Source: Oceanicola sp. 22II-s10i (GTDB taxonomy: Bacteria; Pseudomonadota; Alphaproteobacteria; Rhodobacterales; Rhodobacteraceae). Taken from it: a DNA stretch of 64,000 nucleotides. The stretch covers positions 470,501 through 534,500 of the forward strand of contig NZ_AQQU01000001.1 of the NCBI RefSeq assembly GCF_002210105.1. Reading direction: 5' to 3'. A program made the position numbers and the translations under genes. Positions 1 to 64,000 of the stretch are shown here, piece by piece. The notes under the pieces are model-generated. The model did not search any database and was not told the origin of the DNA. It was given only the letters and a program-made list of their open reading frames with translations. Numbering within the stretch: the stretch's first letter is position 1; each line of letters begins with the position of its first letter.

Positions 1-631
1 TCCGGCGCTGCACGATGTCCAGCGCCTCGCGCGTTTCGTGTGATTTGGCGCGGCGGGCCTGAAGCCGGGTGAGGGAGGAAATGGACTGGAGCGAGTTCTT
101 GACCCGGTGATCCACCTCGCGCCGCAACAGATCCGCCTCGTGCAGGGCGCGGCGCAGGTCGAGCTGGGTCATCACCTGGCCCGCAAGGACCCGCAGGGCT
201 TCCTGCTGGAATTCGGTCAGGCGGCGTGGCTTGCTGTCGAGCACGCAGAGCGATCCGATCGGCAGCCCTTCCTTCGTCCGCAGGACCGCACCCGCATAGA
301 AGCGCAGATGCGGATCGGCCAGAACCAGCGGATTGTCACGGGTGCGGATGTCGAGGGTTGTGTCTTCGATCTCCAGATATCCGTCTGTCAGGATCGCGTG
401 CGAACAGATCGACTCCTCGAGCGAGGTTTCCCGTGTCCCCAGCCCGATCTCGGCCTTGAACCACTGGCGGTGCGCATCGACGAGGCTGATGACCGACATC
501 GGCATACCGCAAATCTGCGAGGCGAGACGCACGATGTCATCGAACGCCTGCTCGGACGGTGTGTCCAGAATGTCGAAGTCCCGCAACGCCGCCAGCCGTG
601 CTTCCTGCGCAACGTGTCTGTCTGCCTTCAT
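1..631 (-). CDS. GAF-domain sensor histidine kinase, HisKA_2 type (3' end outside window)
   Basis: About 210 N-terminal residues are visible; the catalytic part runs off the left edge. Residues about 20-160 form a GAF domain (visible stretches ICGMPMSVISLVD and GLPIGSLCVLD). A HisKA_2 phospho-acceptor box follows, EVDHRVKNSLQSI, with the presumed phosphorylated His at about residue 175. Kinases of this HWE/HisKA_2 class commonly feed the general stress response or light signalling in alphaproteobacteria. The ATG at 631 was chosen because it begins the conserved GAF lead-in (LRDFDILDTPSE). An EcfG-type promoter lies upstream at 695-719, which fits a stress-controlled signalling gene. No transmembrane segment is seen, so it is probably cytoplasmic. 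Its partner response regulator is not in view. Confidence 0.85.
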   Translation of the reverse strand, partial: MKADRHVAQEARLAALRDFDILDTPSEQAFDDIVRLASQICGMPMSVISLVDAHRQWFKAEIGLGTRETSLEESICSHAILTDGYLEIEDTTLDIRTRDNPLVLADPHLRFYAGAVLRTKEGLPIGSLCVLDSKPRRLTEFQQEALRVLAGQVMTQLDLRRALHEADLLRREVDHRVKNSLQSISSLTRLQARRAKSHETREALDIVQRR

Positions 632-694
632 CTCTGCCCGTGATCCCCGGTCCCCTAATCCCGTCCCTGAAAAAAACGGGGGCCTAGCGCTAGA

Positions 695-719
695 AACGCG
701 CAGCGACAAGAAAAGTTCC
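695..719 (-). promoter_or_regulatory. Putative EcfG (general stress sigma factor) promoter
   Basis: Read on the minus strand the sequence is GGAAC, 16 bases, then CGTT, an exact match to the known alphaproteobacterial EcfG consensus GGAAC-N16/17-CGTT. It is correctly oriented and ends about 64 bases upstream of the histidine kinase start codon at 631. I looked for the same pattern before other genes in the window and did not find a second good match. Confidence 0.6.
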
Positions 720-754
720 CGACCGTTCCGAAGAAAATGTCAGGCCGCGCACGA

Positions 755-1336
755 TCATCCGGAAACAGCGGGCCCTGTCAACCTCGCCAGAAGCTCCGCC
801 GCGTTCCGCACGTCAAACTTTCGCAGCAGCCGCGCCCGCACGTCCTCCACGCTCCTTGGCGATAGACCCAGCTTGCGCGCGATCTCCTTACTCGTCTCTC
901 CGCGCGACAGGCCAGAGATGACGTCGCGTTCCCTTGGCGTCAGCGCCACGGCAGGCGCCGCCGGACGCGGCAACGGCGCGAATGTCATCACCAGCCGGTC
1001 CAGCGGCTGCGCGGGCGTCAGCGTCCGCGCCCGGAACCGGCACCACCGCCGCGCGCCGTCCCGGCGCCGGATCAGCCGCTCGTCCGTGTAGCTGCCGCTG
1101 TCGCGCAGCGGGGCCAGGCCGATGTCGCGGATGGCCTCGAACTCCTGTTCGGTTTCATAGAGCAGCCGGAACGACTGCCCGATCAGCGCGTCCCGCTCCC
1201 AGCCGAACAGCTCGGCGAAGGTCAGGTTGCACGCCCCGATCACCCGGCGTTCGGTCAGCACGATCCCGACCGGCGCATGATCGAACGCCACGGCAAGCGC
1301 TCCGTCCGTCTGGCTCCACTCTTCCACCGCTGGCAC
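755..1336 (-). CDS. PAS-LuxR type transcriptional regulator
   Basis: A 193-residue protein starting at a GTG. Residues about 15-120 look like a PAS sensor domain (ALAVAFDHAPVGIVLTE, then RRRDGARRWCRFRART typical of a PAC tail). Residues about 130-190 are a GerE/LuxR helix-turn-helix (LTPRERDVISGLSRGE, TSKEIARKLGLSPRSVEDVR). It has no receiver domain, so the PAS probably binds a ligand or partner directly. It is divergent from the M20/ABC/ALDH operon, with only 69 bases between the start codons and an 18-bp dyad inside that gap. It is therefore the obvious candidate regulator of that operon. The inducer is unknown. Confidence 0.85.
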   Translation of the reverse strand: MPAVEEWSQTDGALAVAFDHAPVGIVLTERRVIGACNLTFAELFGWERDALIGQSFRLLYETEQEFEAIRDIGLAPLRDSGSYTDERLIRRRDGARRWCRFRARTLTPAQPLDRLVMTFAPLPRPAAPAVALTPRERDVISGLSRGETSKEIARKLGLSPRSVEDVRARLLRKFDVRNAAELLARLTGPAVSG

Positions 1337-1346
1337 CCCGTGAAAC

Positions 1347-1364
1347 TACGGTATCGACACCGTA
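1347..1364. promoter_or_regulatory. 18-bp dyad in the divergent LuxR/M20 promoter
   Basis: TACGGT-ATCGAC-ACCGTA: perfect 6-bp arms with a 6-bp spacer, 11 bases upstream of the regulator GTG and 42 bases upstream of the M20 ATG. Size and position suit an operator for the dimeric LuxR-type protein encoded next to it. This is inference from symmetry and location only. Confidence 0.45.
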
Positions 1365-1405
1365 ATCGCGTCGCGCCACGCTGGTCCAGACCAAAGGACA
1401 GGGAT

Positions 1406-2704
1406 ATGGACCTGCAAAGCACGCTCGCCGACCGCCTCAATGCCGCCATCGACGCCAAGCGCGACGACCTGATCGCGCTGACCCAGGACCTGATCCGCAT
1501 TCCGACACTGAACCCGCCGGGCGAAAACTACCGCGAGATCTGCGACCTCATCGACGCCCGCCTCGCCGCGCGGGGCTTCGACACCCAGTTGATCCGCGCC
1601 GAAGGCTCGCCCGGCGACAGCGACCAGTATCCCCGCTGGAACGTCATCGCCCGGCGCGAGGGCGCCCATCCCGGCGAATGCGTCCACTTCAATTCCCACA
1701 TCGACGTGGTCGACGTGGGCCGGGGCTGGACCAAGGATCCCTTCGGCGGCGAGGTCGTCGACGGCAAGCTCTACGGCCGCGGCGCCTGCGACATGAAGGG
1801 CGGGCTGGCCGCCTCGATCATCGCCGCCGAGGCGTTCATCGAAACCGTTCCCGACTATGCCGGCGCGATCGAGATCTCGGGCACCGCCGACGAGGAATCC
1901 GGCGGCTTCGGCGGGGTCGCCTACCTTGCCGAACTGGGCCTTTTCGCCCCAACCCGCGTTCAGCACGTCATCATCCCCGAGCCGCTGAACAAGGACCGCA
2001 TCTGCCTGGGCCATCGCGGCGTCTGGTGGGCCGAGATCGAAACCTTCGGCGAGATCGCGCATGGCTCCATGCCGTTCCTCGGCGACTGCGCCGTCCGCCA
2101 CATGGGCGCGGTTCTGGAGGAGATGGAGGAGAGCCTCTTCCCGGCCCTCGCCGCCAAGCGCACCGACATGCCCGTCGTCCCCGAGGGCGCGAAGCAGTCG
2201 ACGCTCAACATCAACTCGATCCACGGCGGCCAGTCCGAGATCCTGAAACCCGGCACCGGCCTGCCCTCGCCCGTCGTGCCCGACAGCTGCCGCATGATCA
2301 TCGACCGCCGCTTTCTGATCGAAGAGGACATCGACGAGGTTCAGGCCGAGATCACGGCGGTGCTGGAAAAGGTGAAATCCGGCCGCCCAAAATTCGACTA
2401 CTCGATCCGCGAAATGCACCGCGTCATCCCCACGATGACCGAGCGTGACGCCCCTGTGGTGGAGACCGTAACCGAGGCGATCCGCTTGACCTTGGGGAAA
2501 GAGCCGTCATACGTCGTGTCGCCCGGTACTTACGACCAGAAGCACATCGACAGGATCGGCAAGCTGAAGAACTGTATCGCCTATGGACCGGGCATTCTGG
2601 ACCTCGCCCACAAACCCGACGAATATGTCGGGGTGGACGACATGGTCGATTCCGCGAAGGTCATGGCGCTCAGCCTGTTACGCCTTCTCGGACCGGCCGC
2701 ATAA
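1406..2704 (+). CDS. M20-family deacylase/peptidase (ArgE/DapE type)
   Basis: A 432-residue zinc hydrolase of the ArgE/DapE/ACY1 group that cleaves N-acyl or peptide bonds of small molecules in the cytoplasm. Metal-site motifs are in order: SHIDVVD (His98, Asp100), GACDMKGG (Asp129), DEESGG (Glu163/164) and LAHKPDEYV near the C-terminus. The open frame extends further upstream, but the ATG at 1406 is preceded by AGGACAGGG and begins at normal family length; earlier Met codons lie inside the divergent promoter. It is first in an operon with an oligopeptide-type ABC importer, an aldehyde dehydrogenase and an SDR. This suggests that an imported N-acylated or peptide-like compound is hydrolysed and then oxidised. 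The exact substrate cannot be told. Confidence 0.85.
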   Translation: MDLQSTLADRLNAAIDAKRDDLIALTQDLIRIPTLNPPGENYREICDLIDARLAARGFDTQLIRAEGSPGDSDQYPRWNVIARREGAHPGECVHFNSHIDVVDVGRGWTKDPFGGEVVDGKLYGRGACDMKGGLAASIIAAEAFIETVPDYAGAIEISGTADEESGGFGGVAYLAELGLFAPTRVQHVIIPEPLNKDRICLGHRGVWWAEIETFGEIAHGSMPFLGDCAVRHMGAVLEEMEESLFPALAAKRTDMPVVPEGAKQSTLNINSIHGGQSEILKPGTGLPSPVVPDSCRMIIDRRFLIEEDIDEVQAEITAVLEKVKSGRPKFDYSIREMHRVIPTMTERDAPVVETVTEAIRLTLGKEPSYVVSPGTYDQKHIDRIGKLKNCIAYGPGILDLAHKPDEYVGVDDMVDSAKVMALSLLRLLGPAA

Positions 2705-2742
2705 AGCGCCCGGAGCGGCGCGCAACCAGGGAGTAGCCCACC

Positions 2743-4227
2743 ATGACACTCACCGCCCGCCTGACCGGCCTCGCTTCGGTTCTGGCATTCGCCGCGACCG
2801 GCGCGCTGGCCGCGCCGCGCACCGACCTGACCCTCGGCCAGCAGCTTGAACCGCCGCACCTCGATCCGACCTCGGCCGCCGCCGGGGCCATCGACGCGGT
2901 GGTCTATTCCAACATCTTCGAAGGCCTGACCCGCTTCGCCTCCGATGGCTCCGTCGTGCCGGGCCTCGCCCGCTCGTGGGAGATCTCGGACGACGGCCTG
3001 ACCTATACCTTCAAGCTCGCCGAGGGCGTAAAGTATCACGACGGCACCGATTTCGAGGCGACCGACGTCAAGTTCAGCCTCGACCGCGCCCGCGCCGAGG
3101 ACAGCGCCAACGCGCAGAAGGCGCTGTTTGCCGGGATCGACAACGTCGAGGTGGTGGACCCCCTCACCGTCAAGGTCACGCTCAAGAACCCGAACGGCGG
3201 CTTCCTGTTCAACATGGCCTGGGGCGACGCGGTGATCGTCGCGCCCGAGTCGATCGAGAACATCAAGACGAATCCCATTGGCACCGGCGCCTTCAAGTTC
3301 GAGGACTGGGTGCAGGGCGATCACATCGACGTCGTCAAGAACCCCGACTACTGGGGCACGCCCGCCAAGCTTGAAAAGGTGACCTTCAAGTTCATCTCGG
3401 ACCCGACCGCCGCCTTCGCCGCGATGATGGCCGAGGACGTGCAGGCCTTCGGCGCCTTCCCGGCCCCCGAGAACCTGCCGCAGTTCGACGCCGACCCGCG
3501 CTTCAAGGTGCTCGTCGGTTCGACCGAGGGCGAGACCATCCTCGCGATGAACAACAAGCTGCCGCCCTTCGACAACGTGAAGGTGCGCGAGGCTGTGGCC
3601 CACGCGATCAATCGTCAGGAAATCATCGACGGCGCGCAGTTCGGCTACGGCACGCCAATCGGCACTCACTTCGCGCCGCACAACCCGGATTACGTGGACC
3701 TGACCGGGCTGTCGGAATACGACCCCGAGAAGTCCAAGGCCCTGCTGGCCGAGGCCGGAGTTACCACGCCGATCCAGGTCAAGATGACCCTGCCGCCGCC
3801 GTCCTACGCCCGCCGCGGGGGCGAGATCATCGCCGCCCAGCTCCGCGCCGTGGGGATCGAGCCGCAGATCGAGAACGTCGAATGGGCCCAGTGGCTCGAA
3901 GCGACGTTCCGCGGCAAGGACTACGGCCTGACCATCATCTCGCACACCGAGCCGATGGACATCGGGATCTACGCGCGTCCGGATTACTACTTCCAGTATG
4001 ACAACCCGGACTTCCAGAAGCTGATGTCGGACCTCGACCTCGAAAGCGATCCGGCCAAGCGGTCCGAGATACTGAAGACGGCGCAGGAGACGATCGCGAA
4101 GGACTACGTGAACGCCTACCTGTTCCAGCTGCCGCTTCTGACCGTGGCGAATGCCAAGCTCGAAGGTCTGTGGGAAAACGCGCCGACGCAGGCCGCCGAC
4201 ATGACCGGGGTCTACTGGACCGAATGA
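2743..4227 (+). CDS. ABC transporter substrate-binding protein, family 5 (peptide/opine type)
   Basis: A 494-residue periplasmic binding protein of the SBP_bac_5 class. It has a Sec signal peptide of about 23 residues ending in TGALAAP. Family features include LDPTSAAAGAIDAVVYSNIF near the mature N-terminus and the YTFKLAEGVKYHDGTDF block. It delivers ligand to the permeases encoded next, 205 bases downstream. The family binds peptides, opines, glutathione or other small solutes, so the family alone does not define the ligand; the neighbouring M20 deacylase argues for an amide-bonded compound. A start at 2743 is supported by the signal peptide. Confidence 0.92.
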   Translation: MTLTARLTGLASVLAFAATGALAAPRTDLTLGQQLEPPHLDPTSAAAGAIDAVVYSNIFEGLTRFASDGSVVPGLARSWEISDDGLTYTFKLAEGVKYHDGTDFEATDVKFSLDRARAEDSANAQKALFAGIDNVEVVDPLTVKVTLKNPNGGFLFNMAWGDAVIVAPESIENIKTNPIGTGAFKFEDWVQGDHIDVVKNPDYWGTPAKLEKVTFKFISDPTAAFAAMMAEDVQAFGAFPAPENLPQFDADPRFKVLVGSTEGETILAMNNKLPPFDNVKVREAVAHAINRQEIIDGAQFGYGTPIGTHFAPHNPDYVDLTGLSEYDPEKSKALLAEAGVTTPIQVKMTLPPPSYARRGGEIIAAQLRAVGIEPQIENVEWAQWLEATFRGKDYGLTIISHTEPMDIGIYARPDYYFQYDNPDFQKLMSDLDLESDPAKRSEILKTAQETIAKDYVNAYLFQLPLLTVANAKLEGLWENAPTQAADMTGVYWTE

Positions 4228-4281
4228 CACAGCGCCCGCCGGAACACGTCGTGACGACCTCCGGCGGGCTGCCTTCCGCGG

Positions 4282-4301
4282 GTGCGGGGTTCACCCCGCA
4301 C
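4282..4301. other. Perfect hairpin between binding-protein and permease genes
   Basis: GTGCGGGG-TTCA-CCCCGCAC forms an 8-bp GC stem that extends to 9 bp with a tighter loop. It has no following T-run, so it is not a standard terminator. With the adjacent repeat at 4324-4363 it gives two stem-loops after the binding-protein gene. Intercistronic stem-loops of this kind are known to protect upstream mRNA and lower downstream expression, which would suit a binding protein needed in excess over its permease. Confidence 0.5.
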
Positions 4302-4323
4302 TCGTCCCGCTCCGACCTCGCCT

Positions 4324-4363
4324 GCGCGATGCGAGGGCGTCCGTCAGGACGGATGAGCGGCTC
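4324..4363 (-). repeat. 40-bp dispersed palindromic repeat, family R1 copy 1
   Basis: This copy matches 12832-12871 at 37 of 40 positions when read on the minus strand. Its core is CGTCC-TGAC-GGACG. In the other copy the core is CGCCC-TGAC-GGGCG, so two of the three differences are a paired change that keeps the stem. Here it is intergenic; the other copy is inside a gene. Confidence 0.7.
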
Positions 4364-4432
4364 CGACACACCGACGCAAGACCGACGCGATGCAGACGTC
4401 GCACCGACGTCCCGCCCGGCCCGTTAACGCCG

Positions 4433-5380
4433 ATGCTCCGCTACACCCTCAAACGCCTCGTTTCCCTCGCGATCAGCCTCGCTGTCGCCTCCGTGGTGAT
4501 CTTCCTCGCCATCGAGGTGCTGCCCGGCGATCCCGCCGCCTACATGCTCGGCGTCAACGCGCAGGAAGACACCGTCGCCGCCCTGCGCGAACAGCTCGGC
4601 CTGAACGGCACCATGTGGGAACGCTATTCCTCGTGGATCGGCGGCCTGCTGACCGGCGATTTCGGCATCTCCTACACCTACCGCACGCCCGTCGCGGACA
4701 TGATCGCCGACCGGATGCAGGTCTCGCTGCCGCTGGCCATCTACGCGCTGACCCTATCGACCCTCATCGCCTTTCCCGCCGGCATCCTCGCCGCGTCGCG
4801 CCGCGGGTCCGCCGCCGACGTCTCGATCATGGGCATTACCCAGCTCGGCGTCGCGATCCCGAACTTCTGGTTCGCGATGCTGATGGTGCTGATCTTCGCC
4901 ATCAACCTCCGCTGGTTCTCCGCCGGCGGCTTCCCCGGCTGGGACGCGGGCCTCTACCCCGCCCTCAAGTCCCTGACCCTGCCCGCGATTTCCCTCGCGC
5001 TGCCGCAGGCGTCGATCCTCGCCCGCATCATGCGCTCGTCGCTGCTCGACACCCTGAGCGAGGACTTCATCCGCACCGCCCGCGCCAAGGGCCTGACCCG
5101 CGCGCAGGCCCTGCGCCGCCACGCGCTCCGCAATGCGCTGATCCCGGTCCTGACCATCATCGGCCTTCAGTTCTCGTTCCTGCTCGCCGGGGCGATCATC
5201 ATCGAGAACGTCTTCTTCCTGCCGGGCCTTGGCCGCCTGATCTTCCAGTCGATCTCCTCCCGCGACCTGATCGTGGTGGAAAGCGTGGTCATGCTCCTCG
5301 TCTTTGCCGTGGTCCTCGTGAACTTCGCGGTTGAGATCACTTATGCCCTCGTCGACCCGCGCCTGAGGCACCGGTCATGA
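4433..5380 (+). CDS. ABC transporter permease, DppB type
   Basis: A 315-residue inner-membrane protein with the typical DppB/OppB layout: an N-terminal helix (LKRLVSLAISLAVASVVIFL), the family motif LPGDPAAYMLG, and a BPD_transp_1 domain with several helices. The cytoplasmic coupling loop includes RTARAKGLTRAQALRRHALR. It overlaps the next permease gene by 4 bases (ATGA), so the two are probably translationally coupled and form the heteromeric channel. Confidence 0.93.
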   Translation: MLRYTLKRLVSLAISLAVASVVIFLAIEVLPGDPAAYMLGVNAQEDTVAALREQLGLNGTMWERYSSWIGGLLTGDFGISYTYRTPVADMIADRMQVSLPLAIYALTLSTLIAFPAGILAASRRGSAADVSIMGITQLGVAIPNFWFAMLMVLIFAINLRWFSAGGFPGWDAGLYPALKSLTLPAISLALPQASILARIMRSSLLDTLSEDFIRTARAKGLTRAQALRRHALRNALIPVLTIIGLQFSFLLAGAIIIENVFFLPGLGRLIFQSISSRDLIVVESVVMLLVFAVVLVNFAVEITYALVDPRLRHRS

Positions 5381-6261
5381 GCGATCCGCGCGTCTCACAT
5401 ATCCCGCCGCAGGCCGCGCCCGTCCGGCTCTGGCACCTCGCCTTCCGGTCCCGCAACCTCGTCATCGGCGGCGCGCTGACGCTGATCTTCGTCGCCGCCG
5501 CGCTGATCTCCTTCGTCTGGACGCCCTTCGACATCACGCAGCTGGACATCGCCAACAAGATCAAGTCGCCGTCCGCCCGCAACCCTTTGGGGACAGACCA
5601 TTTCGGCAGGGACATCCTGTCGATGATCATGGTCGGCGCCCGCACCTCGATCGCCGTCGCCGTGGTCGCGGTCGGCATCGGGATGCTGTTCGGCGTGCCC
5701 CTCGGCCTCTGGGCCGCCGCACGCAAGGGGTCGCTGCTGGACGAGGTCATCATGCGGGCCAACGACCTGATCTTCGCCTTCCCCGCGCTGCTGATCGCGA
5801 TCATGATCACCGCCGCGCTCGGCCCCTCGGCCATCAACGCCATCGCGGCGATCGGCATCTTCAACATCCCCGTCTTCGCCCGCATCACCCGCTCGGGCGC
5901 GCTGTCGCTCTGGCAGCGGGAATTCGTCATGGCCGCCCGCGTCTCGGGCAAGAACGCCGCCCGGATCAGCGTGGAACACATCCTGCCCAACGTCACCAAC
6001 CTGCTGATCGTGCAGGGCACCATCCAGTTCAGCCTCGGCATCCTCGCCGAGGCGGGGCTCAGCTATGTCGGCCTCGGCGCGCAGCCGCCGATCCCGTCAT
6101 GGGGCCGGATGCTGGCCGACAGCCAGACGATGATCTCCTTCGCGCCGCACATGGCCCTGTTCCCCGGTCTCGCGATCCTGCTGACCGTGCTGGGCCTGAA
6201 CCTGATGGGCGACGGTCTGCGCGACCTCTTCGACCCCAAGCTCAGAAGGTCGCGCCAATGA
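5377..6261 (+). CDS. ABC transporter permease, DppC type
   Basis: A 294-residue inner-membrane protein, partner of the DppB-type permease. It has a short N-terminal OppC-like segment with one helix (LVIGGALTLIFVAAALISFV), then the family block NPLGTDHFGRDILSMIM and a BPD_transp_1 domain. The coupling loop is around AARVSGKNAARISVEHILPN. It starts in a 4-base overlap with the gene before and ends in a 4-base overlap with the ATPase gene after it, so the transporter genes form a tightly coupled run. Confidence 0.93.
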   Translation: MSDPRVSHIPPQAAPVRLWHLAFRSRNLVIGGALTLIFVAAALISFVWTPFDITQLDIANKIKSPSARNPLGTDHFGRDILSMIMVGARTSIAVAVVAVGIGMLFGVPLGLWAAARKGSLLDEVIMRANDLIFAFPALLIAIMITAALGPSAINAIAAIGIFNIPVFARITRSGALSLWQREFVMAARVSGKNAARISVEHILPNVTNLLIVQGTIQFSLGILAEAGLSYVGLGAQPPIPSWGRMLADSQTMISFAPHMALFPGLAILLTVLGLNLMGDGLRDLFDPKLRRSRQ

Positions 6262-7847
6262 CCCTGCTGGAGATCGAAAGCCTCGACCTCGACATCCACG
6301 GCACGCCGATCCTGCGCGACGTGTCGCTGACGGTCGCGCCGGGTCAGATCGTCGGCGTGATCGGCGAGAGCGGGTCCGGCAAGTCGATGACCGCCTTCGC
6401 CGTCATGCAGCTCCTGCCGAACGGCACCACCTGCAAGGGCCGCGTCACCCTGTCCGGCCACGACATGCTGGCCCTGCCCGAAGCGCGCCTGTGCAAGCTG
6501 CGCGGCGACGAGGTCGGCATGGTCTTTCAGGAACCGATGACCGCGCTCAACCCGATCCGGACCATCGGCGACCAGGTGGCCGAGACCATCCTGATCCATG
6601 AGGACGTCACCAAGGCCGAAGCGATGGCCCGCGCCCGCGAGGCGCTGAACCGGGTCGAACTGCCTGCCGACCGCTTCCCCCTGACGCGTTACCCGCACGA
6701 GCTGTCAGGCGGCCAGCGCCAGCGCGTGGTGATCGCCATGGCCATCGCCCTGCGCCCCAAGCTGCTGATCGCGGACGAGCCGACCACGGCGCTCGACGTC
6801 ACCACGCAGGCGCAGATCCTCGAACTGCTGAAACGGCTGGTGCGCGAGGACGGGATGGGCATGCTGATGATCACCCACGACCTCGCCGTCGTGGCGGACA
6901 TGGCGGACGAGATCGTCATCATGCAGCACGGTCGCGTAGTGGAGCGCGGCGCCTGCCCGGCGATCTTCTCCAACCTCCAACACCCCTACTCCAAGGCCCT
7001 GCTCGCCGCATCCTCGCACATCCCCGACCGCGCCTGTCGCACCACGGATGCCCCACTGCTGGAGGTCAACCGCGTCGTCCGCGACTACCGCCTGCCGCGC
7101 AAGACGCTGTTCGGCGCGCCGGTCGTGATCCACGCGGTCAAGGGCGTCTCCTTCACGTTGGAACGGGGCGAGAGCCTTGGCCTCGTCGGCGAGAGCGGCT
7201 GCGGGAAATCGACCCTCACGCGGGCGATCCTCGGGCTGGAAGAGGTGCAGGGCGGCACCATCCGCCTCGACGGGCAGCCGGTGTTCGACGGGCACCGGGT
7301 CAACCGCGCCGTGCGCCGCCGGATGCAGGTGGTGTTCCAGGACCCCTACGGCAGCTTCAACCCCCGCCACCGGGTCGAGCGGCTGGTGACCGAACCCTTC
7401 CACCTGCTCGAAACGCCACCGACAGGAGCGGCGAGAGACCGGGCCGTGGACGAGGCGCTGACCTCGGTCGGACTGACGCCTGCGGACAAGGACAAGTACA
7501 TCCACGAATTCTCGGGCGGCCAGCGCCAGCGGATCGCCATCGCCCGCGCGCTGATCATCAAGCCTGACCTCATAATCCTCGACGAGGCCGTCAGCGCGCT
7601 CGACGTGCAGGTGCGGGCGCAGATCCTCGACCTGCTGGCCGAGCTGTCGGCGAAATTCGGGCTGACCTACCTTTTCATCAGCCACGACCTGAGCGTCGTG
7701 CGGTCGATCACCGACCGGGTGCTGGTCATGAAATCCGGCGAGATCGTCGAGCAGGGTCCGACGACCCGCGTCTTCGACGATCCGCAGCACCCCTATACCC
7801 AACAGCTGATCGCGGCGGCCCCCAGGCTGCCCGAGACGGCGGCCTGA
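6258..7847 (+). CDS. Dipeptide-type ABC transporter ATPase, fused DppD-DppF
   Basis: A 529-residue protein with two complete nucleotide-binding domains in one chain, as in GsiA-type ATPases. Domain 1 (about residues 1-255) has Walker A GESGSGKS, the signature LSGGQRQR and Walker B LLIADEP. Domain 2 (about 265-529) has [16 protein letters not shown] and LIILDEA. Domain 2 also carries the usual oligopeptide-family C-terminal extension ending [16 protein letters not shown]. The ATG at 6258 overlaps the permease stop by 4 bases, which fixes the start; the longer upstream frame lies wholly inside the permease gene. It powers the importer from the cytoplasmic side. Confidence 0.93.
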
Positions 7848-7861
7848 GAGAGGAAAGGCCA

Positions 7862-9316
7862 ATGAAAGACACTGTTTCGCTCTGGTTCGACCCCGCGAAA
7901 TGCCTGATCGCGGGTGAATGGATCGCCCCCGCGCAGGGCGGCACGCTGCCGCTCTACGACCCCTCGACCGGGGAACAGATCGGCGAGATCGCACGCGGCA
8001 CCGCCGCCGACATCGACGCCGCCGTCGCAGCCGCGCAGGCCGCGCGGGACGGCGTCTGGGGGCGGACACCTGCCGCCGAGCGGGGGCGCATCCTGATGCG
8101 GCTCGGCAAGCTGGTCGAGGCGCGGGTGGACGAACTGGCCGCGATCGAGGCGCAGGATGTCGGCAAGCCACTGAAACAGGCCCGCGCCGATGCGGTGGCA
8201 CTGGCGCGCTACATGGAATTCTACGGCGGCGCGGCGGACAAGCTGCATGGCGAGACGATCCCCTATCTCGACGGCTACACCGTCTACACCCTGCGCGAGC
8301 CGCACGGCGTGACGGGGCATATCGTGCCGTGGAACTACCCGATGCAGATCATCGGGCGGTCCGTCGGCGCGGCGCTGGCGACCGGCAACGCCTGCGTGCT
8401 GAAACCGGCCGAGGACGCCTGCCTGACCGCGCTGGCCTTCGCCGCGCTGGCGAAGGAGGCCGGACTTCCGGACGGCGCGCTGAACGTGGTGCCGGGGCTG
8501 GGGTCCGAGGCCGGCGCGGCGCTGTCGGCGCATCCGGGCATCCAGCACATCAGCTTCACCGGATCGGTCGCAACAGGCGCGGCGGTGCAGGCGGCGGCTG
8601 CGGCCAACGTGGTGCCGGTGACGCTGGAACTGGGCGGGAAATCTCCGCAGGTGGTCTTCGGCGACGCCGATCTGGACGCCGCCCTGCCGTTCCTCGTGAA
8701 CGCCGGAATCCAGAACTGCGGGCAGACCTGCTCGGCCTCCTCCCGCATCCTCGTGGAGCGGTCGCGCTACGACGAACTGGTCGCGCGGATGGCCGAACGC
8801 TACGCCGGGCTGCGTGTCGGGCGGGCGGTGGACGATCTGGACGTCGGGCCGCTGATTTCCGCCAAACAGCGCGGGATCGTGTCGGGTTTCCTCGACCAGG
8901 GCAGCGATCTGGAGGTCGCCGGGCGTCCCGAGCTGCGCGACCTGCCCGAGGGCGGTTACTACGTCGCGCCCACGCTCTTTGCAGGCGTCAAAGGCGATCA
9001 CGCGCTGGCGCAGAAGGAAATCTTCGGCCCGGTTCAGGTGGTCATCCCCTTCGACGACGAGGCCGAGGCGGTGGCCATCGCCAACGGCACCGATTACGGG
9101 CTGGTGGCCAGCATCTGGACGCAGAACGGCGCGCGGCAGATGCGGCTTGCCAAGGCGATCCGGGCCGGTCAGGTGTTCATAAACAACTACGGCGCAGGCG
9201 GCGGGGTGGAACTGCCCTTTGGCGGCGTCGGCAAATCCGGGCACGGACGGGAAAAGGGGTTCGAGGCGATGTATGGCTTCACCTCGCTCAAGACCGTCGC
9301 GGCCTTTCACGGCTAG
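7862..9316 (+). CDS. NAD(P)-dependent aldehyde dehydrogenase
   Basis: A 484-residue ALDH-superfamily enzyme of normal length that oxidises an aldehyde to the acid in the cytoplasm. The general-base Glu lies in TLELGGKSPQVVFGD and the catalytic Cys in NCGQTCSASSRILV. NAD-binding stretches HIVPWNYPMQ and FTGSVATG are present. It has AGAGAGGAAAGG upstream and lies 14 bases after the ATPase gene, so it belongs to the same operon. Together with the SDR after it, it suggests stepwise alcohol-aldehyde-acid oxidation of the imported, deacylated compound. The substrate is not defined by sequence. Confidence 0.92.
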   Translation: MKDTVSLWFDPAKCLIAGEWIAPAQGGTLPLYDPSTGEQIGEIARGTAADIDAAVAAAQAARDGVWGRTPAAERGRILMRLGKLVEARVDELAAIEAQDVGKPLKQARADAVALARYMEFYGGAADKLHGETIPYLDGYTVYTLREPHGVTGHIVPWNYPMQIIGRSVGAALATGNACVLKPAEDACLTALAFAALAKEAGLPDGALNVVPGLGSEAGAALSAHPGIQHISFTGSVATGAAVQAAAAANVVPVTLELGGKSPQVVFGDADLDAALPFLVNAGIQNCGQTCSASSRILVERSRYDELVARMAERYAGLRVGRAVDDLDVGPLISAKQRGIVSGFLDQGSDLEVAGRPELRDLPEGGYYVAPTLFAGVKGDHALAQKEIFGPVQVVIPFDDEAEAVAIANGTDYGLVASIWTQNGARQMRLAKAIRAGQVFINNYGAGGGVELPFGGVGKSGHGREKGFEAMYGFTSLKTVAAFHG

Positions 9317-9328
9317 GGGAGGACAGCC

Positions 9329-10066
9329 ATGAGACTCGAGGGAAAGACAGCCATCGTCACCGGCGCCGGTTCCGGCTTCGGCGCGGAAATCGCGCGGCGC
9401 TTCGTGGTCGAGGGGGCCAGGGTGCTGGTCGCGGACCTGAACGGCGACGCGGCCAAGCGGGTGGCGGACGAGGTGATGGGCACGCCCTTCACCGTCGACG
9501 TGGGTGACGGCGCGCAGATCAAGGCGATGATCGAGGCGGGCGAGCAACTGGGCCCGGTCGACATCCTGGTCAACAACGCGGGCATGACGCACCTGCCGAT
9601 GCCGATGGAGGATGTCGAGGAAGAGATGTTCGACCGCCTTTTCGCGGTGAACTGCAAGTCGATCTACATGGCGGCAAAGCACCTCGTCCCACTGATGAAG
9701 GCGCGGAAATCGGGGGCGATCGTCAATATCTCGTCCACTGCCGGGATCAGCCCGCGGCCCAACCTGAACTGGTATAACTCGTCCAAGGGCTGGGTGAACA
9801 CGGCGACCCGCACCATGGCGGTGGAACTTGCGCCCTTCGGCATTCGCGTGAACGCGGTGAACCCCGTTGCCGGTGAAACCCCGCTGCTCAAGAGCTTCAT
9901 GGGCGAGGACACGCCCGAGGTGCGGGCCAAGTTCCTGTCCACCATCCCGATCGGCCGCTTCTCGACGCCCGAGGACATCGCCAACGCGACGCTCTACCTA
10001 GCGTCGGACGAAGCGAGCATGGTTACGGGCGTGACGATGCTGGTCGACGGCGGCCGCTGCATCTGA
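9329..10066 (+). CDS. SDR-family oxidoreductase (glucose 1-dehydrogenase/FabG-like)
   Basis: A 245-residue classical short-chain dehydrogenase. It has the nucleotide-binding GAGSGFG motif, NNAG in ILVNNAGMTH, the catalytic Ser in IVNISSTAGIS, and the Tyr/Lys pair in WYNSSKGW. The C-terminus ends in the typical MVTGVTMLVDGGRCI. GGGGAGGACAGCC precedes the ATG, and it lies 12 bases after the aldehyde dehydrogenase, so it is the last gene of the M20/ABC operon. A role as the alcohol dehydrogenase step before the ALDH is plausible but unproven. Confidence 0.9.
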   Translation: MRLEGKTAIVTGAGSGFGAEIARRFVVEGARVLVADLNGDAAKRVADEVMGTPFTVDVGDGAQIKAMIEAGEQLGPVDILVNNAGMTHLPMPMEDVEEEMFDRLFAVNCKSIYMAAKHLVPLMKARKSGAIVNISSTAGISPRPNLNWYNSSKGWVNTATRTMAVELAPFGIRVNAVNPVAGETPLLKSFMGEDTPEVRAKFLSTIPIGRFSTPEDIANATLYLASDEASMVTGVTMLVDGGRCI

Positions 10067-10088
10067 CGGTTCGGCAGGGGAACGGTCA

Positions 10089-10158
10089 TCCTCGAGCTTG
10101 ACCCGAGGACCTCATGACAAAGCGCAACGTCTGGAGGTCCTCGGGTCAAGCCCGAGGA
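10089..10158. repeat. 70-bp long palindrome, family R2 copy 1
   Basis: A 25-bp arm at 10089-10113 and its inverse at 10134-10158 match at 24 of 25 positions around a 20-base loop. A second copy with the same arm and loop lengths lies at 20321-20390. The arms carry the core CTTGACCCGAGGACCTC. It is in the 180-base gap between the SDR and MFS genes, which otherwise holds nothing I recognise. It could act as a transcript end structure, although no T-run follows. Confidence 0.75.
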
Positions 10159-10246
10159 CGACCGCCCTTCTGTTCGACGCACCGCGCCTCTTGCCTCTGC
10201 CACGCCGCCGAAATACCCAAGGCGTCGGGCAAAGCGGGGAGGCGCG

Positions 10247-11425
10247 ATGCGCAAGGACATCATCCTGCTGGGTCTGGCCTACGTCCTGAGCCAGTTCTAC
10301 CGCAGCTTCCTGTCGGTTCTGACCATTCCGCTGCAACGCGACCTCGGTGCGACGGCGGAGCAACTCGCCTCGGCCTCGGGGCTGTGGTTCCTGTTCTTCG
10401 CCGCCTCGCAGATCCCCGTGGGCGCCATGCTCGACCGGATCGGGCCGCGGCGGACGGCGGCCTGGCTGCTGCTCGCGGGCGGCGGCGGGGGTGCGGGGAT
10501 GTTCGTGATCGCGACCGCGCCCTGGCACATCTCGGTCGGCATGGCCCTGCTGGGGATCGGCTGCGCGCCGGTGCTGATGGCAGCCTACTACATCCTCGCC
10601 CGCGACTTCCCCTCCAGCCAGTTCTCGGTCCTAGCCGGGCTGATCGTCGGCATCGGCACCTCGGGCAGCATCTTTTCCTCGCTGCCGCTGGTCTGGGCCG
10701 TCGACCTGATGGGCTGGCGCGGCACGATGGCCGCACTGTCCGGCCTCAGCATCGCCGCCGCGCTCGGCCTGCTGGCCATCGTGCGGGACCCGCAGCGGCT
10801 GGTGGTGGAGAACCACGGCTCGCTGCTCGACATCCTGAAGATCCCCGCGATGTGGGCCCTGCTGCCCCTGATGACCGTCTGTTACCTGCCTGCCGGCGGG
10901 TTCCGGGGCGTCTGGACCGGGCCCTACCTGAACGAGCTCTACGGCGCGGATTTCGACACCGTGGGTGTCGTCGCACTGATCCTCGGCATCGCGGTGGTCA
11001 CCGGAACGCTGGCCTACGGACCGGCCGAGCGCATCCTGCGCACGCGGAAATGGGTGATCTTCGGCGGATCGCTGATCGCCGCCGCGACCTGCTTTGTCCT
11101 GATCGCCCTGCCGCACGACGCGATGTGGCGGTCGGTGATCCTGATCGCGGTGATCTGCTTCTTCTCGGCCTGCTACCCGCTGATGATCTCGCACGGGCGG
11201 GCGTTCTTTCCGCCCCACCTGATCGGGCGCGGGGTGACGCTGATGAACCTCTGCGGGATGCTGGGGGTCGGCGGATCGCAGATCATCACCGGACGGATCC
11301 ACACGGCAATCACCGAAGGCGGGGGCGCCCCGGCGGAAGCCTACAATGCCCTGTTCCTTTTCTACGGGGCTGCCCTAGGTATAGGGCTCATTGCCTATCT
11401 CTTTGCCCCTGATCGCACCGACTGA
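10247..11425 (+). CDS. MFS transporter
   Basis: A 392-residue protein with about 12 hydrophobic segments and a major-facilitator layout. The cytoplasmic loop 2-3 motif is present as GAMLDRIGPRRTAAW, and helix 1 begins directly at the N-terminus (IILLGLAYVLSQFYRSFL). GGGGAGGCGCG stands before the ATG. It is separated from the catabolic operon by a palindromic repeat and from asd by 78 bases, so it is probably a single-gene unit. Nitrate/oxalate-type MFS proteins look similar; the substrate cannot be assigned. Confidence 0.85.
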   Translation: MRKDIILLGLAYVLSQFYRSFLSVLTIPLQRDLGATAEQLASASGLWFLFFAASQIPVGAMLDRIGPRRTAAWLLLAGGGGGAGMFVIATAPWHISVGMALLGIGCAPVLMAAYYILARDFPSSQFSVLAGLIVGIGTSGSIFSSLPLVWAVDLMGWRGTMAALSGLSIAAALGLLAIVRDPQRLVVENHGSLLDILKIPAMWALLPLMTVCYLPAGGFRGVWTGPYLNELYGADFDTVGVVALILGIAVVTGTLAYGPAERILRTRKWVIFGGSLIAAATCFVLIALPHDAMWRSVILIAVICFFSACYPLMISHGRAFFPPHLIGRGVTLMNLCGMLGVGGSQIITGRIHTAITEGGGAPAEAYNALFLFYGAALGIGLIAYLFAPDRTD

Positions 11426-11503
11426 TACGGGCCATCAGCAAAAGTCGCTTTTCCGGCGGCGGGCGTTGATCTATTAGGCGCGCCGAACGAAAGGAGTTCT
11501 TCG

Positions 11504-12526
11504 ATGGGTTATCGAGTCGTCGTCGCAGGCGCCACGGGCAACGTGGGCCGCGAAATGCTGAACATCCTCGCCGAGCGGGAATTTCCCGTGGACGAGCTTG
11601 CCGTGCTGGCCTCGCGCCGGTCGCTGGGGACCGAGGTCTCGTTCGGCGACAAGACACTCAAGACCCAGGACCTCGCCACCTTCGACTTCACCGGCTGGGA
11701 CATGGCGCTGTTCGCCGTCGGCTCCGGCCCGACCAAGGAATTCGCGCCCAAGGCGGCCGCGGCGGGCTGCGTGGTGATCGACAACTCGTCGCTCTACCGC
11801 TACGACCCCGACGTGCCGCTGATCGTTCCGGAAGTGAACGCCGACGCGATCCACGGCTATTCCAAGAAGAACATCATCGCGAACCCGAACTGCTCGACCG
11901 CGCAGATGGTCGTGGCGCTGAAGCCGCTGCATGACCGCGCCACGATCAAGCGCGTGGTGGTGTCGACCTACCAGTCCGTCTCGGGCGCCGGGAAAGAGGG
12001 GATGGACGAGCTCTGGGACCAGACCAAGGCCATCTACAACCCGACTTCCGACGTCGAGCCCAAGAAATTCACCAAGCAGATCGCCTTCAACGTGATCCCG
12101 CATATCGATGTCTTCATGGAAGACGGCTCCACCAAGGAAGAGTGGAAGATGGTGGCGGAGACCAAGAAGATCATCGATTCCTCGATCAAGGTCACGGCGA
12201 CCTGCGTTCGGGTGCCGGTGTTCGTCGGCCACTCCGAGGCGGTGAACGTCGAGTTCGAGGAGTTCCTCGACGAGGACGAGGCGCGCGACATCCTGCGCGA
12301 GGCGCCGGGCTGCATGGTGATCGACAAGCGCGAGGACAAGGGCTACGTCACGCCGGTCGAATGCGTTGGCGATTACGCGACCTTCATCTCGCGCATCCGT
12401 CAGGACAGCACGATCGAGAACGGCCTGAACATGTGGGTCGTCTCGGACAACCTGCGCAAGGGCGCGGCGCTGAACGCGGTGCAGATCGCCGAGGTTCTGG
12501 GATCGAAGGTGCTGAAGAAGGGCTAA
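11504..12526 (+). CDS. asd: Aspartate-semialdehyde dehydrogenase
   Basis: A 340-residue NADPH-dependent enzyme that converts aspartyl phosphate to aspartate semialdehyde in lysine, threonine, methionine and diaminopimelate synthesis. It has the Rossmann start VVVAGATGNVGREML, the catalytic Cys130 in NPNCSTAQM, and the substrate block VVVSTYQSVSGAGKEGMDEL. The length is normal. AAAGGAG precedes the ATG. It converges on the next gene with a 4-base overlap of the two stop regions. Confidence 0.97.
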   Translation: MGYRVVVAGATGNVGREMLNILAEREFPVDELAVLASRRSLGTEVSFGDKTLKTQDLATFDFTGWDMALFAVGSGPTKEFAPKAAAAGCVVIDNSSLYRYDPDVPLIVPEVNADAIHGYSKKNIIANPNCSTAQMVVALKPLHDRATIKRVVVSTYQSVSGAGKEGMDELWDQTKAIYNPTSDVEPKKFTKQIAFNVIPHIDVFMEDGSTKEEWKMVAETKKIIDSSIKVTATCVRVPVFVGHSEAVNVEFEEFLDEDEARDILREAPGCMVIDKREDKGYVTPVECVGDYATFISRIRQDSTIENGLNMWVVSDNLRKGAALNAVQIAEVLGSKVLKKG

Positions 12527-13017
12527 GGGTCCTCCAGCAGCGGGTCGGTTTCATCGGGCGGTCCCTCGGGGCCGCCCGATCTGTATCCGGCGGCCAGCCA
12601 TGTGTGCGGATGATCCGGGTGTGGCGCGCCGAAGCGGTGCATTAGGCGCTGGTAGGAAAAGCCGAGTTCGGACGCCTTGCAGAGACGCGCGCCGCTCCGC
12701 AGATCGTGCATCGTCATGCCGCCCCCGGCGGGGCGCAGTTCGTAGCCCTTCTTGGCGAGGCGGCGGGTCAGATCAGCCCAGCCCGTGGCATGGGCGAGGT
12801 CATCGGCGAGGCGCGCGCGCAAGGGCGCGAGGAGCCGCTCATCCGCCCTGACGGGCGGCCTCGCATCGCGCGTGCGCCGGATCTCCGCCGCCACGAGATC
12901 CCGGACGACCTGCCCCGCCGTCACGTCCCGCTCCGCCGCCAGCCGACCAAGCCAGCGCAGCATTTCCCCATGCATCTTCAGCTCGAGTCGCTCCATCTCC
13001 ATGTCCGCAGTCTCCAC
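12523..13017 (-). CDS. Hypothetical protein: RHH-like N-terminus plus relaxase-tail-like domain
   Basis: A 164-residue protein of unknown function; a Met at 13002 is an alternative start. Residues about 6-45 resemble a ribbon-helix-helix segment (RLELKMHGEML, then RLAAERDVTAGQVV). Residues about 75-135 (GWADLTRRLAKKGYELRP, GGGMTMHDLRSG, SYQRLMHRFG) resemble the small domain often found at the end of mobilisation relaxases. Between them, about residues 48-61 are encoded by a 40-bp dispersed repeat (R1). The resemblances are by eye only. No plasmid genes lie nearby. Confidence 0.7.
   Translation of the reverse strand: METADMEMERLELKMHGEMLRWLGRLAAERDVTAGQVVRDLVAAEIRRTRDARPPVRADERLLAPLRARLADDLAHATGWADLTRRLAKKGYELRPAGGGMTMHDLRSGARLCKASELGFSYQRLMHRFGAPHPDHPHTWLAAGYRSGGPEGPPDETDPLLEDP
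12832..12871 (+). repeat. 40-bp dispersed palindromic repeat, family R1 copy 2, inside a gene
   Basis: It matches the minus strand of 4324-4363 at 37 of 40 positions. The core CCGCCC-TGAC-GGGCGG is a 6-bp perfect stem. It lies in frame within the hypothetical gene at 12523-13017, where it encodes about RDARPPVRADERL, between the two recognisable parts of the protein. This placement suggests insertion of a palindromic element that kept the reading frame. Confidence 0.7.
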
Positions 13018-13145
13018 CGGCTTGGTTAATCAAACCCTTCCGCCTGCAAGCCTCCGCCGGTCGCGATTCATGAACGGCAATGTCACTTGCCACTCCGCCG
13101 CCGCCCGCCCATCCTCCGCCCGAATGAATACCCCCGGAGGTTCCC

Positions 13146-14786
13146 ATGCGCGCCGCACTCATCCTGCCGCTTCTTCTGCCGTTCCCGGCCCTGGCCGACG
13201 ACATCACCATTCCCAGCCGGATCACCGGCGCGACCGTCTTCCCCTCCGGCGCGGCCCTGACCCGCGTCGCGACCTTCAACGCGCCCGCCGGACAGCACCG
13301 GCTGATCCTCGGTGACATGCCCGTCATGGATGTCAGCGGCCTCCGGATCGAGGCCGATGGCGTCACCCTCGGCTCCGTCACCATCCGCGACGACATGACC
13401 CCGCCCCGCGATCCCGCGAAAGCGGCCGAGATCGAAGCCGCCGAGGCCGAGGTCGAGCGGCTGGAACAGGCACTCGAAGAGGCCCGCGACGACGCCCAGT
13501 CGATCCGGGCCGAGGCGCAGGCCGCCCGCGCCCAGATCGAGTTCCTGAAACAGGTGGCCAGTTCCGACGGCGTGCTCTCGGCCGGCATTGACGCCCTGCG
13601 CGACCTCTCCCGCATGGTGGCCGCCGAGACGCTGACCGCCGAACGTCAGGCGTTGCAGGCCGAAGCCCGCGCGCGCGAGGCCGAGCAGGCCGCCAAGACC
13701 ATCGTCGAGGACCTCGCCCGCGCGAAACAGGCCCTCGCCGCGCTCGACACCGAGGACGAACGCCGGGCCTACCTCGCCATCAACGTCAACGTGCCCGAGG
13801 CGGTCTCGGGCGAACTGACCCTGCGCTATGTCACCGGTGCGGCCCAGTGGCGGCCGGTCTACGACATCCACCTCGACCATGGCGCGGACAGCAGCCTCAG
13901 CATCGGGCGGGGCGCCTATGTCTCGCAATGGACCGGCGAGAACTGGCAGGACGTCGCGATGACGCTGTCGACCGTCCGCCCCTCGGGCCAGACCCAGCCG
14001 GGCGAGCTCTATCCGATCCAGCGCCGCATCGTGGATCCCGAGGACCTCGCGCGTGCCAGCAAGCGTTACTCGGCCGCCGGTGCCGCCGACAGCGCCGAGG
14101 CCGCGCCCGCGCCGGAACCGGTCATGATGGAGGAGGCCCGCGCCCAGTACGACGGCCTGAGTGTGACCTACAGCTATAACCAGCCCGTCACGCTGGCCAC
14201 GGATGCCGACGAGCTGCGCATCGCGCTCGGCACCGTCACGGCGGACCCGGAACTGGTGGCCCGCGCGGTGCCGATCATGGACGAAACCGCCTACCTGATG
14301 GCCTCCTTCACCAATGGCGCGGACGAGATCATCCTGCCGTCCGACCAGTCCGAATTCTACCTGAACGGCACCTTCGTCGGCCTGCGCCCGACCCCGCTGA
14401 TCGCGGCGGGCGACGAGGCGGAGTTCAGCTTTGGCCCGATCGAGGGGCTGCGCCTGAAGCGCACGCTGCTGAACAGGATGGAGGGCGACCGGGGCGTCAT
14501 CAGCCGCTCGAACGAACAGGAAGAGCGGGTGGAGATCGAAATCCGCAACCTGACGGGCGAGGCATGGGAGGTCGAGCTGATCGACCAGGTGCCCTTCACC
14601 GAGCAGGAGGATCTGGAGATCGACTGGACCGCCTCGCCGATGCCGACGCGCACGGATGTCGACGGCAAGCGCGGGATCCTGGCGTGGGATCTGGAAATGG
14701 CGGCGGGCGAGACGAAGGTCGTCAACCTCGACCTCTCGCTGAACTGGCCGCGCGACAAGGTGCTGGCGCCGAACATGCTGCGCTGA
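13146..14786 (+). CDS. Secreted DUF4140/DUF4139 (MuiA-family) protein
   Basis: A 546-residue protein with a short signal peptide (AALILPLLLPFPALADD). An N-terminal DUF4140-like segment follows (ITIPSRITGATVFPSGAALTR). A long alanine/glutamate-rich coiled coil spans about residues 90-200. A beta-rich DUF4139 domain runs to the end (LTLRYVTGAAQWRPVYDIH, WTGENWQDVAMTLSTVRPSG). The family is annotated as mucoidy inhibitor A in some databases, but its molecular role is not established. GGAGG lies 4 bases before the ATG. It is transcribed alone, and the stem-loop at 14811-14837 ends both this gene and the convergent carbonic anhydrase. Confidence 0.88.
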   Translation: MRAALILPLLLPFPALADDITIPSRITGATVFPSGAALTRVATFNAPAGQHRLILGDMPVMDVSGLRIEADGVTLGSVTIRDDMTPPRDPAKAAEIEAAEAEVERLEQALEEARDDAQSIRAEAQAARAQIEFLKQVASSDGVLSAGIDALRDLSRMVAAETLTAERQALQAEARAREAEQAAKTIVEDLARAKQALAALDTEDERRAYLAINVNVPEAVSGELTLRYVTGAAQWRPVYDIHLDHGADSSLSIGRGAYVSQWTGENWQDVAMTLSTVRPSGQTQPGELYPIQRRIVDPEDLARASKRYSAAGAADSAEAAPAPEPVMMEEARAQYDGLSVTYSYNQPVTLATDADELRIALGTVTADPELVARAVPIMDETAYLMASFTNGADEIILPSDQSEFYLNGTFVGLRPTPLIAAGDEAEFSFGPIEGLRLKRTLLNRMEGDRGVISRSNEQEERVEIEIRNLTGEAWEVELIDQVPFTEQEDLEIDWTASPMPTRTDVDGKRGILAWDLEMAAGETKVVNLDLSLNWPRDKVLAPNMLR

Positions 14787-14810
14787 CACGCTGCGTTTCG
14801 AGAAAGAAAA

Positions 14811-14837
14811 AGGCTCCGCGAGGTGATCGCGGAGCCT
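14811..14837 (-). terminator. Intrinsic terminator of the carbonic anhydrase gene (possibly bidirectional)
   Basis: AGGCTCCGCG, a 7-base loop, then CGCGGAGCCT gives a perfect 10-bp stem. On the minus strand it is followed by TTTTCTTTCT, a good U-tract just after the carbonic anhydrase stop codon. On the plus strand only three T bases follow, so its strength for the DUF4139 gene is less certain. Confidence 0.85.
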
Positions 14838-14852
14838 TTGGTCGTTCAGGGG

Positions 14853-15503
14853 TCAGACCGTGACGAACTTGCCGGTCGCGGCGTCGAACTCTTCCAGCCC
14901 GCCCTCGCCGATGTCGTTCCACAGGCCGTGCAGCGTCAGTTTGTCGGCCTTCACCGCCTCGGCCACGAAGGGGAAGGTCATCAGGTTGTCGAGGCTGACG
15001 AGGATCGCCTGCTTCTCCAGCGCACGGCGCTGCGCGTCCGTACCCTCGATGTCCTTGATGCGGTCATAGCCCGGCCGCAGCAGGTCCATCCAGCGGCCGA
15101 CAAAGCTCGACTTGTCCTCGAGCGCGGGGGCATGGCCGGTGCACATGTCCAGACAGCCCTGCACCCCGCCGCAGTTGGAATGGCCGACGATCACGATATG
15201 CGCGACCTTCAGCGCCGTGACCGCGTATTCGACCGCCGCCGAGGTGCCGTGCTGCTTGCCATCGGGCTCATAGGGCGGGACGAGGTTGGCGATGTTGCGG
15301 TGGATGAAGAACTCGCCCTGATCCGCGCCGAAAATCGCGGTGACATGCACGCGCGAGTCACAGCACGAGATGATCATGGCGCGGGGATGCTGACCCTCGT
15401 CGGCAAGGTGTCGGTACCATGCGCGGTTCTCGGCGAAGGCGGTGGCTTTCCACCCGCGATACCGTTTCGCGAGATAGGCTGGCAGGGGCTTGGCGAACTC
15501 CAT
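14853..15503 (-). CDS. Beta-class carbonic anhydrase
   Basis: A 216-residue zinc enzyme that interconverts CO2 and bicarbonate. The beta-class metal and activity residues are all present: Cys47, Asp49 and Arg51 in ISCCDSRV, then His108 and Cys111 in VGHSNCGGVQG. The ATG at 15503 is the only Met that gives family length; the open frame upstream is antisense to the M17 peptidase gene and is not part of it. It is probably monocistronic, with a clear terminator. No bicarbonate transporter is adjacent. Confidence 0.95.
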   Translation of the reverse strand: MEFAKPLPAYLAKRYRGWKATAFAENRAWYRHLADEGQHPRAMIISCCDSRVHVTAIFGADQGEFFIHRNIANLVPPYEPDGKQHGTSAAVEYAVTALKVAHIVIVGHSNCGGVQGCLDMCTGHAPALEDKSSFVGRWMDLLRPGYDRIKDIEGTDAQRRALEKQAILVSLDNLMTFPFVAEAVKADKLTLHGLWNDIGEGGLEEFDAATGKFVTV

Positions 15504-15665
15504 CGGGCGTCCTCTTGCTGACTTCGAATTCGCATATAGCGCGCAAGTCGGCCGGATGAAACGTATTCGAACCGAAAGCATCGCATTACCGCGCTTGACC
15601 TCAATGGTTTGGGAAGATTGCGGGCGCAGAGTGTCGCGCTGTGGGGCGATACGAACGAGGGTGAG

Positions 15666-16049
15666 ATGGCAGAACAGGTGGCCGTTCTGGAACGGCGGGA
15701 AAAGGTGCGACTGGACACCGACCGGCTGGTGGCGCTGGTGCGGGAACTCGGCGCGGTGGAGGCCGAGGATATGGTCAGCCGGTCGATGGAGGAACTGGCG
15801 GTGCGGCTGTCCTTCACCGAACGGCAGTTCCGGCACGGCAAGCGGATCGAGATGCGGAAAAGCGCGCGGGCGCTGGTCGGCATCGCGGACCAGATCGGCA
15901 TGAATGCCGTGGCGCGCGTGGCGGGCGATGTCATCGCCTGCGCCGATCGCGGTGACGAAACGGCGCTGGCGGCGGTGCTGGCCCGGCTCATGCGGATCGG
16001 CGAGGGGTCTTTGACCGCGATCTGGGACTTGCACGATCAGCCGGTCTGA
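15666..16049 (+). CDS. Conserved-looking hypothetical protein, 127 aa
   Basis: I do not recognise this family. It is a 127-residue, mostly helical, Arg/Glu-rich protein with no signal peptide and no clear membrane segment. Visible stretches are LVALVRELGAVEAEDMVSR and IEMRKSARALVGIADQIG. The ATG at 15666 has GAGGGTGAG directly upstream and was preferred to an ATG at 15609. Strong codon bias like its neighbours supports a real gene. It is upstream of the M17 peptidase gene by 87 bases and in the same direction. Confidence 0.65.
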   Translation: MAEQVAVLERREKVRLDTDRLVALVRELGAVEAEDMVSRSMEELAVRLSFTERQFRHGKRIEMRKSARALVGIADQIGMNAVARVAGDVIACADRGDETALAAVLARLMRIGEGSLTAIWDLHDQPV

Positions 16050-16136
16050 GCCTGCACCGCCGCCGGTCGCATGTCGCCCCTTGCGGGTCCGGGCCGCGCC
16101 GCTAGGCTGGCCGGGCAAATCAACCCGAGGATCCAC

Positions 16137-17515
<1,379 letters not shown>

Positions 17516-17519
<4 letters not shown>

Positions 17520-18349
17520 GCACCCCTGACCGCCGCCGCTGGCCCTGCAACGGGCGTGTCGCCTCCTCCCGCCTGAAGGGGCAGGTCGTGGCCGATCGCT
17601 TCGTCGATCCGATCCGCCGCCATGTCGCGATGCCCGTCGCCGACCTGCTGAACGCGCCCGAGGGGCGTCGCGACCGGCAGGTGCTCTATGGCGAGGCGCT
17701 CGACGTGCTGGAGGAGCGCGACGGCTGGGCCTTCGTCGAGGCGCTGAAGGATGGCTACACCGGATATATCGACGCCTTCGCGCTGGTCGACATCCCGGAC
17801 CCGACCCATCGTGTCAGTGCTGCGGCGACCCATGTTTATTCCGAACCGGACATCAAGCGGCCCGAACGGCTGGCCCTGAGCCTCGGCGCGCTGGTCGAGG
17901 TCACGGGCACCGAGGGCAAGTTCGCCGTCACGCCCGAAGGCTTCATCCCCACGGTGCACCTGTCGCCGATCTCGACCCCCGACGCCGACCCCGTGGCGGT
18001 GTCGGAACGGCTGATCGGCACGCCTTACCTCTGGGGCGGGAACAGCCGGAACGGGATCGACTGTTCGGGCCTCGTTCAGGCCGGATGCGCGGCCTGCGGC
18101 ATTCCCTGCCCCGGCGACAGCGACATGCAGGCGCGCGAGCTGGGCGAGGCGCTGCCCGAAGACGCGGTTTTGCAGCGCGGGGACCTGATCTTCTGGAAGG
18201 GTCACGTCGCGTGGGTGGCGGACGAGAGCCGCATCTTCCACGCGAACGGGCACGACATGTCGACGGTCTACGAAGGCATCGACGCGGCCATCGCCCGGAT
18301 CGAGGCGCAGGGCGACGGCAAGGTCACGGCGCGTCGGCGGCTGCTGTAG
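17516..18349 (+). CDS. NlpC/P60 family peptidase with N-terminal SH3-like domains
   Basis: About 277 residues. The catalytic triad is visible: Cys in NGIDCSGLVQ, His in FWKGHVAWVAD and a third polar residue around FHANGHDMS. Residues about 30-150 look like two SH3b-type wall-binding repeats (VLYGEALDVLEERDGWAFV, TGTEGKFAV). I assign a TTG start at 17516, overlapping the M17 stop as TTGA. It is followed by STPDRRRWPCNGRVA, which is near the usual N-terminus of these proteins; no ATG lies close enough. Such enzymes cleave gamma-D-Glu-DAP bonds in peptidoglycan peptides. No signal peptide is seen, so it may act on cytosolic muropeptides with the M17 enzyme. Confidence 0.85.
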
Positions 18350-18355
18350 GTCGCG

Positions 18356-18700
18356 CTATTCGACCGCGCGGATCAGCTTGCGTTCCAGCACGCGCAGGAC
18401 CTGCTTCAGGTCATGCCCGCGCCGCAGGATACGTCCGTCCATGCCGACCACCGAGTACATGCCCTGCCGTTCGCGCATCTTGGGCCGTTTCTCGATCCGG
18501 TAGAGCGGCTGTTCCGCCGCGCGGCGAAAGACCGAGAAGATCGCGACATCGCTGAGAAAGGAAATCCCGTAGTCGCGCCATTCCCCGGCGGCGACCATAC
18601 GGCCATAGAGACCGACGATCTCTCTCAGTTCGGTTTTGTGGAACGTCACCTGCTCGGCAGGCTGGCGTCCGCCAGTGGGCGGGGGCGTGACCATGTTCAT
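18356..18700 (-). CDS. DUF2794 family protein
   Basis: About 114 residues, a small alphaproteobacterial family of unknown function. Recognisable stretches are VTFHKTELREIVGLYGRMV, EWRDYGISFLSDVAIFSVF and YRIEKRPKMRERQGMY. Start choice is uncertain: Met codons at 18712, 18700 and 18694 are in frame. GAGG lies immediately before the first and 13 bases before the second; I used 18700. It converges on the NlpC/P60 gene with 6 bases between stop codons. It has no membrane segment and is likely cytoplasmic. Confidence 0.8.
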   Translation of the reverse strand: MNMVTPPPTGGRQPAEQVTFHKTELREIVGLYGRMVAAGEWRDYGISFLSDVAIFSVFRRAAEQPLYRIEKRPKMRERQGMYSVVGMDGRILRRGHDLKQVLRVLERKLIRAVE

Positions 18701-18846
18701 GGGGAAAATCATGCCTCGACAGGATATGAAATCAAGCCCCTTGCAACTTCGGACTTGTGGAAAAGCGTTCCGCCGCCTTGACCGAAGGTGGCCTTTTGCC
18801 CACGGTGCGCGCGAAATGACACACCGCCGGATGGGAGGAACACGAC

Positions 18847-20040
18847 ATGGCCGAGGCATTTCTCTGTGACGGGCTGCGCACGCCGATCGGACGCTACGGC
18901 GGCTCGCTGAGCTCCGTCCGGCCCGACGACATGCTGGCCGACGTGATGAAACAGCTCGTCGCGCGCAATCCGGGGATCGAGGTGGACGACGTCTATGTCG
19001 GCTGCGCGAACCAGGCGGGCGAAGACAACCGCAACGTCGCCCGCATGGCCACCCTGCTGGCCGGGCTGCCAGACACCATTCCGGGCGCGACGATCAACCG
19101 GTTGTGCGGTTCGGGCCTCGACGCCGTCGGGACCGCCGCGCGGGCGATCAAGTCGGGCGAGATGGAGCTGCTGATCGCGGGCGGGGTCGAGTCGATGTCG
19201 CGCGCGCCGCTGGTGATGCCCAAGGCCGACAGCGCGTTTTCGCGCAAGGCCGAGATTTATGACACCACCATCGGCTGGCGCTTCGTCAACAAGGCGATGC
19301 ACAAGCACTACGGCACCGACTCCATGCCTGAAACGGCCGAGAACGTGGCCGAGCAGTTCCAGGTCAAGCGCGAGGATCAGGACGCCTTCGCCTATCGCTC
19401 GCAGGAGCGGGCGTCGAACGCCATCGCCTCGGGCCGCATGGGCGAGGAGATCGCGAAGGTCACGATCAAGCAGCGCAAGGGCGATCCGATCATCGTGGAC
19501 ACGGACGAGCATCCGCGCGCCACGACGATGGAAAAGCTGGGCGCCCTGCCCGCGCCCTTCCGCGAAGGCGGCACGGTGACGGCCGGCAACGCGTCGGGCG
19601 TGAACGACGGCGCGGCGGCGGTGATCGTGGCCTCTGCGGCGGCGGTCGAGAAATACGGCCTGACGCCGCGTGCGCGGATCGTCGGGATGGCGACGGCTGG
19701 CGTGGCGCCCCGGATCATGGGGATCGGCCCGGCACCGGCGACCGAGAAGCTGCTGGCGCAGCATGGCCTGTCGATCGGCGACATCGACCTGATCGAACTG
19801 AACGAAGCCTTCGCCGCGCAGGGCATCGCCGTGACGCGGCAGCTCGGGATCGCGGACGACGCGGACTGGGTGAACCCCAACGGCGGCGCGATCGCACTCG
19901 GCCACCCGCTGGGGATGTCGGGCACGCGCCTGGCGCTGACGGCGGGGATCTCGATGGGCCACATGGGTGCCAAGCGTGCGGTCTGCACGATGTGCATCGG
20001 CGTGGGCCAGGGGATCGCGATGCTGCTGGAAGCGGTATGA
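18847..20040 (+). CDS. Acetyl-CoA acyltransferase (thiolase; 3-oxoadipyl-CoA thiolase-like)
   Basis: A 397-residue thiolase II. The acyl-carrying Cys87 lies in NRLCGSGLDAVGTAAR; NEAFAAQ, GHPLGMSGTR and the second Cys motif CTMCIGVGQG complete the active site. The N-terminus AEAFLCDGLRTPIGRYGG and the overall pattern resemble PcaF-type thiolases that cleave 3-oxoadipyl-CoA. No other beta-ketoadipate genes are nearby, so a general beta-oxidation role is possible. GGGAGGAACACG precedes the ATG. It is followed by a clear terminator. Confidence 0.9.
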   Translation: MAEAFLCDGLRTPIGRYGGSLSSVRPDDMLADVMKQLVARNPGIEVDDVYVGCANQAGEDNRNVARMATLLAGLPDTIPGATINRLCGSGLDAVGTAARAIKSGEMELLIAGGVESMSRAPLVMPKADSAFSRKAEIYDTTIGWRFVNKAMHKHYGTDSMPETAENVAEQFQVKREDQDAFAYRSQERASNAIASGRMGEEIAKVTIKQRKGDPIIVDTDEHPRATTMEKLGALPAPFREGGTVTAGNASGVNDGAAAVIVASAAAVEKYGLTPRARIVGMATAGVAPRIMGIGPAPATEKLLAQHGLSIGDIDLIELNEAFAAQGIAVTRQLGIADDADWVNPNGGAIALGHPLGMSGTRLALTAGISMGHMGAKRAVCTMCIGVGQGIAMLLEAV

Positions 20041-20072
20041 TCCTGATGACATGGGCGGGGTGGACCCGCCCT

Positions 20073-20100
20073 AAGGGGCCGTCCGGAGGGGCGGCCCTTT
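20073..20100 (+). terminator. Intrinsic terminator after the thiolase gene
   Basis: AAGGGGCCG, a short loop, then CGGCCCTTTT: the stem pairs GGGCCG with CGGCCC and extends through A-T pairs into a T-run. It lies 33 bases after the thiolase stop codon. Confidence 0.8.
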
Positions 20101-20128
20101 TCGTTTGCGGTGCGCGGAGCCGGGAGGG

Positions 20129-20259
20129 GCGCCTGCCCGTGGGGTGGCGCAGCTGACCTGGGGACGGTGGCGATTTATGCCAGCCACCAACCTCCGCAAT
20201 ATGAGCGTCGCGCGCGGGCCTCAAAGCACCAGCCCGCCGGGACGGGCAGGCGCTCGCCC
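20129..20259. repeat. About 130-bp dispersed element, family R3 copy B
   Basis: Inverted 12-bp ends, GCGCCTGCCCGT at 20129 and ACGGGCAGGCGC at 20242, are 101 bases apart. Aligned with the reverse complement of 57754-57888 it shares three blocks in the same order: GCCCGTGGGGTGGCGC, CGATTTATG, and the right end with CCAGCCCG, GGGACGGGC and GGCGCT. No protein is encoded. The layout is that of a small non-autonomous element. Confidence 0.7.
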
Positions 20260-20320
20260 GGCGCCTTCGGCTTGATTCCGGGCGGGTTTCTTGTGGTTCG
20301 ATTGTTCGGAACGCATGTTA

Positions 20321-20390
20321 TCCTTGGGCTTGACCCGAGGACCTCATGAGGCGGCGCGGCGTTTGGAGGTCCTCGGATCAAGCCCGAGGA
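20321..20390. repeat. 70-bp long palindrome, family R2 copy 2
   Basis: 25-bp arms at 20321-20345 and 20366-20390 match at 23 of 25 positions around a 20-base loop. The core CTTGACCCGAGGACCTC is identical to copy 1 at 10089-10158, while the loops differ. It lies 17 bases after the rlmN stop codon, on the downstream side of that gene. Confidence 0.75.
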
Positions 20391-20406
20391 TGACGACCCC
20401 TTTGCC

Positions 20407-21603
20407 TCAGCCGTTCAGCCCGGCCTCCGCCTCGATCTCGCGGCGCGACTTCCGCGCGCGTTCCGTCGCCGATTTCAGCTGACCGCAGGCGGCCATGATG
20501 TCCTCGCCCCGCGGCGTGCGGATCGGCGAGGCATAGCCGGCCTTGTGCACGATGTCGGCAAAGCTCTCGATCCGGTCCCAGTCCGACCGCTCGTAGGGGG
20601 AGCCGGGCCATTCGTTGAACGGGATCAGGTTGATCTTGGCCGGAATGCCCGAGATCAGCTTGACCAGCCGCCGTGCATCCGCGTCCGTATCGTTCACGCC
20701 CTTCAGCATCACGTATTCGAAGGTGATCCGCTCCGAATTCGACAGCCGGGGATATTCGCGCAGTTCGTTCAGCAGCGTCTCGATGTTCCAGCGCTTGTTG
20801 ATCGGCACCAGCTTGTCCCGCACCTCGTCGGTGGTCGCGTGGAAGGACACCGCCAGCAGACAGCCGATCTCTTCGGCGGCCCGCGCGATCTCGGGCACCA
20901 CGCCGGAGGTCGACAGGGTGATCCGGCGGCGGGACAGGGCGATCCCCTCGCCGTCCATCGCGATCTTCATCGCGTCGCGGACGGCTTCGAAATTGTAGAG
21001 CGGCTCGCCCATCCCCATCAGCACGATGTTGGACAGCAGCCGGTCCTCGCGCTTGGGCGCGCCGGGCACGGGCCATTCTCCCAGATCGTCGCGCGCCAGC
21101 ATGATCTGGCCGACGACTTCGCCCGCGGTCAGGTTGCGCACCAGCTTTTGCGTGCCGGTGTGGCAGAACGAACAGGTCAGCGTGCAGCCGACCTGGCTGG
21201 AAATGCAAAGCGTGCCGCGATCCGACTCGGGGATGTAGACCGTCTCGACCTCGTGCCCGCCCGCGATGCGCACCAGATACTTGCGGGTCCCGTCGGCCGA
21301 GATCTGTTTCGACACGACCTCGGGCAATTCGATCACGAACCGCTCGGCCAGCGTCGCGCGGAAGTCCTTGCTGAGGTTGGTCATCGCGTCGAAATCGCGG
21401 ACACCCCAGTGATAAACCCACTGCCACAGCTGGTTCAGCCGCATCTTGAGCTGTTTCTCGGGCACACCGGCCTCGACCAGCGCCTCGCGCATCCGGTCGC
21501 GGGTCATGCCGATCAGGTTCGCGCGGCCATCCCCTTCCGGCAATTTGCGCGGAATGGTGTGGACGTCTTGCGTGATCGGCGTCGCGGGCGCGGAATCGGA
21601 CAT
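20407..21603 (-). CDS. rlmN: 23S rRNA (adenine-2503-C2)-methyltransferase RlmN
   Basis: A 398-residue radical-SAM enzyme that methylates A2503 of 23S rRNA and A37 of some tRNAs. The 4Fe-4S cysteines are Cys140, Cys144 and Cys147 in CTLTCSFC. The C-terminal methyl-carrying Cys is in [10 protein letters not shown]. Other family blocks include [14 protein letters not shown] and [10 protein letters not shown]. The ATG at 21603 has AGGAG 7 bases upstream and was preferred to an ATG 27 bases earlier. Confidence 0.97.
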
Positions 21604-21662
21604 GGCGGGCTCCTGTGGAAGTCTGGCCATATATGGGATCCGGTCGCGAAATGAAACAGGCG

Positions 21663-22040
21663 TCAGATCGCCAGCAGGATCAGGCCGATCAGTCCCGGCA
21701 GCGCCTGCACCACTGCCCCTGCCCTGAGCCGCGAAGTTGCCGCCAGTGTCGCACCCGCGACCACGACGAACAGACAGATGAACGCCGCGAAGGCGACCGA
21801 GCCCGCGACAATCGCCCAGACCGCGCCGAGGGCGAGCATCAGGTTGTAGACCCCCTGGTTGAAGAACAGCACCTCCAGCGCCTTCGCCTCGACCGCGGGA
21901 TCAAGCGCGCTGTCGGGCTTCATCCGGCGCATCATCCGGCGGCTGAAATCCGGGCGTTTCCAGAGGAACGACTCACCGATGAAGAAGATCACGTGCAGCG
22001 CCGCGATCAGCAGCAGGATCAGTGTAACGCCAGTCGACAT
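21663..22040 (-). CDS. DUF1304 family membrane protein
   Basis: A 125-residue protein with four predicted helices: [51 protein letters not shown] and [13 protein letters not shown]. The central motif [16 protein letters not shown] is typical of DUF1304. Function unknown. The ATG at 22040 has GGAGG 8 bases upstream, which decides it over an earlier in-frame Met. It is upstream of rlmN in the same direction, 59 bases away. Confidence 0.88.
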
Positions 22041-22206
22041 CGAGGGTCCTCCGCTTGTGCCTGACAAGGGTCTGCGCGCGGCGGGTTTCTGTCAATTCCG
22101 CACCATTCGAACGCTACGTCATGGCCCTGCGAAACTGCGGATCGACCCGGTCGGGCCAATGCGCCATGCTGGACCCGACACATCGAAGCAGCCGAGGGAG
22201 GCCGCA

Positions 22207-22713
22207 TTGAAACACCTTGTCCTTATCCCCGCTCTGATCCTGTGCCCGCTCCCGGCGGCTGCCGACTGGCGGACCTCTTCCCCCCTGCCCGACCTTCTGC
22301 GCTTCTCGAAGGGCGAGATGCCGGCCAATCCGCTCAGGCTGACAGGCACGGAGATCCTCGATGCCCTCGTTCTGGACACGGTGGACCTGACCAATGGCTC
22401 CGCACGGGTGATTCAGCTTCGCAAGCCCGCGAAGACGATGGAGTTCACCGCCGCCTCCGTGCCGCAGGCGCAGGCCGGGCGTATCACGTTTCACAGGGAC
22501 GGCACGGTGCGGATGTGGCTTGGGGATACCGAGCACAGGGGCTCATGGTCCATCGACGGCGACCTGCTGGGCGTCACACTGCCGGTTCTCGATGGCGGGC
22601 AGCGGCGGAGCGGGACCGTTGCGCTGGTCGCCGACAGCGACGCGGCGCAGACAGTTCACTACGAATGGGCCGGGTTCGAATTTCGGAACCTGCCAGGTCA
22701 GATGGAACGCTGA
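22207..22713 (+). CDS. Hypothetical secreted protein
   Basis: A 168-residue protein I do not recognise. The best start is a TTG at 22207 with GAGGGAGG 7 bases upstream. It directly gives a signal peptide (KHLVLIPALILCPLPAAADW). An ATG at 22162 would add a non-signal extension. The mature part is short and beta-like, with ITFHRDGTVRMWLGDTEHRG and GSWSIDGDLLGV, a pattern seen in small periplasmic lipid- or ligand-binding folds. It converges on the IalB-family gene, with a hairpin between them. Confidence 0.65.
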   Translation: MKHLVLIPALILCPLPAAADWRTSSPLPDLLRFSKGEMPANPLRLTGTEILDALVLDTVDLTNGSARVIQLRKPAKTMEFTAASVPQAQAGRITFHRDGTVRMWLGDTEHRGSWSIDGDLLGVTLPVLDGGQRRSGTVALVADSDAAQTVHYEWAGFEFRNLPGQMER

Positions 22714-22727
22714 CCCTGGCACGCGAA

Positions 22728-22751
22728 GGGCCCTCCGCGTGCGGAAGGCCC
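22728..22751. terminator. GC hairpin between convergent genes
   Basis: GGGCCCTCCGC, GT, GCGGAAGGCCC forms a 10-of-11-bp stem between the ends of the secreted-protein and IalB-family genes. It has no T-run on either strand, so termination is possible but not certain. Confidence 0.5.
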
Positions 22752-22772
22752 CGAGCGCTCATCCGATGCGCG

Positions 22773-23300
22773 TCACTGGCAGCGCTTTTCCGCTTCTTCC
22801 ACCGCGGCGGTGAAGCCGAACAGCGAGAACGTGTCCTTGGTCGAGGTCCCCCGCCCGGACACGCCGGTCACGACGGCAGAGGTCCCGCGCTTGAGCGCGG
22901 TCAGGATCTTGGTGTCCTCGGCGGGCGAGGCGGACCACGCCCATTCACCCTCGGTGAACAGCTCGAACTCCGTCCCGTCCACGTTCAGGTTCACGGTCGA
23001 CCCGTCCGCGAAGGGATAGCCGCCGGTGAACGTGACCTGACCGGCGACTTCTGCGCCGGGGCGATAGAACGCCATGAACAGGATATCCGACCGGCGCACC
23101 GAAACGACGCGCCCGTCCTTGGTGTTCACCGTTTCCTTGGGGGCGGAGACCGCCCAGCATTCCTTGGGATCGTTTTCGACGAAAACGCTCCAGTCCGTCT
23201 TGGCCGCGACCTGATTTTCGCTCGCGCTCTGCGCGAAAACGCCGCCCGCCATGGTGAGTGCCCCCAGCATCGCTGCCGCCATAGGAACCCGAACCTTCAT
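22773..23300 (-). CDS. Invasion-associated locus B (IalB) family protein
   Basis: A 175-residue exported protein. The signal peptide KVRVPMAAAMLGALTMAGG ends before VFAQSASEN. The mature domain has the family blocks WSVFVENDPKECWAVSAPKE and VSVRRSDILFMAFYRPG, and a C-terminal Cys. The family is named after a Bartonella protein, but it is widespread in free-living alphaproteobacteria and its function there is unknown. The ATG at 23300 has GGAGG 8 bases upstream and was chosen over an earlier Met. Confidence 0.87.
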   Translation of the reverse strand: MKVRVPMAAAMLGALTMAGGVFAQSASENQVAAKTDWSVFVENDPKECWAVSAPKETVNTKDGRVVSVRRSDILFMAFYRPGAEVAGQVTFTGGYPFADGSTVNLNVDGTEFELFTEGEWAWSASPAEDTKILTALKRGTSAVVTGVSGRGTSTKDTFSLFGFTAAVEEAEKRCQ

Positions 23301-23469
23301 ACTGCAGCCTCCAAGCTGTCTCAGCCTCATTCATGAGACCCGCGCGACCGTGTAACCGGACTTGTTCCCCGCAGGCCATTCCTTTCTCGACGCCGGCACA
23401 TTAACGTGAAACGACCCTCCGGCGAAAGGCCGGATGGCAGAAATTCGCATAGATTTGAGGATGGGGATC

Positions 23470-24474
23470 ATGAGCGCGGCAGTGCCATTGGTCGAGGTCA
23501 CACGCGGGCCATTTGTCGAAAGCCAGCACAGGGGGCACGCGGTGATCTGCGACACCTCGGGCCAGATCGTCCGATCGTGGGGCGATCCGGACCTGACGAT
23601 CCTGCCCCGGTCGTCCTGCAAGATGGTGCAGGCCCTGCCGCTGATCGAAAGCGGCGCGGCGGATGCGGCCGGGCTGACCTCGCGCCAGCTCGCCTTGTCC
23701 TGCGCCTCGCACAACGGGGCGTCGATCCACACCGGTCCCGTGCGCGACTGGCTGGCGACCTTGGGCCTGACCGACGACGCCCTGCGCTGCGGCCCGCAGG
23801 AGCCGGGCGACCGAACCGCGATGGAGGCGCTGATCCGCGCGGGCGAACTGCCCTGCCAGTATCACAACAACTGCTCGGGCAAGCACTCGGGCTTCCTGAC
23901 ACTGAACCGGCACATCGGCGGCGGCAGCGAATACCACGAACCCGATCACCCGGTGCAGACCGCCGTCCGTGCCGCCTTCGAGGAGGTGACGGGCGAAACC
24001 AGCCCCGGCTACGGCATCGACGGCTGCTCGGCCCCGAACTTCGCGACTTCGCTGACCGGGCTGGCGCGGGCGATGGCGGCCTTCGCGGGCGCACGCGAGG
24101 GACATGGCACCCGGCAGACGGCGCAGGCGCGACTGGTGCAGGCGATGATGGCGCACCCGGAACTGGTCGCGGGCGAGGGGCGGTCCTGCACCGCCCTGAT
24201 GCGCGCGATGGAGGGCCGCGTGGCGGTCAAGACCGGGGCCGAGGCGGTTTTCGTGGCGATCCTGCCGGAGAAGGGTCTGGGTGTCGCGGTCAAGATCGAG
24301 GACGGCACCACGCGGGCCTCCGAATGCGCGATCACGGCGATCCTGATCGGCCTCGGCGTGCTGGATCCGGGGCATCCGGCGGCCAGGGCCTTCGGTCACA
24401 TGCCGATCCTGAGCCGTCGCGGCGCGGTCGCGGGCGAAGTGCGTCCTGCCGCCACGCTCGTCACCGGCTGGTAG
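23470..24474 (+). CDS. L-asparaginase II family protein
   Basis: A 334-residue enzyme of the asparaginase_II family (Rhizobium etli AnsA type), distinct from the E. coli AnsA/AnsB fold. Family blocks visible are LPRSSCKMVQALPLIESGAA, SCASHNGASIHT, CQYHNNCSGKHSG and YGIDGCSAPNF. It deamidates asparagine to aspartate and ammonia. The ATG at 23470 has GAGG 9 bases upstream; upstream in-frame Mets lack one. It converges on the FAD oxidoreductase gene with 3 bases between stop codons. Confidence 0.9.
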   Translation: MSAAVPLVEVTRGPFVESQHRGHAVICDTSGQIVRSWGDPDLTILPRSSCKMVQALPLIESGAADAAGLTSRQLALSCASHNGASIHTGPVRDWLATLGLTDDALRCGPQEPGDRTAMEALIRAGELPCQYHNNCSGKHSGFLTLNRHIGGGSEYHEPDHPVQTAVRAAFEEVTGETSPGYGIDGCSAPNFATSLTGLARAMAAFAGAREGHGTRQTAQARLVQAMMAHPELVAGEGRSCTALMRAMEGRVAVKTGAEAVFVAILPEKGLGVAVKIEDGTTRASECAITAILIGLGVLDPGHPAARAFGHMPILSRRGAVAGEVRPAATLVTGW

Positions 24475-24477
24475 GAT

Positions 24478-25740
24478 TTACACCCGGTCACCCAGACCGT
24501 GGATCAGCGCGGCGCCGGTTTCGAACCAGGCGCCGCGCAGTTTCGTGAAACCCTCGGCATGCGTATCGACCGGCACCAGCGGCAGACCAGTTTCGTCTCC
24601 GGACAGTGCGGCGGTGGCCATCGCCTTGCCGAACAGGGTCCCCGGCGCGATCCCCCGTCCCGAGTAGCCGAACGCGGCATAGGCCGAGGGGCCGAAGTAC
24701 AGGATACGGGGCAGCTTGTCCGACGACATGCCGATGCGCCCGGACCATGCATGGGTGAAGACCGGATCGGGCAGGTCCGGGAAGTAGCGCCGGAATCGCC
24801 GCCGCGCCCAGCCGAGGTGCAGGGCCCGGCCCGGCGCCTCGAGCGATCCCATGGCACCGATGATGATCCGTCCCGCCGCGTCGCGCCGGACCGAGGTCAT
24901 GACCATCGCGGTGTCCCAGCATCCCTCGCCACCCGGCAGGATGTGGTCCGCCGCCCCTTCCGGCAGCGGGTCCGTTGCGGCCTGGAAGTAGTGCACCGGC
25001 GTCATCGGGCCGGGCACCGTGTCGGCAAGCCCGGTGTGATAGGCGTTGGAGGCCAGCACTACTGAATTGGCCACCACATGCCCATTTGCCGTGCGGACTA
25101 TCCAGCTGTCGCCCTCACGGCGTAGCCCGGTGACCGGGCTGTTTTCATGCAGCGCAGCGCCAGCGGACACGGCCGCACGGGCAAGCCCCCGGCAATAGGC
25201 CAGCGGCTGGACCGTGCCCGCACGGGTATCGTGAAGGGCGCCGTGGAACCTGTCGCTGCCGGTTCGGCGGGCGGTTTCGGCTGCGTCCAGAAGGGTGACG
25301 GGCGCGCCACGGCCTGACTGCTGCCGGTGCCGTTCGCGCAGATCCGCCAGACCGGACGCGGCATGCGCGAGGTGCAGCGTGCCCGCACGCCGGGGTTCGC
25401 AGGCGATGCCATGCCGTTCGATCAGGTCGAACACCAGCGCAGGCGCCTCGCCCAGCATCGTCACCAGCCGCTCCCCTGTGCCGCCCGGCAGGATCGCCTC
25501 GATCTTGTCCGGCGGGGTCCAGAGGCCGGCATTCACCAGCCCGACATTCCGGCCCGAACCGCCATGTCCGACAGTCGCGCCCTCCAGCAGCACAACCTTC
25601 GCCCCCTGCTCCGCGGCGGCCAGCGCCGCCGAGCAGCCGGTGAACCCGCCGCCGATCACGCAGAGGTCGGCGGCCGCCTGCCCGCTGAACGCGGGGGCAT
25701 CGAACCGTTCGGCGCTGCTGTCGGTCCAGAGGTTCTTCAT
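24478..25740 (-). CDS. FAD-dependent oxidoreductase, DAO family (PuuB-like)
   Basis: A 420-residue flavoprotein. The ADP-binding motif is DLCVIGGGFTGCSAALAAAE near residue 28, followed by GHGGSGRNVGLVNAG as in gamma-glutamylputrescine oxidase and related amine oxidases. The C-terminal FAD contact is in FGYSGRGIAPGTLFGKAMA. It probably oxidises a secondary amine or amino acid. The ATG at 25740 has AGGAG upstream. It is divergent from the carboxymuconolactone-decarboxylase-family gene with 149 bases between. No dedicated transporter is adjacent. Confidence 0.88.
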   Translation of the reverse strand: MKNLWTDSSAERFDAPAFSGQAAADLCVIGGGFTGCSAALAAAEQGAKVVLLEGATVGHGGSGRNVGLVNAGLWTPPDKIEAILPGGTGERLVTMLGEAPALVFDLIERHGIACEPRRAGTLHLAHAASGLADLRERHRQQSGRGAPVTLLDAAETARRTGSDRFHGALHDTRAGTVQPLAYCRGLARAAVSAGAALHENSPVTGLRREGDSWIVRTANGHVVANSVVLASNAYHTGLADTVPGPMTPVHYFQAATDPLPEGAADHILPGGEGCWDTAMVMTSVRRDAAGRIIIGAMGSLEAPGRALHLGWARRRFRRYFPDLPDPVFTHAWSGRIGMSSDKLPRILYFGPSAYAAFGYSGRGIAPGTLFGKAMATAALSGDETGLPLVPVDTHAEGFTKLRGAWFETGAALIHGLGDRV

Positions 25741-25889
25741 TCCGGCGGCTCCTTGGGTGATCGGCGCGACAGAACCACATCCGTGCAGGCTGCGCGAGGG
25801 GGGCTTTTCGCCTTTCGAAGCGGCGGTAGACTGGCATACCATCCGGTCAGTCCGGCCCTGCCCGGAACCAGAGGAGGAGACACCAAGCC

Positions 25890-26462
25890 ATGATGAACCC
25901 AGACAAGCTGCGGCTCGACCCGCCCGATCCCGCGTCCTATTCCCCGCGCCAGAAAGAGGTGCACGAGATGATCGTCGCCGGTCCGCGCGGACGGGTCGTG
26001 GGACCGCTGGCGCTGTGGCTGAACCGCCCCGAACTGGCCGCCAATGCCTCGGCACTGGGCGGCTACCTGCGCTACAGCACCTCGCTCGGGCCGAAACTGG
26101 CGGAGCTGGCGATCATCACCACGGCGCGGTGCTGGGACGCGGAATTCGAATGGTTCGCACACAAACGCCTCGCGCTCGAAGCAGGGTTGGATCCCGCGAT
26201 CGCCGACGCGATCCGCGACCGGAAGGAACCCGCGTTTTCGGACGCCGAGGAAGAGATCGTCTGGCGCTTCACGTTGGAGGCGTTCACCAACCCGCGCAAG
26301 CAGGTCAGCGATGCGACCTTCGCCAAGGCGTTGGAGGTGCTGGGCCGCGACCGGGTCGTCGATCTGGTCGGGGTGATCGGCTACTACAGCCTCGTCTCGG
26401 TGACGCTGAACAACTTCAACATCATGCCCGAAGACGGCATCGCGCTGGAACTTCAGGACTGA
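25890..26462 (+). CDS. Carboxymuconolactone decarboxylase (CMD) family protein
   Basis: A 190-residue all-helical protein of the CMD/AhpD superfamily. The core LAELAIITTARCWDAEFEWF aligns with that superfamily, but the CxxCH redox pair of AhpD is absent, so a peroxidase role is unlikely. A decarboxylase or uncharacterised role fits better. GGAGGAG lies about 12 bases before the ATG, and a second Met follows immediately. It ends 41 bases before the convergent capD-type gene. Confidence 0.85.
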   Translation: MMNPDKLRLDPPDPASYSPRQKEVHEMIVAGPRGRVVGPLALWLNRPELAANASALGGYLRYSTSLGPKLAELAIITTARCWDAEFEWFAHKRLALEAGLDPAIADAIRDRKEPAFSDAEEEIVWRFTLEAFTNPRKQVSDATFAKALEVLGRDRVVDLVGVIGYYSLVSVTLNNFNIMPEDGIALELQD

Positions 26463-26471
26463 CGTGAACCC

Positions 26472-26500
26472 TGCGGCCCGCGCGCCACGCGCGGGCTGCA
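26472..26500. terminator. GC-rich hairpin between convergent CMD-family and capD-type genes
   Basis: TGCGGCCCGCGCG, CCA, CGCGCGGGCTGCA gives a 13-bp stem with one G-T pair. No T-run follows on either strand, so it is a possible factor-dependent or weak bidirectional terminator. Confidence 0.5.
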
Positions 26501-26503
26501 CAG

Positions 26504-28366
26504 TCAGCCGACGGCGCTGACGCTCTCGCCCTTGTATTCCTCGACCCAACGGCACATGGCCGCCTCGGCGCCGGGCGCGTCGCGTGACTCGACGGCCTTG
26601 CGGATCTCGTTCAGGGCGGCCGCCATCTCGATCTCGGACAGATGCTTTTCCTGCGCCCGCAGGATCTTGGGATGCGGCGTGGTCAGCATGTCGGAACCGA
26701 TCAGCAGCTCTTCGTGCAGCTTTTCGCCCGGACGCAGGCCGGTGATCTCGATCGCGATCTCGCCGTTGGGGTTGTTCTCGTCCCGGACGGAATATCCGGC
26801 CCCCTCGATCATCTGACGCGCGACCTGATAAATCGGCACGGGCTCGCCCATATCCAGCACGAAGACGTCGCCGCCGCGGGCAAAGCTGTCGGCGGACAGA
26901 ACAAGGCGCACGGCCTCGGACACCGTCATGAAAAAGCGCGTGACGCGTGGATCGGTGACGGTCACGGGTCCGCCACGGGCGATCTGTTCCTCGAACAGCG
27001 GAATGACCGAGCCGGAGGACCCGATGACATTGCCGAACCGGACCATCGAATACCGCGTGCGGCGCGACCGGGTGGCGAGGTCCTGAACGATTTCCTCGGC
27101 CAGACGCTTGGTCGAGCCCATGATGGACGAGGGCCGGACGGCCTTGTCGGACGAGATCAGCACGAAGCGTTCGACTCCGACCTCGCCCGCCGCATCGGCG
27201 ACGATCTTGGTCCCCAGCACGTTGTTGCGCAGCCCTTCGATCGCGTTGGTCTGGACCATGGGCAGGTGCTTGTAGGCGGCGGCGTGCAGAACGACGTCGA
27301 TTTCGTTTTCGGCCATGACCGAGACGACAAGCGACTTCTCGCAGATCGAGCCAAGCACCGGAATCACCTGAAAATCAGGCTCGAGCTCGGCCAGTTCGCG
27401 TTCGATATTGTAGAGCGCCAGTTCGCTGTGATCGAGCAGAACCAGCCGTTTCGGGCCACATGCGGTCAGCTGGCGGCACAGTTCCGAACCGATCGAACCG
27501 CCGGCCCCGGTGACGAGAATATTCTTGCCGCCATAAGCGTCGCTGATACCGGGCAGTTCCTCTTCCAGCCGGTTGCGGCCCAGGATTTCCTGAATGTCGA
27601 AGGTCAGGACGTTCTGATGACCGAAGCCCTGTTGCGCCACCATCTGCGCAAACGAAGGCAGCGACTGGACCTCGCAACCGACCTCGCGCAGCCGGCGAGA
27701 GATCCGGGCCTGCACCGCCCTTCCTTCGGACGGCATGGCAAGGATGATGCGATCGACGCTGTTCCGCTTCACGATCTCCTTGATGTGGAGCGGTGAATGG
27801 ACCCTGAGGCCCGAGATCGTCAGGCTCTGGAGTCGGGGGTTGTCGTCGACGAACGCGACCGGCACGACGGCATCGTCCGTTGTCAGGGCCGCTGCCAGCT
27901 GCCGCCCGGTCTGGCCCGCACCATAGATCAGGATGCGGCGGCGATGACCGCGGCGCATATAAATCCACTTCAGCGTGTGAAGCATCCCGAGGCGTGCGCC
28001 AACGGACAGGATCATGAAGGCCATGGTCGTGATGACCACCTCCAGAAGCGTCACGTGCACGCCGGGGATGAAATTGCTCAGCCCGCAGGCCGCGCCGATC
28101 GCCAGGGCGAGAATCGCCGTATCCGTGATTCCGTTGGCCTCGTATGCCAGGAGCTTCTTGCGATCGAGTTCGAGATAGATGGTCATCCCGACACCGGTCG
28201 CCAGGCAGGTCGCTGCGACACGCCAGTCGATATACAGGCCCGTCGCATTCGACGGCACCAGGATCGCCACCACGGAAAGGGCCACGAGGACCAGAAATGC
28301 ATCGACAGAGATGAGGATCAGCCGCTTGTGCCAGGCATCCAGCTTTATTGCCCACTCGAACAGCAT
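26504..28366 (-). CDS. Membrane-bound nucleotide-sugar dehydratase (CapD/WbpM/PglF type)
   Basis: A 620-residue protein. About four N-terminal helices (residues 15-125) are followed by two Rossmann units. The first is GAGQTGRQLAAAL and the second, catalytic one is GAGGSIGSELCRQ near residue 285. The catalytic segment reads LISSDKAVRPSSIMGSTKRLAE, with Met in place of the usual SDR Tyr, as in this family. Such enzymes make UDP-4-keto-6-deoxy-hexosamines for surface polysaccharide or glycoprotein. It is the last gene of the minus-strand epimerase, sugar transferase, dehydratase run, but separated by 194 AT-richer bases, so it may have its own promoter. Confidence 0.93.
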   Translation of the reverse strand: MLFEWAIKLDAWHKRLILISVDAFLVLVALSVVAILVPSNATGLYIDWRVAATCLATGVGMTIYLELDRKKLLAYEANGITDTAILALAIGAACGLSNFIPGVHVTLLEVVITTMAFMILSVGARLGMLHTLKWIYMRRGHRRRILIYGAGQTGRQLAAALTTDDAVVPVAFVDDNPRLQSLTISGLRVHSPLHIKEIVKRNSVDRIILAMPSEGRAVQARISRRLREVGCEVQSLPSFAQMVAQQGFGHQNVLTFDIQEILGRNRLEEELPGISDAYGGKNILVTGAGGSIGSELCRQLTACGPKRLVLLDHSELALYNIERELAELEPDFQVIPVLGSICEKSLVVSVMAENEIDVVLHAAAYKHLPMVQTNAIEGLRNNVLGTKIVADAAGEVGVERFVLISSDKAVRPSSIMGSTKRLAEEIVQDLATRSRRTRYSMVRFGNVIGSSGSVIPLFEEQIARGGPVTVTDPRVTRFFMTVSEAVRLVLSADSFARGGDVFVLDMGEPVPIYQVARQMIEGAGYSVRDENNPNGEIAIEITGLRPGEKLHEELLIGSDMLTTPHPKILRAQEKHLSEIEMAAALNEIRKAVESRDAPGAEAAMCRWVEEYKGESVSAVG

Positions 28367-28445
28367 CTAGTTGACCTCGAAGCTCCGTATTACGCCAGGG
28401 CTAGGCAGCCCATGTTTCAGACGGAGTTTAGTGACCGAAATATCG

Positions 28446-28457
28446 CACATATATGTG
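28446..28457. promoter_or_regulatory. 12-bp perfect palindrome in an AT-rich spacer
   Basis: CACATATATGTG lies in the 194-base gap 28367-28560 between the capD-type and sugar-transferase genes, about 80 bases upstream of the capD-type start. The gap is clearly AT-richer than its neighbours and has no gene. Symmetry and position suggest a protein-binding site for the capD-type promoter; nothing else supports it. Confidence 0.35.
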
Positions 28458-28560
28458 ACACGGCCGGTTCCTAGCGAATATTCTTTACTGAATGGTCTAA
28501 AGCCCTGTCGCTCGCAAGAAATTTTTCTGCATCCGCGAACGGATGGGCGGAAATCCGCAC

Positions 28561-29181
28561 TTATCGGCGGCGCCTTGGCGACATACGAGGCAGAACGGTC
28601 GCGAACATCAGCCAGATATCCCAGCAGACGGTCCGGCTGCGGCCGTATATGATGTCCAGCCGGGCCTTGGCCGGAACGCAGCGGCGCACATAGACCGACT
28701 CGGTCTCTTCGGGCGTCTTGCAAGGAACCAGAAGCGCCGTTTCGCGGGCGTGGAACATGATCGACGCCAAACCCGTCAGACCCGGCCGGTTCTTGAGAAC
28801 CTCGGCATAGAGGTCCGGGAACATCTCGACATAGCGGCGCAGGGGCGGGCGCGGCCCGACGAAACTGATGTCGCCGCGCAGGATGTTCCAGAGCTGGGGC
28901 ATCTCGTCCAGCCGGTAGCGCCGCAGGAACCGGCCGGTCGGCGTGATCCGGGCCAGCTTGTCCCCGCCTGAAACACCGGCGTCGTCCGGATCGACCTTCA
29001 TGGTGCGGAACTTGACCAGACCGAAGGGCTGCCCCGGCGCCTTCATCCGTTCCGACACGAAAAAGACCGGGCGCCCGTCCCGGATGGCGACGACCAGCGA
29101 AACGCAGAGGATCGCGGGCCACAGAAGGGCAAAGAGAATCGCGCAGGCCGTGAGATCCATCAGGCGCTTCATGGGCGTCAT
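28561..29181 (-). CDS. Bacterial sugar transferase (polyprenyl-phosphate glycosyl-1-phosphate transferase)
   Basis: A 206-residue small-PGT membrane enzyme that starts glycan assembly by moving a sugar phosphate to undecaprenyl phosphate. It has one N-terminal hairpin helix (LTACAILFALLWPAILCVSLV), then FGLVKFRTMKVD, RFLRRYRLDEMPQLWNIL and ISFVGPRPPLRRYVEMF, which include the Asp-Glu catalytic dyad. The C-terminus is longer than minimal PglC. The ATG overlaps the epimerase stop by 4 bases (ATGA), so the two are translationally coupled. Confidence 0.93.
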   Translation of the reverse strand: MTPMKRLMDLTACAILFALLWPAILCVSLVVAIRDGRPVFFVSERMKAPGQPFGLVKFRTMKVDPDDAGVSGGDKLARITPTGRFLRRYRLDEMPQLWNILRGDISFVGPRPPLRRYVEMFPDLYAEVLKNRPGLTGLASIMFHARETALLVPCKTPEETESVYVRRCVPAKARLDIIYGRSRTVCWDIWLMFATVLPRMSPRRRR

Positions 29182-30008
29182 GTCACCGGCTCCATCAACG
29201 TCCGCCATTCGGCGACAAGCCGTTCGGGGTCGGCGCTTGCGACCAGCGGCGGACCGATCCGGCGCCAGAACGAGTCGCTGATCGCCATGGACTGCAGGGC
29301 GTCCTGCGGGGCCGGTCGCCATGACGGGGTCCGGCCTGCCGCCGCGAGAATCCCGTCCATCGCCACCGGCGCCGGTCCGGCGAGGTTCAGGACAGGGGGC
29401 AGGTCCTCGGGCGGCAGATCGGACAGGCGCAGAAGCGCTGCCGCCAGATCGGATGGTGCGACGTAGCTGCGCAGGGGCCCGCCGCCGTCCGGGAACCGGT
29501 CCAGCACGATATCGTTGCCGAGCGCGAGGTTAGAGAACAGCATGTCTGCCCCGGCGACGTTGGCCAGCCGCAAGGCACAGCTGGCCGGAGTCCCGCCGAG
29601 TTTGGCGATTTCGCGCTCCATCAGCGCCTTGGCGGCTCCATAGGGATTGCGTGGCGCGGGCGTGTCGGTTTCGGTCCACAGACGTCCCCCGCCTCCATAG
29701 ACCGCCGCACTGGACATGTGGATCACGCGGCGCGCGCCAACGGCCCGCGCCAGTTCCGTCGCCCGACGTGCCAGAAGCGCGTTGTCGGCAAGTTCCTCCG
29801 GCGTTCCGGCGGTCACGCCCCACATGGCCAGAACGGTCTCAGCCTGCCCGAGGCCCCCGGCCTGTCCGGTTTCGGTCCAAAGGCGGTATCCAGGGTGATC
29901 CCTGCCAATCCAGCCGCTCACCCGCGCCCCGGCTTCGGTCCCCTCCCAAAGGCTGCGCAGGATCCTGCCGAGTTTTCCGCTTGCACCAACCACCAAGATG
30001 TTGGACAT
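29178..30008 (-). CDS. NAD(P)-dependent epimerase/reductase of the extended SDR class
   Basis: A 276-residue nucleotide-sugar-type SDR. The N-terminal motif is VVGASGKLGRILRSL. The active-site Ser lies in IHMSSAAVYGGGG and the Tyr/Lys pair in NPYGAAKALME. Coupling to the sugar transferase points to a role in making its sugar nucleotide or lipid-linked sugar, as a reductase or 4-epimerase. The ATG at 30008 begins directly at the Rossmann strand; an upstream Met would add a tail of unlikely composition. It is divergent from the Wza-type gene with 129 bases between. Confidence 0.87.
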   Translation of the reverse strand: MSNILVVGASGKLGRILRSLWEGTEAGARVSGWIGRDHPGYRLWTETGQAGGLGQAETVLAMWGVTAGTPEELADNALLARRATELARAVGARRVIHMSSAAVYGGGGRLWTETDTPAPRNPYGAAKALMEREIAKLGGTPASCALRLANVAGADMLFSNLALGNDIVLDRFPDGGGPLRSYVAPSDLAAALLRLSDLPPEDLPPVLNLAGPAPVAMDGILAAAGRTPSWRPAPQDALQSMAISDSFWRRIGPPLVASADPERLVAEWRTLMEPVT

Positions 30009-30137
30009 CGCGGCCGTTTCGTGCGCATTTCGTGTCACAGTGGTTAACCGGAGTTGCGGCGGGACAGGGTCCAAGCTGTCTATCACCGCCGATACGCATT
30101 AGAAAAGTCCGGGAACGACGGACGGGGGTCAGGCAAG

Positions 30138-31253
30138 ATGGAGACAAGACGCGCGCAGGCAGTAATCGGCCTCGTTATCGTCTTGCTGACAGCCGCCTGC
30201 GGACTTCCGCGCGGGGCCGCTCTCCAATCGGAGATCGTCAAGGAAGCTGACACCAAGCAGCCCACCTTCGATGTCGTGGACGTCACACGCGATTCGGTGG
30301 CCCGCATCAAGACATGGCCCGTCACCGGCACCCACGAGGGATATTCGTGGCCGAATGCAACGCGCGGGCCCAGATCGCAGGTCATCCGGCCGGGCGACAG
30401 GCTGGACCTCGTGATCTGGGACAGCGAGGAAAACTCGCTCCTGTCCAGCCCGTCACAAAAGACCGTTGCGATGCAGGGCCTTGTGGTGTCGCCCAGTGGA
30501 ACGATCTTTGTCCCCTACGTGGACGAAATCGTGGTGAACGGGCAGACACCCGAACAGGCCCGGCGCGACATCCAGGACAAGCTGAACACGGTTCTGCCGT
30601 CCTCGCAGGTCCAGATCGCCATGACCGAGGGCGCGCAGAACTCTGCCGATCTGGTCAGCGGGATCGCGAAACCCGGCAGCTATCCGATCCCGAATCGCGA
30701 CACCAGAATTCTGAGCCTCATCTCGCTTGGCGGGGGCATTTCGCCATCAGTCCGTAACCCCGTGGTGCGGCTGATGCGTGATGGGCGCAGTTATCGGATC
30801 CCAGCCAAGGAACTGCTCGCGAACCCCGCGCGCAATGTTCTGGTACGCGGCGGCGATCAGGTGATCGTGGAAGCGGACGACCGCTACTTCACCGCGCTCG
30901 GCGCCAGCGGCACCGAAGAGCTGATCTATTTCGACCGCGAGACGGTGACTGCGCTCGAGGCGATGTCGATGGTCGGCGGGCTGTCCGAAACCCGCGCAAA
31001 CCCTCAGGGCGTGCTGGTTCTGCGTGAGTATCCGGCCAAGACACTGAGAGCCGACGGCAAGGGTCCCAAGATGACGGACACCGTTTTTGTCATCGACCTG
31101 ACCTCGGCGGACGGGCTGTTCGCGGCCCGCAATTTCCGTATTTATCCGGGCGATACGATCTATGTCACGGAAAGCGCACTGACAGTCGCGAACACCGTGT
31201 TCGCCATCATCGGGCGGCTGTTCTTCTTCGAGTCCCAGCTTGCCAATCTGTGA
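30138..31253 (+). CDS. Polysaccharide biosynthesis/export outer-membrane lipoprotein (Wza-like)
   Basis: A 371-residue OPX protein. The signal peptide AVIGLVIVLLTAAC ends in a lipobox with the lipidated Cys about residue 20. The poly_export domain follows (VIRPGDRLDLVIWDSEENSL, VSPSGTIFVPYVDEIVVNGQ), then two SLBB-like segments (SGIAKPGSYPIPNRDTRILS and LEAMSMVGGLSET). It forms the outer-membrane channel for capsule or exopolysaccharide. No Wzc tyrosine kinase, Wzx or Wzy is present in the window, so the rest of the system must be elsewhere. Confidence 0.92.
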   Translation: METRRAQAVIGLVIVLLTAACGLPRGAALQSEIVKEADTKQPTFDVVDVTRDSVARIKTWPVTGTHEGYSWPNATRGPRSQVIRPGDRLDLVIWDSEENSLLSSPSQKTVAMQGLVVSPSGTIFVPYVDEIVVNGQTPEQARRDIQDKLNTVLPSSQVQIAMTEGAQNSADLVSGIAKPGSYPIPNRDTRILSLISLGGGISPSVRNPVVRLMRDGRSYRIPAKELLANPARNVLVRGGDQVIVEADDRYFTALGASGTEELIYFDRETVTALEAMSMVGGLSETRANPQGVLVLREYPAKTLRADGKGPKMTDTVFVIDLTSADGLFAARNFRIYPGDTIYVTESALTVANTVFAIIGRLFFFESQLANL

Positions 31254-31319
31254 CCGGGTTCGGATCCGGCCTTGTGCCGGACCGACCGGGGTCAGACGGA
31301 CCGGAACGGGGAGGATCCT

Positions 31320-32339
31320 ATGGACAAGCAACGCGAAAGCATCGCGATCGAGCCGCCACGGCAGGACTGGCTGGACCTGACTCAGGAAGACATCCTGGAT
31401 CCCGGTCTGCCGATCATCGACCCGCATCACCACCTGTGGGACCGGCTGGGCGGCTTTCTGGCGGACGAGATCATGGCCGATACCTCGTCCGGTCACAACA
31501 TCCGCAAGACGGTGTTTGTCCAATGCCGCTATGCGCACCGAACGGACGGACCCGAAGCCATGCGTCCCGTGGGCGAGACCGAGGCCGTCGTCCGCGTCGC
31601 AGAGGAAACCGCGCAGCGCGGCGCGGCGACAGAGATCTGTGCCGGGATCGTCGGCTTTGCGGATCTGACGCTCGGCGGAGCCGTCGCCGAAGTGCTGGAG
31701 GCGCACAAAGCGGCCTCTGGCGGCCGGTTCCGCGGCATCCGTCACATCACCGCATACGAGGAATCGTTCGACACCTTCCTCGCCCCCGTAGCCCCCGACG
31801 CGATGACCTCCCCCGCCTTTCGCGAAGGATTCGCCTGCCTGTCGGCGGCGGGGCTGAGTTTCGACGGCTGGCTCTACCACCCGCAGATCCCCCAGTTCAC
31901 GGAGCTTGCGCGCGCCTTCCCGGACACCGTGATGGTTCTTGACCATGTGGGCGGCCCGCTGGGAATCGGCCGCTATCGGGGCCGGGCGGACGCCACCCAT
32001 GCGGAATGGCTGGCCTCCATGCGCGACCTGGCGGCCTGCCCCAATGTCAACGTCAAGCTGGGCGGGCTGGTCATGGACATCACCGGCGCAGAATGGGCCG
32101 CTGCCGCCACCCCGCCGGGGTCCCGCGCGCTGGCGGACGCGTTCCGGCCGTGGATGGAGCCGGTGATAGAACTGTTCGGGGCAGACCGCTGCATGTTCGA
32201 AAGCAACTTTCCGGTCGACAAGGTCTCCTGCTCATATCCGGTGCTCTGGAATGCCTTCAAACGCCTCGCAGCGGGCGCCGGAGAGACTGAGAAAGCCGCC
32301 CTGTTTCACGATACGGCGGCGCGGGTCTATCGAATCTGA
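31320..32339 (+). CDS. Amidohydrolase family 2 protein
   Basis: A 339-residue TIM-barrel metal hydrolase. The strand-1 metal motif is LPIIDPHHHLWDR; further family elements are GRFRGIRHITAYE, MVLDHVGGPLG (metal His) and ADRCMFESNFPVDK with the catalytic Asp. The family includes lactonases, decarboxylases and 2-pyrone hydrolases. GGGGAGGATCCT precedes the ATG at 31320. It follows the Wza-type gene by 66 bases but has no obvious link to polysaccharide, so it may be a separate metabolic gene. Confidence 0.88.
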   Translation: MDKQRESIAIEPPRQDWLDLTQEDILDPGLPIIDPHHHLWDRLGGFLADEIMADTSSGHNIRKTVFVQCRYAHRTDGPEAMRPVGETEAVVRVAEETAQRGAATEICAGIVGFADLTLGGAVAEVLEAHKAASGGRFRGIRHITAYEESFDTFLAPVAPDAMTSPAFREGFACLSAAGLSFDGWLYHPQIPQFTELARAFPDTVMVLDHVGGPLGIGRYRGRADATHAEWLASMRDLAACPNVNVKLGGLVMDITGAEWAAAATPPGSRALADAFRPWMEPVIELFGADRCMFESNFPVDKVSCSYPVLWNAFKRLAAGAGETEKAALFHDTAARVYRI

Positions 32340-32407
32340 CCGCGCTAAAGCTCCTGTTAACACCCCTCGGCTAATGAGGCCGCGGGTGAGTGAAACGGGT
32401 GGTGAGC

Positions 32408-32581
32408 ATGAGCGGGCAGTCGAATGCCGCGCCGGTCATCATCAAGCGCAAGAAGGTCGTCGGCGGCGACGGACATCACGGTGGTGCCTGGAAGGTCGCG
32501 ATTCTTGGTTCCTTTGGTCGAAGGACGCCTTGCGCCCGTTTCACACCCCGCCCGAATTGGGCGGATACAACGTCATTCTGA
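32408..32581 (+). pseudogene. motB: motB 5' remnant (flagellar stator)
   Basis: The first 31 residues, including PVIIKRKKVVGGDGHHGGAW, match the cytoplasmic N-terminus of MotB, which continues in family members as WK[IV]AYADFxTAMMAFF. Here the match ends exactly at WKVA. The frame then runs on as unrelated Arg/Pro-rich sequence (ILGSFGRRTPCARF) to a stop at 32581, 57 codons in all. The transmembrane helix, plug and OmpA-like peptidoglycan domain are all gone, so it cannot be a stator. It sits next to flagellar genes, and a deletion with one endpoint at about 32500 is the simplest reading. Confidence 0.8.
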
Positions 32582-32706
32582 CCAGTGCGGGAGAGGCCAT
32601 GCGCCACTCCGCGCCATCCAATGGGATGCGGCGCCAGGATCGCGCCAAGACCCTAATGATTACCTAAACGCCCTCCCGTCTTTCCGGCGGATTTGAACCA
32701 AACCTC
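32501..32706. other. Unrecognised sequence between motB remnant and flgN
   Basis: About 200 bases with no gene I can support. All three plus-strand frames and the reverse frames were read. The longest piece (encoding DALRPFHTPPELGGYNVIL) is not recognised, and a 22-codon frame starting at 32599 has a ribosome site but no family resemblance. It may be scar sequence from the event that removed the rest of motB. Confidence 0.5.
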
Positions 32707-33066
32707 TCATGCCCGACGCTGCACCCGGCTCGCCGGATCGTTGTGCACCACAGTCCGCCGCCCCTCGCGGTCATAGACCTCAAGTGACCGGCTCAGCCGC
32801 CCCAACGTGCCGAGCCGGTTCGCGACAGCCCGGACACCCCGCATCGCAGTATCCAGAAGTTCCTGATTGCGGGCTGACTTTTCCAGGAGCGCTGTCAGCC
32901 TGCTGCGATCGGCATCGGACGTGATCAGGTCGGTGGCGAAAACCCCTTCCTTCTCCTCCAGCACGTCATGCAGCGCCCCGAAATCGCCGTCGAGCAGTGC
33001 GGCGCGTTCGCGGTCAAGGACCCGGTCGAGCCGGTGAAGAATGTCATTCTGCGCCGCGTCAGTCAT
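32707..33066 (-). CDS. FlgN-like flagellar export chaperone
   Basis: A 119-residue, nearly all-helical protein (ILHRLDRVLDRERAALLDGD, FGALHDVLEEKEGVFATDL). This matches the FlgN fold: a helical bundle that carries the hook-filament junction proteins FlgK and FlgL to the export gate. Assignment rests on size, helical pattern and position, since FlgN sequences are poorly conserved. It overlaps the rod-binding gene by 4 bases (ATGA). Its clients FlgK and FlgL are not in the window. Confidence 0.7.
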   Translation of the reverse strand: MTDAAQNDILHRLDRVLDRERAALLDGDFGALHDVLEEKEGVFATDLITSDADRSRLTALLEKSARNQELLDTAMRGVRAVANRLGTLGRLSRSLEVYDREGRRTVVHNDPASRVQRRA

Positions 33067-33329
33067 GTCTCCCTCCGGCGCAGGCCAGCCTCGAACCTTT
33101 CGGCCAGGCCGATACCTTTTGCGGCAATGGCCCGCGCCTGTTCCTGTCGCAGGAAGGAGGCGAACTGCGCCTCGCCGGGGCCACCACCGAATGCGCCGCG
33201 CGGCGCGCCGACCCCCGCGGACTTCAGCATTTCGTCAATAAAAACGACCTCAAGTTCCATCGCGACACGTTTGAGCGAGCCGGGATCGCGGGTGGCCTGT
33301 GTCACACCGATCTGCGTGGCGGAAAGCAT
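33063..33329 (-). CDS. Rod-binding protein (FlgJ N-terminal domain/CheL-like)
   Basis: An 88-residue protein matching only the rod-binding domain of FlgJ: LKRVAMELEVVFIDEMLKSAG and QFASFLRQEQARAIAAKGIG. The muramidase domain of enteric FlgJ is absent, which is normal for the CheL-type proteins of alphaproteobacteria. It caps or scaffolds the growing rod. It is divergent from fliK with 110 bases between and coupled to the FlgN-like gene. Confidence 0.82.
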   Translation of the reverse strand: MLSATQIGVTQATRDPGSLKRVAMELEVVFIDEMLKSAGVGAPRGAFGGGPGEAQFASFLRQEQARAIAAKGIGLAERFEAGLRRRET

Positions 33330-33439
33330 TCGATACCTCCAATTGTGGTTACTTTCGCGATCCTGGCCCGTGATCGGTAAAGGCCGGGTAACCGATTTCG
33401 AGGAAAGTGACGCATCGCTGGAAGAAATCCGGGACAGCC

Positions 33440-36400
33440 ATGCATCTCGCCTTACGCCTCACAACTCCGCCCGCCGCTGCAGGCGCGTTGCCCCGGCCCT
33501 CGGATGATCGACAGACTGGTAGCTGGTTTGCCGATCTCGTGGCCGGCGCTCCGGTGTCCGACGAACGGGCGCCGGGATCACGCTCCGCACCCAGAACTTC
33601 GCTTCGGGACGAGCTTGCGGAAGGCGCCCAGGATGTCGAACCGTCGGACACGTCATCGACGGACACCCCCCTGGAAGATGCGAACCAGTCGCCGACAGGG
33701 GTGAGCGGGGATGCGTCAGTCACGCACCGTTCCGCCGCCAGGCCGATGGCGGATATGGAATTGGGTCCGGAGCGGCGACTGCCGCGCACTGTCAAGGAGA
33801 CGGACCCTGTTCCGACTTCGGCACTCTCTACTGAAAAGCGCGCCGTGGCCGCAAACGCGGCGGGTGACAAGGAGCCGCGTCAGACATCACCCGAAACCGG
33901 ACCAACAGCCGACCCGCCGGACCTGGGGGTCGACACACCCGCGGGCCGGGTGGATCACGCAGGGGACGTGTCCGGTATCGCAGGCCGAGAGCCGGCGACG
34001 GCGGCGGATGCTTCGATGGCAGACCCTATTCCCGGCGTCGCCGCAATCCTGCCCGGTGAAGAGCGCGAGGTCTCTTCGGCGAACAGCCTCACCGTGGCGA
34101 CGGCGTCCCTGAGCGACCGGACTTTGGGTCAATCGTCCCGCTGGCCCGTGCAGCCCCTGTCAGCGTCGGCCTCCGTCCCGGAACATTCGGACTCCAGCTC
34201 CCCGGCCGAGGCGACGCGACAGGCGCAGGCCCCTGCCCCACCTCGCGGGCCATACATGAAGCGCGACGCGGACCCTGATACTATGCCCGCCGGGCCTGCG
34301 GCTCCGATCGGCGTGTCCAGGGTCGTCGCCTCTGAATCCGCAAGGTCGCAGGCACCTGCCGCGATTGGCGCCGACACCAAGCCGTATCTGTTGAGTGCAC
34401 GCCTGAACAACATGGCACCCGACCGGTTCGATCGAACGGGCCAGCGCTCCCCGAACTATGGTGTGCCGGGTGCGGAGGATGCGGATCGGGCAAGAGGCGG
34501 ACGTCAGGATGGCGCGCGTCCCCAAGGCTCTGCCCTTCAGGCCGTGGGTGGAGGCAAGGCGAATTCCCACACACCCACACCGAACCTCAAGCCGGTCTTG
34601 GCTCAACCGCGCACAACCGGCGCTGATCCAGTCAGATCGGCAGATACGCCAACTAGAGACAAACATCCGCCCCTGCCAGAACATGGCGGTATTCGGGGCG
34701 GGGGGGCAGCACATGGGACACGCAATCCCGATCGACCATTGCAGCGGAACGCCCTGCCAGCCACGCCCGGGGTCTTTATCAGCCGGCACCAGCCGATCAG
34801 GCCTGACGGGCGGCAAGATTCTGACGGTCCCGCCCTACCGGAGCGTCGTCTCATCGCGCCGGAGCGGAATGCACCCCCGGACACGGCGGTGGCGAAAGCC
34901 TTGGCGGTTCGGCACGGCCCTTCCAGAGGTCACCAGGATTCAGCGGTCAGGCTGACTGCGCTCCCGGCTTCGCAAGCGGCGCGGTCCGCGATCAACCAGC
35001 AGCAGGAGGCGAACGCGGGCGCAACTGTGACGGCGACGACAGAAGTACAGGCGGTAACTGGGAATGACAGGCAGGGACTTGCGTCCGAGGCCCCTCTGAC
35101 ACGTCCGGCCCCGGCACAGGTCACCAAGTCGCAGGAACCGGCCGCGCCTTCGCCCGTGGCCGGTTCCCAGCACCGTGGGCCCATACTCCGTGAACAGGTG
35201 GGCGAGGCTCCAAAAGGCACGGACAACCGGGCCGGCCCCCTTCTGTCAAAGCATACTGCCGACGGTCAAGCGTCCCGGCACATGCCAGCGGCGGCGGACC
35301 GTCCCGGCCCCGGTCTCGCGGCACGCGCGACGGAAGACCCCATATCCACGCCACTCCCGCACCGGACCCGCGCGTGGCGCTCACGCACCGAACCCGCGGA
35401 GCGCCCCGGTACAGTATCGCCACTCCCGTATCGGTCGGAGTCGCAGCCGGAGCCCCGCAGGGCGCCGGACGGTCCGCAGGGCCGTCGCGCCGAAGGCACG
35501 CCGATGGCAACCGCACCGATGCCGGTGGACGCCCGGCCTGAACCTCGGTCCAAGGATCCCTCCGACCTGCCGCCTATCACGAGGCTGAAACGACCGCCCG
35601 CATCAGAAAGCGCGGCGCGGCATATCGCATGGGGCATGACGCAGCGTGACCCACACAGCAGCCGGGGACTGCCTGAGCAGACCCGGACGGCGGGCATGTC
35701 GTTCCCAACCGATGCTCCTGCGACACGTGCCGTCGCCCCGCCCGCGCCGGAAGTGTCCCCCCCGGCGGCAGCAGTCCGGCCAGTGCAGGCAGAGGTCGAC
35801 AGATCAAAATTAGCGGCCCCGTCGGACTTGCGGTGGCCCCCGCGCATCAGCGAGCGGCCTGTGTCCGGCGCGAAGGATATCGCTCGGGAAGTCGGTTCTG
35901 CCCGAGAAAAGCGATTGGTGAACCACGCAGCGGGTCAACTCTCCGAGCCAGCGAACCCTGACCCCAAGGACGCCACGCCGCCGCTACGCTCTCCCCGGGC
36001 AGACGGGCCCGTTCCCGCTGCACCGGTCAGTGCCGGGCGCTCCGGTCATGAGGCGGATTTTGGCGCCGCGGACCAGGGCCGGTCCGGCATGCCGGTGCGG
36101 GAGACAAGGCGCATGCCAGGCGGCTCCCTCCCGAACGCTCCGACTGAAGACAGCGCGCGGGTTTCGGAGATTGTCCAAAGGTCGCAGCAAGCCGGGCCGG
36201 CCCGACAGGCCCCGGCTTCACGGGCTGAACCAGATACGGCTGCGATATCACCCATCCCTCCGGGAGCGTTGGACCGCCAGCGCGTTGATTCTGAGACATT
36301 TGCGCTTCGGTCAGGTCATCACACCGTGACACATGGCTCTGCTGTTCCGGCCGCAAGAGAGGCGCGCGTTCAGGGGACGCTGGCCGACCGGATCGCGGAG

Positions 36401-37354
36401 CCGGCGCCTGCCCCGCATGTCAGAACAAGAGCGCCGGTCGAGCGATATGACGTGAGCCCGACCGGGCAACCCGGTGGACATCATCATCCAGACGACAGCG
36501 GCAACACGACCGGTGCAGATCAAGTGAGCGGGCCCAGATCGGAAGGCGGCCCGGCATGGACCGGGCCGAAAACAGGCGGAGTGGTCGGAGGTCCTGCCGC
36601 AACACGGGCAGCCGGTATCGCGCGCCATGACGAAGCATCGACCGGCAGGAGATCATCGCCCCTTATGAATATTGGTCAGCCATCCGCGACCGAACCGGCC
36701 CCTGCTCATGGCCGACTGGCGACAGCGACGCCGCTGCCTTTGCGAACCGCCGAAATGCGCTCCGATCCAATACAGGCACGGCCCGATGCCACCCGTATGG
36801 CTGAAGCGATCCCGCCACGTGCGCACCCGGAACCGGACCCCGCGACGATGCCGGAGATCGGACACGGGGCGCCGCCTGATTTCAGGTCCCCTGGAACGGT
36901 CGGGCACCCGGTCTACACAGGTTTGCGGCATGATACCCCCCCGCGCAGCGTTGCCGATCAGATCGCGGACGCCGCCCGGTCCACCGCCTCTGGCAGGGTC
37001 GAGCTCGTGCTGGAGCCGGAAGAACTCGGTCGCCTACAGATGACCCTGAAGTCCGACGGCCAGAGCCTTTCGATGACGGTTTTCGCCGATCGGAGTGACA
37101 CACTGGACCTGCTGCGGCGCCACGCCCATGACCTCGCCCGCGCACTTTCGGAAGCAGGCTACGACGACGTGGACCTGTCATTCGGCCAGAACCGGCCCCA
37201 GCAGCACCCTGCAACGCATCAGGTCAACGACACGCCGGGCGGCACGGAGGATCGGGAAGACGCGGCCGCTGCGGACACCGCCATCCCGCCTGCGGCTTCG
37301 CCGAACGAAGCGATCGCGCCAGCTGCGCAGGCTGGCATGGATATCAGACTTTGA
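33440..37354 (+). CDS. fliK: Flagellar hook-length control protein FliK, unusually long
   Basis: A 1304-residue protein, two to three times the usual FliK length. Only about residues 1170-1255 are conserved: the Flg_hook domain (GRVELVLEPEELGRLQMTL, DTLDLLRRHAHDLARALSEA) that switches export specificity. The remaining 1170 residues are low-complexity, Pro/Ala/Arg/Ser-rich and probably disordered, as expected of a molecular ruler. The ATG at 33440 is followed by HLALRLTTPPAAAG. The frame has no interruption. flgD follows 18 bases later. The extra length would predict a very long hook if the classical ruler rule holds; alternatively it reflects relaxed selection in a decaying locus. Confidence 0.85.
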   Translation: MHLALRLTTPPAAAGALPRPSDDRQTGSWFADLVAGAPVSDERAPGSRSAPRTSLRDELAEGAQDVEPSDTSSTDTPLEDANQSPTGVSGDASVTHRSAARPMADMELGPERRLPRTVKETDPVPTSALSTEKRAVAANAAGDKEPRQTSPETGPTADPPDLGVDTPAGRVDHAGDVSGIAGREPATAADASMADPIPGVAAILPGEEREVSSANSLTVATASLSDRTLGQSSRWPVQPLSASASVPEHSDSSSPAEATRQAQAPAPPRGPYMKRDADPDTMPAGPAAPIGVSRVVASESARSQAPAAIGADTKPYLLSARLNNMAPDRFDRTGQRSPNYGVPGAEDADRARGGRQDGARPQGSALQAVGGGKANSHTPTPNLKPVLAQPRTTGADPVRSADTPTRDKHPPLPEHGGIRGGGAAHGTRNPDRPLQRNALPATPGVFISRHQPIRPDGRQDSDGPALPERRLIAPERNAPPDTAVAKALAVRHGPSRGHQDSAVRLTALPASQAARSAINQQQEANAGATVTATTEVQAVTGNDRQGLASEAPLTRPAPAQVTKSQEPAAPSPVAGSQHRGPILREQVGEAPKGTDNRAGPLLSKHTADGQASRHMPAAADRPGPGLAARATEDPISTPLPHRTRAWRSRTEPAERPGTVSPLPYRSESQPEPRRAPDGPQGRRAEGTPMATAPMPVDARPEPRSKDPSDLPPITRLKRPPASESAARHIAWGMTQRDPHSSRGLPEQTRTAGMSFPTDAPATRAVAPPAPEVSPPAAAVRPVQAEVDRSKLAAPSDLRWPPRISERPVSGAKDIAREVGSAREKRLVNHAAGQLSEPANPDPKDATPPLRSPRADGPVPAAPVSAGRSGHEADFGAADQGRSGMPVRETRRMPGGSLPNAPTEDSARVSEIVQRSQQAGPARQAPASRAEPDTAAISPIPPGALDRQRVDSETFALRSGHHTVTHGSAVPAAREARVQGTLADRIAEPAPAPHVRTRAPVERYDVSPTGQPGGHHHPDDSGNTTGADQVSGPRSEGGPAWTGPKTGGVVGGPAATRAAGIARHDEASTGRRSSPLMNIGQPSATEPAPAHGRLATATPLPLRTAEMRSDPIQARPDATRMAEAIPPRAHPEPDPATMPEIGHGAPPDFRSPGTVGHPVYTGLRHDTPPRSVADQIADAARSTASGRVELVLEPEELGRLQMTLKSDGQSLSMTVFADRSDTLDLLRRHAHDLARALSEAGYDDVDLSFGQNRPQQHPATHQVNDTPGGTEDREDAAAADTAIPPAASPNEAIAPAAQAGMDIRL

Positions 37355-37372
37355 CACAGCCCGGAGATCGAC

Positions 37373-38059
37373 ATGGACACTGGAACAACGGCGCCTGCTG
37401 CGCCCCCGACCCGAACGGACGTCGGTCCGGCAGCCACCCGACAATCCGGGCGGCCCGCGATCAGTTCGGATTTCGAAACCTTCCTGCAGATGCTCGCCAC
37501 ACAACTGCAGAACCAGGATCCCCTGAACCCGGTCGATTCCGCAGACTACGCCGTGCAGCTGGCGACATTTTCGTCTGTCGAACAGCAGGTCCTGACCAAC
37601 GAACTGCTCGACGGGCTGATTGCGCGGCAGACCATGGCCGGAATTGCAGGCTACGCGGACTGGATCGGGCTGGAGGCACGGTCGCCTGCGCCCGTCTGGC
37701 ATGACGGCACCACACCGATCCAGCTGGAGCCGAACCCGCTTGCCGCGGCGGACCGCACCGTGCTTGTCATCCGGGATGAGGCGGGGGACGAAGCGGCCCG
37801 GATCGCCATACCGCTCAGTGGCAATCCCTATCTGTGGGAGGGTCAGGATCAGTCCGGCGATCCCCTGCCACCCGGCCACTATACCTTTGAGCTTGAGAAC
37901 CACGCCGATGGCGAGTTGCTGATCACGGACGCGCTGGAAACATACGCCCGTGTCACCGAGGCGCGGACAGTTGACGGGCAGGTGCTCGTAACACTGCACG
38001 GCGGGGGGCTCGTTCCGGTTTCGGCAATCACGGGCCTGCGAGACCCTGCCGGACCCTGA
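37373..38059 (+). CDS. flgD: Flagellar hook-capping protein FlgD
   Basis: A 228-residue protein. The N-terminal FlgD motif is FETFLQMLATQLQNQDPLNP with DSADYAVQLATFSSVEQQVL after it. The C-terminal half has the FlgD Ig-like and Tudor-like strands (IPLSGNPYLWEGQDQSGDPL). It forms the scaffold on which FlgE subunits assemble. It is probably co-transcribed with fliK. The hook gene flgE and its usual companions do not follow; after 216 empty bases comes ubiB. Confidence 0.92.
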   Translation: MDTGTTAPAAPPTRTDVGPAATRQSGRPAISSDFETFLQMLATQLQNQDPLNPVDSADYAVQLATFSSVEQQVLTNELLDGLIARQTMAGIAGYADWIGLEARSPAPVWHDGTTPIQLEPNPLAAADRTVLVIRDEAGDEAARIAIPLSGNPYLWEGQDQSGDPLPPGHYTFELENHADGELLITDALETYARVTEARTVDGQVLVTLHGGGLVPVSAITGLRDPAGP

Positions 38060-38275
38060 GGGCCACGTCCGGGGCCGGATGGGTGGGGCCGCGGACCTAC
38101 CGCCTTACCCCGAGAGTGGAGGGATCGGCGGAACTGGGAGGATCACCTGCACTACGGGCCAGTCGGGGTCGGCGATCATCGCGCGCGTCCGATATGACTA
38201 AGTCCTCACAAGACGCGATCTTGTCACCGGATGGCGCGCATTCAGATCAACCCGGCGAACGCTCGGGGTGGCGGA
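38060..38275. other. Gene-free boundary between flgD and ubiB
   Basis: 216 bases with no recognisable gene, repeat or terminator. I compared all frames with the expected start of flgE and saw no match. It marks the abrupt right edge of the flagellar block. Confidence 0.5.
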
Positions 38276-39811
38276 TCACATAAGCGCCCATTCCGTCACG
38301 GCCATCAGCGCTGCCCCGGCGGCCAGCCCGATGCAGCCCCAAAGCAGCCGGAGCTTCCAGCGCCCCTTTTCAGGCATCGAGGGTTCGGCGATCTGACTGA
38401 TCAGAGCGCGCTCCACGAGGACCGGCAGGCGGGGGCCGAACCGGGCCATGACCTGCGCCGTCCGGGCGAGGTCCTTGGCCAGCGCACGGGGCCCGAGGTT
38501 GCGGCGGATGTAGTCCTCGACCACCGGGCGGGCGACCTGCCAGATGTTGATCTGCGGATCGAGCGATCGCGCCACGCCCTCGACCACCACCATCGTGCGT
38601 TGCAGCAGGATCAGCTCGGTCCGCGTCTCCATACCGAAGCGTTCGGTGACCTCGAAGAGATAGGACAGCAGACGCCCCATCGAGATGTGCGAGGCGTCCA
38701 TGCCGAAGATCGGCTCGCCGACCGCGCGCAGGGCACGGGCGAATTCCTCCACATCGCGGTCGGCGGGAACATAGCCCGCCTCGAAATGCACCTCGGCCAC
38801 GCGTTTGTAGTCGCGCTTGATGAAGCCATAGAGGATCTCGGCGTAGACCCTGCGGGTGTAGACGTCGATATGGCCCATGATGCCGAAGTCATAGGCGATG
38901 ATGTCCCCGTTCGGCGCGACCTTGAGGTTGCCCTGATGCATGTCCGCGTGAAAGAAGCCGTCGCGCAGCGCGTGGCTGAGGAACAGCTGCAGAACCCGTT
39001 CGCCCAGCACCACCCGGTCGTGCCCCGCCGCGTCCAGCGCCGCGTTGTCGCCGAGCGGCGCGCCCTCGGCCCAGCCCAGCGTCATCACCCGGCGGCCGCT
39101 TTCGTGCCATTTCACCTGCGGCAGGCGGAAGCCCGCGTCGCTTTCGGTATTCGCCGCGAATTCGCTGGCGCTGGAGGCTTCCAGCCGAAGGTCCAGCTCG
39201 CCCTTCACCACCCCGTCGAAATGCGCGACGACCTCTGACGGCCGGAGGCGGCGCGAGGCGGGGGACAGCATTTCGATGAACGAGGCGGCGAAGTAGAAGG
39301 CGTCGATGTCCTTGCGAAAGGCGCGCTCGATTCCGGGACGCAGAACCTTGACCGCGACCTCCTCGCCCGTCTCGACCAGCCGCGCCTTGTGGACCTGAGC
39401 GATCGAAGCGGCGGCGACGGGGGGCGAGAATTCGGAGAAGACGGCCTCGAGTGGGCGATCCAGTTCTTCTTCGATCGCCTTGCGCGCCTGCGCCATCGGG
39501 AAGGGCGGCAGCTTGTCCTGCAGCACGCGCAGCTGCACCGCCAGATCGTCGCCCACGAGGTCGGGTCGCGTGGACAGTATCTGGCCGAACTTGATGTATG
39601 CGGGCCCGAGCGCCGTCAGCGCCCGCGTCGCGGGCGGCATCGCCGGATCGCCGCGCATGCCAAGCCATTGCAGCGGCCAGCCGATCACCCGCGCGGCCAT
39701 CCGCAGCAGCGGCGGCGCGTCATAGGCGTCGAGGATCACCTTCATCGCGCCCGTGCGTTCGAGCGTCGCGCCGGTCTGCGCCAGCCGCCAGATATTGTGC
39801 GGTCCGCGCAT
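38276..39811 (-). CDS. ubiB: Ubiquinone biosynthesis atypical kinase UbiB
   Basis: A 511-residue ABC1/COQ8-family protein needed for ubiquinone synthesis. The family-specific KxGQ element is in YIKFGQILSTRPDLVGDD, the Ala-rich nucleotide loop in AAASIAQVHKARL, then EVAVKVLRPG with the Lys, HADMHQGNL with the catalytic residues, and YDFGIMG with the metal Asp. Two C-terminal helices anchor it in the inner membrane. It follows ubiE with 3 bases between, so the two are co-transcribed. Confidence 0.96.
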   Translation of the reverse strand: MRGPHNIWRLAQTGATLERTGAMKVILDAYDAPPLLRMAARVIGWPLQWLGMRGDPAMPPATRALTALGPAYIKFGQILSTRPDLVGDDLAVQLRVLQDKLPPFPMAQARKAIEEELDRPLEAVFSEFSPPVAAASIAQVHKARLVETGEEVAVKVLRPGIERAFRKDIDAFYFAASFIEMLSPASRRLRPSEVVAHFDGVVKGELDLRLEASSASEFAANTESDAGFRLPQVKWHESGRRVMTLGWAEGAPLGDNAALDAAGHDRVVLGERVLQLFLSHALRDGFFHADMHQGNLKVAPNGDIIAYDFGIMGHIDVYTRRVYAEILYGFIKRDYKRVAEVHFEAGYVPADRDVEEFARALRAVGEPIFGMDASHISMGRLLSYLFEVTERFGMETRTELILLQRTMVVVEGVARSLDPQINIWQVARPVVEDYIRRNLGPRALAKDLARTAQVMARFGPRLPVLVERALISQIAEPSMPEKGRWKLRLLWGCIGLAAGAALMAVTEWALM

Positions 39812-39814
39812 GGC

Positions 39815-40558
39815 TTACAGTTTCCAGCCCGAATGCAGACAGGCGATGCCCATGCTCAGGTTGCGATACTTGGCCTGCTCGAACCCTGCAGCCCGCACCA
39901 TGCCAAGGAAGGTCTCCTGATCCGGGAACTGCCGGATCGATTCGACGAGGTACTGATAGCTGTCGCGATCGTTCGCGATCACCTGCCCCATCACGGGGAT
40001 CATGTTGAAGCTGTAGCGGTCATAGAGCCACTGCATCCCCTCGTTCGGGATCTGGCTGAACTCCAGCACCATCAGCCGTCCGCCGGGCCTGAGCACGCGG
40101 AACGCCTCGTTCAGCGCCTCCTGCGGGCGGGTGACGTTCCGGATGCCGAAGCTGATCGTGTAGACGTCGAAGGTGTTGTCCTCGAACGGCAACGCCATTG
40201 CGTCGCCGACCACCCAGTCGAGGCTGTCTGCCATCCGCTCGGCCTCGGCCCGCTTGCGGCCTTCGACCAGCATCGGTTCGGTCAGGTCCAGCACGGTGGC
40301 ATGCCCCGACCCCGCGCGTTTCAGGAACCGGAACGAGATGTCGCCGGTGCCGCCCGCCACGTCCAGCAGCCGCTGGCCGGGGCGCGGGGCGAGCCAGTCC
40401 ATCATCGCGTCCTTCCAGACACGGTGGATCCCGAGGCTCATGACGTCGTTCATCACGTCGTATTTCGACGCGACCGAGCCAAAGACCCCGCGCACGCGCC
40501 CGGCCTTCTGGTCCTCGGGAATCTCCTGAAATCCGAAATGGGTGGTTTTCTGGTCCAT
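39815..40558 (-). CDS. ubiE: Ubiquinone/menaquinone C-methyltransferase UbiE
   Basis: A 247-residue SAM-dependent methyltransferase (COQ5 family) acting on 2-polyprenyl-6-methoxy-1,4-benzoquinol. Family features: [19 protein letters not shown] at the start, the SAM-binding motif [16 protein letters not shown], and [20 protein letters not shown] later. It is divergent from mutM with 89 bases between and leads the ubiE-ubiB operon. Confidence 0.97.
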
Positions 40559-40647
40559 CGGCCTTGCGCTTTGTCCAACCTGACCCTTCTTATAGGGCGC
40601 TCCGGGGCCGCTGCAATGCGGCAGGCCGCCCGGATGCCGGAGGAATG

Positions 40648-41499
40648 ATGCCCGAACTGCCCGAAGTCGAAACGGTCCGCCGTGGCCTCGCCCCCGTGAT
40701 GGAGGGCGCCGTGATCGCCCGCGCCGCCGTGAACCGGCCCGATCTGCGCTGGCCGTTTCCGGAAGGTATGGCCGAACGGCTGACCGGCAAACGGGTCGAA
40801 CGGCTGCGGCGCCGGTCGAAATACATTCTCGCCGACCTGTCCTCGGGCGAGACGCTGCTGATCCACCTCGGCATGTCGGGGCGGATGCTGGTGTCGGGCG
40901 ACCCGCTTGGGCATTTCGTGCATGACCATCCCGCGCCCGAGAAACACGACCATGTCGTGCTGGATATGGAGGGGGGCGCGCGGATCACCTTCAATGATCC
41001 CCGCCGTTTCGGTGCGATGGACCTGATGCCGACCGCCGGGGCCGAGGCCCACAAGCTGCTGGCGCACCTGGGGCCGGAACCGCTCGGCAACGCGTTCTCG
41101 GAAAGCTACCTCGCCACCGCGCTCGCGGACCGCGCCACACCGATCAAGGCCGCGCTTCTGGACCAGCGCATCGTCGCGGGCCTCGGCAACATCTACGTCT
41201 GCGAGGCACTCTACCGCGCCCGCATCGCCCCCGCCCGCGCCTGCCGCCGCATCTCCTCCGCCCGGCTCGGCGCGCTGGTTCCCATCATCCGCGACGTTTT
41301 GACCGAGGCGATCGCGGCGGGCGGATCCAGCCTGCGCGACTTCCGGCAGGCGGACGGTGAGCTGGGCTATTTCCAGCACAATTTCGACGTCTACGGGCGC
41401 GAAACAGCCCCCTGTCGCACCGAAGGCTGCGGCACCCCGATCCGCCGGATCGTGCAGTCGGGCCGGTCCTCGTTCTACTGTCCGACCTGCCAAAGATAA
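40648..41499 (+). CDS. mutM: Formamidopyrimidine-DNA glycosylase MutM (Fpg)
   Basis: A 283-residue bifunctional DNA glycosylase/AP lyase that removes 8-oxoguanine. The second of two adjacent ATGs (40648) must be the start, because the catalytic residue is the N-terminal Pro left after Met removal ([13 protein letters not shown]). Lys in [30 protein letters not shown] and the C-terminal zinc finger (Cys residues in APCRTEGCG and YCPTCQR) are all present. Confidence 0.97.
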
Positions 41500-41560
41500 C
41501 TTGAACGACCCGCGCAACGTGCTAGGGAATCCCTCCAACGCTTGCGAGGGGATGAGCTGA

Positions 41561-42337
41561 ATGGCCTACGAAACCATCGTCGTCGAGACCGAGGACAGCA
41601 TCTGCATGATCCGGCTCAACCGGCCCGACGCGCTGAACGCGCTGAACGACGTTCTGCTCGGCGAACTGGTCGACGCGCTGAAGGCCGCGCAGGCCAGCGA
41701 CAAGGTGCGCTGCATCGTCATCACCGGCTCGGAAAAGGCCTTCGCCGCCGGGGCCGACATCAAGATGATGTCCACCAAGAGCTTCGTCGACGTGTTCACC
41801 GGCGATCTGTTTGCCGCCGAATCCGATGACATCATGCGCATCCGCAAGCCGATCATCGCTGCCGTCTCGGGCTATGCCCTCGGCGGCGGGTGCGAACTGG
41901 CGATGATGTGCGACTTTATCATCGCCGCCGACACGGCCAAGTTCGGCCAGCCGGAAATCAACCTCGGCGTCATGGCCGGTCTGGGCGGCACGCAGCGTCT
42001 GACGCAGGCGGTCGGCAAGGCCAAGGCGATGGACATGAACCTGACCGGCCGCTTCATGGATGCCGACGAGGCCGAGCGCGCTGGCCTCGTGTCGCGCGTC
42101 GTGCCCGCCAAGAAGCTGATGGAAGAAGCGATGGCCGCCGCGGCCAAGATCGCCGACAAGTCGATGATCTCGGTCATGGCGGTGAAGGAGGCGGTCAACC
42201 GCTCCTTCGAGGTGCCGCTGCGCGAGGGCCTGCTGTTCGAACGCCGCGTGTTCCATTCCCTCTTCGCGACCGAGGACCAGAAGGAAGGCATGGACGCCTT
42301 CGCCTCCAAGCGCGCCGCGCAGTTCCGGGACAAGTGA
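41561..42337 (+). CDS. Enoyl-CoA hydratase
   Basis: A 258-residue crotonase-family enzyme. The CoA/oxyanion segment is [12 protein letters not shown] and the second oxyanion block is [16 protein letters not shown]. The two catalytic Glu positions are in CELAM and [20 protein letters not shown]. It hydrates trans-2-enoyl-CoA in beta-oxidation. GAGGGGATGAGCTGA lies before the ATG. It is 61 bases downstream of mutM and converges on the TRAP operon with 4 bases between stop codons. Confidence 0.94.
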
Positions 42338-42341
42338 CCGC

Positions 42342-43646
42342 CTAGCGCAGCAACCCCGGCAACCATGTCGCCAGCGACGGCACCGCCGCGACGATCAGCA
42401 TGGCCATGAGGAACAGGCCGACAAAGGCGATGGAGGCCCGGTAGAGGTCGCTCATCGCCACATCGGGCGCCGCACCGCGAAACGCGAACATGGCATAGCC
42501 GAAGGGCGGTGTGATGCCGCCCACGGTCACGTTCAGCAGCATCAGCAGCCAGAACCACAGCGGGTCCAGTCCGAGCACGTTGATCAGCGGCAGGTAGATC
42601 GGGATCACGATCATCATCACCGCCACCTGGTCCACGAACAGGCAGAAGGCAAAGACCATCGCCATCATGGCGAGGATCATCAGCCACGGCGCAAGGTCCA
42701 GCCCCGACACCAGCGCGGTGATCAGCCGGCTGGCCCCGCTGATGGCCAGCAACTGGCTGAACAGCGTGGACGAGGCCATGATGATCAGGATCATCGCCGT
42801 CATCAGTGCGGCGGACCTGAGCGCCGACAGGATCAGCGCGATGCTCAGTTGCCGAAACAGCGCAGCGATGACCACGGCGCCGGAAACGCCGATCGCGGCG
42901 CTTTCGGACGGCGTCGCCACACCCAGCAGGATCAGCCCCACGACCAGCGCGATCAGGACGGCGAAGGGGACGCAATGGATGACGGCCCTCAGCACCGAGA
43001 TGCGCACATCCGGCGCCAGCGCGGGCGGGGCGAGCCGCGGGTTCAGCGCGATCCGCAGCATGGCATAGCCGATGAACAGCGCGGCAAGCAGCAGCCCCGG
43101 CAGCACCCCCGCCACCAGAAGCCCGGCCACCGAGACATTGGCCAGTGTCGCGATGATGATGACCAGCACGCTCGGCGGGATGATCGGGGCAAGGCTCGCG
43201 CCGCCGAGGATCATCCCGATGGACAGCGTCCGGTCGTAGCCCCGCTGGACCATGCCCGGATAGATGGACCGGGCCATCATGGCAGCCACCGCCATGTTGG
43301 ATCCCGACAGGGCGCCGAAGATCGTCGAAAGCACGCCGGCCAGCACGTACTGCCGCCCCCGGACACGACCCACGAAGCGGTCCACCGCCTCGAACAGCAG
43401 GTGCGCGGCGCCGGAGCGGAACATGATCTCGCCCATCAGGACGAACAGCGGGATCGCGGTGAGCTGGGCATTGGTGGTGGTCGAAAACAGCGAATTGGCC
43501 AGCATCCCGAAGGCTTTCGGCCCCAGCAGGATCGCAACGCCCGCCAGGTTGATCGACAGGAAAGCGAGAAAGATCGGCATGCCCGACATGAAGAGCGCCA
43601 GCACCAGCAGCGCCGCGCCAAGCAGTGTGGAGGGGTCGGACATCAT
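42342..43646 (-). CDS. TRAP transporter large permease (DctM type)
   Basis: A 434-residue inner-membrane protein with about 12 helices. The DctM signature is seen in FVLMGEIMFRSG, LSGSNMAVAAMMA, LGGASLAPIIPPSVLVII and TPSESAAIGVSGA. It forms the ion-driven channel of a tripartite ATP-independent periplasmic transporter. It overlaps the small permease gene by 4 bases and is the last gene of the minus-strand TRAP operon. Confidence 0.94.
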   Translation of the reverse strand: MMSDPSTLLGAALLVLALFMSGMPIFLAFLSINLAGVAILLGPKAFGMLANSLFSTTTNAQLTAIPLFVLMGEIMFRSGAAHLLFEAVDRFVGRVRGRQYVLAGVLSTIFGALSGSNMAVAAMMARSIYPGMVQRGYDRTLSIGMILGGASLAPIIPPSVLVIIIATLANVSVAGLLVAGVLPGLLLAALFIGYAMLRIALNPRLAPPALAPDVRISVLRAVIHCVPFAVLIALVVGLILLGVATPSESAAIGVSGAVVIAALFRQLSIALILSALRSAALMTAMILIIMASSTLFSQLLAISGASRLITALVSGLDLAPWLMILAMMAMVFAFCLFVDQVAVMMIVIPIYLPLINVLGLDPLWFWLLMLLNVTVGGITPPFGYAMFAFRGAAPDVAMSDLYRASIAFVGLFLMAMLIVAAVPSLATWLPGLLR

Positions 43647-44185
43647 GGTGCCGTGACCTCAGCCGCCGGGTCCGGAGCGGCGATGGCCAGCATCAGGAAT
43701 TGCGCCGCCGACAGCCCCAGCCCCCATACGATCCAGACCGAGATCACGGCCTTGGGCACCGGGATCGCCGCCATCATCCGCACGCCCCGGCTGGCCTGCC
43801 GCAGCGTCTCCTCGCCCGCGATCCATGCCATGACGAGGCAGATCACGGCGCCCAGAACGGCGATGGCCTGACCGGCCAGCACGCGCCCCCGCAGCGGCAG
43901 CCGTTCCAGCAGCACCGTCACCGCCACATGCCCGCCGTCGCGCGTCAGGCGCGGCAGGGCGAGGAAGGCAACGATCAGCAGCAGGTAAGAGACCAGCTCG
44001 GCCGACCACCGGGTCGGCGCGCCAAAGGCGTAGCGGGTGACGACCTCGTAGTTATAGGCCACCACGATCAGCGCCAGCCCCGTCATCGCGATCCAGAGTC
44101 CGATCTCGGTCAGGCCATGGATGGCCTGACCGATCAGACGGAACCGGCCCCGAGGGAAGGGTATCCCGGAACCGGGCCTCGTCAT
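43643..44185 (-). CDS. TRAP transporter small permease (DctQ type)
   Basis: A 180-residue protein with four helices (for example IAMTGLALIVVAYNYEVVTRY and LLLIVAFLALPRLTRDGG). The DctQ family motif EVVTRYAFGAPTRWSAELVSY is present. It pairs with the large permease and overlaps both neighbours by 4 bases, giving a coupled dctP-dctQ-dctM order. Confidence 0.92.
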   Translation of the reverse strand: MTRPGSGIPFPRGRFRLIGQAIHGLTEIGLWIAMTGLALIVVAYNYEVVTRYAFGAPTRWSAELVSYLLLIVAFLALPRLTRDGGHVAVTVLLERLPLRGRVLAGQAIAVLGAVICLVMAWIAGEETLRQASRGVRMMAAIPVPKAVISVWIVWGLGLSAAQFLMLAIAAPDPAAEVTAP

Positions 44186-45174
44186 TCCGTCAGGCCCGCC
44201 GCCTTGGCCTGCTCGTGCAGGGCGGTCGCCGCCTCGCCCGAGCTTTCCTTGGCGATCGCCCAGATCCCGGCGTCAAAGGCGTTCTGCACCTTGGTGGCCA
44301 TCTCGGGGCTCAGCATCTCGACCTTGACGCCCAGTTCGTCCAGCTTGGCATCCTCGTCGGCCTGAATGGCGTTGCCCAGCCACGGCATTTCCAGTTCGGT
44401 CAGCTTGCCGGCCTCAAGCAGGTAACCCTGCTCCTCGGCGTCCAGACCGTTCCAGACATCCAGATTGATGAAAACCGGCTGCGTGGCCGCCCCGAAAGTC
44501 GGGCGCAGGCGATAGGCCGCGACCTCGTAATGCTTCATCGAGATCATTCCGGCGGCCGGCCACCCGGCTCCGTCGACGATACCGGTCTGCAGGGCCGAAT
44601 AGATCTCGGACCCCGGCAGCACCACCGGTTCGGCGCCAAGCGCCTCGATCACGCCGAAATAGGTGGGTGTGCCGCGCACCTTGCGGCCGGCCAGGTCGCC
44701 CGCCTCGGACAGCGGTTCCTTGGTGAACAGGTGATAGCCGGCCATCGAGACGGACATCATCGCGACCATCTTGAGGTTGTGGGTCTCCTGATAATAGGTG
44801 TCGACGCTGTCCCAGACGCCCGAGGCGCGGCGGGCGACCGGATCGACGTCGATCGCATCCACGGCCAGCGCCAGCCCACCGTTGCCGGCGTGGAATACGG
44901 GATGGGTATAGAGGGCGTCGAACACACCGTTGGACACGGGCTCCAGCTGTTCGAAGATCGACACCGCTTCGGGGCCGAACACGGTGAAGGTGGTCTTGCC
45001 GCCGCTGATGTCGGCCACGTTGTCCATGTAGCGTTGCAGAACGGAATAGGTCGGCAGCTGCGAGGTGTCGAAGCTGGACAGCACCCGGATGTCGCTTGCC
45101 ACCGATGCGGTTGCGGTCAAGCCGCCGATCAGCAGCGCACCCAGGCCCCGCGTAAATGTTCCAAGTGCTTGCAT
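44182..45174 (-). CDS. TRAP transporter substrate-binding protein (DctP family)
   Basis: A 330-residue periplasmic binding protein with a signal peptide of about 26 residues ending in ASVASD. DctP features include GRKVRGTPTYFGVIEALGAE, which contains the Arg that usually clamps a carboxylate, and ALQTGIVDGAGWPAAGMISM. The ligand is therefore probably an organic acid. GGAG lies before the ATG at 45174. A 20-bp dyad shared with the amidase and ridA promoters is 43 bases upstream. Confidence 0.93.
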   Translation of the reverse strand: MQALGTFTRGLGALLIGGLTATASVASDIRVLSSFDTSQLPTYSVLQRYMDNVADISGGKTTFTVFGPEAVSIFEQLEPVSNGVFDALYTHPVFHAGNGGLALAVDAIDVDPVARRASGVWDSVDTYYQETHNLKMVAMMSVSMAGYHLFTKEPLSEAGDLAGRKVRGTPTYFGVIEALGAEPVVLPGSEIYSALQTGIVDGAGWPAAGMISMKHYEVAAYRLRPTFGAATQPVFINLDVWNGLDAEEQGYLLEAGKLTELEMPWLGNAIQADEDAKLDELGVKVEMLSPEMATKVQNAFDAGIWAIAKESSGEAATALHEQAKAAGLTE

Positions 45175-45216
45175 GTTGCTCTCCTGTTGGATCGCCGTTT
45201 CCGGCTACAGCTATTT

Positions 45217-45236
45217 AAGTAAATTTATACTTACAT
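45217..45236. promoter_or_regulatory. TetR-type operator copy at the TRAP promoter
   Basis: AAGTAAA-TTTATA-CTTACAT fits the 7-6-7 dyad AAGTAAR-N6-YTTACWT found three times around this TetR-linked locus. It is 43 bases upstream of the TRAP binding-protein start codon. Confidence 0.6.
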
Positions 45237-45365
45237 AACTGCCAAGCCGCCGCGCCACGAGGCCAGCCCAAATGTCAGGATGGGTGCAAGCTTTGTCGGT
45301 ATTGCGCAAAACTGCTGGTTCTTCGCACAAATTTACGGCAGAGCTGGGGACAAGGCCTCGCAAAT

Positions 45366-45385
45366 AAGTAAGTGTATTTTTACAT
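45366..45385. promoter_or_regulatory. TetR-type operator copy at the amidase promoter
   Basis: AAGTAAG-TGTATT-TTTACAT, the same 7-6-7 dyad, 53 bases upstream of the amidase GTG. The 264-base divergent gap 45175-45438 that holds this and the previous copy is AT-rich compared with its surroundings and contains no gene. Confidence 0.6.
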
Positions 45386-45438
45386 ATTCGGACAGACAGC
45401 ATTCCTGATGCTGGGCACGAAACGAATCGGAGAGACAG

Positions 45439-46671
45439 GTGACAGGCCAACCAGTGCGACACACCGACGACACGAACGGGCAGCGGGTCCGGGCCGCACT
45501 GGCGGTATGGGAACGGCACATTCACGCATTCGTCGCGCTTGCGGATGACGAACCGGCACCGGCAACCGGTCCGCTGGCCGGGGTCAGCGTCGGGGTCAAG
45601 GACAACATCGACGTCATCGGCCTGCCGACGCGCAACGGCAGCGCCGCCTGCGCCGATGCGGTCCCGGCTGCGCAGGACGCCCCCGTCGTCGCAGCGCTGC
45701 GGAACGCCGGCGCGTGGATCGCAGGCAAGACAACGACAACCGAGTTCGCCTTTACCGACCCGACTGACTGCCGGAATCCCTATGACACGGCCCGGTCTCC
45801 TGGCGGGTCGAGCAGCGGATCCGGCGCGGCGGTCGGGGCGGGCATCGTGGATGTGGCGCTCGGCACCCAGACAGCCGGCTCGCTCTGCCGCCCCGCCGCC
45901 TACTGCGGGGCGGTCGGGCTGAAGCCGAGCTTCGGCCTTGTGTCCACGCAGGGCGTCACGCCCCTCGCGCCCAGTTTCGACACGGTCGGGATCATCGCGA
46001 GGTCAGTGGCGCTGGCCGGGGCGTGCCTTGCCGCCGCTACTGGCCAGCCCCACGACCAGCCGCGACTGCCTGCTCTACGCGTCCGCCGCATCCTGCCGCT
46101 TGGCGCCGCGCCTTCGGATGGCGCACTCGCGGCGCTTGAGGACGCGGAGCTGACGCTTGGCGGATTGACCGGCATGCTGTCCCCCGCCGATGCGATGCCT
46201 GTGGATGACATCGTGGCCCATCATCGCAGGGTCATGAACCACGAAGCGCATGCCGCGCATCCCCACCTGACCGAACCCGACCGCCTGCCGATGCTCAAAC
46301 CCCGGTTTCGCGAGGCGCTGCTGGACGGCCGACGGATCACCCCGGCCGAAGCGGCGGAGTCGCGCCGCGCGCTTGACCGGGCCAGGTCAGCGTTCTGGGA
46401 CCGGCATGCGGACACCGACGTGCTGCTGTCCCTGCCGGTGCCGGACGGCGCGCCGCTTATAGACGGGACGACCGGTTTTCAGAACTGGCTGACGCCGTGG
46501 ACCGTGTTCGGCGGCCCGCTCCTGTGCCTGCCCTGGGGGGCGGACGACCTGGGCCGGCCGCGGTCGGTGATGCTGGCGGCCCGCCCCGGTGGTGACCGGA
46601 TGCTGCTGGCCCTCGGCGCCGCGCTCGAGGCGCTGGCGCCGGACCTGCCCCGCCCGCGACCCCGCGGCTAG
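45439..46671 (+). CDS. Amidase (amidase-signature family)
   Basis: A 410-residue Ser-cisSer-Lys hydrolase. Lys54 lies in VGVKDNID, the cis-Ser in ARSPGGSSSGSGAA near residue 124, and the nucleophile Ser148 in GTQTAGSLCRP. The length is short for the family (about 450-500). I place the start at a GTG at 45439, preceded by GGAGAGACAG. It cleaves a carboxamide to acid plus ammonia in the cytoplasm. It is divergent from the TRAP operon and ends in a 4-base overlap with ridA. The shared operator indicates it acts on the compound brought in by the TRAP system. Confidence 0.88.
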   Translation: MTGQPVRHTDDTNGQRVRAALAVWERHIHAFVALADDEPAPATGPLAGVSVGVKDNIDVIGLPTRNGSAACADAVPAAQDAPVVAALRNAGAWIAGKTTTTEFAFTDPTDCRNPYDTARSPGGSSSGSGAAVGAGIVDVALGTQTAGSLCRPAAYCGAVGLKPSFGLVSTQGVTPLAPSFDTVGIIARSVALAGACLAAATGQPHDQPRLPALRVRRILPLGAAPSDGALAALEDAELTLGGLTGMLSPADAMPVDDIVAHHRRVMNHEAHAAHPHLTEPDRLPMLKPRFREALLDGRRITPAEAAESRRALDRARSAFWDRHADTDVLLSLPVPDGAPLIDGTTGFQNWLTPWTVFGGPLLCLPWGADDLGRPRSVMLAARPGGDRMLLALGAALEALAPDLPRPRPRG

Positions 46672-47138
46672 GGCGTCAGCCGGACGATCGCATCGACTTC
46701 GACCGCCGCTCCGCCGGGCAGACCCGACACGGCAACCGCCGTCCGCGCATGCCAGCCCGCCTCGCCGAACAGCGCGATGAAGACCTCGGTCGCGCCATTG
46801 ATGACCTGCGGGCTGCTGGCGAACCCGGTGCCGGCGCAGACGAAACCGCCAAGCCGCAGCACGCAGTCGACCCGGTCGAGATCGCCGTCACAGGCCTGCC
46901 GCAGGCGATAGACCAGGTTCAGCGCGCAGATGCGGGCGGCCGCCTGCCCGCGCGCGACGTCATCTGCGGTGTCGAGGACGGGACCGGCATGAGTCACCGC
47001 GCCGTCCCATTCGCAGATCTGTCCGGACAGATAGACCACCTGCCCGTCACGCCGGAATGGCAGGAACTGGCCGCGAGGCGTCCAGTCGGGTGGCAGGGAC
47101 AGGCCCATCTCGGCCAGTTTTCGTTCGGCAGTCGACAT
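46668..47138 (-). CDS. RidA/YjgF-family protein
   Basis: A 156-residue member of the RidA superfamily, in the longer subgroup with an N-terminal extension (MSTAERKLAEMGLSLPPDW). Core features are VVYLSGQICEWDG and the C-terminal AVSGLPGGAAVEVDAIVRL. The usual Arg of true imine deaminases, in the segment before the last strand, is not obvious: FGEAGWHARTAVAVSGLP has its Arg displaced. It may deaminate reactive enamine/imine or aminoacrylate-like intermediates or have another small-molecule role. A 20-bp dyad lies 12 bases upstream of the ATG. Confidence 0.85.
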   Translation of the reverse strand: MSTAERKLAEMGLSLPPDWTPRGQFLPFRRDGQVVYLSGQICEWDGAVTHAGPVLDTADDVARGQAAARICALNLVYRLRQACDGDLDRVDCVLRLGGFVCAGTGFASSPQVINGATEVFIALFGEAGWHARTAVAVSGLPGGAAVEVDAIVRLTP

Positions 47139-47149
47139 CCGCGCCCCTC

Positions 47150-47169
47150 AAGTAAAAGCATGTTTACTT
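47150..47169. promoter_or_regulatory. TetR-type operator copy at the ridA promoter
   Basis: AAGTAAA-AGCATG-TTTACTT: a perfect dyad with 7-bp arms that extends to 8 bp with flanking C and G. It is 12 bases upstream of the RidA-family ATG, close enough to block transcription start or elongation. It is the best-formed of the three copies. Confidence 0.7.
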
Positions 47170-47200
47170 GATGCGGTCACACGGTCACGCCGTCAAGGGC

Positions 47201-47863
47201 TCACCCGTCGCGGACCCCGAGATAGCTCAGGATGACGTCGATTGCGTGCGCACGACGAACCGCCAGCCAGTCGGGATCGGTCAGATCCTGACCGAAGACG
47301 GCACCAAGCGTCGCGGCATTGTTGAGGTGATGACCGGACAGGGCCACGATGGTCAGGTAGAGGTTCAGCGCGTCAGGCTTGCGGGAAAACACCCCCTGCG
47401 CATGCCCCCGTTCGATCAACTGCGCGATCGAGGCGATCAACGGCTGGGACATGTCGCGGATCATGTGCGAGCGGCGGATGAACTTGCCGTCTAGAAGGTT
47501 CTCGTTCCGCGTAAGCTTCACGAAATTCGAGTTATTCGCGAAATGGTCGAAGGTGAACTCCACCAGCTTTCGCGCCATCGCCGCCGGGTCGCCTTCGGTC
47601 AGGTTCAGCTCTGCCTCGCGGTTGCGGATCGAGGCGAAGACGCTGTCGAGAGAGGCGAGATACAGCTGCTCCTTGCTGCCGTAGTAGTGGTAGAGCATCC
47701 GGGCGTTGCACTTGGCCGACCTCGCGATGCGTTCGACCCGAGCACCATGAAATCCGTGCTCGGCGAATTCGCGCACGGCGACCGACAGGATCTCGGCCTG
47801 CGTGCGTTCGGGGTCGCGGCTGCGAATGGTCTCGGGTTTCCGCTGACCGCTCGGCTGGGGCAT
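47201..47863 (-). CDS. TetR-family transcriptional regulator
   Basis: A 220-residue repressor-type protein. Residues about 18-70 are the TetR helix-turn-helix (RTQAEILSVAVREFAEHGFH, GARVERIARSAKCNARMLYHYYGSKEQLY). The C-terminal helical ligand domain includes FVKLTRNENLLDGKFIRRS. It lies directly upstream of ridA, with the dyad in their shared gap. A single AAGTAAA half-site is 13 bases before its own ATG. It is the natural candidate to bind the dyads at the TRAP, amidase and ridA promoters. The inducer is probably the TRAP/amidase substrate or product. Confidence 0.9.
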   Translation of the reverse strand: MPQPSGQRKPETIRSRDPERTQAEILSVAVREFAEHGFHGARVERIARSAKCNARMLYHYYGSKEQLYLASLDSVFASIRNREAELNLTEGDPAAMARKLVEFTFDHFANNSNFVKLTRNENLLDGKFIRRSHMIRDMSQPLIASIAQLIERGHAQGVFSRKPDALNLYLTIVALSGHHLNNAATLGAVFGQDLTDPDWLAVRRAHAIDVILSYLGVRDG

Positions 47864-47876
47864 GTCTCGTCCACTT

Positions 47877-47883
47877 TTTACTT
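47877..47883 (-). promoter_or_regulatory. Half-site of the TetR-type operator before tetR
   Basis: AAGTAAA on the minus strand, 13 bases upstream of the TetR-family ATG. The matching second half is not present at the 6-base spacing, so autoregulation would be weak or absent. Confidence 0.3.
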
Positions 47884-47948
47884 GAACTTATGCGGACGGA
47901 CGCGGGCGGCGTCAACATGAGGCGGCGGAGGCACCTCGGGGCCTGCGA

Positions 47949-48407
47949 TCAGAAAAGCCCGTCCGGCACGGCCATGTTCGCCGGTCGCGGCCCCTCCGGC
48001 CAGTGCAACAGGCGCGCGCCTTCGTCGATCGGCACATCGTTGATCGAGGCGTGACGTTCGGCCATCAGCCCTTCGACCGTGAACCGCCAGTTCTCGTTGC
48101 CATGGGACCGTGTCCAGTTGCCCGCGCCATCGTGCCATTCATACACGAACCGCACCGCGATCCGGTCCTCGCTCCATGCCCAGAGCGTCTTGATCAGGCG
48201 ATAGTCCTGCTCCCGCATCCATTTCCGCACCAGAAAGCCGTGAACCGCGTCGCGTCCGCTCAGGAACTCCGACCGGTTCCGCCAGCGCGTGTCCTCGGTA
48301 TAGGCCAGCACGACGCGGTCGGGATCGCGGGTGTTCCACGCGTCCTCTGCCATGCGGACCTTCTGGCGCGCAGTTTCTTCGGTGAAGGGGGGAAGCGGGG
48401 GACGCAT
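47949..48407 (-). CDS. DUF1348/SnoaL-like (NTF2-fold) protein
   Basis: A 152-residue protein of the DUF1348 family, an NTF2-like alpha+beta cone fold. Diagnostic blocks are [40 protein letters not shown] and [20 protein letters not shown]. Function is unknown, and such proteins are often small-molecule binding or isomerase-like. It is 50 bases downstream of cynS in the same direction, so it may be the last gene of the cyanate operon. Confidence 0.9.
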
Positions 48408-48457
48408 GACGCACTCCTGACACGGGCCGCGTTATGGTGCGGCCCGCAGACCCGGAC

Positions 48458-48928
48458 CTACCAGGAGTTGTAGCCGAGGTACTTGCCCGACATCTCGATC
48501 TTGACGCGGTCGCCCTTGGGGTTGGGGACGCGGGTGATCTGCATGTCGAAGTCGATGGCCGACATGATGCCGTCGCCGAACTTCTCGTGGATCAGCGCCT
48601 TGATCGTGGGGCCGTAGACGCCGACGATTTCATACAGGCGATAGATACAGGGATCGGTCGGCACGGTCTGTTCCCAGACCTTGGTCGGGCTTTCGGCCAG
48701 CACACCCGCGGCCTCCTGCGGCAGGCCCATGACCGACACCAGCGTCTCGGCCTTGTCCTGCGGCATGGCGTTCATGCCCATGCAGGCCGAATGGGTCCAG
48801 ACGGGCGACATGCCGATCTTTTCCGCGATCTCCTCCCACTTCATGCCGGCCTGCTTCTTGGCCGACAGGATCATCATGGTGACGTCCTCTTTGGTCATCA
48901 TCTGGGGCACCTCGAAACTGTCTTTCAT
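48458..48928 (-). CDS. cynS: Cyanate hydratase (cyanase)
   Basis: A 156-residue enzyme that converts cyanate and bicarbonate to ammonia and CO2. The decameric active-site residues are all present: Arg97 and Glu100 in YRLYEIVGVYGPTIKALI and Ser123 in GDGIMSAIDFDMQ. The N-terminal helix-turn-helix-like bundle is normal. GAGGAAAGACCC precedes the ATG. It is directly downstream of a cyanate/nitrate-type ABC importer, which gives a complete uptake and detoxification or nitrogen-acquisition unit. The carbonic anhydrase at 14.9 kb could recycle the bicarbonate. Confidence 0.97.
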   Translation of the reverse strand: MKDSFEVPQMMTKEDVTMMILSAKKQAGMKWEEIAEKIGMSPVWTHSACMGMNAMPQDKAETLVSVMGLPQEAAGVLAESPTKVWEQTVPTDPCIYRLYEIVGVYGPTIKALIHEKFGDGIMSAIDFDMQITRVPNPKGDRVKIEMSGKYLGYNSW

Positions 48929-48967
48929 GGGTCTTTCCTCGAATGTCGCGGCAGGGGCCGCTGGCCT

Positions 48968-49879
48968 TCAGTTGGTCACGGCACGCAGCCGCGGGTTCTC
49001 CTCGCCTCCGCCCCCGGTGGGGGCGGACTCCGTCATGTCGATCCGGACGGTCTCGGGCGTCTGCGCCTCGCCGTTCGACGGGCGACCCGACAGTTCCTTC
49101 GACCGGCGGCCGAGGAACTGCACCAGATGGTTGCGGATCGCGTAGTAGTTCGGGTGCTCGACGATCTCGGTCCGGTTGCGCGGGCGCGGGATCGTAATCT
49201 CGACGCTTTCCGCAACGCGGGCGTGCGGGCCGTTGGTCATCAGCAGGATGCGGTCGGCCAGCAGGATCGCTTCGTCGATGTCATGAGTGATCATGAACAC
49301 CGTCTGCTGCGTTCCGCTCCAGATCTTCAGCAGCTCATCCTGGATCGTGCCCCGTGTCAGCGCGTCCAGAGCACCGAAGGGTTCGTCCAGCAGCAGCAGC
49401 TTGGGGTGGTTGGCAAAGGCCCGCGCGATGGAAACACGCTGCCGCATACCGCCAGACAGCTGCGCGGGCTTGCGGTGGATGGCGTCCCCCTCCAGCCCGA
49501 CCATCGCGAGGTATTTCTCGGAATGCTCGGTGACCTTGGCCCTGGACCAGCCGGGATTGCGCGCCTTGACCCCGAACATCACGTTGCGCAGGGCCGACAG
49601 CCACGGCAGCAGCGAATAGTTCTGGAACACGACGCCCCGGTCCAGACTGGGGCCCGAGACCTCGAACCCGTCCATCTTGACCACCCCCGACGTGGGCTCG
49701 GCCAGACCGGCGAGGATGTTCATGATCGTCGACTTGCCACAGCCTGAGTGGCCCAGGATGCAGACGAATTCGCCCTTCTCGACACCGAACGTGGCATCCT
49801 CGAAGACCGTCATAGTCCCACCCTTCCCGTCCGGGAACTTCTGGGTCAGGCTTTCGACGCTGAGAAACGGTTTGGACAT
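48968..49879 (-). CDS. Nitrate/cyanate-type ABC transporter ATPase
   Basis: A 303-residue ATPase of the NrtD/CynD/SsuB group. Walker A is GHSGCGKST, the Q-loop lies in FQNYSLLPWLSALRNV, the signature is LSGGMRQR and Walker B is LLLLDEPFGALD. The C-terminal tail has ITIPRPRNRTEIVEHPNYY as in NrtD. It is third in the minus-strand run of binding protein, permease, ATPase, cyanase, with 10 bases after the permease gene. Confidence 0.93.
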   Translation of the reverse strand: MSKPFLSVESLTQKFPDGKGGTMTVFEDATFGVEKGEFVCILGHSGCGKSTIMNILAGLAEPTSGVVKMDGFEVSGPSLDRGVVFQNYSLLPWLSALRNVMFGVKARNPGWSRAKVTEHSEKYLAMVGLEGDAIHRKPAQLSGGMRQRVSIARAFANHPKLLLLDEPFGALDALTRGTIQDELLKIWSGTQQTVFMITHDIDEAILLADRILLMTNGPHARVAESVEITIPRPRNRTEIVEHPNYYAIRNHLVQFLGRRSKELSGRPSNGEAQTPETVRIDMTESAPTGGGGEENPRLRAVTN

Positions 49880-49889
49880 CGCTTGGCTC

Positions 49890-50720
49890 CTATTCCGCGT
49901 AGGCCACGGCCCGCTGGAGCGCCCCGAAGGCCGAATCCAGCAGCATGCCGACGACGCCGATCATGAGGATCGAGAAGATGACGGAGGTCAGGTCGAGGTT
50001 GTTCCACTCGTTCCAAACGTAGTAGCCGATGCCGGTCCCACCGACGAGCATCTCGGCCGCGACGATGACCAGCCACGCGATCCCGATGGAAATCCGCATC
50101 CCCGTGATGATCGTCGGCGCAGCGGCGGGCAGGATCACGGTGAACGCGGTCTTCAACGCCCCCAGTTCATGCGTCCGGGCGACATTGACCCAGTCCGACC
50201 GCACCCCGGCGACGCCGAAGGCGGTGTTGATCAGCATGGGCCAGATCGAACAGATGAAGATGACGAAAATCGCCGATGCCTCGCTGTCCTGGATGATGAA
50301 CAGCGCCAGCGGCATCCACGCCAGCGGCGAGATCGGGCGCAGCACCTGGATGAACGGGTTGAGCGCCTTGTAGGCCACCGGCGACATCCCGATCAGGAAG
50401 CCGAGCGGCAGCGCCACCAGCGCGGCCAGCGCGTAGCCGGTCAGCACCCGGTAGATCGAATAGCCGATCTGGATCCCGATCCCCTTGTCGTTCGGACCGG
50501 CATCGTAGAACGGGTTCGACAACTGTTCCCACGCCTTGCCCAGCACCTGGCTGGGGGGCGGCACCCCGGCCTTCTGCGCGCCGCCGCCGGTCAGGCGTTC
50601 GTATTCGGTCATCTCCTCCAGCGTTTTCTGTGCCGGGATGGCGGCCTCCCACGCGAGGAGACCGACAGCCAGCAGCACGATCGAAAGGATGGCCGCCTTC
50701 TGGTTGAGACTGAGCGTCAT
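49890..50720 (-). CDS. Nitrate/cyanate-type ABC transporter permease
   Basis: A 276-residue inner-membrane permease with six to seven helices. NrtB/CynB-like features are VLRPISPLAWMPLALFII, GVRSDWVNVARTHELGALKT (the coupling loop) and GTGIGYYVWNEWNNLDL. It lies 3 bases after the binding-protein gene. Confidence 0.93.
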   Translation of the reverse strand: MTLSLNQKAAILSIVLLAVGLLAWEAAIPAQKTLEEMTEYERLTGGGAQKAGVPPPSQVLGKAWEQLSNPFYDAGPNDKGIGIQIGYSIYRVLTGYALAALVALPLGFLIGMSPVAYKALNPFIQVLRPISPLAWMPLALFIIQDSEASAIFVIFICSIWPMLINTAFGVAGVRSDWVNVARTHELGALKTAFTVILPAAAPTIITGMRISIGIAWLVIVAAEMLVGGTGIGYYVWNEWNNLDLTSVIFSILMIGVVGMLLDSAFGALQRAVAYAE

Positions 50721-50723
50721 GGG

Positions 50724-52091
50724 TCAGCCTTTGCCGATGGCAAAGCTCTTCACGTATCCCACGGGATCGGCGGGATCGAAGGTCTTGCCCATGATCGTGT
50801 GCGACTTGTACGTGACCTCGGGCGCGTCGTAGCCGAGATCGTTCATGATCTTCTTGCAGTCCGCGGCGAGGTAGACCTGTTCGGCCACCGCCTTGTAGTC
50901 GATTTCGTTCTCGATATAGCCCCAGCGTTTCATCTGGGTCAGGATCCACACGCCCATCGAGTGCCAGGGGAACGGATCGAAGTCGATCCGGTCAGGCACC
51001 TGCTTCACCTCGCCCAGACCGTCGGCATAGGTGCCGGTCAGCACCTGCTCGATCACCGGGACCGGCTGGTTGAGGTAGTTCGTGGGCGCGATCGCGGCCG
51101 AGATTTCCTTGCGGTTTTCCGGGTTCCGGGCGTATTGCGTCGCGTCGATGATCGACTTGAGCAGCGCGCCGTAGGTGTTCGGCAGTTCGGTCGCGAAGGA
51201 CAGCGGCGCGGCGAAGGCGCAGCAGGGATGGCCTTCCCAGATGTCCTTGGTCAGCGTGTGGATGAAGCCGATGCCCTCCCAGACCGCGCGCTGGTTGAAC
51301 GGGTCGGGCGAGAGGTAGCCGTCGAGGTTGCCGGCGCTGAGGTTGGCGACCATCTCCGGCGGCGGCACGACGCGGATCTGGATGTCGACATCCGGGTCCA
51401 GACCATGCTCGGCCACGTAGTAGCGCAGCAGGAAGTTGTGCATCGAGTATTCGAACGGCACGCCGAAGGTGAAGCCCTTCCACTGCTTGGGGTCGCGCTT
51501 GTCCTTGTGATCGTTGTGCAGAACGATCGCCTGTCCGTTGATGTTCTCGACGGCCGGCATGATGTAGGGCGTGGCGGTGGAGCCCGCGCCGAGCGTCATC
51601 GCCAGCGGCATCGGGGTCAGCATGTGGCTGGCGTCGTATTCACCGGCCAGCGACTTGTCCCGCGCCACGGCCCAGCCTGCGGTCTTGATGACCTGCGCGT
51701 TCAGCCCGTGCTTTTCATAGAACCCCATCGGCTGCGCCATGATGATCGGCGTGGCGCAGGTGATCGGCACGAAGCCGATGTTCAGGTCGGTCTTCTCGGG
51801 CGTGCCCAGTTCGTCGAGGATCGCGGCCTTGGCCTTTTCGATCGGGAAGACGGAAGAGAGCGCGGCGGCGAAGGTGCCACCACCGACCAGCCCCATGAAG
51901 GAGCGGCGGCTCAGATCGTTGCCGCCGAACATGGACCGGACGACGGCGCTTTCGACCGCGCGCTCCAGCATCCCGTCCGAGGTGTCCGGCGACGCGGCCG
52001 TGCCCGCCGAGGTGCTGCAGCTGGCGCAGCTGCACCCTGCGCCGTGACGCAGATCCGAGTTGTGATCGAAGGGGTTCCCCAGACTCTTCAT
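50724..52091 (-). CDS. Nitrate/cyanate-type ABC substrate-binding protein, Tat-exported
   Basis: A 455-residue CmpA/NrtA-type binding protein. A twin-arginine signal (LSRRSFMGLVGGGTFAAAL) begins only at about residue 60. Before it comes an unusual N-terminal extension with a cysteine cluster, HGAGCSCASCS. The mature domain includes LNIGFVPITCATPIIMAQPMG and FTFGVPFEYSMHNFLLRYYV. Tat export with a Cys-rich leader hints at cofactor or metal handling before export. It is the first gene of the cyanate operon. Confidence 0.92.
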   Translation of the reverse strand: MKSLGNPFDHNSDLRHGAGCSCASCSTSAGTAASPDTSDGMLERAVESAVVRSMFGGNDLSRRSFMGLVGGGTFAAALSSVFPIEKAKAAILDELGTPEKTDLNIGFVPITCATPIIMAQPMGFYEKHGLNAQVIKTAGWAVARDKSLAGEYDASHMLTPMPLAMTLGAGSTATPYIMPAVENINGQAIVLHNDHKDKRDPKQWKGFTFGVPFEYSMHNFLLRYYVAEHGLDPDVDIQIRVVPPPEMVANLSAGNLDGYLSPDPFNQRAVWEGIGFIHTLTKDIWEGHPCCAFAAPLSFATELPNTYGALLKSIIDATQYARNPENRKEISAAIAPTNYLNQPVPVIEQVLTGTYADGLGEVKQVPDRIDFDPFPWHSMGVWILTQMKRWGYIENEIDYKAVAEQVYLAADCKKIMNDLGYDAPEVTYKSHTIMGKTFDPADPVGYVKSFAIGKG

Positions 52092-52251
52092 TGATTACGT
52101 CTCCCGTGTTGGTGCCCGATCAGTCTTGGCCGACCGTGTGTCATGCAATCAGGCTAGCGGAGGGGCGGCGGCAGGGTCACAGTTTTCTGGGATGACACCG
52201 GTTAGGAAAAATCATTTATTTTCAAATGCTAAGCAAACAGGCATCGCGGTC

Positions 52252-52289
52252 CGTAATTACGATATTTCGTGTTTCACGATTTTTCGTAA
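52252..52289. promoter_or_regulatory. Overlapping palindromes in the divergent cyanate-regulator promoter
   Basis: CGTAATTACG (52252-52261) is a perfect 10-bp palindrome. It overlaps a 33-bp inverted repeat (52257-52289) with arms TTACGATATTTCGTG and CACGATTTTTCGTAA matching at 12 of 15 positions. The pattern amounts to several TTACGA/TCGTAA half-sites. It lies 31 bases before the regulator ATG and about 160 bases from the importer start, in a 229-base AT-rich divergent gap. No -24/-12 promoter is visible. Confidence 0.55.
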
Positions 52290-52320
52290 CATGAATGCTG
52301 CGCTGCGGTAGACTGGGGTC

Positions 52321-54171
<1,851 letters not shown>

Positions 54172-54180
54172 CCGCGCCCG

Positions 54181-55044
54181 TCAGGCCATCCGGCGGGTGA
54201 GGATCGCATTGACCTCGTCCGCCGCCTGATACTGCACCCAGTGGCCGACCTCGGGAATGACGTGGAACTCTGCCCCCGGCTTCCACGCGGCGACATTCTC
54301 GCGCCGCTGGTCGAGGTAGCGCCAGGTCAGCGCATCGCGGCTGCCGTAGATCACCGTCAGCTCGGCCTCCATCCGCTGCAGATCGCCCGGCACGTCGAGC
54401 GAGGAGAACAGGCCCTTGTTCCGCCCGCGCGCCAGTTCCGCATGGGCCATCTGGATCGCCACCGCCTCGTCCGTCACGCTGTCCGGTCCGGTCAGCATCA
54501 GCAGCCCGACGTTCTGCGCATGCGCCGCCGCCCGGTGTTCAGGAATGGGCATCCCCCGCCACTTGGCCAGCCTGTCGTTCACCCCGTGCCGGTCGCCCAA
54601 CAGGGGCGAGCCCAGCATGGCCAGCCGCTCGACACCGGCCTCCACATGCTTCGCGGTGATTGCACCGATCACGCTGCCAAAGGAAAAGCCCGCCATGCGC
54701 ACCGGTTCTCCCGGCGCCAGCTCGGCCAGTGCGGCGGCGACGATCCGGGCGAAATCTTCCAGATCCTCCGTCTCGAGCGAATCCGACTGGCCGAAGTTCG
54801 GCAGGTCCGCCGCCATCACCCGGTATCCGGCATCGACCAGCGCATCGACGTTGCGGACCCAGTGCATCCATGACCCGTGTCCGCCGTGGAACAGCGCCAG
54901 CGGCCTGCCCTCGCCCCAGATGTGCCAGTGCATCCGCGTCGCGTCGCCCGTGACGCGCTGTTCGGACCGGGCCTCCAGATCGTGGATCCACTGGGGCAGG
55001 GTCGGGATGTCGACGATGTCGTCGTCAAAATCGTGGCTCAGCAT
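54181..55044 (-). CDS. Alpha/beta hydrolase
   Basis: A 287-residue alpha/beta-hydrolase-fold enzyme. The oxyanion segment is LALFHGGHGSWMHWVRN, the nucleophile elbow GFSFGS (Ser in the GxSxG), and the catalytic His lies in VIPEVGHWVQYQ near the C-terminus. The acidic residue is probably in VIYGSRDALTWRY. Meta-cleavage-product hydrolases and esterases share this pattern, and the substrate is unknown. It converges on the regulator gene (9 bases) and is divergent from the SDR at 55201. Confidence 0.88.
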   Translation of the reverse strand: MLSHDFDDDIVDIPTLPQWIHDLEARSEQRVTGDATRMHWHIWGEGRPLALFHGGHGSWMHWVRNVDALVDAGYRVMAADLPNFGQSDSLETEDLEDFARIVAAALAELAPGEPVRMAGFSFGSVIGAITAKHVEAGVERLAMLGSPLLGDRHGVNDRLAKWRGMPIPEHRAAAHAQNVGLLMLTGPDSVTDEAVAIQMAHAELARGRNKGLFSSLDVPGDLQRMEAELTVIYGSRDALTWRYLDQRRENVAAWKPGAEFHVIPEVGHWVQYQAADEVNAILTRRMA

Positions 55045-55200
55045 CGGCGTTCCTTTCGCGTTGCAGCGAAATTACTTGCCTGCCGGTCGGTTGGCAACAG
55101 GATGGTATGCCGTTTGCCGCTTTCGGTCGGCAGACGGTTTCCGCTGGCCACCGGCTGCCCGATCTCTAATCTCTGCCGCCAACAGAGGGAGGCACGAAAG

Positions 55201-55995
55201 ATGCGGTTTCAGGACCAGTCCACAATCGTCACCGGCGGGGCATCCGGCATCGGCGCGGCATTGGCACGCGCGCTGGCCGCCGAAGGGGCCAAGGTCGCCG
55301 TCGCGGATCTGAATGCCGATGGCGCCAAGAAAGTGGCGGACGAAATCGGCGGTATCGCGGTGCCCACGGACGTCCGAAGCCGCGATGCCATCGCCGCATT
55401 GATCGCGGCGGCCGAGGCGGCGCATGGCCCGATTGACCTGATGTGTTCGAATGCCGGGATCGCGACGGGCGTGGACACCACCTTCACCAACGCCGCCGGG
55501 GCGGACCCCGCCGAATGGCAGCGGGCGTGGGAGGTCAACGTCATGGCCCATGTCCACGCTGCCGCGAACCTCGTGCCACAGATGATCGCGCGGGGCGGCG
55601 GACGGTTCCTGCACACGGTCAGCGCGGCGGGCCTGCTGAACCAGATCGGCAGCGCGATCTACGGCACCACCAAGCACGCCGCCGTCGGCTTCGCCGAGAA
55701 CCTCGCCATCAGTCACTATTCCGCCGGAATACGGGTTTCGATCCTCTGTCCGCAGGGCGTGGACACGCCGATGCTGGACGGCATGGGCGGCGACGGGCGC
55801 AACGGGCCACAGGCGGGCGACGGGCTGATCTCGGCCGCCGACTGCGCCGCGGCGGCGCTGGATGGCGTGGCCGAGGGGCGTTTCGTGATCCTGCCGCATC
55901 CGCAGGTTGCGGACTACATGCAGCGCAAGACCGCCGATTACGACCGCTGGATCGCGGGCATGGCGAAGTTCCAGAACAGGCTCTATTCCGTGTAG
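55201..55995 (+). CDS. SDR-family oxidoreductase
   Basis: A 264-residue classical SDR. It has VTGGASGIGAALARAL, NAG in MCSNAGIATG, catalytic Ser in HTVSAAGLLNQIG, and Tyr/Lys in IYGTTKHAAVG. AGAGGGAGGCACGAAAG precedes the ATG. The last 13 bases overlap the end of the convergent sulfatase gene. It is divergent from the alpha/beta hydrolase gene and the two may serve one pathway, but there is no direct evidence. Confidence 0.9.
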   Translation: MRFQDQSTIVTGGASGIGAALARALAAEGAKVAVADLNADGAKKVADEIGGIAVPTDVRSRDAIAALIAAAEAAHGPIDLMCSNAGIATGVDTTFTNAAGADPAEWQRAWEVNVMAHVHAAANLVPQMIARGGGRFLHTVSAAGLLNQIGSAIYGTTKHAAVGFAENLAISHYSAGIRVSILCPQGVDTPMLDGMGGDGRNGPQAGDGLISAADCAAAALDGVAEGRFVILPHPQVADYMQRKTADYDRWIAGMAKFQNRLYSV

Positions 55996-57623
55996 ATCCG
56001 CCCCGCCGGCCCCCGGAATTTCGAGGTCGCGTCCTCCGGCACCTCGCTGCCGTCCCAAAGGAACGGCATGATCCCCACCCGCAGCGCGCGGCCCCGCATC
56101 TTGTTCAGGTCGGCCTCGGACCGCGTGACCCGCTGCGCGTTGCGCAGGGACCAAGCGTGCAGATGACGATACAGCCGCGCGATCTCGTCGGCACACTCGG
56201 GGTCCGCACCCCGGTCGTGGAATTCGTCGGGGTCGGTCTGCAGATCGAACAGCATGGGCCGAAAACCGCCCTCGAAATGGATCAGCTTCCACCGCCCGTC
56301 GAAACACATGAACATCCGCGCGTCATCGGACGTGATCCCCAGTTTTGCGCGCATCGGCGTGACCGAGTAATCGTATTCGCTGATCGCCACCTCGCGCCAG
56401 TTTTCAGGCTCTGTCCCCTGCAGAAACGGCTGCAGCGACCGCCCCTCGACGATATGCCCCGGCACCTCGCCGCCCGCCGCCTCGATGAAGGTCGCGGCCA
56501 GGTCGATGGACTCCACCAGCGCGTCGCAGGTGGTGCTGCGCGTCGCGTCGGCCTCGGCGCGCGGATCGTAGACGATCAGGGGGATCTTCACCGACGGCTC
56601 GTGGAACATGTCCTTTTCGCCTAGCCAGTGATCGCCCAGGTAATCGCCGTGATCCGAGGTCAGCACGATCATCGTGTCCCGGATCGCACCCGTCTCCTCC
56701 AGCCGGTCGAGGATGCGGCCAAGCTGGTCGTCGCATTGCTTGATCAGCCCCATGTAGGCCGGGATCACCTTGTCCCGCACCTCGTCGCGCGAAAAGGCAC
56801 TGGCGATCATGTTGCCCATGTAGGCGCCATAGACCGGGTGCGGATCCTGCCGTTCGAGGTCGGAGCGCACGGCGGGCGGCACGTCGTCCGGGCCGAACAT
56901 GTCGTGATAGGGCGCGGGGACGATGTAGGGCCAGTGCGGCTTGATATAGCTGACATGTGCGCACCACGGGCCCTCGGCGGTCTCCATGAACTCCAGCGCG
57001 CGATCGGTCAGCCAGGGCGTCTCGCTGTCCTCCTCGCGGATGTTGGCGGGCAGGTCGGCGTTCTGAAAGAACCAGCCCGACGCGATCTCGCCTTCGGAGG
57101 CCCCGGCGTTGGCGTTGTCGTGCCAGGGGTTCGCGGCCTCGTAGCCCTTGGCCTTGAGATACTCGTTATAGGGGCTGCGCTTGCGGTCGTAGAAGCCGTC
57201 CGGCCCCTCGCCCCAGAGCCCGTCGTCGCGGACCACGGCATCGAAGCCGCATTCGCTCTGCCGCGCGCCGATGGTGGTGTCGGGGGCGAGGCCCAGGCGC
57301 TCCATCCCCTCGGCATCGGCCACCATGTGGGTCTTGCCGATCAGGTAGCAGCCCATGCCGATCTTGCGCAGGTGATCGCCGAGTGTCTGCTCTCCGACCC
57401 GCAGGGGAAAGCCGTTCCACTGCGCCCCGTGGGAGGAGGCGTAGCGGCCAGTGTAGAACGACATCCGGCTGGACCCGCAGACCGGCGACTGGACGTAGGC
57501 GCGGGTGAAGCGGACGCCCATTCCGGCGACCCGGTCGAAGTTCGGTGTCCTGAGTTTCGGATGACCGGCGCAGGACAGGTAGTCCCATCTCAGCTGGTCA
57601 TACATGATGAACAGGATGTTCAT
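55983..57623 (-). CDS. Sulfatase/phosphonate-monoester-hydrolase family enzyme with atypical CGSSR site
   Basis: A 546-residue alkaline-phosphatase-superfamily hydrolase. The N-terminus NILFIMYDQLRWDYLSCAG supplies metal ligands. GKTHMV and TSDHGDYLGDHWLGEKDMFHE complete the site, and YIKPHWPYIVPAPYHDMF is typical of the phosphonate monoester hydrolase/choline-sulfatase branch. The formylglycine motif, normally C-x-P-x-R, is here CGSSR in SPVCGSSRMSFYTGR, with Ser in place of Pro. No signal peptide is seen, so it is probably cytosolic. No formylglycine-generating enzyme or anaerobic maturase is in the window. Confidence 0.88.
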   Translation of the reverse strand: MNILFIMYDQLRWDYLSCAGHPKLRTPNFDRVAGMGVRFTRAYVQSPVCGSSRMSFYTGRYASSHGAQWNGFPLRVGEQTLGDHLRKIGMGCYLIGKTHMVADAEGMERLGLAPDTTIGARQSECGFDAVVRDDGLWGEGPDGFYDRKRSPYNEYLKAKGYEAANPWHDNANAGASEGEIASGWFFQNADLPANIREEDSETPWLTDRALEFMETAEGPWCAHVSYIKPHWPYIVPAPYHDMFGPDDVPPAVRSDLERQDPHPVYGAYMGNMIASAFSRDEVRDKVIPAYMGLIKQCDDQLGRILDRLEETGAIRDTMIVLTSDHGDYLGDHWLGEKDMFHEPSVKIPLIVYDPRAEADATRSTTCDALVESIDLAATFIEAAGGEVPGHIVEGRSLQPFLQGTEPENWREVAISEYDYSVTPMRAKLGITSDDARMFMCFDGRWKLIHFEGGFRPMLFDLQTDPDEFHDRGADPECADEIARLYRHLHAWSLRNAQRVTRSEADLNKMRGRALRVGIMPFLWDGSEVPEDATSKFRGPAGRIYTE

Positions 57624-57753
57624 CTGGCTCTCCCTTTATTCCCGGCGGTCAGCATAGGCGGCGAGGCGACGGGGTCCAGACCCGCCCGACAAGCGCCATG
57701 ATGGTGCATCAATCGATCCTCTCACCCCAGCCCGGAACCAAGGCGAAGCCGCC

Positions 57754-57888
57754 GGGCAAGCGCCGGCCCGTCCCCACGGGCTGGCGCTTTGTCGACGCCA
57801 GCGAAGACCGAGGAGGTCAGAGGCACATGGCACCATAAATCGTCCCGCTCAGCCGTAGCAGCGCCACCCCACGGGCCGGCGCTTGCCC
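57754..57888. repeat. About 135-bp dispersed element, family R3 copy A
   Basis: Perfect 18-bp inverted ends, at 57754-57771 (GGGCAAGCGCCGGCCCGT) and 57871-57888, are 99 bases apart. The left end also forms its own hairpin with 57776-57789 (14 bp, one G-T pair, loop CCCC). In reverse orientation the element aligns with 20129-20259. It fills the 268-base gap between sulfatase and tctA and ends 3 bases before the tctA stop codon. I see no gene in the rest of the gap. Confidence 0.75.
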
Positions 57889-57891
57889 TTG

Positions 57892-59385
57892 TCACTCCGT
57901 TCCACCGCCACGCCGCCCCAGCCAGACCGCCGACACCGCAGCCAGCACCAGCAAACTGAGCGCCACCGGATGCCCCACCACGTTCACCGGGTTCGCGTCG
58001 AGGATCACCAGCGACTGGCTCAGGCTCCGCTCGAACCCCTCGCCCAGGAAGAAGGCGATGATGAACACGATCACCGGGAACCCGAGCGCGGTCATCACGT
58101 AGGACAACACCGCCGCCACCAGCATCAGCCCGACGCCGAACAGTCCCCCCGTCGACAGGTAGACCCCGACGAAGCAGAACAGCAGCGCCACCGGAAAGAT
58201 CACGCTCTCGGGCGCGCGGATGACGAAGGACCAGAACCGCAGTGACACCTGCCCCACCAGCAGGTTCATCAGGTTCGCCATCAGCATCGCCCCGAACAGC
58301 CCGTAGATCAGCCGCGCCTGCGTCTCGAACAGCAGCGGCCCCGGCTGGATCCCGTGGATCATGAAGGCCGAGATCAGCAGCGCAGCGCCGATACTCCCCG
58401 GAATGCCGATGCCGAGCAGCGGGATCAGGTTCGCCCCCATCACCGCCGAATTCGCGCTTTCCGTCGCGGCGATGCCGCGCAGGCTGCCCTCGCCGAAGGG
58501 CGTGCCCCCGTCCGGCCCCTTGCGGGCCGAGGCGTAGGACATGAAGGCCGCCGCCGTCGACCCGATCCCCGGTATCGCCCCCAGGACCGTCCCGATGGCC
58601 GCCCCCCGCGCGATCACGCCGCGGCAGCCCCAGTACTCCGCCCACGACACCCGCCGCGCCGCGCCGTCCCCGGTCAGCGGCACCGCCGGCTGCGGGCCGT
58701 GCCGCCGGGCCCCCGCGATCCGGCGAAATATCTCGGCCACCGCCAGCATCCCGACCGCGACCGACACCAGAGACGCGCCGTCGAACAGCTGGAAATAGCC
58801 AAAGTAGAACCGTGGCGTCCCATGCTCCGGATCCAGCCCCACCGTCGCCAGCAACAGCCCCAGCACGGCCGCGATCAGACCCTTCACAAGGGAATCGCCA
58901 ATCAGCCCCGAGATGATCGAGAAGGCGAATATCATCAGCGCGAGGATTTCGACCGGCCCCATCTTCAGCGCCAGCCCGGCCAGCGGCGCAGCCAGCGTGA
59001 TCAGCACCAGGTCCGACACCGTGTCCCCGGTGACCGAAGCATAAAGCGCCATCTTCATCGCCTTGACCGGCTTGCCCTTGCGCGCCAGCGGGTGCCCGTC
59101 GATGGCGGTCGCCGCCGCGTCCGGCGTGCCCGGCGTGTTGATCAGGATCGCCGGGATGGCCCCGCCGAACAGCCCGCCCTTGTTGATGCCCACGAGGAAC
59201 GAGATCGCCACCAGCGGGTCCAGTGCGAAAGTGAACGGGATCGCAATGGCCATCGCCATGATCGGTCCGATGCCGGGGATCGCGCCCACCATCTGCCCCG
59301 CCGCCACGCCAAGCACGACGAACATCAGGTTCACCAGCGTGAAGGCATCGCCGAAGCCTGCGAGGATGACGGACAGCTCAGGCAT
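57892..59385 (-). CDS. tctA: Tripartite tricarboxylate transporter large permease TctA
   Basis: A 497-residue inner-membrane protein with about 11-12 helices. Diagnostic blocks are GQMVGAIPGIGPIMAMAIAI, PAILINTPGTPDAAATAIDG and GAIPGIGSTAAAFMSYASAR, the duplicated Gly/Pro motifs of TctA. It is the last gene of a minus-strand operon with tctB and tctC. The substrate group is usually a carboxylated compound. Confidence 0.94.
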   Translation of the reverse strand: MPELSVILAGFGDAFTLVNLMFVVLGVAAGQMVGAIPGIGPIMAMAIAIPFTFALDPLVAISFLVGINKGGLFGGAIPAILINTPGTPDAAATAIDGHPLARKGKPVKAMKMALYASVTGDTVSDLVLITLAAPLAGLALKMGPVEILALMIFAFSIISGLIGDSLVKGLIAAVLGLLLATVGLDPEHGTPRFYFGYFQLFDGASLVSVAVGMLAVAEIFRRIAGARRHGPQPAVPLTGDGAARRVSWAEYWGCRGVIARGAAIGTVLGAIPGIGSTAAAFMSYASARKGPDGGTPFGEGSLRGIAATESANSAVMGANLIPLLGIGIPGSIGAALLISAFMIHGIQPGPLLFETQARLIYGLFGAMLMANLMNLLVGQVSLRFWSFVIRAPESVIFPVALLFCFVGVYLSTGGLFGVGLMLVAAVLSYVMTALGFPVIVFIIAFFLGEGFERSLSQSLVILDANPVNVVGHPVALSLLVLAAVSAVWLGRRGGGTE

Positions 59386-59391
59386 CGGCGC

Positions 59392-59820
59392 TCACGGCAG
59401 GGGCCGCCCCAGCAGGACCGGCACCAGCAGCCAGATGCTCACCGGCGCGGCGGCAATACCGGCGACGATCCACGGCCAGCGCCGCTCCCCGATGATCGCC
59501 ACAAGTGTCGCCGCCAGCACCGGCGCGACGAAGAGAAAGCCAAAGCGCCCCATTCCCCAAACACCCGCCGCCGACACAGCGGCGACCAGCGCACAGAGCG
59601 CGGCTTCCTTCCCGTCGATCTCGACCTTTCCGCCCGGAAAGACCGCCAGCCAAAGACCCAGCCCGATCAGCGCGATCCCGCAGGCGCGCGGCAGGGTCTG
59701 GGGCGTGATCCAGCCCGAGGACACGGTTTCCGTATGCGCGGGCATGATCCACAGGATCAGCGCGGCCCCGAAGGCCGCCACCGCCACACCGGATATCCTG
59801 TTCGCCAGCCGTTCGTTCAC
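59392..59820 (-). CDS. tctB: Tripartite tricarboxylate transporter small permease TctB
   Basis: A 142-residue protein with four helices (RISGVAVAAFGAALILWIMP, GIALIGLGLWLAVF, LCALVAAVSAAGVWGMGRFG, and a C-terminal pair). TctB proteins are poorly conserved. Assignment rests on size, topology and position between tctC and tctA, with 6 bases before the tctA start. Confidence 0.87.
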   Translation of the reverse strand: MNERLANRISGVAVAAFGAALILWIMPAHTETVSSGWITPQTLPRACGIALIGLGLWLAVFPGGKVEIDGKEAALCALVAAVSAAGVWGMGRFGFLFVAPVLAATLVAIIGERRWPWIVAGIAAAPVSIWLLVPVLLGRPLP

Positions 59821-59872
59821 CGCTCACCCCGTGTTTCGGCAGGGGCGGCAGATGACCGCCCCCGCCAGTTCG

Positions 59873-60811
59873 TCACTTGCCGAACAGCATGCCAACGTTG
59901 ACCAGCCCGTCCTCGAGCATCTTCTTGGTCTCGTCCGGCCCCTTGTCCGACGGTTCGGTGTGGAACGCGTTCATGATCGCCGTCTTGGTGTCCTCGGCCA
60001 TCAGCGCCTGACCGATCGCCTCGGCCAGCGCCGTCTTCGCCTCGGCGGGCAGACCCGCGGGCGCGGCGATGTAGAAATACGGGTCCACGTAGATGTCAAA
60101 GCCCTGCTCCTGCACCGTCGCGGTGTCGGGCGCATAGGAATGCCGCACGGCGTTGGCCGAGGCGATCATCTTGACCTTGCCCGCTTCCAGCTGCGGGATA
60201 TGCGCGCCCGCGTTGAAGGCCGCGTCGACATGGCCGCCCAGCACCTGCTGCAGCGCCTCGGCCGAGGACTTGGTCGACACCGGCTTCAGCCCCGCCTCAC
60301 TCTGGCCGTTGACGAAGTTCATCAGCAGCTCCTGCGGCTTGGCATCGAAGGCCACCAGCGCGCCGCCCTTTTCCTTGGAATATTCGACCAGCCCGGCCAG
60401 GTCGTCGAACGGCGCATCGGCGGGCGCGATGATCGCGAGTTGCGCCAGAGCCACCGTGTGCAGGTAGTCGAAGCTGTCGAGGTTGAACGGGATTTCATCC
60501 GGCCGGATCGTCAGGTTCACCAGCACCGGCATGGTCACGCCCATGCCCAGCGTCATCCCGTCGGCGGGCACGGCCTGAAGCTGGGTGAACATGGCGATCC
60601 CGCCGCCGCCCGGCTTGTTCTCGACCACGAAGTCCCAGCCGGTGCTCTCGCCCATCTTCTGCGCGATCAGGCGGCCCAGCGTATCCGTCTCGCCCCCCGC
60701 GCCAAAGCCGATCCACAGCTTGATCGGTCCCGACGGCGCCCATTCGGCCATCGCCGATCCCGCACCGGCCACCGCCAGCGCGGCGGCTGCAAGAATTGTT
60801 CTGATCTTCAT
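59873..60811 (-). CDS. tctC: Tripartite tricarboxylate transporter substrate-binding protein TctC
   Basis: A 312-residue periplasmic binding protein (Bug family) with a signal peptide of about 22 residues ending GSAMAEW. Family blocks are IKLWIGFGAGGETDTLGRLI and WDFVVENKPGGGGIAMFTQL. Bug proteins bind carboxylates or similar ligands through backbone contacts, so the ligand is not predictable. It overlaps the oxidase stop by 4 bases. Confidence 0.93.
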   Translation of the reverse strand: MKIRTILAAAALAVAGAGSAMAEWAPSGPIKLWIGFGAGGETDTLGRLIAQKMGESTGWDFVVENKPGGGGIAMFTQLQAVPADGMTLGMGVTMPVLVNLTIRPDEIPFNLDSFDYLHTVALAQLAIIAPADAPFDDLAGLVEYSKEKGGALVAFDAKPQELLMNFVNGQSEAGLKPVSTKSSAEALQQVLGGHVDAAFNAGAHIPQLEAGKVKMIASANAVRHSYAPDTATVQEQGFDIYVDPYFYIAAPAGLPAEAKTALAEAIGQALMAEDTKTAIMNAFHTEPSDKGPDETKKMLEDGLVNVGMLFGK

Positions 60812-61992
60812 CGTTCTTCTCCCTGTTTCGTTTGTTTTCCTGGTTCTTCGTCTTTCGCTTTCGCCAGCGCATCACGCCCCGGCGCCACGTCTTCCACTGT
60901 CACGCCGCTGGACAGGATGTCGTGATCCGGCGCCTCCCGCCGAACCAACGCAGCGGCAAGGCGCGACAGGGCGGGCGCGGTCTGCACGCCGTAGCCACCC
61001 TGCCCCACGAGCCAGAAGAAACCCTCGACCTCCGGATCGTAGCCGCAGACCGGCGCGCGGTCGGCGGCGAATGTCCGCAGGCCCGACCACGACGACTCGA
61101 TCCGCCGTATCTCGAGGTCGAAGGCCGTCTGGATCCGGTCCGCGCAGATCGCGATATCTATTTCCTCGGGCCGGGAATCCTCCGGCGCGCTCAGCGTCTC
61201 GTCGGCGGGCGAAGCCATCAGCCGCCCCGCCTCGGGCTTGAGGTAGAACGCCTCGTCCGCATCCACGACCATCGGCATCCTGGCCGGATCGAACCCCTGC
61301 GGCGCGGCAAAGGTGATCGCCGTGCGGCGGCGCGGCTCCAGCCCGACCGGGGCGGCCCCGGCCAGCCCGGCCAGCCAATCGCCCCATGCGCCCGCCGCGT
61401 TCACCACCACACCGGCGGCGACCTGTCCGGCGGCCGTCTCGATCTCCCACCTGCCGCCGCTGCGCGTGAGGCCGAGCACCGGCGCACCGGTCATCACCGT
61501 GCCCCCCGCCTGCCGGAACTGCCGCAGGTAGCCGGTCAGCATGGCATGGACGTCGATGTCCTGCGCGTCCACGTTCTCGAACCCGCCCGCGGCATAGCCG
61601 GGCCGCAAAAGCGGCACACGCTCCTGCATCGCTTCGGCGTCGAGCCAAGCCAGATGGCGGGTGTCGGACAGATCGTCATACATCGCGCGCAGGTCATCCA
61701 CCTGCGCCGCCGTCGCAACCCGGACCAGCCCGCGCGGCGACAGCAACGGCTGCGGAGCAAACCCGTCGGGCGGCGCCGCAAAGAACCCGGCCGAGGCGCG
61801 GGTCAGCGCGCGGATCAGCCGGTTGCCATAGGTCTGTGCAAGGATCGCGGCGGACCGGCCAGTGGCATGATAGCCGGGCTGGGCCTCCGACTCGACCAGC
61901 ACCACCCGCATGTGCCGCGCCAGTTCAGCCGCCACCGAGGCGCCGGCAATACCGGCCCCGATCACGGCGACGTCATGAACAGCAGCAGACAA
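60808..61992 (-). CDS. FAD-dependent oxidoreductase, DAO family (DadA/glycine-oxidase-like)
   Basis: About 394 residues. The FAD motif VHDVAVIGAGIAGASVAAEL begins at residue 5, so the start must be close; no ATG is available. I assign a TTG at 61992 preceded by CGGGAACGCCCC. Other features are HATGRSAAILAQTYGN and, at the end, WLVGQGGYGVQTAPALSRLA. It probably oxidises an amino acid or secondary amine to a keto acid or imine. It heads the operon oxidase-tctC-tctB-tctA, with a 4-base overlap to tctC, which suggests TctABC imports its substrate. Confidence 0.87.
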   Translation of the reverse strand: MSAAVHDVAVIGAGIAGASVAAELARHMRVVLVESEAQPGYHATGRSAAILAQTYGNRLIRALTRASAGFFAAPPDGFAPQPLLSPRGLVRVATAAQVDDLRAMYDDLSDTRHLAWLDAEAMQERVPLLRPGYAAGGFENVDAQDIDVHAMLTGYLRQFRQAGGTVMTGAPVLGLTRSGGRWEIETAAGQVAAGVVVNAAGAWGDWLAGLAGAAPVGLEPRRRTAITFAAPQGFDPARMPMVVDADEAFYLKPEAGRLMASPADETLSAPEDSRPEEIDIAICADRIQTAFDLEIRRIESSWSGLRTFAADRAPVCGYDPEVEGFFWLVGQGGYGVQTAPALSRLAAALVRREAPDHDILSSGVTVEDVAPGRDALAKAKDEEPGKQTKQGEER

Positions 61993-62037
61993 GGGGCGTT
62001 CCCGATTCCGATCCGTGGCCGCAGGGTAGCATGAATA

Positions 62038-62066
62038 TTTCCGATAGGAAAGTTTCCGACCGGAAA
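62038..62066. promoter_or_regulatory. Tandem palindromic operator between the oxidase operon and the XRE-cupin gene
   Basis: TTTCCGATAGGAAA (62038-62051) and TTTCCGACCGGAAA (62053-62066) are two 14-bp palindromes of form TTTCCGAnnGGAAA, one base apart, giving a 15-bp period. They lie 46 bases upstream of the oxidase start and 42 bases upstream of the regulator ATG. Tandem sites with this spacing suit cooperative binding by the adjacent XRE-family dimer. Confidence 0.7.
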
Positions 62067-62107
62067 AGCGGTTATGGCAATCTGCCGGATCTGGGTTACT
62101 CTGCGGC

Positions 62108-62728
62108 ATGGCGCCCCGGAACGAAGACATCCTCGACGAACAGGCCAGCCGCGCACGGATGGCGACACGCCTGCGCAACCTGCGCGAGGCCAAGGGCCTG
62201 ACCATCCAGACGGTGGCCGAACGCGGCGGGCTGGCGATCTCGACCATCTCCAAGATCGAGCGCAACCTGATGGCGCCGACCTATGACCGCTTCGCCCGGC
62301 TGGCGCGCGGGCTCGGGGTCGATCTGGCCGAGCTGTTCGTAGAGGACGGCACGCGGTTCGAACCCGGCGGCGTCGCGGTCGCGCGTCGGGGCGAATACGG
62401 CTATCACGAGACCGAGAACTACACCTACGAGATGCTCTTCCCCGCCGTCCGGGGCAAACGGATGGTGCCGATGATGGGCACGCTGAAGCCGCGCGAAAGA
62501 ATGCAGGTCGACCGGATGGTCAGCCACGCGGGCGAAGAGTTCCTGCTGGTCCTCGACGGTCGCGTCCGTGTCGAACTGGACGGGATGGAAGACGTGGTCC
62601 TGGACACGGGCGAGTCGCTCTATTTCGACAGCGCGCGCGGCCATCTCTACGCCTCGGCGCAGGATGCGCCGGCCCGCATCCTCGTGGTCTGCACGGAATT
62701 CGACTCGGACGAACCGGAACGCGGCTAG
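62108..62728 (+). CDS. XRE-family regulator with C-terminal cupin domain
   Basis: A 206-residue protein. Residues about 20-76 are the HTH_XRE domain ([40 protein letters not shown]). Residues about 125-200 are a cupin_2 sensor ([39 protein letters not shown]). Regulators of this PuuR-like class usually repress adjacent amine or amino-acid catabolism genes and respond to the substrate. It is divergent from the oxidase/TctCBA operon over a tandem palindrome and overlaps queG at the stop codons. Confidence 0.92.
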
Positions 62729-63777
62729 AGCCGGGCGACCGCCCACCGGGCCGCATCGGCCACCGCCGGGTCCGGATCCCCGGTCAAGGACTCGGCCACG
62801 GCCCGCAGCGCAAGATCCCCGGAATTGCCGATCGCGTAGAGCACATTGCGCACGAAACGGTCCCGCCCGATCCGCTTGATCGGCGATCCGGCGAACCGGG
62901 CCCGGAACCCGGCGTCGTCCAGAACCGCGAGCTCGGCCAGCGGCGGCAGCACGGTGCCGGGCCGCGCGGCATAGCGCATCTCGCGCGCCTCGACGGCGAA
63001 CTTGTTCCACGGGCAGACGGCCAGGCAGTCGTCACAGCCGTAGATGCGATTGCCTATGCCGGGCCGCAGCGCCTCGTCCACCGGGCCATGATGCTCGATC
63101 GTCAGGTAAGAAATGCAGCGCCGCGCATCCAGCTGGAACGGCGCGGGAAAGGCGTCGGTAGGACAGGCGTCCAGACAGCGCCGGCAGGATCCGCAGCGCT
63201 CGCGCCCGGCCTCGTCGACCGGCAGATCCAGCGTGGTAAAGATCGCACCAAGGAACACCCAGTTCCCGAACCCGCGCCCCAGCAGGTTGGTGTGCTTGCC
63301 CTGCCATCCCAGCCCCGCGGCCTCGGCCAGCGCCTTCTCCGGCACCGGCGCGGTGTCCACGAACACCTTCACCTCCACCGGCGCCTCGTCGGGCCCTTGC
63401 GCGCCCGCCTCGGCGATCAGCCATCGCGCCAGCCGCTTCAGCCGCTTCTTGACGAGGTCATGGTAATCCGCCCCCCGCGCATAGACCGAGATCACCCCCC
63501 GGTCCCGCGCCTGAAGCCCCGCCAGCGGGTCTTCCTCCGGCGTATAGCTCTCGGCCAGCATGATCACCGACCGCGCCTTGGGCCACAGCGCCGCCGGGTC
63601 ACCCCGCCACTCGGCCCGCCGCTCCATCCAGCCCATCTGCCCGTGTCGCCCCTCGGCCAGGAACCGCGCCAGCCGAGCCTGCACCTGGGGCACCGCATCC
63701 GGACGGCACACGCCCATATCCGAAAAGCCCTCGGCCTCGGCCTGCGCGCGCAGCCTGTCTTTCAGCGCATGCTCCAT
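62725..63777 (-). CDS. queG: Epoxyqueuosine reductase QueG
   Basis: A 350-residue cobalamin- and Fe-S-dependent enzyme that makes queuosine in tRNA from epoxyqueuosine. The two 4Fe-4S clusters are held by the Cys runs [12 protein letters not shown] and [14 protein letters not shown]. The substrate domain contains the block [21 protein letters not shown]-terminal HEAT-like segment has [19 protein letters not shown]. It is 79 bases after the GST gene, an arrangement common in this group. Confidence 0.96.
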
Positions 63778-63856
63778 GCTTCATCTTGCCAGAAATATGC
63801 CGGGGGGAGTCGGCCCGCAGGGCCGGCGGGGGGCTGGCCCCCCTCCGACGCCGGGC

Positions 63857-64000
63857 TCAGAAATCCAGGTCGGCATAATGCGCCGGCGGCGGAAAGCCCG
63901 GCACCTGGTCCGCGAGGATCGACCGGAACGCGGGTCGCGACTTGATCTTGGCGTACCAGTCCTTGACCTGTTCCTTGCGGCCCCAGTCCACATCGCTGAT
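63857..64000 (-). CDS. Glutathione S-transferase family protein, C-terminal fragment (5' end outside window)
   Basis: The last 47 residues are visible, including WYAKIKSRPAFRSILADQVP and a terminal PPPAHYADLDF, the characteristic C-terminal helix and tail of alphaproteobacterial GSTs. The N-terminal thioredoxin-like domain is beyond the right edge, so activity cannot be judged. It is upstream of queG in the same direction. The 79-base gap between them holds a GC hairpin (about 63823-63843). Confidence 0.8.
   Translation of the reverse strand: MSDVDWGRKEQVKDWYAKIKSRPAFRSILADQVPGFPPPAHYADLDF

Follow-up and report, generated by a model that had tools for sequence, protein, structure and literature searches.

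Do the 20-bp dyads that lie among the genes for a TRAP transporter, an amidase and a Rid-family protein in Oceanicola sp. 22II-s10i mark a single TetR regulon, and what might such a regulon do? We analyzed a window of 64,000 nt (NZ_AQQU01000001.1, 470,501-534,500) and, for genome-wide searches, all 5,114,559 bases of the genome. The sites span positions 45217-47883 of the window, and the genes putatively controlled by them extend from 42342 to 47863 (Table 1). According to Pfam, the six module genes encode TetR, YjgF/Rid, Amidase, DctP, DctQ and DctM proteins. The module layout is real and conserved.

Table 1. Genes and predicted operator sites of the module, with identities or positions in three orthologous clusters (L102, L103 and G360, the last comprising L098 and L222).
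Feature	Coordinates	Strand	Evidence or context	Orthologous clusters
dctM, TRAP large permease	42342..43646	-	Pfam DctM 227.6 bits	72% L103, 72% G360
dctQ, TRAP small permease	43643..44185	-	Pfam DctQ 73 bits	59% L103, 60% G360
dctP, TRAP periplasmic binding protein	44182..45174	-	Pfam DctP 91.1 bits	70% L103, 73% L102, 72% G360
operator dyad 1 AAGTAAATTTATACTTACAT (predicted)	45217..45236	.	42 bp before dctP	L103 8986; L102 3382; G360 L222:581
operator dyad 2 AAGTAAGTGTATTTTTACAT (predicted)	45366..45385	.	53 bp before amidase	L103 8811; L102 3227; G360 L222:425
amidase-signature hydrolase, malonamidase-E2-like	45439..46671	+	Pfam Amidase 197.7 bits; 1ock E 2.4e-56	
ridA, Rid-family protein (PF14588)	46668..47138	-	Pfam; solved relatives include Rid1 members PA0814, ACIAD3089	
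operator dyad 3 AAGTAAAAGCATGTTTACTT (predicted)	47150..47169	.	11 bp before ridA	L103 7016; L102 1431; G360 L098:7306
tetR, predicted RutR-like fold, TetR_N + TetR_C_29	47201..47863	-	Pfam domains, structure model	
operator half-site TTTACTT (predicted)	47877..47883	.	13 bp before tetR	

Each of the three dyads proposed in an earlier sequence-only reading is present with 0 mismatches to AAGTAAR-N6-YTTACWT, and the half-site that it had described upstream of tetR is there as well. With up to two mismatches, the window yielded 7 strand-matches, which fall at 4 places, some overlapping and others separate, all within the module locus; 100 shuffles gave a mean of 0.08 and at most 2 matches. In the entire genome, the three dyads are the sole places with no more than one mismatch (1 for the reversed control pattern), and specificity is lost at three mismatches (144 strand-matches versus 455 for the control). 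Half-sites, counted in the 64-kb window, are also confined to the module: AAGTAAR or YTTACTT starts at five positions (45217, 45366, 47150, 47163 and 47877), four within dyads and one before tetR. The shuffles, the genome-wide uniqueness and the confinement of half-sites to the locus lead us to reject a chance origin of the dyads. Sigma-70-like promoters or terminators were not found at the dyads, and there was no Rfam match at the gathering threshold in 41000-52000, so that an RNA element is not supported.

The order tetR-ridA-amidase-dctP recurs in three other genomes, with protein identities of 55-74%, and is kept as far as the contigs extend. Dyads upstream of the orthologues, on which the sequence-only reading had staked the regulon, are kept at 9/9 promoter positions in the three clusters and match 10-12 of 12 half-site letters. 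No further sites of this quality occur in L102, L103 or L098 (0-0.02 expected per locus). Upstream of tetR, the half-site AAGTAAG is found in L102, and none was seen in L103.

Sites of this type also accompany more distant regulators. Of 80 TetR relatives, 12 carry a site matching 11/12 letters or better no more than 400 bp from the tetR match (mean 0.14 and maximum 2 for 29 permuted half-sites); they include 7 of the 16 relatives with at least 45% identity. The commonest spacer among sites near TetR relatives is 8 (AAGTAA-N8-TTACTT). Counting against the operator model, 62 of the 80 are without a site of at least 10/12 within 400 bp. Four close TetR orthologues are accompanied by an ABC transporter; one has a perfect dyad (L099), one has two at 10/12 (L079), and two have at most 9/12 (L100, L101). 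In a genus-wide search of 21 sister genomes, AAGTAA-N8-TTACWT was found at 3 places (4 strand-matches) versus 6 strand-matches of the reversed control, so that outside its own genome the pattern by itself does no better than the control, and a one-mismatch search did not exceed control in 4/6 genomes of related loci. The perfect site in sister genome G659 lies about 170 bp before a TetR of 38% identity.

The regulator scores 52.9 bits for TetR_N (cut-off 24) and 122.8 bits for TetR_C_29 (cut-off 26.2), as expected for the TetR family, and N53, Y58, H59, Y60, G62 and K64 of the recognition helix are invariant among 31 relatives. The structures nearest to its model (pLDDT 92.8) are a Corynebacterium TetR and RutR entries (Z 19.2-20.9; 20.9 to 3npi, 20.0 to RutR 4x1e). 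The NCBIfam cut-offs for RutR equivalogs are missed (53.5 bits versus 368 for TIGR03613, 41.5 versus 230 for NF011584). Because the dyads are unique in the genome, conserved at 9/9 positions and enriched beside tetR, the predicted operator is well supported, with a RutR-like TetR putatively binding AAGTAA-N8-TTACTT. The conserved dyads in the three orthologous clusters likewise speak for the proposal of one regulon with a TetR-type operator, and on these sequence comparisons we regard a TetR-dyad regulon as very probable. Distant plasmid relatives of the regulator (38-44%) adjoin sugar-type or other ABC genes and dehydrogenases, which gave no substrate hint.

The composition of the module recalls RutR-rut of E. 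coli, which also combines a TetR-type repressor, a transporter, an amide hydrolase and a Rid-family deaminase, and the modeled regulator appears close to the RutR fold. Unlike RutR-rut, the module has a regulator far under the RutR model cut-off, a 20-bp dyad (AAGTAA-N8-TTACTT) instead of a RutR box given as about 16 bp in PMC10891134, an amidase-signature enzyme in place of RutB, a TRAP transporter, and no RutA-like gene.

The closest solved relative of the amidase is malonamidase E2 (1ock and related entries), with homology across residues 18-397, nearly the full length, and a common signature GTQT.GS..RP with Arg at Ser+3; the module enzyme, a putative amidase known from its sequence, differs in sitting in a TRAP-Rid regulon. 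K54, S124, S148 and R151, the Arg at Ser+3, are invariant in an alignment of 4. This Arg is found in the window amidase and in 11 cluster amidases (L102, L103, L079-L083, L085-L087 and L110); the other amidases of the genome have Arg at Ser+2 in 8/10 cases, which are all 8 that are readable. Its counterpart in malonamidase E2, Arg158, presumably holds the substrate carboxylate. An orthologous amidase in L084 is located after nitrile hydratase genes, which points to a primary amide. The idea of an amide carrying a carboxylate is therefore moderately supported, by malonamidase E2 homology, the shared Arg at Ser+3 and the DctP-type TRAP transporter. We slightly favor a carboxylated amide or ureide as the substrate, and among such compounds a carboxylated primary amide or ureide appears likely.

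Four solved relatives of the Rid protein were found, PA0814, ACIAD3089 and two unnamed proteins; the former two are given in PMC5619798 (Table 3) as Rid1 members and imine deaminases. Arg132 aligns with the Arg of HAR.AV in PA0814, and both Arg132 and Glu147 are invariant in an alignment of 7. An Arg equivalent to RidA Arg105 is described for the imine deaminases RidA and Rid1-3 (PMC4433059, PMC5619798). The module protein thus resembles PA0814 and ACIAD3089 in family and in the retained catalytic Arg, and differs from them in being tied to an amidase. PMC8113886 calls the physiological relevance of the Rid1-3 activities undetermined.

This tie extends beyond the module. In 9/11 further genomes (RidA identity 70-80%), ridA and the amidase gene are arranged tail-to-tail. 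In these nine clusters (L079-L087, from genomes of the same bacterial family; RidA 73-80%, amidase 52-60% identical), an Opp-type ABC transporter and an added allophanate-hydrolase-type gene stand in place of TRAP, and L084 differs further by LysR and nitrile hydratase genes. None of the nine has a dyad within one mismatch, and all except L079 are without a TetR relative in the 17 kb examined, so that the enzyme pair does not depend on this regulator.

The P, Q and M subunits all score above their Pfam cut-offs, as expected for a DctP-type TRAP transporter. Arg167 in the KVRGTP motif of DctP is invariant among three sequences, and the nearest solved DctP by sequence is 4mnc. A ligand reading from the DctP model was set aside (pLDDT 34.9 with three sequences). 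The neighbors of plasmid DctP relatives (31-43%) gave no substrate hint. The module is part of a segment of about 11.8 kb that is absent from the same position in 21 sister genomes and also contains cyanase and nitrate-type ABC genes. We left these neighboring genes out of the regulon, because no site within one mismatch was found there and the tetR side of L103 carries phosphate-transport genes instead.

Together, these observations are best explained, with fair probability, by TetR-controlled uptake and hydrolysis of a carboxylated amide or ureide, plus Rid deamination. A RutR-like TetR repressor on the dyads would keep dctPQM, the amidase gene and ridA off until a small metabolite, either what is imported or a product, releases it, and this single ligand may control all module operons. 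After import of a small carboxylated amide or ureide by the TRAP transporter, the malonamidase-E2-like amidase would hydrolyze the amide, releasing ammonia. An imine or enamine arising in the same pathway, possibly the amidase product itself, would be deaminated by the Rid1-type protein. A keto acid or semialdehyde would then enter central metabolism, and the nitrogen would serve growth. The module is probably an accessory gene set for import, splitting of a small acidic amide and clean-up of a reactive product. It is somewhat doubtful that the pathway strictly requires the Rid step. None of the six module genes encodes, by Pfam, an oxidase or PLP enzyme able to make an imine.

The dyads might instead be bound by a regulator encoded elsewhere, as tetR is preceded only by a half-site and, of the three sister genomes in which a perfect site occurs, two have no TetR relative in the 8.0 and 4.4 kb examined. 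We consider this very improbable in view of the site-tetR linkage across the 80 relatives, far above controls, and of the unique genomic placement beside tetR. In another alternative, the Rid protein would be a general clean-up passenger and the chemistry that of a plain carboxylated amide, for example malonamate yielding malonate and ammonia. The closest solved enzyme and the Arg at Ser+3 that it shares would fit, as would the nitrile hydratase of L084, which suggests a route from cyanoacetate via malonamate to malonate. Such a passenger seems unlikely, since ridA stays tail-to-tail with the amidase gene next to other transporters and has its own dyad in 4/4 clusters (the present locus and the three orthologous ones).

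A narrower reading, compatible with the preferred one of amide or ureide hydrolysis plus Rid deamination, is a Rut-like pathway for an imported ureide, either ring-opened pyrimidine-type or other (ureidoacrylate- or ureidomalonate-like), in which amidase cleavage would yield a 3-aminoacrylate-like enamine for a RutC-like step by the Rid protein. The similarity of the TetR model to RutR entries and the pairing of an amide hydrolase with a Rid deaminase, as in rut (PMC8113886), are consistent with it, as are the allophanate-hydrolase-type enzyme beside RidA-amidase in L079-L087 (by signature; full assignment in L079 only) and a PuuE-like protein in L079 that scores under its model's cut-off. Taken as a whole it is rather improbable, given the low RutR model score, a module whose six genes include none of RutA or RutB type, an amidase that belongs to another family, and the absence of allophanate hydrolase from the window's module. 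Only tentatively would we extend the preferred reading to a Rut-like logic that evolved apart from rut, with a RutR-like TetR clade that would control, through AAGTAA-N8-TTACTT, interchangeable importers (TRAP, NMT1-type ABC, Opp) around a conserved amidase-Rid pair, and with an obligate two-step reaction on a carboxylated amide or ureide in which the amidase unmasks an enamine and Rid deaminates it.

We found no prior description of a TRAP/amidase/RidA/TetR module in a literature search with thin coverage of subscription papers, and nothing describing it among the matches listed for TetR operators with TTTACTT, as far as their accessible text goes. The word 'amidase' is absent from the main text of PMC5619798 and of the Rid gene-clustering paper PMC4433059. 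An acesulfame amidase cluster (PMC10413263) was rejected as a match; in the accessible portion of that article, malonamidase appears only in the reference list and RidA is absent. For RutR-like TetR proteins of an uncharacterised clade, the present analysis provides an operator that can be tested. It also links a Rid1-type protein with a single partner enzyme, and this amidase-Rid pair allows a direct search for the physiological substrate of such a protein.

We searched for the proposed operator near orthologues of the module genes. The sequence-only reading had taken three matching dyads as marks of one TetR regulon, and the search supports this: dyads are kept upstream of ridA, the amidase gene and dctP, at the same three positions in each of the orthologous TRAP-type clusters L103, L102 and G360. 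In the window, the amidase and ridA genes lie tail-to-tail with a 4 bp overlap, and dctP-dctQ-dctM are divergent from the amidase gene.

Module genes and sites in the window, with scores of the corresponding dyads in the three other clusters (half-site letters matched to AAGTAA-N8-TTACTT, out of 12)
Feature	Position	Strand	Evidence	L103	L102	G360
tetR	47863-47201	-	Pfam TetR_N + TetR_C_29, both above cut-off
ridA	47138-46668	-	Pfam YjgF_endoribonc, above cut-off
amidase	45439-46671	+	Pfam Amidase, above cut-off
dctP-dctQ-dctM	45174-42342	-	Pfam DctP, DctQ, DctM, all above cut-off
dyad 1	42 bp upstream of dctP		sequence match	10	11	11
dyad 2	53 bp upstream of amidase		sequence match	11	10	10
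dyad 3	11 bp upstream of ridA		sequence match	12	10	10
half-site	13 bp upstream of tetR		sequence match

Among 394 family genomes, TetR had 28 matches including its own (E <= 1e-40). With 3.6 kb read around each match, RidA and amidase adjoin tetR in G360 alone (TetR 62% identity), and L037 (TetR 41%) has a partial amidase. A profile search of genome contigs with the TetR alignment, from which the best 80 of at least 509 confirmed relatives were used, added two Rhodobacteraceae MAGs bearing the cluster, L102 and L103 (TetR 62%, RidA 66-67%, amidase 59-60%, DctP 72-74%; in L103 also DctQ 59% and DctM 72%; the L102 contig stops just past dctP). The G360 cluster is split over contigs L098 (TetR 62%, RidA 66%, amidase piece 55%) and L222 (amidase piece 61%, DctP 72%, DctQ 60%, DctM 72%). 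Upstream of tetR, L102 has the half-site AAGTAAG and L103 showed none.

Of the same 80 relatives, 4 carry a 12/12 site no further than 400 bp from the tetR match, 12 score 11/12 or better and 18 score 10/12 or better, against means of 0, 0.14 and 0.69 and maxima of 0, 2 and 5 for permuted half-sites (n = 29). When spacers of 0-15 were scanned, 11/12 was met at 8 (12 loci), 12 (8), 4 (5) and 13 (1); we read spacers 4 and 12 as registers displaced by GTAA repeats. Sites of 11/12 occur in 7/16 of these relatives at or above 45% TetR identity versus 5/64 below. The four close TetR orthologues with an ABC transporter have 12/12 (L099), two sites of 10/12 (L079) and only 9/12 (L100, L101). In the more distant L110, a Rhodopseudomonas MAG (TetR 48%, amidase 42%, RidA 54%, Opp-type binding protein), an 11/12 dyad lies between amidase and transporter genes. 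Perfect AAGTAA-N8-TTACTT sites also precede both tetR and an amidase match in Burkholderiales loci (L137:5864, L141:5828, L154:5864), beyond the 400-bp zone.

In the 64-kb window, AAGTAAR-N6-YTTACWT with up to two mismatches gives seven strand-matches, all at the module locus, versus 0.08 expected. The five starts of AAGTAAR/YTTACTT are likewise all there (one each in dyads 1 and 2, two in dyad 3, one upstream of tetR). Across the whole genome, up to one mismatch finds the three module places only (reversed control, 1); at three mismatches specificity is lost, with 144 strand-matches versus 455 for the control. With zero mismatches, AAGTAA-N8-TTACWT finds the three module sites and the control none. 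The genus search covered 22 genomes including this one; in the 21 others the pattern occurs at a single place in each of G659, G661 and G662, and the control has six strand-matches among these 21. The G659 site is ~170 bp upstream of a TetR relative of 38% identity, and no TetR relative was found in the stretches around the G661 and G662 sites. When one mismatch was allowed in six genomes with related loci, the pattern exceeded the control in G360 and G665 and not in the other four. These controls speak against the pattern outside the module's own genome. We left our assessment unchanged despite them, because the conserved dyad positions in three clusters carry the main weight. In a sister genome, two adjoining dyads starting AAGTAACC were seen (L223:3936 and L223:3969), with no TetR relative in the 8 kb covered.

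The best TetR matches in the sister genus (E <= 1e-40) reach 36-38% identity, in 3/21 genomes. The mutM-ECH flank was matched in 22/22 genomes, and in the ~1.5 kb past it the other 21 contain none of the module or cyanase-ABC genes. In 9 of the 21, this stretch past ECH holds the window's short-chain dehydrogenase (from 55201), in three behind the hydrolase (54181-55044) and in three others before the sulfatase (55983-57623). Therefore the ~11.8 kb carrying the module and the cyanase-ABC genes (42338-54180), between ECH and the hydrolase-dehydrogenase-sulfatase block, were either gained in this strain or lost here in the others. Their G+C content is not unusual, save for one A+T-richer intergenic part. 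Besides the module, the segment encodes a sigma-54 activator and, at 47949-52091 next to tetR, a DUF1348 protein, a cyanase and an NMT1_2-type ABC transporter; cyanate use by the genes of 47949-52091 is likely.

The predicted TetR structure is nearest to 3npi and RutR, and the protein fails the RutR family model. In outline the module resembles the rut system without belonging to it: both pair a Rid protein with an amide hydrolase, and both have an importer and a TetR-type switch.

The RidA-amidase pair also occurs with other transporters. Among 390 genomes of the order, RidA had 36 matches including its own (E <= 1e-35), with 70-80% identity in 11 other genomes. In nine of these (L079-L087), an amidase of 52-60% identity lies tail-to-tail with RidA, adjoining two ABC ATPase matches; in the remaining two (L088, L089) the amidase is absent beside RidA. 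By the pair, all nine have an allophanate-hydrolase-type enzyme (signature GRVPAA 9/9; NCBIfam assignment for L079 only). In L079 there is also a TetR at 69% identity, accompanied by an ABC transporter bearing an NMT1-type binding protein and by SnoaL_2-like (26.6 bits, below the cut-off of 27) and PuuE-like (130 bits, below 425) proteins. In L084, a nitrile hydratase encoded in three separate frames (alpha, beta-C and beta-N; 9176-11677) directly precedes the malonamidase-like amidase, opposite the Opp ABC, allophanate-hydrolase-type and RidA genes; the arrangement suggests a pathway for nitriles or cyano compounds. Since the amidase-Rid pair is kept with other transporters, mostly without this TetR, we hold the link to be functional. 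As an inference, the Rid protein may act on what the amidase produces.

By solved structures, the amidase is nearest to malonamidase E2, whose entries align over residues 18-397 at E 2.4e-56; the next family reaches 8.8e-32 with partial coverage only. In malonamidase E2, the arginine at +3 from the nucleophile serine holds the carboxylate. This serine is followed by VIRPAA there versus LCRPAA in the window amidase; LCRPAA is also found in L102, L103, L079, L080, L082, L085, L086 and L110, and LIRPAA in L081, L083 and L087 (L084 and L098 were left out of this reading). Ten other amidases are encoded in the window's own genome, and the eight readable ones all have arginine at +2. DctP Arg167 is kept in three sequences, and Rid Arg132 and Glu147 are invariant in an alignment of seven. 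Of the four solved relatives of the Rid protein, the two with names are PA0814 and ACIAD3089, which PMC5619798 lists among Rid1 proteins active as imine deaminases. The leading candidate substrates for the module are a primary amide with a carboxylate, of the malonamate type, or a ureide.
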